A DNA stretch of 64,000 bases from positions 6,068,926-6,132,925 of the forward strand of contig JAJEKV010000038.1 of assembly GCA_021234155.1 (NCBI GenBank), written 5' to 3'. The stretch is from Isoetes taiwanensis (lineage: Eukaryota > Streptophyta > Lycopodiopsida > Isoetales > Isoetaceae). A program made the position numbers and the translations under genes. Shown one piece after another: positions 1 through 64,000 of this stretch; the first letter of the stretch is position 1, and every line of letters starts with the position of its first letter. The notes under the pieces were generated by a model. The model did not search any database. It saw nothing but the letters and a program-made list of their open reading frames with translations, and had not been told where the DNA came from.

Positions 1-560
1 CCGAAGTGGAGATGGCATTGCAAATTGATGCTTCAAAGGCTTGCCAATGAATGGCGGCGTCTTAGCATCTCCATGGCTTCCCTCAATTGGGCTACATGCT
101 CTTCCATTAATTTGCTGTAGATCACGATGTCGTTGAAGAGAGATTGATGAAGAAATCATCCAAGGAATCTTCGAAGATGTCGTTCCTCAAATGCATACAA
201 GTTGATGGAGCATTCCATAGACTTAGGAAATCACTGTGAAATGATAGTGCCCATACCAAGTTCTGAAGGAGTCTTATAATTATCTTCCCCCTTCATCCTT
301 ATTTGCTGATTGCCCTGAGCTTAAGTCGATTTTGTAGAAGAATCCTGCTTCTTGGGGCTGATCCATTATGTCGTTTACTTGCTGAGCTTCCCATGGTTGA
401 TATACATCTTTAGAATTCCATCTTGGCCAAAAGGATCCCCAAGTCGGTCAACTCTTACAACTGTTCCTTGAGCTCTGCTAGCTTGGAAGTGCTCATTCTA
501 TAAAGAGCCTTGCTAATCCGGTGCAAGAGTGATTTCAGACTCTACGCCTCTATAGAGCAA
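1..560 (-). pseudogene. Ty3/gypsy reverse transcriptase fragment, decayed
   Basis: Read on the minus strand with frameshifts, this stretch gives RT-like pieces in the expected order. A segment near 318-372 reads DQPQEAGFFYKIDLSSGQ, the conserved RT block around KIDLRSGY. Next comes a YGHYHFTV-like segment near 230-260, then LRNDIFEDSLDDFF at about 143-189, then DIVIYSKLMEEHV at about 85-125. These match the palm and YLDD neighbourhood of plant Ty3/gypsy polymerases. No long ORF survives. The fragment runs off the left edge, so the downstream RNase H and integrase would lie outside the window. It is opposite in strand to the LTR element that begins near 2090 and belongs to a different insertion. 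Confidence 0.75.
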
Positions 561-2089
561 AAGCTCTCAAATTTCATCAAGGGATATATCATGGGACTTC
601 TTAATTAACTTGGAAATTGGCCAAGGCAACTGTTTCGAAATAGCATCTTCCTTCTTACTATTGCGGTCGGGGTCGACAACTTGTAGCTTATGTATGACCT
701 CATTCCTCATGATGCACTTAAGTAATTGCCTTAATAACATGCGTTGCACGATTGGAACTTAACTTAAATTATAAGGTACTTGCCCTTTGGTGCTGGGATA
801 AGTATCTCTTGCTTATGATAATAAACTATTGCCTTAGCCGGCTTTAATATTGCATGTCTATTCTGAGGTCATAGCTGCCAATGTACATAAGTTGGTGCCG
901 ATGCTTTACTTAGCTATGCTTGAGGTTGATGTTGACTTGACTCTTGTTCCGTTGGTGCTGCTAATTACTCAACCTTGCCTTAATTACTGGCCTAGATTTA
1001 GACTTAAGAGTCTTGCTCTTAAAGATGTCCGTCATCTAGGAGGTGCAAAATTACAAGTTAAAGAACTACTTACATAAATTCTATGGCCACAAGTTTAGTT
1101 GGCATGACATTACTTTTGGGCACACATAGAAAACTATATGGTTAGATAATTATTCTTGTTTTAGATCTAATCTATACTCTAGGATCTATTATTTTCTTAC
1201 TTATTGCCCTCTTGAAATAGTCCCACCTTTGAGTTGATGCCATCTAAGAAGTTGGCCGGACTTATTAGATTGCTTCCCTTCATTTGGTCGGATTATTCCT
1301 TGCGGAAGTACTCGTCATATACACGGTCGACGGTTATCCTATTATTGAATCCTTCTTAGCGAGGTGATCAAGTTCACGAAGAGGTTCCAATATGTTGGAT
1401 ATCTGCCAGCAATGTATACAATTATTGTACTCCGTACATTTTCTTTCCAATACTTGAAGCTTTGCTCCATTCTTGGGTCCATCTTTCTAAAGGAAAAGAC
1501 AAAAAAATCTACTCGAAATTTCGTCCCCATCCCATCATGGATGTTATCACCCATAATTCTAAGAAACTCAACTATCGATAGGGTCCCCTAGCTTGCTCAA
1601 AGGTGTGTAGTCATTAGTCGTTGGAGTAGCAAGGCGATGGTCCATAATTTGTTGAAAAGAATGCGGTATCCTTGGGAGTTCTTTGTATGGTCCTTCAAGT
1701 GCCCTGCTTTCTTTTATTGAACATATTCGACTCTCTTTCGTCCTTAATGTTGATGCTAACTACCTTCATTAACATTATCCCTCTTAGTGGACTTCTTTGA
1801 TGTAGATAACATAACGCTTCGATTATTAGCATCCCAAGAGCTTGAAGATAATGTTCTTCACATTCTAGAATCTTTCATGTCGGCTCATCATGCGCTTGGA
1901 GGTTACGAGATTCGGGGATGATTCTCCCAACTCTGAATTGCTATTGTTGTGTTTTGACCTTGTCGATTCTATTCTTCGTCTTCTTGGTTGCATGTTGTTG
2001 TTATAAAGGCTGATGACAATGTTGAGTGCTTTACCACTTCTAACGTGCTTCTTCTCTTGCTGACGTTCCAACCGATTATCTGCCCCGGG
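561..2089 (-). other. No gene recognised; probably upstream part of the same antisense retroelement
   Basis: No domain can be read on either strand. Because the RT fragment to the left is on the minus strand, its protease and gag would be expected here, but I find no protease motif or zinc knuckle. The short ORFs, for example 567-749 and 1342-1554 on the minus strand, have no recognisable motif. Confidence 0.35.
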
Positions 2090-2206
2090 GCGTATATCTG
2101 TCGTTACCTAAATCCGCGCGTGCAGCCCAAATCCGGTGGCGTGTGCGCTAGCGTGTAGCCGTGTGAGTAGCCCTAGGGGGCAACTTGCCCGAAATATGTG
2201 CAACTA

Positions 2207-2353
2207 TTAATGTGCACATTTTTTCCAATGTACACATTAATGTGAGCACACATTTCAAGTGGACACTTTCATGCCAAGTGGGCCACACCCATAGGTGCAA
2301 TTAATGTGCACATTTTCCAATGTACACATTAATGTGGGCACACATTTCCATGT
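2207..2353. repeat. Two copies of a ~50-bp repeat in the U3 region
   Basis: Two near-identical copies, about 2207-2259 and 2301-2353, each contain TTAATGTGCACATTTT, CCAATGTACACATTAATG and a GCACACATTTC tail. The period is about 94 bp. Each copy can fold on itself because ATTAATGTG pairs with CACATTAAT. The position just upstream of the LTR TATA box suggests an enhancer-like role, which is inference. Confidence 0.7.
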
Positions 2354-2454
2354 GTGTGCACATTTGGCCACCTAGCCCTTAAAGGCAAGTGGGCCCATTT
2401 CCACTATCCCACATGCCAAAGGGGATAATTGGAAACCCTAGCCAACCCCTTGTC

Positions 2455-2460
2455 TATATA
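2455..2460 (+). promoter_or_regulatory. TATA box of the LTR promoter
   Basis: TGTCTATATAGGGTAGG is a good plant TATA context, lying between repeated U3 sequence and the conserved R/U5-like part. Confidence 0.5.
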
Positions 2461-3731
2461 GGGTAGGAAACCCTAACTAGCCCAATTTTTGATTTTAGGG
2501 CTTTTAGAACTGTTTTGGCTGCCTCAGCGGCCAAAACCGCATCCCGACTTGCTCGGGAGAATTGCATCCTTAGTTCCTCTAGATTCGAAATTTTTCCGGG
2601 ATGGTCGAGCTCCAGTCGGGAGGAGCCCCTCAAGGATCAGGTATTTGGCCAATTAGATAGTCTAAACCCTATTTTAGTCATAGAATCAAGAGGTTTAGCC
2701 TATTAAATTGCCCATAGCAGCCCTCTAGATCTCTAGATAGTAGATTCTAACTAAAGAACCTAACTCTATGTTGTAGAATAGATCTAGTTCTTTAGTTCTC
2801 TGTGAAGTATATGGATGATGTATCTCTATGAACTCCTTGTATTGGGAAGGGGGTAGAGACCTAAAAGCTTTGTAGTTGATGCTCCTAGAGTAGCCTCTCT
2901 AGCACACTTGTGGATTCGCCTGCACAAGAGCCACACCGGGATGTGGGTGAAGGGGCCGAGGCCCAGGCTGAGAAGGAGGTTCATGTCCCGACTCTTGAAC
3001 GGTTCCTCTCGTGTGTGTAAGGCCTCACGGGACCATTGTGACTAGGTCCAATGGCTTGCCCTTTGCGTCTTGGGGCAAGGCATGGGCTCGACACCGTGAA
3101 GTGGTGTTCACTTTCCAAAGGTTCACGAATACACGGGCAAAGTGGCCCTCTAGTCACCTTGACTCAAAGATGTAGATCTGCGGAGGGAGGATCCCTACCT
3201 GCCCCATCTAACGGGAAGATGAGCCCGGAATAGCCCCTTTGGCTATGCATCCGGCCAGACTGATCCCCAACACTTTTCACCTACTCACGCAAAGTGTGCA
3301 ATGGGAGGGGCGGATGGAGTGGACAACCCTAAGCCATGTTCATATGCCGCCCAAATCCATTACCATGAATTAAATGCCTCGCAATGAACTCGAGACCCAA
3401 GCCGCCGGTCATCCCTTTGAGTCCGAGCCTTGGGTAGGATTCCCTATGTGATGTCTTTGATCCTTGTCTATGCAGATATGTGGAGGACCATCCTTCGTGA
3501 TGGTCATATGATGTTGATGTATGTACTCTTGACATGTATGTTTACGCTTCCCCTAGCCTAGTAGGCCCTCGAGGGAGATCGAGGTGCAATGACCCTTCCA
3601 CTCTTCCCCCACCGGAACCCGCCACGGTTGCGGTGTCATGTGGAGGGCCCCTATTAGCATGGAGCCGGTATGGGGGATGAACTCCTGTTTGTATCTGGTG
3701 GGGGCACCGATATCGGTAGGGGACGTCACAA

Positions 3732-3742
3732 TGGTATCGAGC
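3732..3742 (+). other. Primer binding site (initiator Met tRNA)
   Basis: TGGTATCGAGC matches the usual plant retrotransposon primer site TGGTATCAGAGC except for loss of one A inside the CAG. It starts two bases after the LTR end CACA, exactly as at 10101 in the other LTR element. This marks the start of the internal region that holds the two gene-like units and gag. Confidence 0.75.
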
Positions 3743-3935
3743 TATGTTCTTGGAGACCAAGAGCAAAAGCAGCGGCCATGTTCCCATAGCACTACCTTGA
3801 TAGGATCCTTAAACCCCTAAAAAATGGGAAAAATTTTTTCTCATTTTTGTAGTTATGCTAAGCTAGTAACGATTAAAATGAATAGAAATGTAAAAAGATT
3901 AAAAATTGACGAGCCAACATCCAAAAAGTAGGGTG

Positions 3936-4002
3936 GTCTCACACGTCGCGCCGGAGACCCATTTTGACATTCTCTAAATCTGGGCCGGCGCAACGTAGAG
4001 AC
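3936..4002. repeat. Hairpin repeat, copy 1 (upstream of the H3-like gene)
   Basis: A 67-bp imperfect palindrome. The outer arm GTCTCACACGTCGCGCC pairs with a GGCGCAACGTAGAGAC arm. The inner arm ATTTTGA pairs weakly with TCTAAAT around the centre ACATTC. It is the first of four copies placed as two pairs, one pair before each ORF. Confidence 0.85.
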
Positions 4003-4122
4003 ATTCAAATTTTGACATCAAAAAGTTGTAAATTACGATTAAAATAACTTGATAATTCTTATTTTAAGCTAAGAATCGAGAATTAGCATGTTACATGTTA
4101 ATTTAATAGTGGGCCCCACCAT

Positions 4123-4188
4123 GTCTCACCACGTCACACGCCGGACGATGATTTTGACATTCTCGAAATCCGGGCCGGGCGAACGTGA
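4123..4188. repeat. Hairpin repeat, copy 2
   Basis: Same unit as at 3936 but more diverged (GTCTCACCACGTCACACGCC ... GGGCCGGGCGAACGTGAAC). The start-to-start distance to copy 1 is 187 bp. It ends about 75 bp before the TATA box of the H3-like gene. Confidence 0.8.
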
Positions 4189-4263
4189 ACCTTGCTTAAT
4201 TAGGTGTTTTAGATGCCTTAGACAACCCAAAAGGTAGTTTAAAAGTTGACCTAAAATTGGCCC

Positions 4264-4271
4264 TATAAATA
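4264..4271 (+). promoter_or_regulatory. TATA box for the H3-like gene
   Basis: CCCTATAAATAGACCC is a consensus plant TATA box about 100 bp before the ATG pair at 4368/4371. It lies inside the retroelement and far from the LTR TATA box, so this ORF appears to have its own promoter. Confidence 0.6.
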
Positions 4272-4367
4272 GACCCAGACCCCTCCCATTTTTTTCCTGT
4301 TCTTCCCTAGAACTTCGCCAGTCCGCCAAAGCGATCTTACGCGCTTAGCTCCGTCGACAAACCGAAG

Positions 4368-5737
4368 ATGATGGCCCGCACAAAAGCAGACTGCAAAGGA
4401 AGCCTAGCTGAAGGGATCCTCCAACCGGCTGTCCGGCCTCCTTCCGGATTCTTCGAACGCCTTCTCCGCGACGGCGAATCTTCGTCGAGCGAAGAAGCAG
4501 GATCGGATCGGAGCGACCATACAGAGCTCTTAGAGGACGAACAGCCGGATGTTATGCACCAAATCCTTGAGGAGATCGCACAGGAGGTGGGAAGAAGCGG
4601 GGAGCAGCAGGAGCAACCCCGGGAGGACAACAACCCCAGGGAGGGAGGAGCAGCCGAGCTGTAGGGCGGGCGGTCGGCGCCCCGTGACCAACCTCGGGGG
4701 AACCCCAACCCCACGGGGGGGAGCACAGGAGCAAAAGGGACCAATCGACGGCTCAGAGCAACCCCAAAGGAGATCCACCGGGAAGAGCAAAGAAGAGAGG
4801 AGCAAAGAAATGCAATGAACTCACCCCTCGATGAAGAGGCCGACCTTGCACGCTTCGTCCACAAGTATGAAGCCAAAGAGCGCCGCCGGGAGCAAAGGAC
4901 AAAGAGTCGAGAAGAGGATCCGACCACAGCCAGCGGGCCCAAGAAGAGGAAGGCCAAAGCCGTAAAGGCAGGTAAAAGGAAACTGGTAAAGGTCGGGAAG
5001 CGAGCCGCGGGTCCCGTCATCAACAAGCCGTCGGGAGAGGAGAGACCCGCCCACCACCGAAGCGACTTCGGATGAAGACTACGTCGAGGCGCAGACGGGT
5101 GGCAAGCTCTTCAAAGCCCCCTTGCCGAGAGGAAGAGGTCCCTGGCGCAGATAGCCCAAGAAATCGGGAGGAGACCGGACAGCTAAGCGGCCCCCACCTT
5201 TTCCGACGTGGGATAGGGTTAAAGCCCCGCGACCCCAGCGGGAGGCGTACGTGATAGACCCCCTAAAGGTCTATCAGAAGAGGATCAGGGAACACAACTC
5301 CTATATGGAGAAGTGGGAGGCATACAATGCTTATTTCTAGGAGCATCGGGTGAGAACAGTCGAAGGTGGAGTACCCCCAGGCAACATCTGAAGCCACCGC
5401 CACCCAGACCCAAGCCTCCCCGAGCACCGGGTAAGAAGCGGAGCAAGAAGAAGAAGCTGGAAGACAGGGCCCTCAAGGAGATCCGCCACTTCCAGAAGAG
5501 TTACGGGCTCTTGATTCCCCGGCGCCGTTCCAACGTTTGGTCCGCGAAGTGATGCAAGAATATAACACAGACATGCGCGTGACCGACGAGATGCTGTTGT
5601 GTTTACAGGAGGCGGCCGAAGCAAAAATAGTGCAGCATTTTGAAGATTCAACGGCTTGCATAGTACACGCAAAGAGGGTCACCCTCATGAGGCAGGATAT
5701 GCATCTTGCCAGGCACATCAAGGGAGAACGCCCTTGA
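4368..5737 (+). CDS. Histone H3-like protein with long charged insert (interrupted as written)
   Basis: The start is ATG ATG GCC CGC ACA AAA; the second ATG (4371) gives MARTK, the start of histone H3. The last part reads [17 protein letters not shown] (about 5470-5519), then [10 protein letters not shown] through HAKRVTLM to HIKGERP and a TGA at 5735. That is the H3 alpha-N helix and complete histone fold. From PFQRLVRE to the C-terminus I count 70 residues, about 38 identical to canonical H3 and with no indel. Between tail and fold lie about 330 residues: an acidic Ser/Glu stretch, a Gln/Glu-rich part, a Lys-rich part ([14 protein letters not shown]) and another basic run (KKRSKKKK) before the fold. 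As written it is broken by three TAG codons (4662, 5152, 5338) and frame changes near 5045, 5385 and 5518. The fold implies nucleosomal DNA binding. It could be a decayed gene or an intact one spoiled by base-call errors. A poly(A) signal follows at 5788. Confidence 0.8.
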
Positions 5738-5787
5738 ATTTTGTAAATAACTGGAAAATTTTGTTAATGTAAAGAAATTTTTGTGTA

Positions 5788-5793
5788 AATAAA
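5788..5793 (+). terminator. Polyadenylation signal after the H3-like gene
   Basis: AATAAA lies about 50 bp after the stop codon in an A/T-rich trailer. This suggests a polyadenylated transcript, as plant histone genes make, ending before the second gene-like unit. Confidence 0.5.
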
Positions 5794-5881
5794 GTGTCAA
5801 ACCCTGTTTAAATAGGTTAAGATATCGATCCCTAGCTTTTGTTTTAGGTGAATTGGAGCTTTGAGCAAAAATTGAGACGAT

Positions 5882-5948
5882 GTCTCACACGTCGCACCAG
5901 GACAGATTTTGACATTCTCAAAATCGGGCTGGGCGCAACGTGTGAGAC
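5882..5948. repeat. Hairpin repeat, copy 3 (upstream of the second ORF)
   Basis: A 67-bp palindrome: the arm GTCTCACACGTCGCACC pairs with GGGCGCAACGTGTGAGAC, and inside it GATTTTGA pairs with TCAAAATC. Same unit as at 3936 and 4123. Confidence 0.88.
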
Positions 5949-6080
5949 CATGCCCAAAAATGCCCAAAACAGCTCCAAATCGACTAAGTAAGGGGTCAAT
6001 TCTGCCTAACTCGATGAGTTTAGTGGAATTACAGCCTTAGATCACTTAAATTGAGTAAGCCTAGCCCAATTGGGACCCAT

Positions 6081-6147
6081 GTCTCACACGTCGCGCCAGG
6101 ATATGTTTCGACATTCTCAAAATCGGTCTGGGCGCAACGTGTGAGAC
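6081..6147. repeat. Hairpin repeat, copy 4
   Basis: The best-preserved outer stem: GTCTCACACGTCGCGCC against GGCGCAACGTGTGAGAC, 17 bp with one mismatch. It starts 199 bp after copy 3, nearly the spacing of copies 1 and 2, and ends about 180 bp before the TATA box of the second ORF. Confidence 0.88.
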
Positions 6148-6325
6148 CTCGTACCATTTCTTCACCAAATGATCTCCAAATTGTACAATAGGTCCAGTAC
6201 TTGTTCTTAGCATGCTCAAACCCTAGAAATAGCCTTCAAACTTGCAATTGCATCCCTTAATAGGTCAGAATTGCCTAATCTCAGTAAATTCTAGGTCATC
6301 CAAAAATTAGGGTTTCCCCATTTTC

Positions 6326-6333
6326 TATAAATA
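6326..6333 (+). promoter_or_regulatory. TATA box for the second ORF
   Basis: TTTCTATAAATAAGTTCCCC is about 120 bp before the ATG at 6448. The order hairpin, hairpin, TATA, ATG repeats that of the H3-like gene. Confidence 0.6.
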
Positions 6334-6447
6334 AGTTCCCCATTTCTCAATTGGCACCCTGCAAATTTGCTCTCCACTGCTTAGGCGATCTTTCAGCTCC
6401 CTGAGGCGCTTCTGCATCCGTTTGATACTCCCTTCTTTGCTAGATCA

Positions 6448-7295
6448 ATGGCCACTGCTGACTTCGGGCGATGGTACAGCGCCAGTGCCCATGCTGCCGA
6501 GGCGGATGTCAACGACATCTTCCAAGTCTTTGGGAAGGAAATTGACATCCAAGCTACGCTAAATGCAATCCCAGCATATAGGCAAGTGCTAGCAGAATTT
6601 CAAGCTAGGGTAGGACCCTCACTTGTTCAAGTCCCCCCTTGCATAGGATACTTCGTTCCCCGCCAATCCCTTCAAGCAGCCTTGGGTGATGTCCCCAACA
6701 TCGCCAAGTACTTAACTAACAAGGCGCAGAGGCTGCCTGACTACATGGTCCTGACAGCCAACAGGACCAAGTACTTCTCTTACACCGCAGCCCTAGCCAT
6801 CTTCTTATCCCACCGCGCCGAGAACCCGATGGGGGCAACCTCTATTCCCCCGATGGAGGTAGACCCCATAGCAGTCCAAGCAGAAGAGCAGATGCTGTTG
6901 CAATACCAACAGGAACAAGAAGCAAGAGAGGAGGAAGAAGAGTCGGACGACGAAGGATACACGGAGCTCGACTCAGATGAAGAACGGCGCCAAGCAGAGC
7001 AGGAGCTGGTCAACTTCGAGCGGAGCCGGCTGAGCATCAGAGTTGCTCCCCCACTCGGGCTAGGCATCGCAAGCCTAGCTCCTATCATCATCAACGGAGA
7101 GGAGTATCTACTCCTCAGCGACATCCAGAACCTTCCCGAATGCAGGGAGAGGGAGCTCAGGTTGGACGAATTGCTCCACCAACTGCGGCAGACCGACATG
7201 GACGACTTCATCGTCCGGGGAGCCTCGGACTTTCCGCTTCAAGTAAGGGAGGCCGACACCTACACAGGCGAAACGACCTCAGATATCCAGGCCTA
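6448..7295 (+). CDS. Second element ORF, N-terminal part, unrecognised protein
   Basis: An open frame of about 283 codons starts MATADFGRWYSASAHAAEA and runs without a stop until the LTR element at 7296. Residues 1-130 look globular. Residues about 140-195 are strongly acidic (EEEEESDDEGYTELDSDEE). A further globular part includes ELRLDELLHQLRQTDMDDF. I recognise no domain. GC content and codon style match the H3-like gene, and it has the same paired-hairpin plus TATA promoter, so the two probably work or move together. Its reading frame resumes at 13198 after the inserted LTR element. Candidates such as a gag-like or chromatin-associated protein cannot be tested by eye. Confidence 0.6.
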
Positions 7296-10098
7296 TGTAA
7301 CAGTCCTGGCCACTTGATGGGTTAATATATTTCTGTACGTATATACATATTCATGGCATGTATGCAGCATGAGACCAGGGTTTTGTCTCTTTGGAGAAAG
7401 TATTGTTGCAGAGCATGAAGGCAGGGAGCAATTCTGGGCAGTTTTAGAACCCGATTTTTGAAGCATCATATCTTGGCGACCCGAGATCCTTTTCAGGTGA
7501 TTTTTCTTTTGCTGGAAAGATCTTTAAGTTAGCTTTTCGGAATGGGTCTGATCAGGCCGAAACGCATCCTTATGAGAAAGTTATGACAGAAATTGTGATG
7601 TTGGGTCAGAATTGACTGCACTATGTATGTTCTTCTGCAGTTTGATTCTTGGAGTTAGAAGACGATCTTTTGAGGCGCAATCAATTGAAAGGGTTCCAGA
7701 GGTCTATCCACGAAGAAATTCTAAGGTGGGGTTTTGCTGAGTTAATTTGAGATTTGATATGGACTGCCATGGTTAGATTTATGATGATTTGTTAAGAGGG
7801 TTATGGCTATGTATTTCCAAGGAACTATGGCGTGTAAAAACTCCAGAGGTAAGAAATCATAATTGCTTCTATGCCTAAATATGTTCATGCTTTTGGTAAG
7901 ATATTTGGGTGCTTATGTGTTGATGTGAACATAGAAATTCAGAAACAGATTGTTTAGGCTTTGCTTAAGCAGATGGCATGGGATCTAACTGAGAAAAGCT
8001 GAATTGATGCATGTGGATTCTTTTTAAGCATTTGGGCATAGCTAGGAATGGTCGATTTGCATTGGACTTCTTCAAAAGATAGAGATTGATGCTGCCTCAG
8101 AGGGGTATAGAGGCCTTTTTGCCGAGATTTGCAAGCCTAAGCTAGTCTAGTTGAAGAGAAGCTGAGAGGGATATGATGTATTGTATATAAAAGGACCGGA
8201 TTCAATGGTAAAGGGGCATTTCGGCTGAATCAGGGATATCATGGAAGGATTTTTGGAGCTATCTGGATGGGTTTGGATTCACGTGAAAGCATGCCAAAAT
8301 ATCTTGGGAAGTGTGGATTTGGGCATGGAAAGTCCCGATTCGGGATGTGCAACTTCGATATAGTAAGATCGGGCTGAAATACAGAGGTGTTATGGCTATT
8401 CTGGTCTTCTAACTTGTTGTTTTTTCTTTCTTGTCTCATTTGTGATATATGCATGTTGTTAACAAATTGGTAATTGGTAATGATATAATAATAGGTAAAG
8501 ATAGAAGCCAAAGGGGAACAATGGAAGTGTAAGGGCTATGGTATGAATATAGATTAGCCAGTAGAGCAGTTGCAGGAGATCTAGGAGATCTGAGTGGTAA
8601 CGTAAACTTAAATAATTCTAAGAACATGAGACATAGTTCGGAATCATTTGATAGTTGATATAAGCAGTTGTGGTCATGAGTCGATGTGGATTTGTAATCC
8701 AGAATGAGTTCCACCTTAGATGCACTAATAATCCTTAGCTATAGAAAGAGGGTTTTAATTGGAATAATAAAAACCTTAACTAATTGGAGATAAATAAATG
8801 GTGGAACCTTAGAGATCAAATGAAGTTGGGCCGAGAGAGCAATATGAGGCATATGTGGGTGTCTAGATGAGGCTATGGCATGGAGCACTGTTATTCTAAG
8901 TGTACACCGTAAGTTTCCAAGTTATTGCACTATACTTTGTCAAAGGCATCATAGCTAATAGATTGTCCTCAGGGAGAATGGTTTTGAGGTAAGGTTTGCA
9001 TTGTGTGGATTGTTAGTATCTTTCCTTGTTGTAGCTACATCAAGGATAGTTAGGCTTATGGCTTCCTCGACGTGTTGGATTGCGATCATTATCTTCATCG
9101 ATAACCTAGCTACTTCAACTTGGGCGTTGTATAGACAACATCGACAACAAGTATAATCTAGGCACATGATAGTAAACATTCTAATGAACTTCACATGTCT
9201 TGGTCTTGCATTGTCCAATTTATTGTCTTGGTATTTGATGTCTATTGAAACCTCCGGGTCGGACTTCTAGGTTCTAAGTGGCCCTAGGTTGCTCTGGCAT
9301 GCTCATGTTCATCTCAGTGATTCTCTGTGGTATTCTTGTGCTCTATGACACCGGCGTTAGTTCTCTGGCCCGGGATTGCTCGTCGATCAATTCTTGTGAA
9401 CTCCCATGGTAAGAGGTCCTCGATTGCGGGGTGGGGTGGGAAGGGTATGCGCATACGAGGTTTACCCCACCAACTCCGCCAACGGGGCTCGGAATGTGAG
9501 CCGGCTGGGCATTTTTCTGCTAACAGGGCCTGCATGTAGGCTGGCTGAGCTACCCATTGTCCCGGAGCTATATTTCTGATGTTTTGTTATTCTGGCTATG
9601 TTCTTTGCTTTTGTTGCTCAGAGGTTGGTATTTACTTGGATTACGTTGTCATTGTCTTAGCACTGTACTCATGTAGGATTTTCCGTCTGTGTTTGTGCTT
9701 ATCCAAGATTTCCAGAGTATTTCCATGCATGCAATGGCAGCCAGGGATCCCCACTTAGTCACGAGGACTAACCCCAGTGAGTGTATGTGCAGTGAATGAG
9801 CAAGGCGATGGCACCAGCACGATTGTGGCTCATGGATGAGCGAGAAGCTTCTAGGGTTGAGTTGCTAACAGGGATGCTGTAACTATTGAGAATATGGATT
9901 TCTTGGATGTTAATATTGTATGATTATATTGAGACCATAAGTACTTGCTCATTGAGTTTTGAGTATGCTATTTCAACTGTGCAAGAGGAAGATTCAATTC
10001 TTCACCATATTCAATTGTTTGTCACCCCAACCTAGAATTAGCGCAGTATTGACAGGATCCCGAGTTGCCTAGAGGGTCAACTCGGCAGGCTCGTCACA
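7296..10098 (+). repeat. 5' LTR of the non-autonomous element
   Basis: It begins TGTAACAG and ends GTCACA next to the primer site. Alignment by eye with 10397-13197 shows high identity. Most differences are small changes around CAG or CTG, for example AATCAGGGAT against AATCGGGGGAT and ATTCTGGTC against ATTCGGTC. No ORF in it is recognisable. Confidence 0.9.
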
Positions 10099-10100
10099 AT

Positions 10101-10112
10101 TGGTATCAGAGC
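10101..10112 (+). other. Primer binding site (initiator Met tRNA)
   Basis: TGGTATCAGAGC is an exact match to the common plant Met-tRNA primer site, two bases after the 5' LTR. Confidence 0.92.
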
Positions 10113-10384
10113 AATGTTGGATCCTTGGATGTTGACATTATGATCTATGGATTGCAGAGAGATCTAAAAATGCTATCCTCAGGAGGAGGAGGAATATTTA
10201 GAGGCTTCGTGGTTACCATAGAAGTATTCAAGAGAGAAGTCTCCGTATAAGCAACGAGAGCAACTCTTGATGATGTTGAGGTATGAATTATGAATAATTT
10301 GGCATTGAATATTAATTCTATAAGTTGTTGGAGAATTGCTTCATCAAATCAATGATCGACCCATGAGGACATGGGTGAAATTTT

Positions 10385-10395
10385 AGAAGGGGAGA
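10385..10395 (+). other. Polypurine tract
   Basis: AGAAGGGGAGA immediately precedes the 3' LTR start at 10397 and is the expected plus-strand priming site. Confidence 0.85.
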
Positions 10396-10396
10396 C

Positions 10397-13197
10397 TGTA
10401 ACAGTCCTGGCCACTTGATGGGTTAATATATTTCTGTACGTATATACATATTCATGGCATGTATGCAGCATGAGACCAGGGTTTTGTCTCTTTGGAGAAA
10501 GTATTGTTGCAGAGCATGAAGGCAGGGAGCAATTCTGGGCAGTTTTAGAACCCGATTTTTGAAGCATCATATCTTGGCGACCCGAGATCCTTTTCAGGTG
10601 ATTTTTCTTTTGCTGGAAAGATCTTTAAGTTAGCTTTTCGGAATGGGTCTGATCAGGCCGAAACGCATCCTTATGAGAAAGTTATGACAGAAATTGTGAT
10701 GTTGGGTCAGAATTGACTGCACTATGTATGTTCTTCTGCAGTTTGATTCTTGGAGTTAGAAGACGATCTTTTGAGGCAATCAATTGAAAGGGTTCCAGAG
10801 GTCTATCCACGAAAGAAATTCTAAGGTGGGGTTTTGCTGAGTTAATTTGAGATTTGATATGGACTGCCATGGTTAGATTTATGATGATTTGTTAAGAGGG
10901 TTATGGCTATGTATTTCCAAGGAACTATGGCGTGTAAAAACTCCAGAGGTAAGAAATCATAATTGCTTCTATGCCTAAATATGTTCATGCTTTTGGTAAG
11001 ATATTTGGGTGCTTATGTGTTGATGTGAACATAGAAATTCAGAAACAGATTGTTTAGGCTTTGCTTAAGCAGATGGCATGGGATCTAACTGAGAAAAGCT
11101 GAATTGATGCATGTGGATTCTTTTTAAGCATTTGGGCTAGGAATGGTCGATTTGCATTGGACTTCTTCAAAAGATAGAGATTGATGCTGCCTCAGAGGGG
11201 TATAGAGGCCTTTTTGCCGAGATTTGCAAGCCTAAGCTAGTCTAGTTGAAGAGAAGGCAGGGATATGATGTATTGTATATAAAAGGACCGATTCAATGGT
11301 AAAGGGGCATTTTACCGAATCGGGGGATATCATGGAAGGATTTTTGGAGCTATCTGGATGGGTTTGGATTCACGTGAAAGCATGCCAAAATATCTTGGGA
11401 AGTGTGGATTTGGGCATGGAAAGTCCCGATTCGGGATGTGCAACTTCGATATAGTAAGATCGGGCTGAAATACAGAGGTGTTATGGCTATTCGGTCTTCT
11501 AACTTGTTGTTTTTTCTTTCTTGTCTCATTTGTGATATATGCATGTTGTTAACAAATTGGTAATTGGTAATGATATAATAATAGGTAAAGATAGAAGCCA
11601 AAGGGGAACAATGGAAGTGTAAGGGCTATGGTATGAATATAGATTAGCCAGTAGAGCAGTTGCAGGAGATCTAGGAGATCTGAGTGGTAACGTAAACTTA
11701 AATAATTCTAAGAACATGAGACATAGTTCGGAATCATTTGATAGTTGATATAGCGATTGTGGTCATGAGTCGATGTGGATTTGTAATCCGAAATGAGTTC
11801 CACCTTAGATGCACTAATAATCCTTAGCTATAGAAAGAGGGTTTTAATTGGAATAATAAAAACCTTAACTAATTGGAGATAAATAAATGGTGGAACCTTA
11901 GAGATCAAATGAAGTTGGGCCGAGAGAGCAATATGAGGCATATGTGGGTGTCTAGATGAGGCTATGGCATGGAGCACTGTTATTCTAAGTGTACACCGTA
12001 AGTTTCCAAGTTATTGCACTATACTTTGTCAAAGGCATCATAGCTAATAGATTGTCCTCAGGGAGAATGGTTTTGAGGTAAGGTTTGCATTGTGTGGATT
12101 GTTAGTATCTTTCCTTGTTGTAGCTACATCAAGGATAGTTAGGCTTATGGCTTCCTCGACGTGTTGGATTGCGATCATTATCTTCATCAGTAACCTAGCT
12201 ACTTCAACTTGGGCAGGTTGTATAGACAACATCCGCAACAGTATAATCTAGGCACATGATAGTAAACATTCTAATGAACTTCACATGTCTTGGTCTTGCA
12301 TTGTCCACTGTTGTCTTGGTATTTGATGTCTATTGAAACCTCCGGGGTCGGACTTCTAGGTTCGGTGGCCTAGGTTGCTCTGGCATGCTCATGTTCATCT
12401 GTGATTCTCTGTGGTATTCTTGTGCTCTATGACACCGGGCGTTAGTTCTCCTGGCCGGGATTGCTACGTCAGTCAATTCTTGTGAACTCCCATGGTAAGA
12501 GGTCCTCCAGTGCCAGACGTGGGCTGGGAAGGGTATGCGCATACGAGGTTTACCCCACCAACTCCGCCAACGGGGCTCGGAATGTGAGCCGGCTGGGCAT
12601 TTTTCTGCTAACAGGGCCTGCATGTAGGCTGGCTGAGCTACCCATTGTCCCGGAGCTATATTTCTGATGTTTTGTTATTCTGGCTATGTTCTTTGCTTTT
12701 GTTGCTCAGAGGTTGGTATTTACTTGGATTACGTTGTCATTGTCTTAGCACTGTACTCATGTAGGATTTTCCGTCTGTGTTTGTGCTTATCCAAGATTTC
12801 CAGAGTATTTCCATGCATGCAATGGCAGCCAGGGATCCCCACTTAGTCACGAGGACTAACCCCAGTGAGTGTATGTGCAGTGAATGAGCAAGGCGATGGC
12901 ACCAGCACGATTGTGGCTCATGGATGAGCGAGAAGCTTCTAGGGTTGAGTTGCTAACAGGGATGCTGTAACTATTGAGAATATGGATTTCTTGGATGTTA
13001 ATATTGTATGATTATATTGAGACCATAAGTACTTGCTCATTGAGTTTTGAGTTACTGTATGCTATTTCAACTGTGCAAGAGGAAGATTCAATTCTTCACC
13101 ATATTCAATTGTTTGTCACCCCAACCTAGAATTAGCGATATTGATGGGATCCCCGAAGTTGCCTAGAGGAGGGTCAACTTCGGCGAAGCTCGTCACG
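10397..13197 (+). repeat. 3' LTR of the non-autonomous element
   Basis: Second copy of the 7296-10098 sequence. It ends GCTCGTCACG, after which the frame of the interrupted ORF resumes. Copy-specific differences around 12190-12540 fall mainly at CAG/CTG sites. Confidence 0.9.
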
Positions 13198-13863
13198 ACC
13201 CTCTGGCGAATCGAGGCAAATGATGGACGAAAGCGGGGAGCCCAATGCGAGGAGGAGTTCCTCGCCCTCCAAGAACAGATGGGGATCCGTGGGAAGACCA
13301 CGAGCATCCTAATGCCGAGTCCTTCGACACAACCCCCGCCAAGAGGAGAAGGAATCGACCTCAGGAGGCTCGACCGCACAATTGAAGACTACAGGGAGTC
13401 GATCGAAATTGAGGTCGGCCAGCGGCACGGGCGCACAGAAGCCTGGAGGCCAAACAAGCGGAGAAGCTTGACACACAAACGATTGTCGCCGTACTACTTG
13501 GCCGCTGTTCTGATGGATGGGAGAATAGCGATGAATACACCGCAGTTCAGTCCCAGGTGAAGAAGGAGTGTTCATCTTTGATTGCACTCTCGGGCTTGGC
13601 GGCATGCTCGAATAGCAACAAATGTCGACTATCTTTGTCCTCGGTCAAGAGGGCAATGGCACTTTCGACCTCTTCGACTTCGCCATACCCCCACCGTCGC
13701 CAGCGAGATCTGGCGGATCGCGCCCCTTACATCCGACCGCGGGGTAGAAGACTTGGTGAGAGCCTTACGGGGAGGCTCGTCGGCAAGCATCATCGAACTT
13801 GGGTCACTCGGTAAAGGGCGGCCCAAGTTAAAGTTCCTTGAAGACAACCCGCTTCTGCCGTGA
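13198..13863 (+). pseudogene. Second element ORF, C-terminal part after the LTR insertion
   Basis: The first frame reads TLWRIEANDGRKRGAQCEEE and onward from 13198. Near 13440 the best-looking frame shifts to one reading SLEAKQAEKLDTQTIVAVLL. It shifts again to a frame with STIFVLGQEGNGTFDLFDF and finally SASIIELGSLGKGRPK before a TGA at 13861. With the upstream part, the undisturbed protein would be about 500 residues. Frame changes may be errors or decay. I recognise no domain. Confidence 0.5.
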
Positions 13864-14055
13864 TTTCAAGACTAGTTAAACTCTTGATCCCTGAGACTTT
13901 TGTACTAAAATATTATATGATATATAAATACAATTGCTTGACACTTTAAATGCTTTGTTGATGTATTTTTGCCCCACAATTATACCAACAAACATAAACA
14001 ATGCAAGAGAACAAATGAAACTAACCAAATAGCCATGAATTGCTTGTGTATGCAG
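13864..14055 (+). promoter_or_regulatory. A/T-rich gap between second ORF and gag
   Basis: It contains TATATAAATA at 13921-13930 and a pyrimidine-led TGTGTATGCAG near 14045-14055 that could be a splice acceptor for a gag transcript. There is no hairpin repeat here, unlike the two upstream units. Confidence 0.3.
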
Positions 14056-15275
14056 CTAGAAGCCTAAACGCTAGTGGGAACGACAAATCGCGAGACCTTA
14101 TAGAAGAGCGACCCCCATGGACCACCTTCGCAAGGAACCTATTTGAAGATATGGAACCCATGACCCCGAGAGGAGGAGATATCCCGTGATGAGGACGGAC
14201 CGAGCAGATAAAGGCCTTGCTGTCCCCGCAAGCAGCGAATGGGTTCGTGTGGCAACGCCTCGGTTGCCACAAGCATCACCGGAGAGAGTGAAGGGACAAG
14301 AAGAGGAGCAAGAGAAGGAGATCCTCCAACCCCGGAATCTTCCGACTCAAGTTCGAGACTCGGACCGACTCAGGAAGAGGAAGAGCGAGTTCGGGACCTA
14401 ACCCGATGGAAGGCAAAGGAACACCAAGATGGAAGGCGAGGGAACACCCCTGATGGACGACAAAAGAGATACGGTGGCCTCGACTACCGAGAAGAAGGTA
14501 GATTCCGCACTGGGCAATGTATGGAAGGCCCGGAAACTGGAACAGTTCTCAGGGGAGAACAGGTCAGGATTGGAAGCAGAGGCATGGCTGGACGAAATGA
14601 GTGAGTACGGCAATGCTTATGGCATGAAAGACAAAGACAAAGGCAGAGTTGCAACAGCCAACTTGAAAGGAGCCGCTCGGATTTGGTGGAAGGGTTATGC
14701 AAAGGCACATGGCTTAAGCAGGGATGCTTGTAAGTTCAGAAAGTTTGCTAAAGCCTTCAAGCGCCACTACGTCCCGAGGGAACATAAGTCCAGCATGATG
14801 CAGCAGTTTTATAGGTTGCAGCAAGGCAACAAATCAGTCCAGAAATATACAGAGGAATTCATGAGGCTAAGGGTCATTTGTATGCCAAGTTGGGAGAGAA
14901 GCATGCAGTAGAAAGCTATATTGAGGGACTGAATGAGGAGATCCGCAAGCTTGTGAGGGCAATAAACCCTAGGACAATATCAGAGGCGGAATCCAAGGCT
15001 ATAAGCTTGCAGGGCCTGGACCTCTAATAAGATAGCGGCGGCAGTATTTCGGGATAAAGGCAAGGCGACAGGAAGCTATAGCCCTAGGGCAGCCAGTCCA
15101 GGTCCAGCTAGAGCCCCATATGGTGGGAACCAGGGGAAACAGCAGGAGAAGAAGCAGGTGTCCTTCAAGGACAAGCAGGAGGGGTCAAACTACTCCAAAG
15201 CAGTGCGATCCTTTTTGCAGGCGATGCCCAAGGAAAAGAGGCAGGAGTGCATAGAAAAGCAGCTGTGCTTCAGGT
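14056..15275 (+). pseudogene. Ty3/gypsy gag, frameshifted and truncated
   Basis: The clearest part (14429-14870) reads KLEQFSGENRSGLEAEAWLD, then KGAARIWWKGYAKAHGLS, FRKFAKAFKRHYVPREHK and QQGNKSVQKYTEEFMRLRV. This is the capsid-type retrotransposon gag domain. After a frame change near 14872 it continues KLGEKHAVESYIEGLNEEIRK. A stop pair at 15026 and another frame lead to KEKRQECIEKQLCFR, the residues that normally precede a CCHC zinc knuckle. At 15275 the sequence switches abruptly to a repeat also found at 20799, so the knuckle and all of pol are missing. Upstream, LIEERPPWTTFARNLFEDME (about 14095-14155) may be the gag N-terminus. Confidence 0.8.
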
Positions 15276-16058
15276 ATGATTATTCTGAGTTTTTCATGTA
15301 ACAATTTAAAGTGCTAAAAATATGATTTGATAAGCAGATTTGCTGTTAATAAATATGATATGGTAGAGCTTAAACAAGTTATCTTCTGAAAAATTGAAGC
15401 TAGGATTAAGGTGCATTGTCCCACTTATTAAATTACTGTTGTATGGCTACATAGATAAGAAAGAATGAAAGTAAAATCCTATGAAAATTCTGTAATTCAG
15501 TGAAATAGTTGCTGGTTGTTTCAGTCTGGCATAAAGACTGGTGGCCTTTCTTATAGTATTCTAAGCAGTGAAAATAATGCGGCAAAAAAAAAGGCATATA
15601 GATGCAGAATTACAAGGGTCATCTGTTTGACCGACATGGACTTCAATAAGGTTATGGATATGGCAAACAAGTGCCAAAGCTATATGTTGTGTGGGAAAAT
15701 GTCAAGTAGAGTTTTGCATTTGGCCTCTGAAATACTGAAATATAAACAGGTTGGCAGGAAAATAAATATAGCATGGTAGTGCTAAAACATGTCTCCTCTT
15801 TGAAATAATAAAACCATTGGATTTTATTCCTGAAAGGTTTGGCTTATTGGCTTATGTAACTATGGTCTTTTTGGAAAGTTTGTTTATTAATTTTGGTATT
15901 TACAATACTTAATTACAAATTGGGGTGCTAGAGGCTAAAGGATAATGAGTACCGGTTTCATACGTAATTACGTATCCGGATTGATAATACAGTTACTGGG
16001 ATTGACCAGGACTGATGTTCGACCTAGGGATCTAGGTTTGACCGGTTTTTTTTAGACA
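15276..16058. repeat. Dispersed direct repeat R1, uninterrupted copy
   Basis: 15276-15438 matches 20799-20961 and 15446-16058 matches 22453-23053, both in direct orientation. Here the two halves are adjacent; in the other locus they are separated by 1.5 kb. It includes a short ORF-like segment (KVMDMANKCQSYMLCGKMS, near 15650-15710) that is also present at 22655-22715, possibly an old exon. Flank-to-flank continuity here shows the pre-insertion state of the other locus. Confidence 0.8.
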
Positions 16059-16205
16059 CTTCGATTCCTTGGTTTAACCAGGGTTGCTTGTGTCCTTTAG
16101 CCTCTTCCCTGTTGTCTATAGAAAAATAGAAAAATAGATGTACCTATGTTTCAGAAAATATGTAACAGTTGATGGCATGCCACTCGTTTTAAGCTATTGT
16201 TGCAG

Positions 16206-16352
16206 GTGAAAACAATTACAAAGAAGAAGTGGCTTTGGTCCCTCCATATGTAGAACACTGGACTGACTACTTTGGGATATGCAGCTTGCAAAATGATGCT
16301 CTCGAACAAAATTCTGCAGATCATCCAGAGCTTCAATTTCATTGATTAAAAG
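16206..16352 (+). pseudogene. Exon-like segment, copy 1 of a tandem duplication
   Basis: Bounded by TTGTTGCAG on the left and AAAAG/GTATGC on the right, typical splice signals. It reads ENNYKEEVALVPPYVEHWTD and on to a TGA before the donor, so as coding it would be terminal. A second copy lies at 16547-16694. The parent gene is not recognised. Confidence 0.45.
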
Positions 16353-16546
16353 GTATGCAATTGCTCAAATGTACAAGTTTATCTCATTCTTAAGGGCTGA
16401 CCAGCTGAATAAAGCATATGGCGGTACCCTTATATTACACACCAGATATCTGGTATAAAACAAAGAGGGCATGTCCCTCGTATGCCATTTGGCCAGAAAA
16501 ATAGATGCACTTGTGCTTTAGGAAATATGAACAGACATTGTTGCAG

Positions 16547-16694
16547 GGTGAAAACAATTACAAAGATGAAGTGGACCTTGGTCCCTCCTATGTAGAACAA
16601 TGGGCTGACGGCTTTGGGATATACAGCTTGCAAAATGATGTTCTCGAACAAAATTCTGCAGGTCATCCAGAGCTTCAATGCCACTGATTAAAAG
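16547..16694 (+). pseudogene. Exon-like segment, copy 2 of a tandem duplication
   Basis: Same splice-like borders and the variant reading ENNYKDEVDLGPSYVEQWAD. The whole duplicated unit, including flanking intron-like DNA, spans about 16133-16500 and 16500-16845. Confidence 0.45.
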
Positions 16695-16699
16695 GTATG

Positions 16700-17164
16700 C
16701 AATTGCTCAAGTTTATAAGTTTATCTCATTCTTAAGGGCTGACCAGCTGAATAAAGCATATGGCGGTACCCTTACTTTACACACCAGATATCTGGTATAA
16801 AACAAAAAGGGCATGTCCCTCATATGCCATTTGGCCACAAAAATTGGAAAGCCATATATATGGCCGTCGTCCTATTGCTGCATCTTCCAGCAGAAATGGT
16901 CACCAACTTTGTAGCCAACAGTGCAACATCTATGGCCCCAAACGAAGAAAATTGTTGTAGATATGAAGCAATGGCTTCCAAGATTCAATTATGGTGTACA
17001 AGTTCTCAACAAATATTCAACAACCAATATTGATACGGTATGTCTGTAACTTGATGATTTGGTTGGTGTGATTCAATAGGGAATAAATATTTACTATAGG
17101 GTTGGGTTTGACCTCTACTGTACTGTAGGGGTCTGCCCTCCCATATGTAGCACAATAACAGGGG
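16700..17164. other. No gene recognised
   Basis: It contains the right flank of the duplicated exon unit and an ORF at 16824-17033 without a recognisable domain. Confidence 0.4.
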
Positions 17165-17330
17165 GTTACTTTTAGATTTTTATACGCTTTTTCACATGGT
17201 TTTTCTATGATTTCGTTGTTGTATTCGTTGAGGTGTACTAAATAGTATTTCTAGAGTGCATCATTTATGGGCCGTTGATTTTCGTTGGTGGGAACAATCC
17301 GAGGGTTGTTGTCTTTCTCTGCATGTGTTT

Positions 17331-17470
17331 GTGCATGAACACTGCGCATGTGTATGCATGTGCATGTGCACATGCATGTGCATGTGTGTGCATGTGCATG
17401 TGTATTGTGCATGTGCATGTGGCAAGTGCAAGTGCAAGTGCATGTATGTGCATGTGTGCATACGCATGTG
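17331..17470. repeat. TGCATG-rich microsatellite
   Basis: An irregular run of TGCATG, TGTG and GCAAGT units. It gives long artefactual ORFs rich in Cys, Met, His and Thr on both strands, which I do not treat as genes. Confidence 0.9.
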
Positions 17471-18247
17471 TACTTGCCCTCTTGGATTCTTATTGCCGGA
17501 GTGGATTTTACTACCACGAGATGGATTTTTTGCTCACACTTACAAAGGTATTTGTTTTTTAATGTTTCTTCAGTTAGCATAATGTTTTTTTTTTTACAAG
17601 GTATTGGTTTCTGATTCTACAATGTAGTCTTGCAAACCCCCTTTTGTTTTTCGTTCCTAAGATTTGCTGCAGATTCAAGTTTAGGCCCTCTGTTTGCTTC
17701 AAACTCTTGGATATTCCTGGCTGCCGGATTGTTCATAGTAGCCAGCCTTTAGCTCCAATCAACAAATGGATTCTTATGCACACAACAGCGGATTATTCCG
17801 CCCTTTTCCATGTCCGTGTAGATCAGTCAAACAAAGGCCACAAGAATGCATTTATGTTGAAGGTTTGGAACTTTAATCAAACCGTAAGGTGAATCATGCA
17901 TTACCTTTAAGCTAGAGATGGAGCATCCAAAATCATATGGATTGATAAACAATGGTGTCATTGTGAAAGAGAAATAGTTGTAGCGTAAGTAACAATATGT
18001 AGCATAATAACGAGGGGGTTTTCTTTGTGTTGCAAACTTTATGACTTTCGAGAATAAAGGATCAATCTGCTCTATCTTTATGGTAAATTTTACTTATGTT
18101 CTATTTGTTTTATTGTGATCAAATTCAAAAGCTACGGTGATGAAAGCCTTAAATGAATTCTAGTTTTTTCCTCGTTTTTGAATTCTAAAGTTTTTGTCAC
18201 ACCCAGGCGTCCCTAAGGCCCAAGAAGGGGCCAAAATTTTTTTTTTT

Positions 18248-18862
18248 GCAACACAAACCATTAACATCCAACATATAAAAATTAAATCCCCCAACACATA
18301 ACAACCAACACATAACAACCATTGACATTAACAATCAACACATAACTACCATTGACATTAATTAACACAACCATTGGGTCTAACACATTTAAATTAAAAT
18401 CCCCCTTAAACCCCCTTTGGTTTGGGTGCATATTCACACATTGGGTGGCGTAGGGCGGCGAGCCTTCATAATTGTATTTTTGCACGCACGAAATCAACAC
18501 CATATAGTATTCTGCTTGAAATCTTATAGTATTTTGCAAATCTTGTTATACAGTATAGCAAATTTTGTACTTGCATACCCCACAAACGAGGAACTTTATG
18601 TACGGTATAGATTAAGGAATAAGGGGCGAATATGCCTATCCAACAGCTCTCGTTGCCCGGAGTCACCCCCCGTGTGAATATGCACCCAAACCAAAGGGGG
18701 TTTAAGGGGGATTTTAATTTAAATGTGTTAGACCCAATGGTTGTGTTAATTAATGTCAATGGTAGTTATGTGTTGATTGTTAATGTCAATGGTTGTTATG
18801 TGTTGGTTGTTATGTGTTGGGGGATTTAATTTTTATATGTTGGATGTTAATGGTTTGTGTTG
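18248..18862. mobile_element. MITE-like palindromic element with ~190-bp terminal inverted repeats, copy 1
   Basis: The left arm 18248-18439 (starting GCAACACAAACCATTAACAT) is the near-perfect reverse complement of 18672-18862 (ending ATGTTAATGGTTTGTGTTG). The loop of about 230 bp has no coding content. Inside each arm, ACACATAACAACCA-type units are repeated. Confidence 0.85.
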
Positions 18863-20798
18863 TTATGGATTCTCCAAAAAACGGTCAACCCAGTCCTACG
18901 GAAGGAGGTAGGCTTTTTTTAATTCGGTAAATTCAGTGCAAACATGGATACATGAATTGGTAGTAGTGCACTTATTGCAAACCATGGTATGGATGTCGCT
19001 GGATATTTAAATGGCATACACCACTATAATAAGCAGTCTACTATGCCCATTTCAAATAATAGGGAACTATTATGGAAATATATTTAGGTGCTCCTTATGG
19101 AGAGGATATAATGGAGGTTGTTTCAATAAGAAAATTGAGGAATGGCCCTTGCTCCAGAGTCACTTTAAGAGGAATACCCAATGTAGAAAATTAGAAGGGA
19201 CCAAAAACATGTAGGCAAAAAAAAGCCCTTTGGGGTAATGGTCTGTGTAGAAACGTATTCCATAGAAATGGACACTTGAGCTTCAAACCGTACATTGACC
19301 GAACCCTACACCCGTGGAATACAACAAATGAACTACCACAGGGCAGTAGATCTCGGAAGAAATCGAGGACTTTACTCTCACGCTTGACCGTCGTTTTACT
19401 TCGCATTTATGGTAAGCATATTCCCCGCTTGGTCTTTGATCCATTACATGAGAGTCGACCTCGCATGCATTTGAGATAAGTATATCAGTATATGCTAAGT
19501 TTGAGTTAAAATCTAGGTCAAAACCTATGCATGCCGTGTAAACTCGTTAGGGTTTGCACTTGAGATATCAAATCGACACGAGACGCCTGAATGAAAGAGA
19601 GTCGGATGATTGCAAAAGATCCCTCGACATATATTTCTGGTCTTATAGTTCATATGGTGTGGAAATCACAAAGGTGAAGACTTACCCATTAATTCTGATT
19701 CCGAAGAAGAAGTCGCGAGAAAAATTCTGATAGAATGAGTTCTTTGCTTATTTATCTCTATCCGAAAGTGGCTACAATACTCCCATGCCATGAATGATCA
19801 TAGTGGTGCATTTGTGAATATGAAAAGGATGCTTGCTCCTCAACGTAATATTATGGCAAACAAAGGGCAGTAATGGTGCTAAAAATTTGCATCTTGGGGC
19901 GTATATTTCCATGTCCGATTACCTTGAATGCGCCTCATAATGGGAAGAGCAAAAAGTGGTGCTAGTCATTGTGTGTTCGGACATCAAGCCCATGTACTAG
20001 GCATTCATGGTGGCTTTTGACTCCTAGTCTTCTTCAAATTGCACTTCCATGTTGATGGCATAGAGCGGATCAAGAACATTATACTCGGACCAAGCGAATT
20101 CCGTGTATATCTCTGTTTAAATTGGAAAGAACCGCATTGATCAATAAGGCTCTAAATTGTGCTGATCGACTTTACAAAATATGACATTAACCGGGGTGGA
20201 AGTGCAAGGTAGTATCTCCACTTAGTCACAAATTTGTCAAATATATCTACTGTTTAATTGTCTACTACAGATCTAGTTTATTACGCTAACGGGCAAAAGG
20301 ATAGAAAGGTCGACGGCTATAAGTCGAGAGGCTCCATTGTACCTTTTTGGCCCTTCATGCATTACCAATTTGTTGCTAATGTCATGATGTTTGGCTGCAG
20401 TGCGGACCTCTCCTGCCTTTGTCTCTTCTTTGCTTGGGTTTTATGAATGTACTAGGATCTGGACATAGAATCAAGCACAACTTCTTTGAAAAGCGTTAAA
20501 GATGGACACACGGCCACAAGTATAACAAGATGTTAGCTATCTGGACGCAATGTTCCAGGTTGTATAAGTCATGTGAAGTTTTGAATAATCAGTAGACAAA
20601 TTATTTGGCTCAAAATATTGGCATGAAACGGGCTGTCTGCGTGCTTTCTATTAAGTACATAAACATGGAAAACTTGGATTCGGTCTAAGAAAATGGAAAA
20701 TCTGGAATGCTAAGTATGTTATAATGGTATAATCAGTCCATTTTTCTGACAATACAAGCTTGTGGTAAACCAGTGTCTTAGTTATGTGTACTATGAAA
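18863..20798. other. No gene recognised
   Basis: About 1.9 kb without a convincing ORF. A minus-strand reading near 20020-20090 (EFAWSEYNVLDPLYAINMEV) and a plus-strand one near 19276-19475 have the look of decayed coding DNA but no identifiable family. Confidence 0.4.
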
Positions 20799-20961
20799 AT
20801 GATTATTCTGAGTTTTTCATGTAACAATTTAAAGTGCTAAAAATATGATTTGATAAGCAGATGTGCTATTAATAAATATGATATGGTAGAGCTTAAACAA
20901 GTTATCTTCTGAAAAATTGAAGCTATGATTAAGGTGCATTGTCCCACTTATTAAATTACTG
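20799..20961. repeat. Repeat R1, left part of the interrupted copy
   Basis: Matches 15276-15438, ending TTAAATTACTG where unit X begins. The right half of R1 resumes at 22453. Confidence 0.8.
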
Positions 20962-21486
20962 CAACACAAACCATTAACATCCAACATATAAAAATTAAAT
21001 CCCCCAACACATAACAACCATTGACATTAATTAACACAACCATTGGGTCCAACACATTTAAATTAAAATCCCCCTTAAACCCCCTTTGGTTTGGGTGCAT
21101 ATTCACACGGGGGGTGACTCCGGGCAACGAGAGCTGTTGGATAGGCATATTCACCCCTTATTCCTTAATCTACACCGTACGTAAAGTTCCTCATTTGTGG
21201 GGTATGCAAGTACAAAATTTGCTATACTGTATAACAAGATTCGCAAAATACTATAAGATTTCAAGCGGAATACTATATGATGTTAATTTTGTACGTGCAA
21301 AAAATACAATTATGAGGGCTCTCGGCACCCTACGTCACCCCGTTGTGAATATGCACCCAAACCAAAGGGGTTTAAGGGGATTTTAATTTAAATGTGTTGG
21401 ACCCAATGGTTGTGTTAATTAATGTCAATGGTTGTTATGTGTTGGGGATTTATTTTTATATGTTGGATGTTAATGGTTTGTGTTGC
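20962..21486. mobile_element. MITE-like palindromic element, copy 2
   Basis: Arms 20962-21108 and about 21344-21486 are reverse complements and match the arms of 18248-18862. The loop corresponds to the same loop in inverted orientation. Confidence 0.85.
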
Positions 21487-22147
21487 AAAAAAAAATTTTG
21501 GCCCCTTCTGGGCCTTGGGGACGCCCCCTCCTGTGTGACAAAAAATTTTAGAATTCAAACCAAAAAACTAGAATTCATTTGAGGCTTTCATCACCGTAGC
21601 TTTTGAATTTCATCACAATAAAACAAATAGAACATAAGTAAAAGTTACCATAAAGATAGAGCAGATTTTATTCGAAGTCATAAAGTTTGCAACACCCATA
21701 TACAAACATTTTTCAATCCGAATTTAACAAAGAGCCTTTGGCCTCCATGGATTCTTGTGGTGAGAAACCAAAGTGGGAAACTTTTCTCGCTTGTTAGTAC
21801 AAGGATCTAGAAGCCTTGGAATTTGCTTAATAACCGCCTCAAAATCTAAAAATGCATGGTAATTTTTTTGCAAGCTTCATTCGAATGAGCCATAAAACAA
21901 TATCCAATAAGCGCAATCACATTAATCACCGGTAGGATGTGAAAGCCTACCAAACCCGGCCGAGAAATTGCTGTTTTAACATAGATAACGTAACCAAACA
22001 TATCGATATCATACATCATCGAAAGGATCTCAGAGAGAGCTTTCCAACGCAATAAAAATCATCTCAAACGGAGCTCTGGATCAAAAGTTATGATAAGAAA
22101 TGTGTTGCCGGCGGAGAAACTGCACTACATGCGCCCTTCAAGCCCAC

Positions 22148-22305
22148 AAAAAGAGGCCTTTTGTTGTGAGCCATTAGTTGTTGACCATTATGCACCACAC
22201 GCGATAAAAAGGGCTTTTGTTGTGAGCCATTGGTTGTTGACCATTATGCACCACACGCACAAAAAAAAAAGGGCTTTTGTTGTGAGCCATTGGTTGTTGA
22301 CCATT
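22148..22305. repeat. Three tandem copies of a ~55-bp unit
   Basis: The unit reads GGGCTTTTGTTGTGAGCCATTGG and continues TTGTTGACCATTATGCACCACACGC; three copies differ at a few bases and in A-run length. Confidence 0.85.
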
Positions 22306-22452
22306 GGAAAAAAAAAGAGGCTAAAATCAATGGCTCAGAAATGGTGCACTCTAGATGTACGCATTAGTACATCCATTTGAATACATCACGAAATCATAGG
22401 AAAACCTTAGTGAAAAGCGTACAAAAACACAAAGAAAACCCCATGTTATTAT

Positions 22453-23053
22453 GCTACATATATAAGAAAGAATGAAAGTAAAATCCTATGAAAATTTCGT
22501 AATTCGAAATAGTTCTTTGGTTGTTTCACCGCATAAAGACCGGTGGCCTTTCTTATAGTATTCTAAGCAATGAAAATAATGCGGCAAAAAAAAAGGCATA
22601 TAGATGCACTTACAAGGGTCATCTCACGGCCGACCGGGACATGGACTTCAATAAGGTTATGGATATGGCAAACAAGTGCCAAAGCTATATGTTGTGTGGG
22701 AAAATGTCATGTAGAGTTTTGCATTTGGCCTCTCCGGAAATCTTGAAATATAAACAGTCAAGCAGAAAATAAATATAGCATGGTAGTGCTAAAACATGTC
22801 TCCTCTTTGAAATAATAAAACCATTGGATTTTATTCCTGAAAGGTTTGGCTTATTGGGTTATGTAACTATGGTCTTTTTGGAAAGTTTGTTTATTAATTT
22901 TGGTATTTACAATACTTAATTACAAATTGGGGTGCTAGAGGCTAAAGGATAATGAGTACCGGTTTCATACGTAATTACGTATCCGGATTGATAATACTGA
23001 TTCTTGGGATTGACCAGATCCATGTTCGACCTAGGGATCTAGGTTTGACCGAT
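22453..23053. repeat. Repeat R1, right part of the interrupted copy
   Basis: Matches 15446-16058 and includes the same ORF-like segment and the palindrome ATACGTAATTACGTAT (22967-22982). It stops at a T-run where a LINE tail was inserted. Confidence 0.8.
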
Positions 23054-23786
23054 TTTTTTTTTTTTTTTTTTTGAGGAACGTGGATCTTTATTACTCAAAA
23101 GAATATAAAGAGTACATGGGGGACTCAAAACCCAAAGGAGAAGATATTCACTAGAGCAACTCCCCACCACATACATAACATATAAAAGCGAGAGAACACG
23201 ATCACCATGAGAACAACTATTTGCTATGAGTAGGTGTGAATCTAAAGATATTGCTCCCAAAATGACACTTTTGATGTCATCCTTTAAGAAGAACACTTGT
23301 ACGCCTTCACAATGCGACTACGGCATCGCTAAGCACTTATGTGTCCGAAAAGAGCCGTCCCTTGAAGATTTCTTGACCGGGGATGCAACTATGATGTTGA
23401 CTTCTGTAAGGGCATTTGAGTTTATTTTAGAAATGTGGAATTAATGATGTGCTAGGCAATATTATACTATCGGGGGTGTTTGTACACATATTTGGTTGCA
23501 AAGGTAGATGATAGGTGTGTTACAAAACCGTCGATTAGCATTTGAAGTACTTGAGTACAACCCTCACTATGTGGTGTGAATTTATGTCATTTGAAATCTA
23601 AGTACATAATGTTACAAATGTTTTAAGGACTTGTAGAAGATGATTTCATGGTATTGAAGTACAATTAGGGTTGCGTGATGGTGTGAGCAAGCTCTCATAA
23701 GCAAATTGACTTTTCCATTTCAAAATAGACCAGATATTTTATGCTCAAAGGTACTAATAACTATTTTCTATGGAACATTTTTAAAA
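23053..23786 (-). mobile_element. LINE-tailed unit, copy 1
   Basis: Poly(T) at 23053-23072 is the poly(A) end of an antisense retroposon. The next about 310 bp (GAGGAACGTGGATCTTTATT onward) is the 3' tail shared with the longer LINE at 29448-30816. From about 23370 to 23786 the sequence is not LINE-like but is shared with 26600-26977. Left and right flanks differ between the two copies. Confidence 0.7.
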
Positions 23787-26268
23787 AGATATTCCAATAT
23801 TTTCAGGCTTTAACAACCTTCGGCTAGAGAAAAATAAATTCTTTTATTCAAAAGCATGTCTATATGTAAGTGTATTTTGCATCAGCTCTCTGACAATTAA
23901 TGTTGGCATATACTACAACATTTGACATTTAATGTTGCGGCATTAAACATTTAATAATTTTCAGTAAGTCGTGTCAATCCAGGATGGATCCACTCTATCA
24001 ATTTTAAAGCCTCAAAGCATACAACAGCTTAACAACATATTGCTTTTTCCTGCCATCCAAAACAATTCCTACCTGCCATAATGGTTGCTTAAGATCAAAT
24101 TCAAGTATGTGCATAAACTTTTGGACTGACAAATTACCATGGCTTGTCTGTTATGAAGATTGCCAACTGCAACATAATAATCGGCATCCTCAATTGCATG
24201 AAATTTTATCTGGCCATTTCCTTGAATACATATAGACGTGCTTGAAATAATTTATTCCAAATAATTTGTATCGTAATGAAAATATCTCAAAGAGAAAAGC
24301 ACTTTAAAAACCAAAATTAATCCTAATGACGTGATGCAATGGCATGGCATAATGTCATCTAAAACCACATAGGATTCTCCATTATGTACGTGGTATTAAT
24401 CTAATTGGTGAAATCTTAAACTACATACAAATCTTGAGATCCAATCTTCTCATCGGAAGACAACATGCGGAACTCTTGCTGGAAACGTATATCTTCTCCT
24501 TTTCTTTTATGCACATGTATATGAGGCTATAATGCACCCCTAACTGTACATGATCGGATGTAATAATTGATCTCGTAGATCCAAACAATCCGCCAGAGAT
24601 ATTATTACCTTCTTTATTTTCTTTCTTTCTTTCGTCCATGGAGCCCTCAACAGGTCAAGTTAAAGGCCAACTTAATGCAAACTCTAAGGTTATAGGTTGA
24701 AGAGTGGCAGATCTGAAAGCTCTTGATAGACAATTAATTTGGCCAAGATACTGAACTATTCATGGGAAGGGCACTCCTATAACTCTTGAGTTCGGCAATT
24801 ACTAATTATTTGAACAAATGCACTAAAGGTTATGTAAGAAAATCTTATTGGACTAAATAATGATTTGTACCGGGACCACTTGCTTGCAAGCTCTGGCTCT
24901 AAGCGTTTGTTTGAGGCCATATCATGCCCACCACATATACTCCAATATTATTCTTAATCAGCTTTATCCTTACTTGCATCTCAATGACGGATATGAACTA
25001 GCAAACTTTGTTATTATGATAGAAGCCAAAGTGCTCTACCATTAAGCCATCCTCCTTAAATATTGTGTTGCCCATTACATAACAAATCCCAACATGTAGT
25101 TAGCATTGGTCCCAAAAATGTTCCACCAAATAGCATTTAACTTGTCATCTCTCTCATAATGGGACAAATCCCATAACTGATAATACAATTGACAAAGGTC
25201 CCTAGATTTGATAAGCTAAAATCATAGAGAAGAAAGATGCATCACGCACATTCTTATAAAGTGTGGTCGATGCATTTGGAACTTGGACCCATTTTATCAC
25301 CCACCATATAAAAAGTGATGTTTCAGGCAAAGAACATTTGAGCACATAAAGCTAGAGACACATAACATAAAAAGTTTACCTTCTACAACAATCACCAAAA
25401 TGTTCATACTAGGGTCTTGGATATCATATCTTAAAGTCATAGTAAAACCCTTATTCAACCACAATGCCCACTCCTAAAACAACCAAAAAATCGATTGCAC
25501 ATATTGCTTTAATTCATGCCTTATGATATCGAGGTTACAAAGTAATATCATAAATTAGTCCATTATATTTCCATGGCTTTTATATATGGCGACATATAAC
25601 TCTGCAAGGTGTGTACATTTCCAACTTAAAAAGCTAATAACGAGTGTGCTGCATTGCTTGGACATAAGTATCTGGTAGGTTCTATGCGGCACCGGTTGTA
25701 GACTAACTTTTATTAGCTAGCTATACTTGAGATGGAAGGAAGAGAGAAATAGGTGTTGGGAGATAGTACTAGTTGCCTAGTATTGTTGGGCAAGACTATG
25801 CTATGTTGGGTTTGGTATCTAGATGCCGGTGTCATAGCTAGGCTTTAATAATAATGTATGGCCTATGTTGTAGCTGGAAAGAAAGGTGTAGAAAGTATTC
25901 ATATAAACATGGATATTAAGCATCTCACTAATACATCATCTATGGCTCAATATATATGCATATATAAAACAATCTGCTAATAAATACTTAGAGATTGATG
26001 ACCCCCAGGGAACTTAAAGAGGGAGAAAGGTGGAGGGGCTTTCCTAAGGGTCTCTGATGATATTGTAACTATGGTATATTTAGGGGATATTAAAATATCG
26101 TGTATCTACTTATTTATCTATTTATCCAATATTGTATATAGGCAATCGATAAGCCCCCTTATGAAATGGCAAGTGGTTGTTGACATGTTGAACACCCCCA
26201 TGGTCGAATAAGGTCATCACGTTGAAACGGCGACCTCAAAAAATGCCAAGTAGTTCCAACAATTCTCC
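23787..26268. other. No gene recognised, A/T-rich
   Basis: About 2.5 kb without a convincing coding frame on either strand. It holds a tRNA-like sequence near 25000 and nothing else I can identify. Confidence 0.5.
24980..25056 (-). tRNA. tRNA-like sequence or head of a tRNA-derived SINE
   Basis: On the minus strand TGGCTTAATGG (25039-25049) with following TAGAGCA resembles box A, and AGTTCATATCC (24989-24999) resembles box B. CTTTG and CAAAG could form an anticodon stem, but the loop between them is too long. It does not fold as a normal tRNA, so a decayed organellar-type tRNA copy or a SINE head is more likely than a working gene. Confidence 0.25.
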
Positions 26269-26977
26269 CTTTTTTTTTTTTTTTTTTTTTTTGAGGAACG
26301 TGGACCTTTATTACTCAAAAGAATATAAAGAATACACGGGGGACTCAAAACCCAGTGGAGAAGATATTCACTAGAGCAACACTACCCACCACATACATAC
26401 ATATAAAAGCAGAGAACACAGATCACCATGAGAACAACTGTTTGCTATGAGTAGGTGTGAATCTAAAGATATTGCTCCCAAATGACACTTTTGATGTCAT
26501 GCTTTAAGGAAGAACACTTGTACGCCTTCACAATGCGACTACGGGCATCGCTAAGCACTTGCGTATCTGAAAAGAGCTGTCCCTTGAAGATTTCTTAACT
26601 GGGGATGCAACTATGATGTTGACTTCTGTAAGGGCATTTGAGTTTATTTTAGAAATGTGGAATTAATGATGTGCTAGGCAATATTATACTATCGGGTTGC
26701 AAAGGTAGATGATAGGTGTGTTACAAAGTCGATTAGCATTTGAAGTACTTGAGTACAACCCTCATTATGTGGTGTGAATTTATGTCATTTGAAATCTAAG
26801 TACATAATGTTACAAATGTTTTAAGGACTTGTAGAAGATGATTTCATGGTATTTAAGTACAATTAGGGTTGCATGATGGTGTGAGCAAGCTCTCATAAGC
26901 AAATTGACTTTTCCATTTCAAAATAGACCAGATATTTTATGCTCAAAGGTACCAATAACTATTTTTTATGGAACATT
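26269..26977 (-). mobile_element. LINE-tailed unit, copy 2
   Basis: Poly(T) to 26292 is followed by the same tail and the same 400-bp non-LINE part as at 23053-23786, with shared right breakpoint GGAACATT. A short segment present in copy 1 near 23475-23500 is missing here. Confidence 0.7.
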
Positions 26978-27622
26978 ATCTGAAGTGCCTCAAAGTTATT
27001 AGGGAGGGATGCCTAATATATGATGTTAAGGATAATGAGCTGCGAACAGCACGAAAGATGGCACATGTGATCTTCATTATGATAGCCATGCTATCAGACG
27101 ACGAATATGATATTGCTAAGGCCAAGGGTGACAATAGCAGTGCATGGGAATGTTTTCTTCTAGATGATCCAGACTTAAGAACTATATTCTTTCATACGGA
27201 TCAGGATCAGTCAGAACAGGATGAGTCAGAAGAGGATGAGGATCGGGACCCCCTCCTAAGTGGGGAAATCAAGTACGAGCTACAAACTAAGGAGAAGGGC
27301 CCCTTAAATAAAATGGATTTCCCCGTCTATGGTCTGCTTACCTCGTCGAGGCATTTGCTCCAATTGATACAACCCGCTTGAGCTTCATGTTGGAGGTTAT
27401 ATTGCCCGAGAGGCTCTTATGGGTGCAAGAAGATGTCAACGCTTTGTGAGTGATGAGCAGGCCAAAGACTTTCTTGAACCATTCCTCATGCATGTGCTTG
27501 CCAAGTCTCCTAAAGGCCCTTATGGCAACCTGAAATCATCAAAGAATCAAAAGTCTAAATGGACTTGTCCAATTCGAAAGTGGACGTTATTCGGTGAGGG
27601 ACCTAGTAATCTCATGCAATGA
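26968..27622 (+). pseudogene. Unrecognised ORF fragment with one frame change
   Basis: 137 codons (MEHYLKCLKVIREGCLIYDV...) end at 27379. A second frame (MGARRCQRFVSDEQAKDFLE...) runs to 27620, and the two could be joined by a shift near 27370. The first part ends with an acidic stretch (DQDQSEQDESEEDEDRD). The initial ATG falls at the border of the LINE-tailed unit, so the true N-terminus may be lost. I do not recognise the family. Confidence 0.35.
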
Positions 27623-28178
27623 TAAGGAAAGCAAGAATGAACAAATAGTCGCTAAACCGGCTGCTCAAAGTACCGCGGATGGCTACGAACTTAGGGAATA
27701 TTTTTGCCCACATTGGCGGGTGATGCAAGCAACAACGTAGTAGATTCACGCAGTTAACAATGAAGTAATTGACAGAAACCGAAAATGAAGGCAACGAAGG
27801 CGGCTCTAGTGATTCACAGTTTGCCAAATCAATAGTAAAATAATGTCGGGCCAGAAGGACGAAATGGAACTAATAGAAAATAACAATTCTAACAAATGGA
27901 AGAAGACGAAGATTAAGGGTGGCGAAGGGGAGAATGACGCGGCGACGGCAAATAAAACCAAGATGATAGGTATGGCCTTGCCCATCAAATAGCGCCACGC
28001 GCGATTTAATTTGTATTACCTTTGAATTAAATCGCGCTGCCGCGTCTTTGATTATTTTTCGTTGTCAAACTAAATCACGCCGAAGCGATTTGGTTATGAC
28101 TATTTCAAATCACGCTTGGCGTTTGTATTGTTTGTGTTATCGATCTTGTTGACCCAGGATACATGTTTGATGTTTCAG
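27623..28178. other. No gene recognised
   Basis: A/T-rich linker that ends in TTGATGTTTCAG (28167-28178), a good splice acceptor for the HAD-like segment that follows. Motifs AAATCGCG and CGCGATTT near 27995-28040 are inverted copies. Confidence 0.4.
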
Positions 28179-28745
28179 CTTCCATTGCGTTTCTAAGAAG
28201 ATTGTGGTGTTCGACCTAAACGAGTCCTTTGCAAGACTTTTCCGAAAAATAAAGTGGCTAGAGTACGGTTTCATCGACACCAAGAGAATCAAACACCAAG
28301 TGGATCTATCCGCGGCCGCACTTGAAGGAGATACTAGACGAGGCATTCGAGGTTATTTCGAAGTTGGTATTTGGTCATCCATGGAACTAAGGAACATCAA
28401 GGATACTTTGGAGGCACTTTGGAAATGCGTAGACATTGGTTGACCCTTTGGGATCGTAACAAATGTGTGAAGTTCACTAATCCCAAGGATCCAACAGGCA
28501 AGCCTATCTTCATCAAACACTTGAGTAACATGATGGACGAACTTGGTATCGAGAATAAGGATGATATAATCATAGTGGATGATGATGCTCTCAAATGCTT
28601 CTACAATCAAACGCAGGCCCTGAATCCACCATCTTACGATCCAAAAAACTTTGCGACAGATGATTTTCTGGTGACGTTTGTGTCTATTATGCATAATTTG
28701 GCTATGGGGAAGACGGTGGGTGAAGTGTTAGATTCGTACCCATAA
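28179..28745 (+). pseudogene. FCP1/NIF-like HAD phosphatase domain, frameshifted
   Basis: After an acceptor at 28178 the frame reads CVSKKIVVFDLNESFARLF, then YFEVGIWSSMELRNIKDTLE. A one-base shift near 28425 leads into RRHWLTLWDRNKC, GKPIFIKHLSNMMDELG, DDIIIVDDDALKCF and LNPPSYD, ending at a stop at 28743. These are the ordered motifs of the FCP1 homology domain: motif I, WSS motif II, the Lys of motif III, and the DD of motif IV. Motif I is FDLN instead of DxDx(T/V), so the second catalytic Asp is Asn. Active FCP1-type enzymes dephosphorylate phosphoserine, for example in the RNA polymerase II tail, but this copy is probably inactive. It resembles a terminal exon of a plant NIF-family gene. 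Confidence 0.72.
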
Positions 28746-29447
28746 CTGGATAGAACGGCTGACATGGAACCACACCTTGTTAAACACGTGGAAAAACATG
28801 GATTGATCCCTTAATGTTTTATTGGAATATATGATATTTTTGTATGATATTTGTGCCATGTATCGATAATTTCGAGTCTGGAATTGCCTCGCAAATAATA
28901 CAATCTGTTGTTATCAAACCTAATATTATCATCTATCGAGCAAGCAATTTTGGTCTCATCTATGTTAGCAACTTGCTCTTCATTTCTGCATATTTCAATT
29001 CGCATATGAAAATGGCCGAAATCATTCAAGGGAGATCTGGAAAAATGAATCGTATTGATGCCGAGATGATTAGTGTAGATTCGGAGATGTTGCAATGTCA
29101 TAGTTTGGTTGCCTTATCCGAGGCACAAACCAAACCCTGTAGTTAGGTCTAGATTATCATGCTGCTAATTCATGTCATCTTCAGGGTATCATCACCAAAC
29201 TACATTACTGCCCTACACACCAAACTTCATTACAAAAATACCCCCTACATACTAAACTTAACTACCAAAATGCCCTTATATACTTATCCTACTCAATCTA
29301 TATGAAATGCCTCAAGAATAGAAGTTTAAAAATTCAACAAAGAGATTACAGAAGTCACAATCATCACTGAATTAAAGCCCTACAACTACGTGCATTGTGT
29401 CTCTTCCGTTACACCTTCCATAAAGATATTCCTCTTCTCTACATCCC
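28746..29447. other. No gene recognised
   Basis: A/T-rich. The ORF at 28844-29146 lacks recognisable motifs and overlaps an equally long antisense frame, so I do not call it. Confidence 0.45.
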
Positions 29448-30816
29448 TTTTTTTTTTTTTTTTTTTTTTATGAACGTGGACCTTTATTACTCAAAGAATA
29501 CAAAGAGTACATGGGGACTCAAAACCCAAAGGAGAAGATATCCACTAGAGCAACACTACCCACCACATACATAACATAGAAAAGCAGAGGACACAGATCA
29601 CCATGAGCACAACTGTTTGCTATGAGTAGGTATAAATCTGAAGATAATGCTCCCAAATGACACTTTTGATGTCATCCTTTAAGGAAGAACACTTGTACGC
29701 CTTCACAATGCGACTACGGGCATCGCTAAGCACGTCATGTATCCGAAAAGAGTCATCCCTTGAAGATGAGAAGATTTCGTCTCTTCCAGATGGACCAGAT
29801 GATCCAAGCAGATGCTAAGTGGAAAGCCCTCTTTGCCAACTTGTCCCAAGAACTAGGATAGACTGACAATAGGACCTGCTGACTATTCAAGTCACAATGG
29901 AAAAGACTCAAAAGCCACTGCCAAGCAGGTTGAACATGGTGACACAAGAAAAGCAAAGGCTCAATTGTCTCATCCTCTCCGTGTGCAAAGAGGGCGATCC
30001 ACGTAGACTTCTCTGAAATCGATGAACAACAAGAATCCACCACAAGACGCATCTATGAGTGATCTGCCACCATAAAATGGATAGCTTAGGATGAAGCAAT
30101 TTATCCCATACCCATCGCCAGACTGCTTTACGATGAGGCTCGGGGATAACTAAAGGCTACTTTGGCGATGGAGGCAATACCTCATGATGAAGCAGGACCA
30201 CATACATCGAGTGCACTAGGTGCTCCTCCTTAACACTGCCATGAACCACCTAGAGCTGGGGAGCCACGTCTTGTGGGTTTGGAGGAAGTGTAGCAGCTAC
30301 TTTTTCCCAAATGCCCCGGTCCCAACGAAGGAGAAGGAACTTCAATTTGAACTCATTCCACGTCAACAATCTTGTCTTATTATACCATGCAAATACCGTG
30401 AGCACACCTGCTGCTCGCCACCGACGTTGCGTCAATGGATGGACAGAAGAGACCAGGGGACAATCTGCCTGACCGTCACCCAAAGGGATCCACCAACAAC
30501 TGGCTGTAGGATCTGTGTGTACCATTGGATGGAACTGAAACAAAGTGCGCACAGTCTCCCAAGCAGCTAGCAACCCCTTGAGGAAAGGAGATGCATTAGG
30601 ATATGGAAAAAGTGGATAGAATAATGCCCATGGGAGGAGAGGCTTAATGGATGGAGAGCCAAAGGAAATGCACCTCTGTAAAGACTGGTGAATGAGACAC
30701 GGATCTGGAGAATTATCAGCATTATTGAGAATCCGCCATATGAACTTAGAGATCAGCACCTTGCTCTGGAGAAGAAAGTGAATCATCCCCAGCCCCCCAC
30801 AAAGTTTACTGTGCAC
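29448..30816 (-). mobile_element. 5'-truncated LINE (non-LTR retrotransposon)
   Basis: Poly(T) at 29448-29469 marks the 3' end. Reading the minus strand from 30816: GGLGMIHFLLQSKVLISKFIWRILN matches the segment after the RT domain of plant LINEs. Further on, HPKLSILWWQITHRCVLWWI and WDKLAKRAFHLASAWIIWSIWKRRNLLIF match the C-terminal zf-RVT region. Frameshifts occur between the blocks at about 30250 and 29910-30060. The endonuclease and RT catalytic core are absent; truncation at the 5' end is normal for LINEs. Confidence 0.85.
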
Positions 30817-31369
30817 ATGCGTTTAGGTTTTGGATGTCTAAGAGGTCTGCGTATGGTTGGTAGTGACATGCTTCCAATAGCATCACCATGTGACCATAGG
30901 AAATATTGGCTCCTTGCAAGTGTCACAACAAGACTGTGTAGGGGTATTTTGGTAATTAAGTTTGATGTATACGGCATTTTGATAATAGGGTATTATCTTT
31001 CATATGAATTCCAGGATGCTACAAAATTCCACGAATTCTAGGCAGCTACAAAACATAAGTCAAGGGAACTTGAAAATTTCGTCCAAACAAAAACTTTTGC
31101 TTGTTCATTTCTTTCTTGGCTAAGACGCTAGTCCGGTGTACATTTCTTTCTAGCCCAATTACTTGACCTTATTTGGCAATGTAGATTTGAAGGCAAACAT
31201 TCATGCAAATGCAACATTTTATTTGATGCACATATAATTCAAGACTCGAGAAAATATGGAAGGGCAAAGACAAAGCCAGCAAGGCCTTTGTTAGAAGCTC
31301 CCTTTTATTTTTCATAAATCTTATAGGCATTGAAGCGTTCAAATACTCCTAGATCTTTGTTCCTTCTTT
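30817..31369. other. No gene recognised
   Basis: A/T-rich; no motif identified. Confidence 0.5.
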
Positions 31370-31910
31370 ATACTATTCTCTTTGTCTCTATTTCCTATAA
31401 TCTTTTGGAGACGATTTCACTGTTCTTCAGAAATTGAGATATGGAGAAGTCATTATTTAGTAGATGGATCCACCATATGCGTACTTACATTGTCCTCCTA
31501 TATAATAGAACTTCTCTTCTCAAGGTATGTTCTTTTGAAGTCTTTGCAGAGATATGAAGTCATTCTATTCATTTCTCTTTGTTGTTGGGCACGGCAAGAT
31601 AGTTCATCCCCTTCTTTTTACTATTTTCCCTGTCTCTATTTCCTGTTCTTTTCTAATGATGAGACATTTTATGTTGCACATCAATGGGATAACCTTTTAG
31701 AGACGATTTGATTGTTCTTCAGAAGTTGAGATATGGGTTAAAGTCATAATTTGGTAGACAGATCCACTATGTGCATATGCACTAATAATTAATTGTCCTC
31801 CTGTATAACAGAACTGCTCTTCTCAAGGTATGTTCTTTTGAAGTCTTTGCAGAGATATGAAGTCATTCCATTTTTCTCTTTGTTGTTGGACACAGCAAGA
31901 TAGTTCATAA
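31370..31910. repeat. Tandem duplication of a ~300-bp segment
   Basis: About 31370-31605 and 31620-31910 are diverged copies. Shared blocks include AGACGATTTGATTGTTCTTC, CTTCTCAAGGTATGTTCTTT, AGTCTTTGCAGAGATATGAA and AGCAAGATAGTTCAT. Neither copy codes for anything recognisable. Confidence 0.8.
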
Positions 31911-32300
31911 TTATGTTGCAAAATCTAGGTTTCAGTGACATGTGATTGATAGTTTGAGGTTTATTGTGTCATTGATGCTCAGGAAGTTGTAGTTTAGGGG
32001 CAGAACGACTACAATTGCTAACAGTCATTCTTGCAATTTGATAAATTGCATGTCGAGTCCTGCAATCCTTAATCTGTTCATTAAAGTAGGGTCAAACATG
32101 TAAATAGCCATATTCTGCGCCCTTCTTAATTGGTTACAACTCTAGATGAAAATACAATTTCATGAACTCGGTCAATTTGTGTTAACAAAACACAAACACT
32201 GCAACACTGCAACACTGGACCCTTTGTCCACCTTAGCTGCAGCTGCAAGGTCAGAGTATACCCCATGTGATTTTGACGATAGGTACGTCTCACCCTCCAA
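31911..32300. other. No gene recognised
   Basis: Flank of the chromovirus LTR; no identifiable feature. Confidence 0.5.
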
Positions 32301-34585
32301 TGTGACGCTCCCTGAACATATACGACCCTCGGACGTATACATACGGGGACTTTCCCCTCCCATGGCGACCCACTCGCCAGGAGCAGGGCCCTCCGTCTAT
32401 TTCGGGCCATCTATAATATGATGCCCGAAAGAAGGACACGAAGGGGTCATTCGGCCCACGCCTTCAATGGGGCTCCTACGTCGCGGAAGCGTGAATACAA
32501 GGGTTAGCACACAGCATAAATCACGTATAAATAACCACCACGAAGGGTGGCATATCCATCCAAATACCAACGGCAAAGAATATGCATCTAAACCTAAAAA
32601 ACACCCCAAACCCATGGTTCTACCCCGTTCGGACTCCGGTGAGGATCGATTGTGGCTAGGCCTCAAGAGATCAGCGAGACAATCTTGACATGGCGCTATC
32701 TGGCATAGAACATTGGCTAGGGTTGTCCACTCCATCCGCCCCTCCTGTGCACACTTTGCGATGGGTCAATTCACGCTATGGCGTCGCTATAGCCTTCCTC
32801 GGAGACGGGCTCGAGGCATCACCACTGCCGAGCCCTACTCCGGGGTTCATGAAGTCCCGGTCCGATGAGGCGGTCAGGGAAGCGTCCCCTTCGAGAATCA
32901 CAGTGGCTCCATGGGCGAGCTGAGAATACGTGCGCGCATCACGACCCCGCATCCGTGCCGACTTACCGCCTAAATCTACTCAAAGTGCAAAGGTGCCCCA
33001 TAATGGTCACACCTTCCCACCGAGGAGTGTCGGGACCCATGCCCGGCCCTCCACGTGGCCGGGCTATCAGGTCTAGCTCGCTATAGGAGTCCCAGAGCCT
33101 TTTATGTTAGGTGCAAGACCCCACCTCCACTTCACCCCAGCGTGTTTCCTTGTGCGGTGCTAAGCCCGGTACCATAGCATCTATGACCCGTGGGCTCTTG
33201 TGCCTGAAGCCGCAACTAGTGGGATGCTACGGGGGGTCTATCTAGGAGCATACTACAATACATGGCTCGAGAGGTCTCTACCCTCAGTAACCCCCCATTC
33301 CGGAAGTAATACCATGCAAAGAACTATCAATCCATCCTTAACAAACATAATGTCCCGTATCGAAATAAGAAGAACTCACCTTTACAATCAAGGGTTAGTC
33401 CTATAAGTAAAACAATGAGATAATAGAGAAGCAAGCACAACCCGTGCCCAATGACGTTGTCCTAGAATTCACAACTATATTAGCCACCCACCCCGATTAC
33501 ATTGGATCCATTACCAATTGGTGCTTCCATCTCCTAGGTCTTGGTGGTTCAACCCGGCTACAATTAAAAAGTACTTGGTGCTGGTGGCGCTTCGGTGGCG
33601 GGGGTTTGGCGCGGCTCCCCGCTCCTTCTTGGGCGAATTTTGGGAGTCAATTAGCAATAGGGATCAGGTTGACAGACCCAATTTGGAAGTCCCCATGTTG
33701 GCCAATCAATTAGGCGGTGGCGCCTTCCCAAAGCATTTATTGCCCAATTATCCCATTTAATATTAATCCTAGATTATAGGTTATTATCTTTAATGATTAA
33801 ATTAGCATAGCTAATTTAATCCTTTTAAATCAACCCCCAGGTTACAATACCCCATGGTGGCGTGCCTTCATCGGGTGGCGGTGTCGGATATTTATAGGTG
33901 TGCAAGTATAAACACGTTCATTATCTTCAGAGTAAATACGTGGAACGTCACATTAAGCCCCTCCCTAAAAATAATCTTTGTCCCGGCATTGGGGTTAATT
34001 AATCGAGAGAAGCATTACTTAAACAAAACCGAATTAGGAAGAATATACTTAAGAAAGGAAAGATAACTTATTATTTCAAAAGCAAAGAATACATTGAAGT
34101 TGAAAATAACAAAGTGTGAGCACCAAGGTGCATTTTACAGGTATTATCATCGAGGAAGTTCAAGGACCGAAGTCCGATTTTTTGTTAAAGCATCATAGAG
34201 GGCGAAAAATAAGACATGTAAAAGCAAAGCGAATCCGAAAAGTTGGGTCATCAAGAACCCTCTATACATGGGGCGGTCGCGAATCGCGCTCAAATTTTTT
34301 ACATGTCAATATATAAATATATATCAATGATATAATTAGATTGTGGTTGAAGGTCCACCCCTATAAGAAAATAAAAGAAAACTTATCTACAAGGAGCCTA
34401 GCATGCCTATAGTTCGATTCATTGTGGCGTAAGGACCGGTCGGAGTTTCTATTATCGCCAAGATGAACAGCGGCTATGAACTACATGGTTTACAAGCGGC
34501 TCATGTCCATATTACAAAATTACACCACGTCCTAAGGAACGAAGGTGATCCCATCGCCGGTAACCGTTGTTAACTTCACGATGCA
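32301..34585 (-). repeat. 3' LTR of the chromovirus
   Basis: On the minus strand it starts near TGCATCGTGAAG (34585) just after the polypurine tract and ends GGGAGCGTCACA at 32301. The end matches the LTR end at 3730 (GACGTCACA), and the U5-like part (32301-33300) resembles 2840-3730. A TATA-like CTATAAATATCC is present near 33886-33898 on the minus strand. The start is less certain than the end. Confidence 0.65.
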
Positions 34586-34586
34586 T

Positions 34587-34602
34587 CTACCCCTCGGTTC
34601 TC
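34587..34602 (-). other. Polypurine tract of the chromovirus
   Basis: The minus strand reads GAGAACCGAGGGGTAG between the end of the chromodomain ORF and the LTR start, the expected place for the plus-strand primer. Confidence 0.55.
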
Positions 34603-34615
34603 GGGAATCTAGGCT

Positions 34616-34867
34616 TCACGCTTCATCAGGGGCCGGGGTTGATAGCATCGTTGATGGTGCGACCTTGAGATTCGGCATGAAATCCGGATAATGCTTCTCA
34701 AGATCTGTTTGCATCACCCACGTGGCATCCTCCACCAGCAAGTGTTTCCACTTGACCAAGTATTGTAGCATTTGAGTCCTCCGGTGCGTTTTATAGGCTC
34801 GATCAAGAAGAGTTTGTGTACTATCTCTAGCTGCTCCTCTGTCATTTCGGAGAGTTAGGGTTTCCAA
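34616..34867 (-). pseudogene. Chromodomain at the C-terminus of pol
   Basis: 83 codons with LDRAYKTHRRTQMLQYLVKW followed by KHLLVEDATWVMQTDLEKHYPDF. The LVKW, ATW and DL positions are those of retrotransposon chromodomains, which bind modified H3 tails and guide integration. The usual Glu after ATW is Val here. The stop after PDEA precedes the polypurine tract, as expected for the end of pol. Confidence 0.8.
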
Positions 34868-35930
34868 AACCTCCTCTGGATCGTGGATATGCTTGCTTAA
34901 GAAGACTCACATGAAAAACCTTGTGGATCTTTAAGCGGGGTGGCAAGTCCAAAGCGATATGCTTGCTCCCCAATGGATTGATGATTTTGAGCGGTCCAGC
35001 CCATCCCAGGTGCCAACTTCTTGCAATTACCAATCTTAAGCTTGGCTTGTTTTACCTTAATCTTAAGCCAAACCGATTCACCCACCTGAAGACTCGTGGG
35101 GTCACGTGCTTATCACTGCTACACTCTTTTGACGATTGCGTGCGTACTAGCAAGTAACCACGCACCTGCTTCGACCAAAACTTGCATCTCGAGGAGGAGT
35201 TGTTGAGAAACTCCACTTTTCGACGGGGTTGTGCCATGTGTCGAGTAAACATTGATAACCATAATTTATCATGAAAGGGAGACATTCTAGAAGACTCTGT
35301 TTCATACTTTATTATAGGCAAATTCTACTAGATAAATATAGTCAGCCCATTGGGATTGCTTACTCCACACATAACCTGCGCAAAGATATCCTCTATGATC
35401 ACGATTAGTGCGCCTTTCTGTCGACCATCCATGCGAGGATGATATCGCGGTACTCATAGCAAGCTTGGTGCAGATGGTGGTGAAGAAATCCTTCCCAAAT
35501 GCACTTACAAATTTGGGATCCCAGCCGGATACAATTACCCGTGGCATTCCGTTGCAATCTGAAGATCTCCTTTAAAAAAGCAGTAGCGATATCAAAGGCG
35601 GTGTCCGTGTGCGACATGGCAAGAAAATGAGCCATTTTCGACAATTTGGTCACCACTACCATTAATACATCATACCCATCAAAGTGCACGTGGAAGGCCC
35701 ACAATGAAATCCATGGTTATCACTTCCCACTTCAGCGTTGGGCACATCCAAAGGTTGCAATTCTCACGGAGTCCTTAATTGTTCGCTTTTTGGTTTGTTG
35801 ACATACGACAGCAACGCTTGATGTACCTAGCAATATCCTTCTTCATCGAAGGCCAAAAGTAGCTAGAACGGATTTTAAAATAGGTCTTCATAAAATCCTC
35901 GCATGTCCGGCTATAGGGGCTGTTATGTGT
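34868..35930 (-). pseudogene. Integrase region
   Basis: From the minus strand: SYFWPSMKKDIARYIKRC (about 35800-35870) is the HHCC zinc-finger region. GYDVLMVVVTKLSKMAHFLAM (35620-35680) and IVSGWDPKFVSAFGKDF (about 35480-35540) are from the DDE core. HIALDLPPRLKIHKVFHVSLLK (34880-34960) is the C-terminal GPY/F-like part next to the chromodomain. The frame changes several times and the third catalytic residue cannot be placed. Confidence 0.8.
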
Positions 35931-36179
35931 GTCATGGAGGATTAACTACGCGGTCCACGAAGTCTCGAGATACACATAACTTATCCTTGTAATATAGCAA
36001 GTGGCCCTCTTTCTTATATGAGCGAAAAGTTTCCCGCTCTTTATAAATGCGGACTTCCTTAAACTCCCCAAACATCCGCGGAACTTCGGGATCCATTGGC
36101 CAAGGTCTGCTCTATTTGTTTCCCAAACTCACTAGTGAGTGTGGAAATTGCATTACAATGGGTCCGGGTTACTAAAGGA

Positions 36180-36450
36180 TGGCGTGACAATGCGCATCCT
36201 TACTTGTTTTATTATTATTGCTTCCCAGGGCTTATAGATAATCTCAAAATCATATTCTTCCGGAAATTCCATCCATCTCCTCGTGAGGAGGGTTGAGATT
36301 CAGCTAGGTGGTTAAATAGTTGGACTACTCGATGATCCGTATCAATCTTGAAATCTTCTACCAAAGAAGGTAGTGTCTCCAAATCACGAAAGTAGCGGAC
36401 AAGCGCCAACAATTCCTGGTCATGGGTAGGGTATCGTTATTCATGTCGTT
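36180..36450 (-). pseudogene. RNase H region
   Basis: LALVRYFRDLETLPSLVEDF, KIDTDHRVVQLFNH and LRLSISPGKQ match the end of Ty3/gypsy RNase H (TDH motif and the closing PGKxN segment). Upstream parts of the domain are degraded. Confidence 0.75.
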
Positions 36451-36599
36451 CATCTTCTTTGAATCATATGCAATAACTCTCCCTTCTTGCATTAGGACTC
36501 CACTTAGGTAGCAATCTTACTAGCATCATTGCTACTAGCTTATCCTTTTCGGGATCGGGCAAGGTGAGGGGCCCGGTGTGGCGTTAAAAGCATCCTTAA

Positions 36600-37555
36600 G
36601 CTTGAAACCCGGCTGGACTTTTGCTTTCAATGTTCCATCAATCCTTCACCTTCACGTGTTTTGTAAGATCGATGAGAGGTCGGCAATGGAATGCAAAATC
36701 ATAACAAATTTCCACGATAATATCACCCGCTAGTCCCAAGAAACTTGGACCTCCAAGAACATTACAGGAATAGGCCAATCTCTTCTTTGCTTCTATCTTT
36801 GCGGGATCCGTAGCAATTCCCTCTGCTAAAATAATATGTCCCAAATAATCCCACCTTGGGAGTGGCAAACTTGCATAGAGAACTTGGCAAAAAGCTGATG
36901 GCGTCTTAGCTTTTGTAGGGCCAACCTAAGATGTTGTTTGTGCTCCTTCAAAGTTTACTATAGATGAGGGATAATAGGTCAAAGAAATAACAACAAAATC
37001 ATCTAAGTATTGGCGGAAGACATCATTCATCAATCGCGCCATGAAAGTTGCGGGGCATGGATTAATCAAAAGGCATAGCGGTAAATTCATAATGTCCATA
37101 TCTAGTGCGAAAATTTATGGATGTCCTCCTTTAATTCTTATCGATGGTAGCGGGCGTAAATCAATCTTTGAGAAATGTTTGGCCCCTTGTTGGTCCATAA
37201 GATGCGATGCGCATAGGCAAAGCATAGCGATTCTTGATGGTATGCTATTGAGTTAGCAGATAATCAATACACACATCCTCAAGGAGCCATCCTTCTTCTT
37301 AACAAAAAGGATAGGGCGCCAAAAGCGAAACACTAGGCGAATGAAACCTAGGTTTAGGAGCTCTGACGCTTCTTAAACTCTTGCCAACTCACGGGGGACT
37401 CATACAGTGCGGGGCCTTTCTTAGTAGGCTTAGTACCTGGTTCTGAAGCGATCTCACATTCGACCCTCGGAAAGGAGGAAGTTTGGATCTCATCGGAAAA
37501 GATCACTAAATTCCTAAGAAGGTTAGCAATCCCTTCTGTGTGGTGCATCAATTAT
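36600..37555 (-). pseudogene. Reverse transcriptase region
   Basis: The minus strand gives EPGTKPTKKGPALYESPVSW (near 37420-37460), RPILFVKKKDGS (near 37300), FRQYLDDFVVIS (near 36985-37020) and YLGHIILAEGIATDPAKIEA (about 36780-36860). These are consecutive RT blocks. The YLDD motif copy is the segment before the usual catalytic YxDD, which itself is not clearly readable. Multiple frameshifts. Confidence 0.85.
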
Positions 37556-37842
37556 GCATTTTGTTTGGCATCCGACTCAATGGAGGCAAGTCTAATGATG
37601 CAAAGGAGCTTATCCTTGCGTATAGCTTTATCTGCTGCTTGGGGACATAGGCGCATAATAGGGTTTAATGGTTCACCTTTTATAATTCACCGCGGACTCC
37701 GTTAAGCGTTGAAGGTAACCTCCGTTTTGCGATCTATATTGGCCTTTCGGTTTAAAAATCCCATACCGACAATGAGATCATATTTGCCAATGTCCATTAA
37801 CTTTCGGCACCAATGCAAGCTGGTGCACACAGCAGCTGCATT

Positions 37843-38050
37843 TTAAAGGTTAATCGGCGGCCATGTGTGTGCGATTTTTCCAGCTAAGCGTATGGCGGGT
37901 TTGAGTCGGGACCTCAAAGTTTCAAAGTGCAATACACAGGCCATTCTAGGAGAAACAAAATTATGTGTACTTCCATTATCCATCAAAATTATGAAAGGCT
38001 TCTTGTCTACTTGACCTATGGTGGAAATAACGGTGACTTTCAACATTGCA
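37843..38050 (-). pseudogene. Aspartic protease region
   Basis: ILMDNGSTHNFVSPRMA is the retroviral-type aspartic protease active site, normally (L/V)(V/I)DSGSTHNF. Here Ser is replaced by Asn after the catalytic Asp. It lies just upstream of RT in the pol order. Confidence 0.8.
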
Positions 38051-38636
38051 GTTTCTATAGTTGCAAAGATATGAGATGCAACCGTAGATGAATATACTTA
38101 GGAGCCTCCTCCTCGTGAATTGGTGTAGACTCGGGTCATCCCAATCAAGTGCGACCATGGCGGTTAGGGTGGTCTGCGTGACATAAAGAACAATGCATGA
38201 AGTGCCGGGACCGCCCCTATCTATAACATGCTTTATCTCTGGGCGGTGCTCTCGAGCCTCTTTGGGAATAGGCGTAAGAGTTCGAACTTCCTTGCCGACA
38301 TTGTTGGTTTGTCGGAGACATGTTGAAGGTGACTTTTCTTTTTCGGCCGTTAGGTTCTGTGAGAGGGCCCGGACTTGGTGAACTTGGCCCTTATAGGGTG
38401 TGTCTGAGCGTGGCTCACAGTAGGCGGGGACGTTGATGCGGCTTCGTGGTGTATCCTCTTCAAGGCTGTCTTTAGCCTCCGGTCGGCGATTCCGGGTCTA
38501 TGGCCTTAACCATTCGTTTAATTGATGGGGCCAACCTTCAATATAACCCTCATAGCCCTCTTTTTCATTCATTCCGAACTTTGTCTGACCTCGGCGCATG
38601 AATTCATCGATGTAGGCGGTGGCGACATACCCTTCT
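38051..38636 (-). pseudogene. Gag/zinc-knuckle remnant
   Basis: Position upstream of protease implies gag. CRHFMHCSLCHADHPNRH (minus, about 38160-38215) contains Cys/His residues that may be a broken CCHC knuckle. No intact gag domain remains. Confidence 0.4.
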
Positions 38637-39499
38637 CACTACAAGAGAAGGGTCGATTAGTCAATCACTTTTGTGTCAAATTTTGGCTTTAGAATTGCAT
38701 ATCAGGGCCCTGTAATAGCGGCGTTATGAGTGACCGCGTCTTATTATTGCTTAATGTATGATAGAGCGTCGCGTATATTTGTCGTATAGTGGCGTTACTA
38801 ATGCCACAGCGAGTGTTCATAGGTAGTGTCCTTACTATAAAAATTCGTCATTAACACCACGTTTAATGCCACCATTGATGGCAGTACTAGTGCCATCTGT
38901 GGCGTCATAGATCCTGGCACATATAAAGTCACTTATAACACCACATATAATCTCATCATTAATGGCAGTAGTAGAGTTCCCTATAGCATCACTAGTAAAA
39001 CCATTCATAATGTTAAAATTATCGTCATGTGTAATGTCACTTGTAACACCACTTATTATACCATACATATTGTCATTAAACCATGTTGAGATTCATCTAT
39101 TTTGTCAATGTTAATGTCATGTTTTTTATCATTGTTGTTAGAGATCACCACATATAGTGTCAATGTCATTGTCATGTTTTTGATAATTGTTGTTGGTGAT
39201 TGCCACATATAGTGTCACTTGCTAGGTCATACTATTGTCAACTAACGTCACTTTTTATGTCACTTGTAAAGGCATTTATAATGCCATCTAAAAGTCAAAT
39301 TGCAATTCAGTGGATCACCAAAAGTAGCCATTCAATTTATTTGAATATAAGCAATGGATTCATAAAGTTACAAGATAACCAAGACATCATTTGAATATAT
39401 GCAATGGATTCATAAAGCTACAAGAGAACCAAGACATCATCTGGAAATCAAAATCTTCATATTTAAAAATAATCATTCTATGATCATTCATATTCTTGA
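38637..39499 (+). mobile_element. CACTA-type transposon end, fragment 1
   Basis: Starts CACTACAAGAGAA (38637-38649), the hallmark terminal repeat of plant CACTA elements. It is followed by a stretch (about 38700-39270) of many degenerate subterminal motifs such as TAATGCCAC, GGTGTTA and AATGTCA in both orientations. No matching right end or transposase is present before a second such start at 39500. Confidence 0.55.
39345..39440. repeat. Tandem 49-bp duplication
   Basis: GCAATGGATTCATAAAG and ACAAGAGAACCAAGACATCAT appear twice in a row (about 39350-39393 and 39398-39440). Confidence 0.8.
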
Positions 39500-40190
39500 C
39501 ACTACAAGAGAATGATTGCTATATAAGAGAATGATTGTTAGACGTTATCAGAAAGCCTTCGTAAATCAACTGCCCAAGTTATTTGGTTGGCGTTACGACG
39601 ATTAGTCGCGACTCATATTATCTCGATGATTGTCGCGTCGAGATAATCGCCGACAAAGAGTCATAGAAACATCGGGGCGTGTCGGAGTGATGGTCGGGAT
39701 AATAGCTCGGGCATTAGGAAAATTATCGATTACATAAATCCGGCCTATTAGTCAAAGATATTGGGTAATGGGTGGAAACATGGTCAAGTTATTAGTCGCT
39801 ATTGGTCGAAAGACATTAATCGAGGTTTTTAGTCGGGATAATAGTTTGTTCTTTGCTCTGATCATGGTAGGGCAAAAGCATATATTGTTTGAATATTACT
39901 TTTTGGAGAGCCAGGCGATGCTAGCCCTCAAAAATCATCCCTGCTTTCTTCCATTTCATTCTACATCCACACATCTCTTGGGTCCAAAGATTTTACGCCG
40001 CAGGCATCCTTCATATTACAAAAAGAAAATTGTGCATCAAGGAAGAAAGGATTTTAACAGATTCTTTTGTGACCGGGGAGCTACCTCTATTTTGCCTTCT
40101 GTATTTCCTCCCGTCGGGATTTTCCGAGCCATAGCTTTGCTTGCCTTTCTTCATAGCCTTGTGCAGGCGAGGGCCTTGCTTTGATACGCA
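39500..40190 (+). mobile_element. CACTA-type transposon end, fragment 2
   Basis: Starts CACTACAAGAGAATG (39500). The next about 330 bp carry repeated TCG(A/G)GATAAT and TTAGTCG-type subterminal motifs. An ORF at 39768-40184 (138 codons) lies inside but has no recognisable domain. The right boundary is unknown. Confidence 0.5.
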
Positions 40191-40413
40191 ATCAAGAAAA
40201 GATGAAAAGAGAAGAAATGAAGAAGCAAGATTTAAACCTAAAGCCCTCAGCCTTTATTAAGAAGGAAAGGGAAGCACTCGAAGGAAGAAAACAGAAGAAA
40301 GGAAGTCGCCATAGCCCTTTATGCTTGTCGCCCAAGTTGTTGCCGCCATAGCAAGAAAAGATGCATGCCATCTCTGTGCTCCACCGCCTCCTGCAAGAAA
40401 AGAGAAGCAATCA

Positions 40414-40524
40414 GAAGAAGAAGAAGAAGAAGAAGAAGAAGAAGAAGAAGAAGAAGAAGAAGAAGAAGAAGAAGAAGAAGAAGAAGAAGAAGAAGAAGAA
40501 GAAGAAGAAGAAGAAGAAGAAGAA
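40414..40524. repeat. (GAA)37 microsatellite
   Basis: An uninterrupted GAA run of about 111 bp. Its six frames give poly-Glu, poly-Lys, poly-Arg, poly-Ser, poly-Leu and poly-Phe, which explains the long low-complexity ORFs here. Confidence 0.97.
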
Positions 40525-40529
40525 GGAGG

Positions 40530-43383
40530 ATTAATATCTGCAATCATTTGGCTGATACTAAGTTTGATAAAGTTTTGAGTTTGATTCTATAAACCTTTAA
40601 ACTATGTGTTGGAATAAAAGCAAAGTTATTGACCTAAGGAATGGATGGTGAAACCACCATTACGAATTGACTTAGGGGTTATGCTGGATTGCATGTGATG
40701 TAAAGACATGGTAATGATTATTTGGTTGGCCAAGACCTTATGAATATTGGCCAAGAAGAAGAAGAAGATTGATTTTTTCTTAGACTCTTAATGCCTATAT
40801 AGTATTATGGGCTTGAAATTGGTTACATGGATAATTTGTTAAGAAAAAGATTGATTTTTGCATGTTATATAGATAGCAAAAAACATAGCATTTTCTTGGG
40901 GGCATGCATGTGCCACAATGGAACTGTCAGTGAATGTTTATGCGTAAACAAGCCCTAAGGGTTTATGAGCAAGCAAGCCCTAAGGGATTGACTGCTTGGG
41001 ATTTTCTAGAGTCCGATTGTCTAAGGTAATATCTAGACAATTGCTATAAGATGTTCAAGGCAATGGCATGTGGGCCACATGTATCTTGAGGATGTGATTG
41101 GGAAATTTGAAGTCATATGAAAATATATTGCTCTTATATATGATTCTACCTAGTTTATTTAAAGATGATGGCACCTATACTTTTTAAAGATGATGGGACC
41201 AATATCATTTAAAGGTGATGGTACCTATTAATTATTAGTAGGTGATGGTACCTATTTGTTATTATGGCAATGGCTCTCCATTTATTATTCAAGATGGAAT
41301 AGTTTCTACGTGTCCACATGGTTACATTGGAGCATAAGAATAGTTTCGAAAATGTCATGTTATATGACTAGGTAAGGAGTTTTTCCGTAAAACATAAGGT
41401 TAGGTTTTGCAAAACCAAAAAGTGGAGCGAAGGATATGGCATCTAGCCGAATGTGTCCAGCGCTTCCAAATACAAAAAGACAAATGTTGCTTATCCGTTT
41501 ATAAGGAGGAGCCGATTTTAATAGCAGAAATATCGTCTGTATGCAACCGAAAATGGCATGAAGAGTTGCCGATTCTATACCAGCTTGTAGGTAGCCGGAT
41601 ATGGTATATTGGGCTGCCGTTTCCATTCCACAATGCATTTTAGCAATGCAACAAAGATAAATAGACCGATTTCATTTGTTTAAGGTAAGCATTTGTTTCA
41701 TATATCCAGATTGTGCAAAAGTTGTTGTGCTATATTGTGCTTGCACAAAAATATTTTATCCAGAATGATGCAGATCCGAAGCTGCTAATGTGCTCCTAAT
41801 ATACAAAAGTATATTATTCCAGATCTATTTCAAGGAGACAGAAGTTCCTAAGATATGGAAGGAGCGACAAATATCAGGTTTTTATTATGATTTTGATTGT
41901 AAACAAGATGCTCTGAACTACTCTTTTGCAAAAAATAAACATTTGGGAGTTAATCCTGCATTATGAAATTGCTGAAAGGGGTGTTGTATGCATTTGCTTA
42001 GGTCTGCCCATAGGAGGTTAGTTCAGGGGGTTGCATTATAGGTGTGGTTTAGTCTAGGCTTTTCTTAATGTTATAGGGTTTTTATGACAGTGTCAAGCCT
42101 TGGTTTTTAGATTATTAATGTGCTCTATCTTTGCATATGCTCTGGCAGGTTAAGGGTCATAGAGTAGTTTCTCGCTGCAGCTAGATTTGGGTGCTTAGAC
42201 ATGTCCTAGGTGTTGCATGTTTTGCGATGGCTTTTGTAATAGGAATTGTTAGTTTGTTGCATTTGCTTACTTCCTGCGCTTGTTTTTATAGTGCCGCACA
42301 TGGATTTGCATAATTTTATGGCTTTGTGCATGATCTTCATATTGCAGCTCAAGTACTTTGAATGTGCTTATGAGATATAAAAGAATGCTAACATTATAAA
42401 GTTACTTCCATTTCCATGCTCAAATGCTGATTGTATGTGAAAATATTACATCTATATCCGTTTGAAACAGTTATAGCAGTTCTAGTTTCTGATTTTTATC
42501 ACTGAATTAATGCTTAGTTCATTATTACATGGAGGGCAGCTGCTAAAAGCACCTTGTTTGTTAAAATATTTTGGCTTTAAATCTGATTTGGTCATGTTTA
42601 GTGACTTGGATATAATATGTTGTATGATAATATGCTGAAATGTAATACTTGTGAGGATGCTTACATAGGCATCATATTTTTAACTTATATTCTGGCTTGA
42701 TTAGAATATAAGAATAGCAATAGATGATATTCTACATTGAATATGACTAAACTTTAGGTGAAGGGCGATGAGCCATGTAGTTTTACAGCTTACCTGTCAC
42801 CCCTCTCCTCGTTACCATTAATATGCTAATGTTGGTCTGTTTGGATGCAGGTAACCAAGACTACATCTCCTAGATGTTTTTGTCATATCTTGGATGTATA
42901 AAGCGGCCTGACGTGGACTGCTACCTATTTGTACAACAATATTTGGAGCTGATATTGGAGGGATGTTTTCAATGGGAATGATACAAGAACTGAAAAGGAC
43001 AAACACTTGTGAGTTACTTATAATGAATATGAGATTATTATGCTAAATATTTGGAACGGATTTGAAATTTATAATTCGAAGCGAGATATTAAGTATGGAA
43101 ATATGTTACTGGCATAAGGTATATGGATATTTTGGAAGAAATATGAATATTTGAAAAGATATATCGAGTATGCTTTGTATATTTGAACTTAATCTTGAAT
43201 ACTATGTTTTTACATTATACGTTATATTTGATTATCTACAATAAGATGAATTTATGCAGTTGGTGTGGTTGTGGCCTGGGTAACACCAGGGTGGATATGT
43301 GTGTCTGTCGTCTTTGCATTGAATGAAATCTATTCATATAAAATAGTTTTGTATGTTGTGGAGAGTAATCTTTGTGAAGAGAA
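40530..43383. other. No gene recognised
   Basis: Holds a small run of GATGATGGTACCTAT-like units at 41165-41270 and an ORF at 41407-41643 (IWHLAECVQRF ... KWHEELPILYQLVGSRIWYI) that might be decayed coding DNA of unknown family. The rest is A/T-rich. Confidence 0.4.
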
Positions 43384-45112
43384 ATCGAAGAAGAAGAAGA
43401 AGAAGAAGAAGAAGAAGAAAGAAGAAGAAGAAAAGGAGAAAATGGTCTCAAAATGTTGGGGCTGCTTGCTCTGAAACTGGCAAAGATGCAAATACTTAGC
43501 TAAGATGCTAAAATGTCAATGCAAAAATATTTTGGTTAAAATCTTGCTATATGAGGGGCATGAGCCCAAAAATTAATGTTAAAACTTGTAAAGTGGTGCA
43601 TGTCAGGGGCATGAGCCCAAAGAATTAATGTTAAAACTTTGTAAAGTGGTGCACCCTTTGACTATGTACTATTATTGTTATTAAATTTTCTATAGGTGGT
43701 TTTGTGGGCATGCAAGAGTGCCACATATGACCTTTAAGTAAATGGGTTGCATGTGCTTTTGCCAAACTTTTTGGGGCAAACAATAAGCTTTAATATTAGT
43801 TTGAAGATACTAATTCGGCCTACAAGAGGTGCAAGATTTTTTCTCATACGAATTATTTTGTTACTTAAAAGTTTGCATACATAGCCATATGGCGCTAAAT
43901 GGTGGATATCTTTGATAAAGGTAAAAAGCTTTACATTATTTACAATTTGGGTGGACGTATAGGAGCATCGGTATTTTGTGCCCTAAATAGTTGGCCGCCT
44001 TGGCCGCCTAAACCGCCTTGCACATGCGCCTGAGTTATGGGCGATGCCAGACTATGAAAATGGATGGGCTTCTGATAGCCAACGGTTCCCTGGCTGCTGC
44101 AAACAGATTTCTTTATCATGCCAGATAACTTGATGGAATACTTCTCATTGTGATCGTACCCTAAGGTGGACATTTCTCTGTTCAGTGCATTTCAATGCCA
44201 TAAAAGAGTTATTGCATGCACACTGGTAAGCCCATGGCATTCAAAATAGTGGCCGAAATTGGTGGCCATGGATTTGATATTTTCTATGGATGTATCTGCT
44301 TTACAAATAACAGGAGTTTCAATGGAGTACTGCAAATGAATGGACAAGCTATATGTATGGCAGGGCATCCCTATTCAGTAACCACGACTCTCTCTCTCCT
44401 GGTTCTATTTTCAGTAAAAGATCACTGTTGTGGCAAGGTTGTTAAACATGGAATAACCAAAGCCGACTGCAAATTATTGGTGAGATCCTTCCAGCTTTGG
44501 GATTATGAATCTGGGCTGCAGAACGGAATAGTTGTTTGGATCTTCTCTGCATTTTTTATGCTCTTTGAACAGTATTATAGCATGGTTAAAAGGGGTCAGA
44601 CCAATGGATTATGTATTCAAATGGCTGACCTAAGCTTAAGCTATGATAGGAAAACTGATTATGAAAATCTGATCATGAAAGTAACAAAGGAATGAGTTTG
44701 AGTATTCAATCATTAAGAATAAAGTCCGTAAAATCTAGCTTAGATGAATGTTATGTTTCCACAGTTTTGAATTCACGTACAAGTTATGCATATATTGAGT
44801 AAATGTTTTCCTTTGACTAATAATAAATGATTCCAGCTCAAGTTAAGGTTTAAGTTCAAGTTAAAGACCAAAATGTAATACTTAAAGCTATCTAGTTAAA
44901 GAAAGAAAAGATATATGGATCAAAATTTGACTGGAAGTGTACATTTTGTCATGATAAATCAAGATTAAATGGAAGTAGGAGTACCTGATGTGGCCTGGCT
45001 TAAAACACCAGGATAGATATTGGGAGACATGGTCTTACTCTGAGAAGAGCGTTTAATGGTAGTTTTAACATTATTTGTCTGTAGTCTTTGTAAGAACATA
45101 TTCGAAGAAGAA
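43384..45112. repeat. 1.7-kb direct repeat, copy A
   Basis: Starts in a GAA run and ends before another (TTCGAAGAAGAAATT). It matches 45858-47575 in order throughout. Both copies contain a GGGGCATGAGCCCAAA tandem pair, the GGTGGACGTATAGGAGCATC block and the TCAAGATTAAATGGAAGTAG block. Confidence 0.85.
44216..44695 (+). CDS. Unrecognised 159-codon ORF in repeat copy A
   Basis: Starts MHTGKPMAFKIVAEIGGHGF and ends LIMKVTKE. No domain recognised. The same region in copy B is broken by several indels, so it is either not coding or no longer maintained. Confidence 0.2.
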   Translation: MHTGKPMAFKIVAEIGGHGFDIFYGCICFTNNRSFNGVLQMNGQAICMAGHPYSVTTTLSLLVLFSVKDHCCGKVVKHGITKADCKLLVRSFQLWDYESGLQNGIVVWIFSAFFMLFEQYYSMVKRGQTNGLCIQMADLSLSYDRKTDYENLIMKVTKE

Positions 45113-45767
45113 ATTGTGACATCTATTTGCCGGAGGTATTCAGCAAACGCATCATTCTGAAACCATTAAACAATGCTGATTCCTTATTTGGATGTAGCAC
45201 AACCAATTGTTATTATGATCTATTCATGACTGGAAGGTTTTGGTCCATACTACATAACCTGTTGGAATATCATAAGTTAAATGCTCCTAATAGGGTTGTC
45301 TTATCTCTGGTGTACCTTATGGCCATATGTAATACATAAGGTATTCTGAAATTAAACTAAAGATCTTGCAGCCACATCTCTTTTTGCTAACCAGGTTAGA
45401 TTGAGTTTATTTGCTTTATTATAAGAAAATATGATTCACCATCTTTTGATTCATTGAAAGCTTTGGGTATAAAAAAAATAATATAAGGATGGTCTTAACT
45501 GATTGGGGCTTAGATGGCCCAAAGTGTCTGATACCTCTACATCTTTTAAGAATTATGGATGTTGGCCCAATGTATCTAACTGTCCAAATGCTAGTCTAAT
45601 AAAAATTGACCTTGGCCCATTGTGCCATGTGCCACATATTTGGGGACAATGTGCCTAATAATAATAATAATAATATTAATTGTTTCAACTTCTCGAAATA
45701 AGATAGTTTTGAAAAACCTTTTTTCTGGTATAAGGATAGTTAGAGCTATCTATTTTCTTCTTAGTGT

Positions 45768-45811
45768 AAGGAAGTAGGACCCTCTTTTTATAGGGGCGGT
45801 CCTACTTCCTT
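45768..45811. repeat. Perfect 14-bp stem hairpin
   Basis: AAGGAAGTAGGACC (45768-45781) and GGTCCTACTTCCTT (45798-45811) are exact reverse complements around a 16-bp loop, in the spacer between the two 1.7-kb repeats. Confidence 0.85.
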
Positions 45812-45857
45812 TATAAAAGATGTGTCCTACATCCTGAGGGAGGGATGTGGAGAAATA

Positions 45858-47614
45858 GAAGAAGAAGAAGAAGAAGAAAAAAGGAGAAAATGGTCTCAAA
45901 ATGTTGGGGCTTTGCTTCAAACTGGCAAAGATGCAAATACTTAGCTAAGATGCTAAAATGTCAATGCAAAAATATTTTGGTTAAAATCTTATATATGAGG
46001 GGCATGAGCCCAAAGAATTAATGTTAAAAACTTGTAAAGACGTGCATGTCAAGGGCATGAGCCAAAAGAATTAATGTTAAAACTTGTAAAGTGGTGGCCC
46101 TTTGACTATGTACTATTATTGTTATTAAATTTTCTATAGGTGGTTTTTTGTGGGCATGCAAGAGGATGCCATACATATGACCTTTAAGTAAATGGGTTGC
46201 ATGTGCTTTTGCCAAACTTTTTGGGGCAACAATAAGCTTTAATTGTTACGTTTGAAGATACTAATTCGGCCTACAAGAGGTGCAATGCAATTTTCTCATA
46301 CGAATTATTTTGGTTAACTTAAAAGTTTGCATGCATAGCCATATGGCGCTAAATGGTGGATATCTTTGATAAAGGTAAAAAGCTTTACATTGTTACAATT
46401 TGGGTGGACGTATAGGAGCATCGGTATTTTGTGCCCTAAATAGTTGGCCGCTTGGCCGCATGAAAATCCCGCCTTGCACATGGTACGTGAGTTATGGGCG
46501 AATAAAAACTATGAAAATGGATGGGCTTCATATAGCCAAATCCCGCTCGGAGTCCGTAAGGATGATTTTGTTTGAAATGCCGGATTTAACTTGATGGAAT
46601 ACTTCTCATTGTGATCGTAAAGGTGGACATTTCAACAAATAATTTCAAAAGATTTCAATGCCATAAAAGAGTTATTGCATGCACACCGGGTAAGCCCATG
46701 GTTTTCAAAATAGTGGCTCAAATTTTGTGGCCATGGATTTGATATTTTCTATGGATGTATATAGGTTTACAAATAATAGATCAGTTTCAATGGAGTACAT
46801 GCAAATGAATGGACAAGCTATGTATGGCGGAGACATCCCAATTCATATGAAAATGGGGACTCTCTCTCTCCCCGGTTCTATTTTCAAGAAAAGATCATTG
46901 TAGGCAAGGTTGTTAAACATGGAATAACCAAAGATGGATTTAAATTATTGGTGAGATCCTTCCAAAATTTGGGATTATGAATCGCTCACCGCTTAAGAAT
47001 CTAATAGTTGTTTGGATCTTCTCCTCGCATTTTTTATGCCTTTTGAAGATTATAGCATGGTTGCAAAAGTGGGTCGTGACCAATGACTAGTGTATTCAAA
47101 TGGCTGACCTAAGCTTGCTTCGTTGATAGGAAAACTCGATTATGAAACTGGATCATGAAAGTAACAAAGGAAATGAGTTTGAGTATTCAATCATATTAAG
47201 AAGAAAGTCCAGAAATCCTTTATGAAATGTTATGTGTTCCACGCTTTGAATTCTTACGTTATGCAGTATATTGGAGTAAATAAGCCTTTTGACTACACAA
47301 TAAATGATTCCAAACAAGTTAAGGTTTCAAGTCTGGCTAAAGACCAAATGTAATACTTAAAGCTATCTAGTTAAAGAAAGAAAAGATATAGTGGATCAAA
47401 ATTTGGACCGAAGTGAAGATTTTGTCATGAGAATCAAGATTAAATGGAAGTAGAGTATTCGATGTATTCGGCTTAAACACAGGATACATTGGGAGCGTCT
47501 TATCGAACCGTAAGCGAATGGTAGTTTTCTAGCATTATTTTAGTCCCAGAGTCTGTGGGAAAGAAATATATATTCAAGAAGAAGAAGAAGAAGAAGAAGA
47601 AGAAGAAGAAGAAT
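45858..47614. repeat. 1.7-kb direct repeat, copy B, with GAA runs at both ends
   Basis: Same order of blocks as copy A. Many CAG/CTG-containing words of copy A are altered: for example CCTGGCTGCTG has become CGCTCGGAGTCCG near 46545-46560, and ATGCCAGATAAC has become ATGCCGGATTTAAC. The terminal GAA run is at 47575-47613. Confidence 0.85.
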
Positions 47615-47619
47615 TTCAT

Positions 47620-47985
47620 GCTGGAGCAGCCACCCCACCTGCTGCCGCCCAAGACTGCTGGCCCACGTCCATCCTTTTTCATTATTATTTGCCCTTTTGT
47701 TTCCATTCGTCTATATTGCCTTTGTATTTTTCGTCCATATTAACTCCATTCACCTATTTGCCTTTTTTACATCCATGTTTGCCTCCTTCCACGTTCCCTT
47801 TGATTTTTCATATGCAACATTCCTTACAATATGCCTTTTTATTTCCGCTAATTTTTTTTCAATGTACTTAGCTCATCATACTTAGCTTTTACCTTGAGTA
47901 TGTTACTTCGGATCTTTATTCTATTATTCACCAAGCATTAAGCGTTGCTTTACAATTTGACGATAGCTACGAATTTTATTTATAT
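47620..47985. other. No gene recognised, T-rich
   Basis: Pyrimidine-rich DNA downstream of the GAA run; the ORFs here follow from base composition. Confidence 0.4.
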
Positions 47986-48386
47986 CTATTTGCATTTGCA
48001 AGTTATGTAATTTTTCCTCAGATGAACGACACACCGATCTTTTTATTTTTGAGTGCCTTATGCTCCGTGCTAAAGGAACACCGATGCCACGCCGTGACAT
48101 AATCAAAGATGTTACGCTTTCCGATTTGGCGCGTCTTCCTAGCGTGACGCCAGGCCAAATTAATGCTGAATGCCTTTACTCAATCAACTCACTATCAGGC
48201 ATTGCTGATTCTCAAGTGATTCAATTTGAAATGGAAAATCTGGAAGGAAGCCGCTATATGAAAATCGAAACCGTACTCCAACTTTATCTAATGCAGGAAA
48301 AGTGGTTGCAAGAGCATGAGGATTTTGCATTAATATTCACTTGCATTTCAGTTTCATCCCATGCTACATTTTGTTGGCCTTGGTGA
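47986..48386 (+). other. Exon-like ORF of unknown family
   Basis: One frame stays open upstream of the ATG at 48060 and reads SSDERHTDLFIFECLMLRAK, then DVTLSDLARLPSVTPGQINA and FEMENLEGSRYMKIETVLQL to a stop at 48384. Amino-acid composition is protein-like. A TTTTTCCTCAG splice-acceptor-like sequence lies at about 48011-48021. I do not recognise the family, and no neighbouring exon is visible. Confidence 0.3.
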
Positions 48387-48865
48387 TTTGTTGAATAAGT
48401 TTTCTTCTTTGCATTTATCAAGCATTGTTATTTAGAGCTTTTTGGCAAACTTTTCAAGCATGCTAAAAAGATGGTTAATTTTGTAATAGTCAAGTTGGTA
48501 ATTTATCTATTTGAAGTACAGGCTTGGCAGAGTGCTTGAATTACAATCTCAGAGTATATTGGAGTCGTACTGCAATTAACAAATGGTAAACTATCACATT
48601 TCTCTGCAGAAAATCTTGGCCTGAAACAAGTTCAAGGTAAAGAATGGATGCTGACTTGAACAACTCTAGAAGCCAGCCTCCTTGAGGTAATAATATAGTT
48701 TCAAATGATAGTTTGTAATTCATTATAGTTCATATGCTATTCATAAACCCAGAATCACACATCTATGTTCACCCCAACTCACAGGACCACATTTATTCTG
48801 GTGACATTTGTTGACTTATGTCTCGAAAATATTTTGAGTTAACATATTATTCACTGACACACATT
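48387..48865. other. No gene recognised
   Basis: A/T-rich, nothing identifiable. Confidence 0.5.
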
Positions 48866-49185
48866 AGTCCCTGAAACCCCTTTGGCTTGGGGCATACTGA
48901 GGTAGACTCAAGACGAGAGCTGCTGGATAGTATATTCACCCTTTATTCCTGGTCTACACCGGAAGCAAAGTCTCTATCAGGTGCATATGTACAAATTAAG
49001 CACCTGGGAGTAACAAGATTTCCAAAATGTGAGATTTGAGGTATTATACTGCGCGGTAAGACTTCCGGTATATGCAAAACATAATTTAGGGGCCTCAGTT
49101 TCTATTACCCCCGTGTGAATATGCACCCAAACTCAAAGGCCTGCAAGGGGGACGAATTAATGTTAATGGTAGTAGTGTGCTGTTT
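48866..49185. mobile_element. MITE-like palindromic element, diverged copy 3
   Basis: AACCCCTTTGGCTTGGGGCATA, then GACGAGAGCTGCTGGATAG, TTCACCCTTTATTCC and TCTACACCG follow the order of the loop of the element at 20962-21486. It closes with GTGTGAATATGCACCCAAAC. The outer arms are largely lost. Confidence 0.65.
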
Positions 49186-51631
49186 ATATTTAACTCAGGG
49201 GTTCCTTGTTCTCTGGCCTTGGGACAGGGTTAATATAGTCGAAACATGTGTATGTATGACAAGTAAAAATATAACATCTAATACTTGAACATCTAATAGT
49301 TGAATATCACCATATGCACAATATAGGTACTCAAATTGCTGTAGATAATAACTTCTAAAGGATAGTGATTTGGGTCCATTTGAGGAGATAATATACAACA
49401 AGTCTCCATTGGCATTGTGGTAGCAAAACCTGAGGCTAACAAGTCCATTGGCATTAGAGCAAACCTTGAAACTAAGAATGAAACAGATGAAGCACCTCAA
49501 TAATGATATAAGGTAAATGCTATCCTACATCCCCATTTATGAATCTCCATGGAGTCCCGAGGCCACCATGAATAAATATACGTAGTATGTTGCAGTTTAA
49601 TTTTGCTAAATGTTGATGGCAGGCAACCTCAATGAGTTTGTTGTATCTGAAGTTTATGAATATGTCAAATATAGAGGTTATAATCAACATAGGAAGATAG
49701 ATAAAAAAAGGACACAGCCGAAATATTCCAAACCAGCTATATGCTGGCAGAATTAACCACCTTTTACGCATCCATTGATAAAGTCAGGCAAATTTGCATT
49801 AAAAGATAAAGAAACCCTTCAACAGGACAAACCCGGTCTAATGGTGAATATGAGAAACCTTCTTCCCGCTGAGATCAACGCGGCAACCCTTCAACGAGAA
49901 TGGACGGCAGCATGAAGCACATCCTCAATACGTGATAATAATATTGTGAATGCTATCCCCATATCCTCAGATTTATGAATTCCAATGAAACTGAAAACCA
50001 TCACAATAAATGGATGCCTAGCATGCTGCGGGCCTAATTTTGCCAAATGTGATGGCAACCCCAATGGAGCTGGTTGAATGCTTTATGCTCATGATAAGCC
50101 AAATGTATGTAGAAGGATACTTGAGGAAGGTTTTTATCTGGCCTCAAAATACTTCTCCCAAATAATTCCAGTCAGAAGCAGAATGTAAATGGCCCAAAGA
50201 TTGATGCTAACTTTGCAAATACTATACCACTGTTTATCTTTTATAACTATTGATGGATAAACTGTTTGGTGCTTACCCGGCTTTATGAGGGGCAAATCGT
50301 ACGAAGTATTCCAAAGGTTTTATTCTAACCTTGCTCATCCGAATCCAAAATATTATGAATATGGTCCGGGCATCAGCAATAGTAGTTTCAGATCTTTAGT
50401 CAGCAAATGGCGATTTAGCTCCCGACCGTCGCATTTTCAAGATCCGAGACCGTGGACGAAGTGAGGAAATTAGGAAGATCAAGAGTGTAAGATATTCCGA
50501 TTTACCTGGCCCGACAATACCAACAAGGCACAAATGCTGGGCCCACTCAAGATAGCAAGAACCGAAGAATCAGTTCTAAACTCCGCGACTTAAATCGCTT
50601 TTGAATGTTAATACAGTACTGCAGACATGGCTAGATTTAACAAATATATAAGCCATCCTTCTCACACCGTAAATCATAAGGCAAATGGCATTCCTTTTCC
50701 ATAAGCCATCCTGAACACATGGGCTTGGTTAGATATTCTCCGTGCTAAAACCAGCCTACTGTTTGCAAACCATGCCAAGACCCATGCCTTAAACCCACAA
50801 AGCACCGAGACCGCCTTTACACATGTCTCACCAAAGAAATATAGAAGCAAACTGGGATAACTAAACTAAAATTAAGTGTCTGATGCTTTATGATGTTCAA
50901 TTTAAGATAATTTGGGAAATTTGGCAGAGTAACCATTGAAAAAATACTAAAAACTATACTGATAGAGGCGACCTAGATGTACCAATTAGGTACGCTTCCA
51001 GGAATACCATCATCAAATCATAAAACCGAAATGTACAAAAATAAAAAGAAACCCCGCGAGAATGCCATTCAAGATGATCTAATCAAAACTACCCACCCAT
51101 TATCTGTTCAACAAATTAATCAGAATTGTATTGATTATACTAATATCGGCATTATCTTCACAAATCCTAACTCATTGTAAGTACCAACAAATCTTTAAAG
51201 TAAAACCATGGCACGATCCTATTCCACCCAATGTATCCATTATTCCTATGATACTTCAGAGTAAAGACGCCCTGACTTTCTGCACCGACCTGCACCTTCT
51301 CAATCAGGCTCCATTGCTAACTAAGAACACCATTAGATTTAAGTCTCGGTCCAGCCCATAAATATTTGATTATGTCTATCCAAATATTCATTCACACACG
51401 CCCCAGACCTACAACAATATGTTTATCCAATTTATACCCATGACTAACACGCCCGCCATCACGGCCATATTTAGCAGGTTGAAAAGTATTGATTCAATCA
51501 TAGTCAATTAATGGATATTCACCATTCAAGGGATCTTGAGTATTCATGGATATTCCCTTTTCTACCGAAACTGGGGAACTTGCAAACCTCGACCCGGAAT
51601 AGAGTCGAACGGAACCGAGTTAAACTTCTAG
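49186..51631. other. No gene recognised
   Basis: About 2.4 kb of A/T-rich DNA; two similar stretches near 49400-49620 and 49880-50060 (GCATGAAGCACATCCTCAAT, AATGATGGCA-type blocks) look like a diverged tandem duplication. Confidence 0.4.
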
Positions 51632-51657
51632 TGTACTTCGTTCAGTTACGTATTGCT
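51632..51657 (+). other. Oxford Nanopore ligation adapter sequence
   Basis: The 26 bases from TGTACTTCG through TTCAGTTACG to TATTGCT are the core of the Nanopore ligation-kit adapter top strand as I remember it. This is a technical sequence. It implies untrimmed or chimeric reads, so contiguity across 51632-51657 is doubtful. Confidence 0.88.
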
Positions 51658-54600
51658 TAAAAGCGTATATACTCCATAATCACATATAAAAGCCCAGTGT
51701 GGCGCGTTCATCAAAAGTACTTCAAGATTCGAAGTAGTTACTACTGTAAAAGAATGAAACCAAATTGCCCATATATCCCGCGATGTGTGGTATGCCAACA
51801 ACCAAAGAAGCGAACGCTCAAATTCAAGAGGTGGAACATTTGAGCATTCGGATGCCTTAAATGGGGAAGCTATAACGCACTAGACTTTACTTATAAGAGG
51901 CCATGAGAAGGCCATGATCGTTGATGGTCATGATCGATCAACTATCAAAGATGGCACATTTCTTACCATATCGCTGCGGTACGGCAGTATCTTCTTTATA
52001 GAGCAATTAAATTCCAAGTTCATAATTGCCTTTTGACATTTTGGCACAATCCTCAAATTATGGATATTTTGCAATATAAGCCCACAAATGGATGGCGGAT
52101 GGGCAGCATCCAGCCAGTTCTAGAAGACATGTTGAGAAACTATTTGAACAAGCAGGTTGAAGTGGGCCTTTATATCTGCATCCAATAGGTACAAAGTAAG
52201 AGTCATCAAAATCCCACAACCCCACCCCTTCATGGTTAATTATGGCTATCAGCTGACTGACTCCCAGTATCTCCTAGTGGCTCAGTAAGTAGAGAGTCTA
52301 GCGGTAGGCATGGGAATGCGTACATAAGTATAAGAAAGGAATAGAGATCAGGGAGTGCAGCAAGCCAAGAATGAGCAAGTACGAAGCTTGCTCCAAGGTG
52401 GGGCAGAACCATTTTCAATCAATAGAAAAGTGGAAACACAATTTTATAAATTGGTTGCTGCCATGTCCAAACATGCATAAAGTCTTCCATGTGTGTCTTA
52501 CGTAGAAACATCACGCAAACACGGATTCTAAGTCGGCAATGTTATTAGAAATGACCGAGGCTTGGTTAGAAATTTTCAGGAACATACTTCTTGACAAGTC
52601 GTTCAAGAAGACAAAGAAAGATTACGGATTCATAGCAATAGCGATCAAGTGGACAAAAGAGTACCAATATTTATGGAGAATGCAAAGGGGCAAGTTGTCT
52701 CCCATTTTAGTCGACAACGACACTGCTCGATTGAGTGGCTTCGCTTTAGTTGCATAGGAGCTAAGGTGGGGCGTTGCATTCATCTAGTGTAGATGCAACA
52801 ACATGCATGATAGGAAAAGCCTCGCATCAGTGGTCATTATGGGAATTTCGTCGTTCCTTACTCTATCTCAACAAAAGGTGCAAGCATTCTAGGTATGCTT
52901 ATATGGGTAGGAATGATAGGATGCATGAGGTCATTGGCCATGATGAGGAAAGCATCATTTTCTTAAGCATGAGTAATTGCGTATATTCATACCTAGATAT
53001 GTAGCTTGGAATAAATTTTTGTTTAAAGGGGGTGGACCACTTAAACCACATTAAATATAATAAATGTAATTGCTAATATGGTGTGTGACCCTACATGCCA
53101 AAGTTGAGGAAAGTGGAGCAAGCAAGAGTGCACCACGTGGAGTGATGCATGATCCAGAGGGATATGACTTATCTTTCAAACATAATTGATAGCTTGTTCT
53201 TGCATCTGAAGTAAGATAAATTGATTCAATCTTTGAGCATGATATAAGATTTTTGAGGTAAAGGAAGATCATGTACCTGTACATGTGAGCGTTCCCCATG
53301 AATGTTGAGCTCTAAAATGATGTTGAGCTCCAAAATGACGCCATCTCACACATATGCTTCACGTTTTTAGATCTGTATCATTGCATCCAATCCAAAAAGC
53401 AAAGGCTATTGCATGTCACAATCTAGGGCTTTAGAAATAATAGGGCATTTTATGAGACTTATTTTTCTAGCTCAAGAATCTTCAAAAACTTTCTAGCAAC
53501 AAAAGCACACAAAGAAAGACACATAAACTTCATCTTATTGCAAAAAACTATACCGGAACAAATTACCTTGCCCACAAATCCCACTTTAACACTAGAGTTG
53601 TTACTGGAACTATTTTGGGTTCATCCACGAAATTGATCCAGCATACACTCTGCCACTTAGAAGCATCGAGTATCTAGCAGAGAATTTCCATTTTGAAGCA
53701 CCATCGATGGTTAATATGAACAGCTCCAAAAAAAATGGACGTGCGCCTATTTTCTTGGAGTTTTTGTCTCTTTCTCTCACATTTTCTGTTACATGCCATT
53801 TCTTGCCAAAAAGCGTGAGAGAAAAGCATATTCCTTCCCGAATTCTGAAGCGCTATATTACGGTAGTTTGATTGCTGCCCTTGTAGAGGGTAGCTGCAAG
53901 GGTGATTCTCCAAGCGTCGGTACTTCCATTTTGAATACCAATTTCCTTATATTTATGAAGTCGACTCTGCTCTTAATCCATCCTTCTATGGAGACAAAAG
54001 GATTTTGTAATTATCCTTTGGGAAAATTCATAGGTTCGGTTAGTTGCTCCGGCAAAATTTGATGAGTACATTATGATTGGATTGATTATAAAATTTACGA
54101 TTTGAAATTGCTCTCGGTCAAATCTGACTCAAATTGTTAATATCTCATAAGATCTGGATTGATTGATCTTTTGTCGGCAATTTGTTAGAATGGCGTGTCG
54201 GAATGTGATCCGATCACTTTTAGTTAAATTTCTTTCTCTCATGTCTCTTTCCCGGTTTTCCTTTTTCCCCTTTAGGTCGTCAATTTTACGCATGCCCTTT
54301 TGTTGTTTATTACTGAACAACACGCAATAGTTCCAATTTTTCACAAAACCTAAAAATTTAGCCTTTCTTCATTTTGCAACCTTCCGCACCTTCGCTCTAG
54401 AAAAAGAGCCTGCATTCTCGAATTCTAAAATCGCTTTGAAAATCCTCCCGGGAAACACATCCCCTTTTTGGAAATTTTACCTTCTGCCAATTTCACGAAG
54501 TTCCTTTACAGGACAATCTCTACGCTGGTCCAGATCGCGGGGGCATTCGCCATCCTATAAATCACAATACTCAAGCTCCTTTCCTTATGGAGTTTCGAGA

Positions 54601-54780
54601 AAATTATGGGCGAGTGCGGCTTTTCTTGATACTCTTCATTTCTTTTCTCTTCTTCTCCACTCTTGAGAGGTTTATTTTTGGCTTGATCCAAGACTTATCT
54701 GCTGATTTTTGGAGAAAATTTGTCTTGAGCTCTGTAGTACTTTATCTGGTAGGAAGATTGGTTTTAATCATGTAGTACTA
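51658..54780. other. No gene recognised
   Basis: About 3.1 kb. The ORF at 52539-52757 (MLLEMTEAWLEIFRNILLDK...) and others are short and without motifs. Pyrimidine-rich DNA near 54230-54660 resembles leader or intron sequence but no gene can be built. Confidence 0.4.
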
Positions 54781-54952
54781 GATGGATAAAGATGTTGAAT
54801 AAGCATATTGATGCAGAAGCTTGGTCATGAAATTGATCATATGGGATCTTGGTGCTTAGACATTATACAGTGCAATAGAGAGGCCTTATCTTTGTAATTC
54901 TTCCAATCTGTTTAATATAAAATTTCTTTCCTTCAAAAAAAAAAATAGTGTT
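54781..54952 (+). mobile_element. Poly(A)-ended retroposon tail (LINE-like)
   Basis: TTTGTAATTCTTCC then TTTAATATAAAATTTCTTTCC and an A11 run at 54942-54952. The end resembles the 3' terminus of plant LINEs. No ORF upstream is identifiable and no target-site duplication was found. Confidence 0.45.
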
Positions 54953-55531
54953 AAACTAGACTTGTCGTCACTAACATCCACAAGTCTGCTCCGCTACTTC
55001 ATGTCATATTTGAGCCTCCTTCATTTACATGATGAAAACTCCTGCTGCACTCGCACTGCTTGTCATTAATCTGTTCTTCAAAGGTGAAAAAATCTAGTCG
55101 CCTGAAACTGCATAAAAAAAAAATCAAAGCCATCAAAATATATTTGTCTCGATATTTCTACAATCTGTTCAGAAATTTTGCATATATTCCATCTCCTTCA
55201 CTACCATTCTAAAGCATGCACTTCGGGCAACCAGAAAAGAATCTTGAGATCCTAGCCACTTGAAATAAAGTTCCTTTTCACACGACTATCTTATTCCTAA
55301 AAGTATCTAATAGGAGTATGCCACTTAAGCGAAAGAGGGTGAAGTTGCTTTCACACTATAAAAAATCAGACATGTCTCATTTAGGTTTGCGTAGGTTCGG
55401 TAAAGGAAATGGAGTCTTATTTTATACCAGGGGACTTCCACCACCATAAAATAAGACACCACTAATAGATGGTCTTATTTTGTGATAGTTTTCACACTAG
55501 TGTTTGTTAGTGTCTTATTTATGCAAAATTT
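54953..55531. other. No gene; small inverted motif cluster
   Basis: GTCTTATTTTAT (55412) and ATAAAATAAGAC (55443) form an inverted pair, with further GTCTTATTT copies at 55471 and 55511 and a CACTATAAAAAAT start at 55356. It may be a short MITE. Confidence 0.35.
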
Positions 55532-56065
55532 ATGCGTGGCCCAAGGCGCATGAACATTCTCTTTCCACTTGACCTTAGGCAGAATTTTTACTGTTGTGCA
55601 ATTCTCCTCTTAGCAATTGGTTTCCAATTCAACCTCACTGACACAGCCACAAGTGTGTCTAGACTTTTGGCAAACTCTCCACAAATCTTCTTGCATTCTT
55701 CCCTTATTGCGAAGTCAATTCTTGCTGGAACCAGGTCTTTTGCTTCTCCTCAAATGCTACCTTCAATAAAACAATGTGGTAGAGGGTTAAAAAATTTGAG
55801 ATATAACATGTGGCACGGTAATAAATGTTATATCCTCTTTCAACACAATCTAGTATCTGATCTTGCGATGAAATGGCAAACTTCTAGGTTCTACATTTCA
55901 AGCATTGATATATTGATCCAAATGATGATGTTTATCATTCTCCTGACAACAAATTTGGAGTATTCACCTTTTCTTTCAATTTTGTATGGGCTTTGGAACA
56001 TTAGCGAACACCATTTAGAGTATAAACACGTAATACCTTTACTAAGTGGTATGATTAGAAATTAG
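55532..56065 (+). CDS. Unrecognised 177-codon ORF
   Basis: MRGPRRMNILFPLDLRQNFY to SGMIRN, followed by TAG. The start RRMNILFPLDLRQNF faintly recalls the DLR segment of BAHD acyltransferases, but the HXXXD and DFGWG motifs are absent and the second half is A/T-driven. Probably a pseudogene piece or chance ORF. Confidence 0.2.
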   Translation: MRGPRRMNILFPLDLRQNFYCCAILLLAIGFQFNLTDTATSVSRLLANSPQIFLHSSLIAKSILAGTRSFASPQMLPSIKQCGRGLKNLRYNMWHGNKCYILFQHNLVSDLAMKWQTSRFYISSIDILIQMMMFIILLTTNLEYSPFLSILYGLWNISEHHLEYKHVIPLLSGMIRN

Positions 56066-59000
56066 CCCATTAGATGTTTCAAATGTCTAAAGTTGAGAAA
56101 GTTATATGTACAATACAGCGAGAATGATTGATGAGAGAAAATATCACTGTCTGACAAAATAAGGCAACTAAGAGCGGATAGAATGCTTTTCGGCAAAAGC
56201 ATGAATCATTTCTTAGAATTTTGCTTTTTGAAACATTTCTTAAATTGAGCTACTTTTATCCTTTCCCATATAATAATAAGCGGTTATCAGTTAAATCTCG
56301 AGAATTCAATGTAGTAGTAGTGGAATTAGTGGCCTACTATATATCCGTCCATGTATATGCCTTCCCGAGTAGTAGTTAGAGAGCTCGAGAGATTGATGAA
56401 TCTACTTCATCGCGAGGCGTGTTCATAGGCAGAAAAAATGCACCTAAAGTTTAATTGCATACCGACCATGCTTTATTCAAAAACTAAAACCATGTTCTTG
56501 AATAATAAAATATTAGGAGTTCTATCAAGCGTAATGAGAGATAGAGAAAGGCTACAAAATTATTGTTCGCCCTAAATCTTACCTTGCACCATTGCTCCAT
56601 AACAACTTTAATATAGAACAAAGTGGTTCGTTCGGCACATGTTCCACATCATACCCAAAAGAACAACTAATCTATTTTTTAAAAGGAAAAGAGGGTTTGC
56701 ACAATAGCACATACCGAGGGTTTTTGTATAGGCCTCAGTCGAGAGATTTGCACGATCTAGTTGAAAGCTAATGCTCCAAATTTCTTTCGAAATAGATCTT
56801 AAAACATTTGAACTTGCCAACTCGAAACTAAAAGCGTAGTGCAATGCTACAAAAGCATTTACGATCTAGCAAAGGGAAAGCGAGACTCATAGTGGCAGAT
56901 TAAGTTCACGAGAGTTCTGGAAATGGGAGGAGCCTAGCCATTGAAACGCTGCTGATACTTGGGTGCCAAATGCTTGGACATCGCGAGTAATGCAACACCC
57001 AGGCCGGGCTGAGAAACCCGACCTTGCTATTTTAGTTGTGTCTAGAAGAGGGTAAAAGCTCATGTAGATAGACAATAAATAAGCCATAGCGGCTATATAA
57101 AACTTCGGGTCATAGAAATTTATAACCCATGGTAAAAAATCCCGAGGTTTTCAAGAAGCCACGAAGAGGCGGGAATTTGCGGGAATCCAACGGAAGATTT
57201 CACACTCTGACATCCCCATCTGCATGAAGGAAATGGAGTTGGGGCCTTGTAAGCTTGATCCGGCCAGCCAAAATCCCGCAGCGTAGTGGAAATGAAATAC
57301 TCGAACCTCAGCTATGGTAGAACGAGAGGATGCACCCGCGAGAGGAAGAAAATCATGGCTCTTGGCGGATCGAGGATTGCTTACTTGAGAGGAAGAAAGG
57401 AAGAGCGTCACTTTTTTTTTAATTTTCGGTTATTATTTTTAGGGGCATGTGTAATGCGTGTTCCGCGCTTTTTCTGAGGCGAGGGTATTACGCCCGGAAA
57501 CTTAAAGAAGCGCCTTATATACTTACTTAAAGTTTTTCAATACGAATAATTACAAAAAGCAAATATGTCCCGGATTCTTGGAATCTGCTGTATAGTATAC
57601 GTTGTTGTTGAGATTCTGCTTGTATAGACGTTAAGGTCGAAATAAAAGCTCTGTCCGAGGCATTGGCGGCTTGGCCTTGCATACACGTTCTTAGTCTACT
57701 TCTTTGTTTCGGTAGGTATAACGCGGAAAAAGCGTGAGTTTCGGAAAAAGCGTGAGTTTTGGAAGACATTTTTTCTTTTTCAGCAAGTATTTCCGTACCT
57801 TCGAGGCCTATCTGTTTTCTTTCCTCTTCGAGCAGCAGAGGGCAGAGGAGTGCTCGCCAAATGTTATGATAGGATCTACAGTCAAAATTTCTGCATTCAG
57901 CAAGCCATGCTTTCAAGTTAGGGTTCGGTCTTGGGATTCATGGCACTTAGATAGTTTAGGAGTAAATTTTTGGGTTGTTGTTTTGTGCCATGTTTGTTCT
58001 TCTGATGTATGTGCTTGAAGTATGGTGTATCGGCGCCCATCCTGCATCAAGCCCATCTCTAACTATGTTTTCTTTCTTTCTCGGAGTCAGGCAAGATTCG
58101 TTTCTTTTTCATTACTGTGAACATTTTTTTGCGATGATGGAGCAGGGAGGCTTTCGTCATTTTGTCTTTCTAAGCGTTTCTGGGTTAGAGCATTTATGCT
58201 ACAAACGCATCTCTCTTTCAGATGATTTCTATGTAGAAAAATCAAATCGGTTCCAGTCTACTTTCGCTGGCAGGTGGCGGTCGATTTTAGTTTGCTTTTC
58301 TTCTAACTTCAAGTAAAGTAATATCAGGATTTGGCGCTGAGCAAAACGCAGATTGGGTTCAAGCTTGCAGGGGAGAAGCGTTTTGCTCAGATTGTGGTTT
58401 TGCTTGGTGTATTTTTGCAGATTGTGGTATGCAAGATTATTTCCTAATAAATCTAAGCATCTCAGGCTTCTTCAGGTAACAATTTCTCTATTTTCCTTTC
58501 TTTACGTTTACTTCAAAAGAAATGGTGGATAAACCTTGTGGATTTGGTGCAGTGTTGTAGCTCTCAATAGAGACTCATCTTAAAGCACAAAAAGTGCGGG
58601 ATTCACTAAATGTATTGGAGCTACAATCTTTTGTATGACAAGATTTTCATTTACAAGTTTTCTATCTAGGAGTTGGTTATTTCTAGGGCTAAAAAAATTA
58701 TTTTAAACTTTGTGTGTGCTCTTCTTCAAAGCACCTCCGAAGTTTGCATTCTGCACTTTATTTTTAGCTACTTAAAGAAGCTGAGTTTATCTCTAACCTG
58801 TCTTCCATGTGATTTTAATCCACCACTAAGAATAAATGCACTTAATTTCTTAATAAACTAGATTATACTTCTCATTTAAATTTATTTCATTTTTCTCTCA
58901 CATGCTTACAGATTTTTGAGTAGGATGTTTAGATTTAATATTTAAACATGTTTCAAAAGTTTGCAATAAGCAGTCTATCTTCTTTAATTTTGAATGTCCA

Positions 59001-62000
59001 TTTAACATGATGTTACCTCAGATTTTGGCACCACCATATTTTTTCTGCCAAGGAGCACTCAGGACTTCTTGAACAAGAGAATATTCTCAACATGTTTGTG
59101 GACCCGAATATTTGAAAGCCAAGTATTTTACATAAGGCCTGCTAGACTAACACATGTGATAGCATTTTGCAATGTGAATTCTACCTAATAACTTACCAAC
59201 CAGTAGAGTCACAATAGCAGCAGCAACAAACTATAATAGGAGTATACACTAATTTCCTTGAGCAATATATTATTTCAGTCATTTTAAGTCTTTTTATGTG
59301 AATGCCACAAGCTTTTCCAATATTTGTTTGATAGTCATGGTCAAACGTTTTTCAATAATAGATCTTTATGGTTTGTTTAACGTCTTGGCATACCAATGCA
59401 TCCTTCATGCAATATAAAGAAGAAAGCGATTCTGCATGCAGCTGCTTCTTTATCAGATCTGATACTTACCATAGCATTCTCCTTTTTATCTAGGCAGCTC
59501 TCTTGGGTGCATACCGAGGCGAATTCCTCTCTTCCAGCTATATATTCCAGAGCGGGATTCTGCTGCATGCCTTGCACTTCATAGTGGTGGGACAAAACCA
59601 TGCCTGCATATAACTTCATATATGAATGTTCTTATGCTATAAACGGCATCAAAGTATCCTGTTTGCTTTCTGTTCTCTTTTTTTCTCCTTTACCTTACTT
59701 TCTTTGATAGAGAACTAAATAAAAGAGATAATATTTTATCCATAGCCCCTTTTTACCTGCGTTTGAAAGAGGTCATTGTGGAATGTAGCAGAGAGATAAA
59801 TTAGCTGAAGCAAACAAGGTAAACCCAAGCAAACAGAGTATATCAAGGGCTAAAAGAAATTCCTTTGCATTTTGGGGTTAATGCGGCCATGGCATTTTAC
59901 AAAACTCAAACTGTTTTGTGCTGAAGCAGAGGTCGTTGGAGCAAAGGCCACTGATCAAATGAAGCAGAAATTAGGTAGAGTTAAAGATAGGTGGAACGGT
60001 ATTATACCCATATTTGACGTATCTACTTCTTTTCTTATGCTTTGTGCTTTTCTTATGTTTGTAACAGCAGAGATGCAGCTGAAGAGTAAGCAGTTTTTTC
60101 ATGGTTTGTGGTAGTTCACATTTTCTTACAGCAGCTTTGAAAAACTGTGGAGGCAGTAGAATTGTGTGCTTTCTGTCTGCAGGCAGTAGGTTAAAATTAC
60201 AATCTTTTCCTTTCTGGTTGTTAACGGGCTGTGCCAGAAACGAAGAAACTTTTATAACTGCATAGTGCCTTTTAACTTTATAACTGCATTTAAGTGGCTT
60301 ATAGCTGCATTTAGGTATCTTGATATGCTCTTAGGGCTTTTAATGCATTTCTGTTAATCCATATGCTCTGGTAGTAAGCCAGCTCTGTAAATCCCGTAGT
60401 CTCTCTTAATCCATATGCTCTAATACTTCGTATACAGTAATAAGGAAATCTATTTGCTGCAAATAGTCCATACTACCAATAGCAATTGCAGGATGTGATA
60501 ATGTTCAATCTACTGCAGGATGTGATAGTAATCATCATTGTCATATTACTTGAGAATGAAGCCTAGAGCAAGTATTCTATAAGTCTTTGGAATTGGACCT
60601 CTCAATGTGTTGTAAAGTTGCAAAATCTGAGACCAATGTAGTTTAACAAAGGCAAAAAGTACTTGGTGTGCAATTTGATCAGCTTGCTGAAATGTAGTAT
60701 CTTCAGTTAACATTTCCTGCCATCTGCAGAGTTTCAATGTGGTAAGCATTTCCTTGCCATCATGAAGTTTCAATGTTAAGAGAGCTGTAGCAAAACTTGG
60801 AAGGAATAAAACCTGTTAATAAATTTCCTATAGGCTCTGGGGTTTATCCAATATACAAAAGGTTGTTCCTGTTTGCGGTTTCAAGCGAGTGTTAAAGTCA
60901 AGGTAGGGGATAACAAGAAGGCAGCACATCTAGATATTTAGAGAAAAAGTATTGTAGAGAATTTTTTCCCCTTATGAATTTTTCTATTTTTATTTTCATG
61001 CAAATAATATTTTTGTTAGAGCATTTGGAGAAGCGATCACATGATTATTTGTTTGCTGCAAGGTTTCTACATTGGTACTGTCCATCATTAAAACTGGAAG
61101 GGCTAATCTGGAAGCAATATTAAATACAACATTGAGTTGGCATACATCTGAATCCCGTAATGGGTTTAGTAGACATGTCTGAATATTATTGTAGGCTGAA
61201 TAAACATGCCTTTGTATGGGAGTCCATAATTAAATTGATCTTTGGGGCATTGGAAATAACAAGCTTCTTTTGCTCACTGATAGGAAGCACATGGGATAAA
61301 TAGTTTGAAATTTGTTACAGCTTTGATGGTGCTAGAGTTTGTTATTTCTTTTTCCAAAATATGTTGTTTTATCATGTTTTACCCTGTACTTTAAAGCCAC
61401 AATCCCTGAATACACTTGGATGAGGTGAAGCAGTAGGGTGCATTCGTTTTAGTCTCTCCTTACAAACATGGGGTAGCGCCAATATAGGCCTCATGCGCTA
61501 GGCGGGACATCCAGAACAGCGCCATTTAGCTCCGAAACATTTGAAAGGGACAAGCAAAATATATCACTTAGCAAATGTCACATTGAATATTTGACGAAGC
61601 AACGGTGGGGCGGTGCAGAGATGAGGTTAAAGACCTCAATAAACATCAACTTGCGGTGTTGTTGTGAACCAAAGCAACGGTGGGGATTGAGAGGATTCAA
61701 GATGTCCCAATAAACGTGGTACGGTGTTGACGATCCCAGGATAGCGGTGATGATGCGACTATGGAATTATATAGGATGAGGCTAGTGCATAAACATTGAG
61801 ATGAGAACCTCCATCCGCGGGTAATCTCATTATTAAGGCTCAATGTTATCTAGGAGGAGTTTGCTGGGTTACAATCGGCCAAATTAACTAAGATCTTTCA
61901 CTTAGATAACTCACACGGGGATCATGGTATCGCTCTGAGATGCGTGCTCCTTTGAGCAGTAATTCTGCAGAAAGAATGGGGGGTTTGCGTATGGACGTTA

Positions 62001-62200
62001 GGGTGGTGAAACTGCATCAGGACGTATTGTAGTGATGTGTTATTGGTTAAAGCAACCTACTCGGTGGCCAAAACCAGCTTGCATTGTCGCCCCAGTTCTG
62101 ATCAATGAGGGCCTATTTTGGGAACCTGCATGCAGAAGAAGAGGACTAATTTTGGGCTGTACATGCCAGTTCTAGTTTGAGATATCCTGGAGTAGGTCCG
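56066..62200. other. No gene recognised
   Basis: About 6.1 kb of mostly A/T-rich DNA. Noted inside: GGAAAAAGCGTGAGTTT twice in tandem at 57724-57762, more G/C-rich leader-like DNA at 57150-58320, and an exon-like reading LFCAEAEVVGAKATDQMKQK near 59900-59965. There is also a 75-bp tandem duplication beginning AAGCAACGGTGGGG at 61597 and 61672. None supports a gene call. Confidence 0.4.
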
Positions 62201-62611
62201 TCCGGGCCATTTAGTTGAGTTTGTTTTGGTTTCTTTCCAACTTAAATTGGTGGTCGCTTTTCTCCCTTTGGTGGGAGAGAGGTTTTGATCGCCTCCGTTT
62301 TGATAGGGTTTGGAATGTTCCATTCCTGCAGGGACTAAAAATATGGTTTCGATCTGCATTCAACTTACCTCTCTTCCGCAATCTGCACCTCTCTTTTGTT
62401 ATAGTATCACCTCTGATATGAGTTCCTATCCGGGAGGTCGGAAGCCAGCCACTGGTGATCTCTTTATAGGACTTGAACTGGAGCTGGATTTTAAAACGTC
62501 GGGGCTCCGGGATTGTCAAAGTTTGTCTTGGTTGTTAGCTGGGACACAGTATCATTGATAAGTTGCAAAATTTATGAAGCAGGAGTAGATGCGCGATCGT
62601 CGTCGTCAATT

Positions 62612-62617
62612 TTTATT
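62612..62617 (-). terminator. Candidate polyadenylation signal of ARP4
   Basis: TTTATT on the plus strand is AATAAA on the minus strand, about 185 bp beyond the ARP4 stop codon. Confidence 0.4.
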
Positions 62618-62801
62618 TGATTGGAAGGCAAGTAGTCCTACAAAACTTTGACCCTCCTCATCATGAGTTATGACGTTTTGGATTTCTAATTTCATGTATA
62701 ACCAATGCTACCAATCGGCCAGGGACAGGCGCATTGTTTTGGGCTGCTGCTCTGCATAAGACTATGGGCGGCAATAAATTAACTGTGAAATATTGAGCTA
62801 A

Positions 62802-63347
62802 TCAATAATAAAATTCAGGGCATTTCCACTTTGTACACGATGGCCCATGCTCCTCAAATCAGCGTTCAACCAAAAACGTGATCCGCAAGGACAAAAAGGC
62901 CCGGCTTCAAATGCCAAGCTTTCCTTACTCTGCTTTTGAGAACCACATTTGCTGAAAAGATCCCAATGAAGCAAGAATACTGCCTCCGATCCAGACACTG
63001 CAAAATATAAGATATCCAAGTGCATTAGGAAGGGTTGATTTCTTTGCTTTAACGAATTATACTGATAAATCATCAGCGTCCCCTATGGAGATTCAATTTT
63101 CTATTCTCTGACTTTAAACATTCTATAAAGCAGCCAATGTGAGTAGAGACCAAATAACCTGAATCTACGTTCTATTGCATTGCCACTTGCGAGCACTTTG
63201 ACTCTTGCTGCCTGTGGTGCCTCCTGTAGAAAACAAAGATGTTAACCAGTTTACTGCTTTAACCAACCATAAATAGCTTGCTACCTCCATGAGATCCTTC
63301 TCCAGACGTTCTTTCAATTGCTGCATCGATGCAGTACCACCAGCAAG
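62802..63347 (-). CDS. ARP4: Actin-related protein 4 (ARP4), last four exons
   Basis: Four minus-strand exons join in phase. 63347-63285 encodes [20 protein letters not shown] and a final E. 63223-63159 encodes [20 protein letters not shown] then FS. 62997-62929 encodes [20 protein letters not shown] then KAE. 62859-62802 encodes [18 protein letters not shown] and TGA. This is the actin-fold C-terminus with the wording typical of plant ARP4, not of actin: [14 protein letters not shown] and EEHG...KCP. ARP4 is a nuclear subunit of SWR1/INO80/SWI-SNF remodellers and the NuA4 acetyltransferase. The first three exons have AG acceptors and GT donors. The last acceptor reads GCTG/A instead of AG/A, and the protein runs four residues beyond the usual KCP end, so local errors are possible. 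Upstream exons lie beyond the right edge or were not recognised in 63360-64000. Confidence 0.92.
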
Positions 63348-64000
63348 CTATTATTAAACAACCCAAGGGACTAAATTAGATGCAAAAAGACCTTTCATTC
63401 CTGGTAACCATAATACCAAATGCACTATGAGTTGGCCAATCCTACTTATTTCTCAAGTAATTTTCTGGCTGCATGGCCAAAAAGCCTAAGGATGGAGTCA
63501 GTATGCAGGACACAAAAACAATAAAGGAATTGATTTGGTTACAGATTGCATGCTTAAATCAGAAGACTTTGTGTTTTGCTTCAATATACGTTTCTTCCAG
63601 GTTCTTTTTCCCCAATAAAGCGGCAAGCTATTGTATTGACGAAGACATGTTTTGGTGAATGCTGAACTGCACCGGGGAATGCTGAAAGTTCTCAATATCA
63701 TTTTATTGATACTACACTGCAAAGTGCATAATGCTTGTCCACGGCGCCAGAAATTGAGCCAACTCGATCAAATCAGCACCACCATTTGGGAAGCCCTGGG
63801 TCCTGTCAGACTGTGCCCTCCATACCCGTTGTCTGTAGTGCTTGGGCGTCATCTTGCATATTTGCCAAACTGACAGGTAACATTGTAGAGTACTTGCTTG
63901 GATGGGGAAGGGTTGGTCAGTCGGGAATTTGGATCTTTCAACTAATGGTCTGGAAAGGTTCATAAGTAACATATCACTTGATCGAATTAACGTTTGCTTT
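63348..64000 (-). other. Intron of ARP4 or start of preceding exon region
   Basis: The next upstream ARP4 exon (the residues before LAGGT) was not found on the minus strand up to the window edge. The minus-strand ORF 63712-63972 has no actin-like motif. Confidence 0.4.

Follow-up and report, generated by a model that had tools for sequence, protein, structure and literature searches.

The nearest precedent we found for the gene analysed here comes from Dothideomycete fungi, whose hAT DNA transposons carry an H3-like gene; according to the available parts of the two reports, all 26 H3-like genes of Pyrenophora have insertions in the N-terminal tail, and Pseudocercospora has a captured 136-aa H3 coding sequence, the copies of which are mostly truncated and RIP-damaged (PMC3538342, PMC6710886). 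Plant LTR retrotransposons with aORFs are a second related system: the aORFs sit for the most part 3′ of pol, ahead of the 3′ LTR; env-like proteins and, in one case (PvRetro13), an SMC domain are mentioned for them, and gene23 of Grande is reported to be transcribed from its own promoter; the word “histone” does not occur in the accessible text of this account of aORFs (PMC7264820). A survey of 121 angiosperm genomes describes Gypsy elements with extra domains, including an orchid element with an m6A demethylase; the nine of fifteen domains named in its accessible part are PMD, G-patch, AIR1, DUF1409, YgdH, L26, B3, ArgoL2 and 2-ODD, with no histone among these nine, and the screen covered angiosperms only (PMC9289625).

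We are highly confident that the window (the whole stretch of 64,000 nucleotides of Isoetes taiwanensis DNA that was analysed) contains one decayed member of a multi-copy family of Ty3/gypsy LTR retrotransposons, probably chromoviruses, in which an H3-like gene (H3L) is a regular component under selection. As in the fungal hAT elements, so far as the accessible accounts describe them, a mobile element here bears and amplifies an H3-like gene; the fungal carriers are DNA transposons with TIRs, whereas the Isoetes H3L is carried by a retrotransposon and is a long gene under constraint. On the same partial accounts, the aORF elements likewise have extra conserved genes besides gag-pol, although mostly 3′ of pol, whereas H3L and a second gene, ORF2, lie 5′ of gag; and the angiosperm Gypsy elements likewise combine a Ty3/gypsy element with a host-derived regulatory protein domain. 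Chromoviruses are Ty3/gypsy elements with a chromodomain in the integrase; the H3L element resembles them in its gag, PR and RT and, probably, in an integrase SH3 and chromodomain-like end, and differs from them by the additional genes H3L and ORF2 ahead of gag.

Our searches of the open-licence literature turned up no LTR retrotransposon reported to carry a histone, and the word “histone” is absent from the available main text of two Isoetes genome papers, one of them PMC8566536. The first-pass annotation knew of no described H3 variant of this layout in a plant mobile element; fungal DNA transposons with H3-like genes had already been described.

The H3-like gene in the window and across the genome

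The H3-like start that the first-pass annotation had read in the window is there, with MARTK at 4371 inside MMARTK at 4368 (coordinates of all features are given in Table 1). Its C-terminal H3 fold was likewise borne out: the C-terminal piece, window 5435-5734, matches the Pfam Histone family (PF00125) at 1.8e-19 and solved H3 chains in the PDB at 2.5e-21, and the alignment to canonical H3 runs free of indels from PFQRLVRE, as had been claimed, up to GER. The single open reading frame in which start and fold had been placed does not exist: read in register with an open H3L copy, the sequence is interrupted by stops at 4662-4664, 5152-5154 and 5338-5340, and tblastn puts frame changes near 5047, 5380 and 5522. 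Because of these stops and frame changes we regard the window copy as decayed and dead; its 10-residue tail has drifted, and open copies elsewhere mostly read MARTKQTARKP.

Table 1. Features of the decayed element copy in the window
Feature	Position	Strand	Evidence
5′ LTR, decayed copy (TGACGTTCC ... GGGGACGTCACA)	2061..3730	+	window 2152-3347 aligns with the L031 LTR; ends read
Degenerate PBS TGGTATCGAGC	3732..3742	+	TGGTATCAGAGC in other copies
Palindrome 1 of 4, about 70 bp	3935..4003	+	repeat family D8; hairpin z -5.3
Palindrome 2 of 4, degenerate	4122..4186	+	repeat family D8; sequence read
TATA box TATAAATA before H3L	4264..4271	+	sequence read
H3L gene, decayed copy	4368..5737	+	tblastn with open H3L protein, four pieces (L001 is the window copy)
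Alpha-N region of H3 fold (17 residues)	5469..5519	+	read in frame before main fold; PF00125 weak, E 0.12 alone
Remaining H3 fold, APFQRLVRE ... GERP, stop	5522..5737	+	PF00125 1.8e-19; PDB H3 2.5e-21
Palindrome 3 of 4	5880..5951	+	family D10; hairpin z -7.9
Palindrome 4 of 4	6079..6150	+	family D10; hairpin z -5.9
TATA box before ORF2	6326..6333	+	sequence read
ORF2, first part (MATADFGRWYS...)	6448..7292	+	open ORF2 of 508-511 aa in L031, L032, L039
LTR element of another family, nested in ORF2	7293..13199	+	direct repeats spaced about 3.1 kb; sequence read
ORF2, second part, decayed	13214..13865	+	alignment with L031:6718-8786
gag remnant	14402..15275	+	PF03732 1.4e-14; alignment to L031 stops about 15275

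A search of the genome (1,658,258,908 bases in 1110 contigs, with the window at C1043:6068926-6132925) with the window fold gave at least 150 scored places, each with E ≤6.1e-38; the 8803 first-look candidates of this search are not a copy count. As at least 150 places in the same genome match at this level, a chance origin of the window fold is excluded. Open frames of at least 400 aa were present at 36 of the 150 places listed, and 20 of these 36 loci were fetched, picked by fold similarity and an open frame; estimates of conservation are flattered by this selection. The N-terminus is in frame with the fold in 18 of the 20, with proteins of 398-452 aa, and 15 of these 18 read ARTKQTARKP after the Met, the other three being near variants. 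Among the fetched loci, the tail motif is present out of frame in L040 and was not found in L042. The set L001-L030 includes broken copies and three of the fetched copies, and the start is visible in its forward-oriented loci only; 16 of these loci have an H3-tail-like start in the searched stretch, several of them mutated. In tblastn alignments, many of the genomic copies turned out to be broken.

H3L is built of an H3 tail tip, a Ser-rich/acidic stretch, a Glu/Arg-rich stretch, KKRKAKAIKAGKRKVVKVGKR, a block YVIDPVKVYQKRI..., a Pro/Lys linker and the H3 fold. In the open copies an unrelated arm of roughly 300-350 residues replaces K14-K36 of the canonical tail, in agreement with the separation of about 330 residues between tail start and fold that had been proposed. 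An open copy passes the PF00125 cut-off (2.4e-27) and matches H3.3 in the PDB at 2.4e-28, so that the fold is present by Pfam and PDB matches in open copies as in the window. Its loops have the length of those of H3. H3L thus has in common with canonical H3 and CENH3 the PF00125 fold, indel-free against H3 from alpha-N to the C-terminus, and the ARTKQTARK tip; it differs from canonical H3 in its length (398-452 aa vs. 136), in the long arm in place of K14-K36, and in its fold, which shares about 56% identity with Arabidopsis H3.1. AlphaFold2 models of H3L (pLDDT 48) and ORF2 (pLDDT 31) were unusable.

The carrier element

The composite order of the element is LTR - PBS - H3L - ORF2 - gag - PR - RT - putative RNase H/integrase core - integrase SH3/chromodomain-like end - LTR; the paired LTRs (one complete pair), the PBS and the gag-PR-RT order place it in Ty3/gypsy. 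The 5′ LTR starts with TGTGACGTTCC (TGTGATGTTCC in one copy), with differing flanks in all 12 loci checked, and ends with GACGTCACA; immediately 3′ of it, 16 of the 20 fetched loci have TGGTATCAGAGC, which we take to be a PBS for tRNA-iMet. All 20 align with the copy L031 across H3L and ORF2, ORF2 lying downstream on the same strand; 19 have LTR sequence in common, the alignment of L048 starting only shortly ahead of H3L, and all but L033 have gag-pol matches (19 of 20). Pfam matches in L049 are to gag (1.3e-17), protease (5.1e-9) and RT (2e-40). L051, about 8.3 kb past the start of the L049 H3L and on the same strand, matches integrase SH3 at 8e-23 and Chromo at 2.3e-5, the latter at 24.7 bits vs. 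a cut-off of 25.1 and in one copy with frame breaks; L049 and L051, about 1.6 kb apart, are probably parts of one element. The window corresponds to L031 less far downstream: L031:6718-8786 aligns with window 13214-15275, and nothing aligns beyond about 15275. Transduplication by a hAT element was rejected, as the element has LTRs and RT instead of TIRs and no hAT match was found among the 12 proteins scanned.

In the copy L032 (contig C1026), a partner LTR 93% identical to the first lies 11,642 bp downstream, start to start, which puts H3L inside the LTR pair; from this one measured pair the element is about 13 kb long. At plant substitution rates of 6.5e-9 to 1.3e-8, the pair would be roughly 3-6 million years old, a very uncertain age. 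Among the matches listed, 15 of 40 LTR places lie less than 15 kb from an H3L match (chance 0.11), all 15 on the same strand: eight at -3.3 to -3.6 kb, as 5′ LTRs; six at +8.1 to +8.4 kb, as 3′ LTRs; and one at -7.0 kb (40 of 43 LTR rows were used, three being second pieces of places already listed). Similarly, 30 of the 85 ORF2 matches listed have H3L within less than 6 kb (chance 0.09), all 30 on the same strand, with a spacing from the listed coordinate of 712-998 nt in 29 and 4.3 kb in one. The H3L, ORF2 and LTR lists are lists of matches, in which an unmatched entry is not evidence of absence.

The H3-like protein that the first-pass annotation had seen in repeat DNA is thus the product of a gene of a multi-copy Ty3/gypsy LTR retrotransposon. 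The chance adjacency of a host H3 pseudogene to a repeat, which the annotation had set against its own reading, is refuted by the fixed gene order (20 of 20 loci), the LTRs at set distances (14 of 15) and the purifying selection described below.

H3L and ORF2 look like separate transcription units, because a TATA box and a pair of palindromes precede each of them. The H3L TATA box stands about 90-112 nt ahead of the start in 19 of the 20 loci (both placeable), and the ORF2 TATA box 121-124 nt ahead in 16 of the 20 (both placed). The palindromes form pairs about 200 bp apart and are nested ~70-mers with ACGT cores; all four can be recognised, from one arm or both, in 18 of the 20 loci, with three in L047 and two in L050, and the three window palindromes tested as DNA hairpins gave z of -5.3 to -7.9. 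No polyadenylation signal is conserved among the fetched copies, and Rfam gave zero matches in window 1-16000.

ORF2 has no Pfam match, and its best PDB match has E 0.93, nothing real. In the window it is interrupted by the nested element, with LTRs at 7293-about 10099 and 10394-about 13199, a PBS TTGGTATCAGAGC at about 10100 and a PPT-like AGAAGGGGAGAC; a target-site duplication was not recognised on reading the nested element. With two LTRs of ~2.8 kb and only about 290 bp between them, without a long frame, this element is probably non-autonomous. Elsewhere in the window, 37272-37514 and 248-372 (-) are short fragments like the RT region of the H3L element, from other gypsy copies; 28338-28742 gives a weak match to a NIF-like phosphatase (5.6e-4, below the Pfam cut-off); and 40242-40592 and 47533-47885 are simple-repeat tracts with poly-Arg, poly-Ser or poly-Glu in open frames, probably not genes.

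Selection on the fold and its ancestry

The H3L fold is under strong purifying selection, with dN/dS of 0.02-0.05. Its pairwise dN/dS over 19 copies is 0.034 at a dS of about 0.5; the first 13 residues give about 0.07, and segments of the remaining protein range from 0.15 to 0.27. In the matched open copies L031, L032 and L039 dN/dS is 0.046 for the fold, 0.177 for the rest of H3L and 0.131 for ORF2; in the pair L031-L049 it is 0.017 for the fold, 0.113 for the whole of H3L, 0.047 for gag-pol and 0.012 for the RT part (89 codons). As the values in matched open copies are comparable, the fold is constrained about as strongly as gag-pol, not more. A first calculation over all 20 loci, which gave 0.20-0.44 for the ORF2 and gag-pol stretches, was dropped for these open-copy values because broken, misaligned stretches were in it. 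The choice of loci by fold similarity lowers the fold dN somewhat; we judge that it cannot take a neutral value of about 0.5 down to 0.02.

A captured host H3 fragment without function, amplified along with the element, could account for the many broken copies, and host gene capture by retroelements does occur, on the available text of PMC7264820. We nevertheless disfavour such a passenger as very improbable: the fold has dN/dS values like those of gag-pol; the position, the TATA box and the paired palindromes are constant in the fetched copies; and more than one H3-like type is found within the one genome.

In a genome search with H3.1, 15 full-length places at 96-98%, among the matches listed, are taken as the host H3 genes. 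A second set, type B, comprises at least 135 places with a fold 71-86% identical to H3.1, none of them less than 3 kb from the 96-98% set; 51 of the 135 listed have open frames of at least 400 aa. The one type B copy that was read (L052) encodes 413 aa beginning MAITKSAPD..., with an unrelated N-terminus, a PF00125 match at 4.9e-41 and an H3 end identical to H3.1 at 85 of 99 residues. Beyond the 3′ end of this gene come AATAAA, a TATA-like sequence and a further frame starting MAAARPCLWYHD; the resemblance of this frame to ORF2 lacks significance, being equalled in 84 of 1000 shuffles. Type C is a 295-aa open frame in the flank of L039 (oriented 1-889), upstream of the H3L element; its fold is 63% identical to H3.1 and has R63, and its pre-fold block is, by eye, like that of type A, the type of the H3L element.

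In 19 of 19 H3L folds, R69, R72, R83, C110, H113, K115, R116, T118, D123, L126 and I130 are invariant; R69, R72 and R83 are DNA-contact arginines, and the kept sites include most of the H3-H3′ contacts. Replaced in all 19 are R49 (by K), R63 (by P), K64 (by R in 17 and W in two), K122 (by Q) and R129 (by H), with R63, K64 and K122 being, we assume, DNA contacts as well; position 87 is E and position 90 is L. An H3L nucleosome, if there is one, would thus be unusual, as R63, K64, K122 and R129 are replaced throughout.

Several of these residues recall CENH3, and H3L might derive from or imitate CENH3 and lead the element to centromeric chromatin. Among the sequences compared, the L032 fold is 60.0% identical to rice CENH3, its top score, 56.7% to H3.3, 55.6% to Arabidopsis H3.1, 54.4% to Arabidopsis CENH3 and 51.1% to maize CENH3. 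Fourteen fold sites of H3L match one or more of these three angiosperm CENH3s but not H3, and five show the reverse; H3L shares P63, A65, T85, E87 and L89 with all three. The 150 listed copies are also mildly clustered, with nine pairs less than 100 kb apart vs. 1.35 expected and 19 vs. 13.5 at less than 1 Mb. However, loop 1 has the length of that of H3, without the CENH3 insertion, and membership in CENH3 as such was rejected on this longer loop; in a tree that included no lycophyte CENH3, H3L is not placed inside the CENH3 clade, and the tree does not decide between H3 and CENH3 for type A; and type C, as noted, has R63 and is 63% identical to H3.1. We therefore regard targeting to the centromere as unlikely.

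Possible roles of the protein

The gene order, the homology of the fold, the tail tip, the conservation of DNA- and H3-contact residues and the purifying selection are established observations; expression, nuclear entry, pairing with H4, deposition and a benefit to the element would lie beyond them. The reading we prefer, to which we give an even chance, is that H3L may be a chromatin-acting protein of the element, with an H3 fold and a tail tip presented on a long arm. Rather more tentatively, we propose how it could act: H3L would be expressed from its own promoter; the lysine-rich segment would import it into the nucleus; the fold would pair with host H4, and H3L would thereby be incorporated in, or docked on, chromatin; the acidic/basic arm would offer readers and writers of the tail a further H3 tip (residues 1-10, including K4 and K9 but with Pro for S10); and the element would benefit, either by being shielded from silencing or because its own integration complex finds a place to dock. 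That the element's own chromodomain binds the H3L tail is attractive but weak: the L051 chromodomain presumably keeps the Trp of the HP1 cage but not the two Tyr, and with the cage looking incomplete in this way, binding to methylated K9 is doubtful.

The tail tip and fold could also act in the free state, as a histone mimic or decoy that titrates host chaperones, K9/K4 methyltransferases or readers and so blunts silencing, for which entry into nucleosomes would be unnecessary. Such a role is consistent with the conservation of the tip (dN/dS about 0.07) in the absence of the remaining canonical tail (K14-K36), and with the changes at the DNA-contact residues R63, K64 and K122. A pure tail decoy, however, needs no fold, and yet it is the fold that is under the tightest constraint in H3L; the DNA arginines R69, R72 and R83 and most of the H3-H3′ residues are kept as well. 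We consider a decoy possible, at distinctly lower probability than action in chromatin.

Compaction of the element's nucleic acid, in a virus-like particle or just after nuclear entry, is a further role that an H3 encoded by the element, with basic segments adjoining its fold, might have; viral histones exist, and those of certain DNA viruses may perform such a task. It would leave the conservation of the ARTKQTARKP tip unexplained, and of the 20 pattern matches to the window fold and the 46 to the H3L alignment in IMG/VR, none was confirmed as a relative; we hold packaging to be improbable. A scan of IMG/VR with the ORF2 alignment likewise gave 121 pattern matches and no confirmed one.

Extended to the other H3-like types, action in chromatin suggests a broader picture, which we judge to fall somewhat short of an even chance: a group of LTR elements in a lycophyte may make H3 variants of its own, with types A, B and C going back to repeated uptake of H3 folds and with constraint on type A at the least, which would assemble with H4, let the element write its own chromatin state and present a tip for docking or against silencing. 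Transposons read histone marks, through chromodomain integrases, and are silenced through them. If our reading is true, a selfish element here supplies part of the chromatin itself instead of just reading its marks; the conflict between host and element over chromatin would become testable, in that one could ask whether the variant nucleosome marks, protects or guides the element; and H3L would be a natural H3 with a re-engineered tail.
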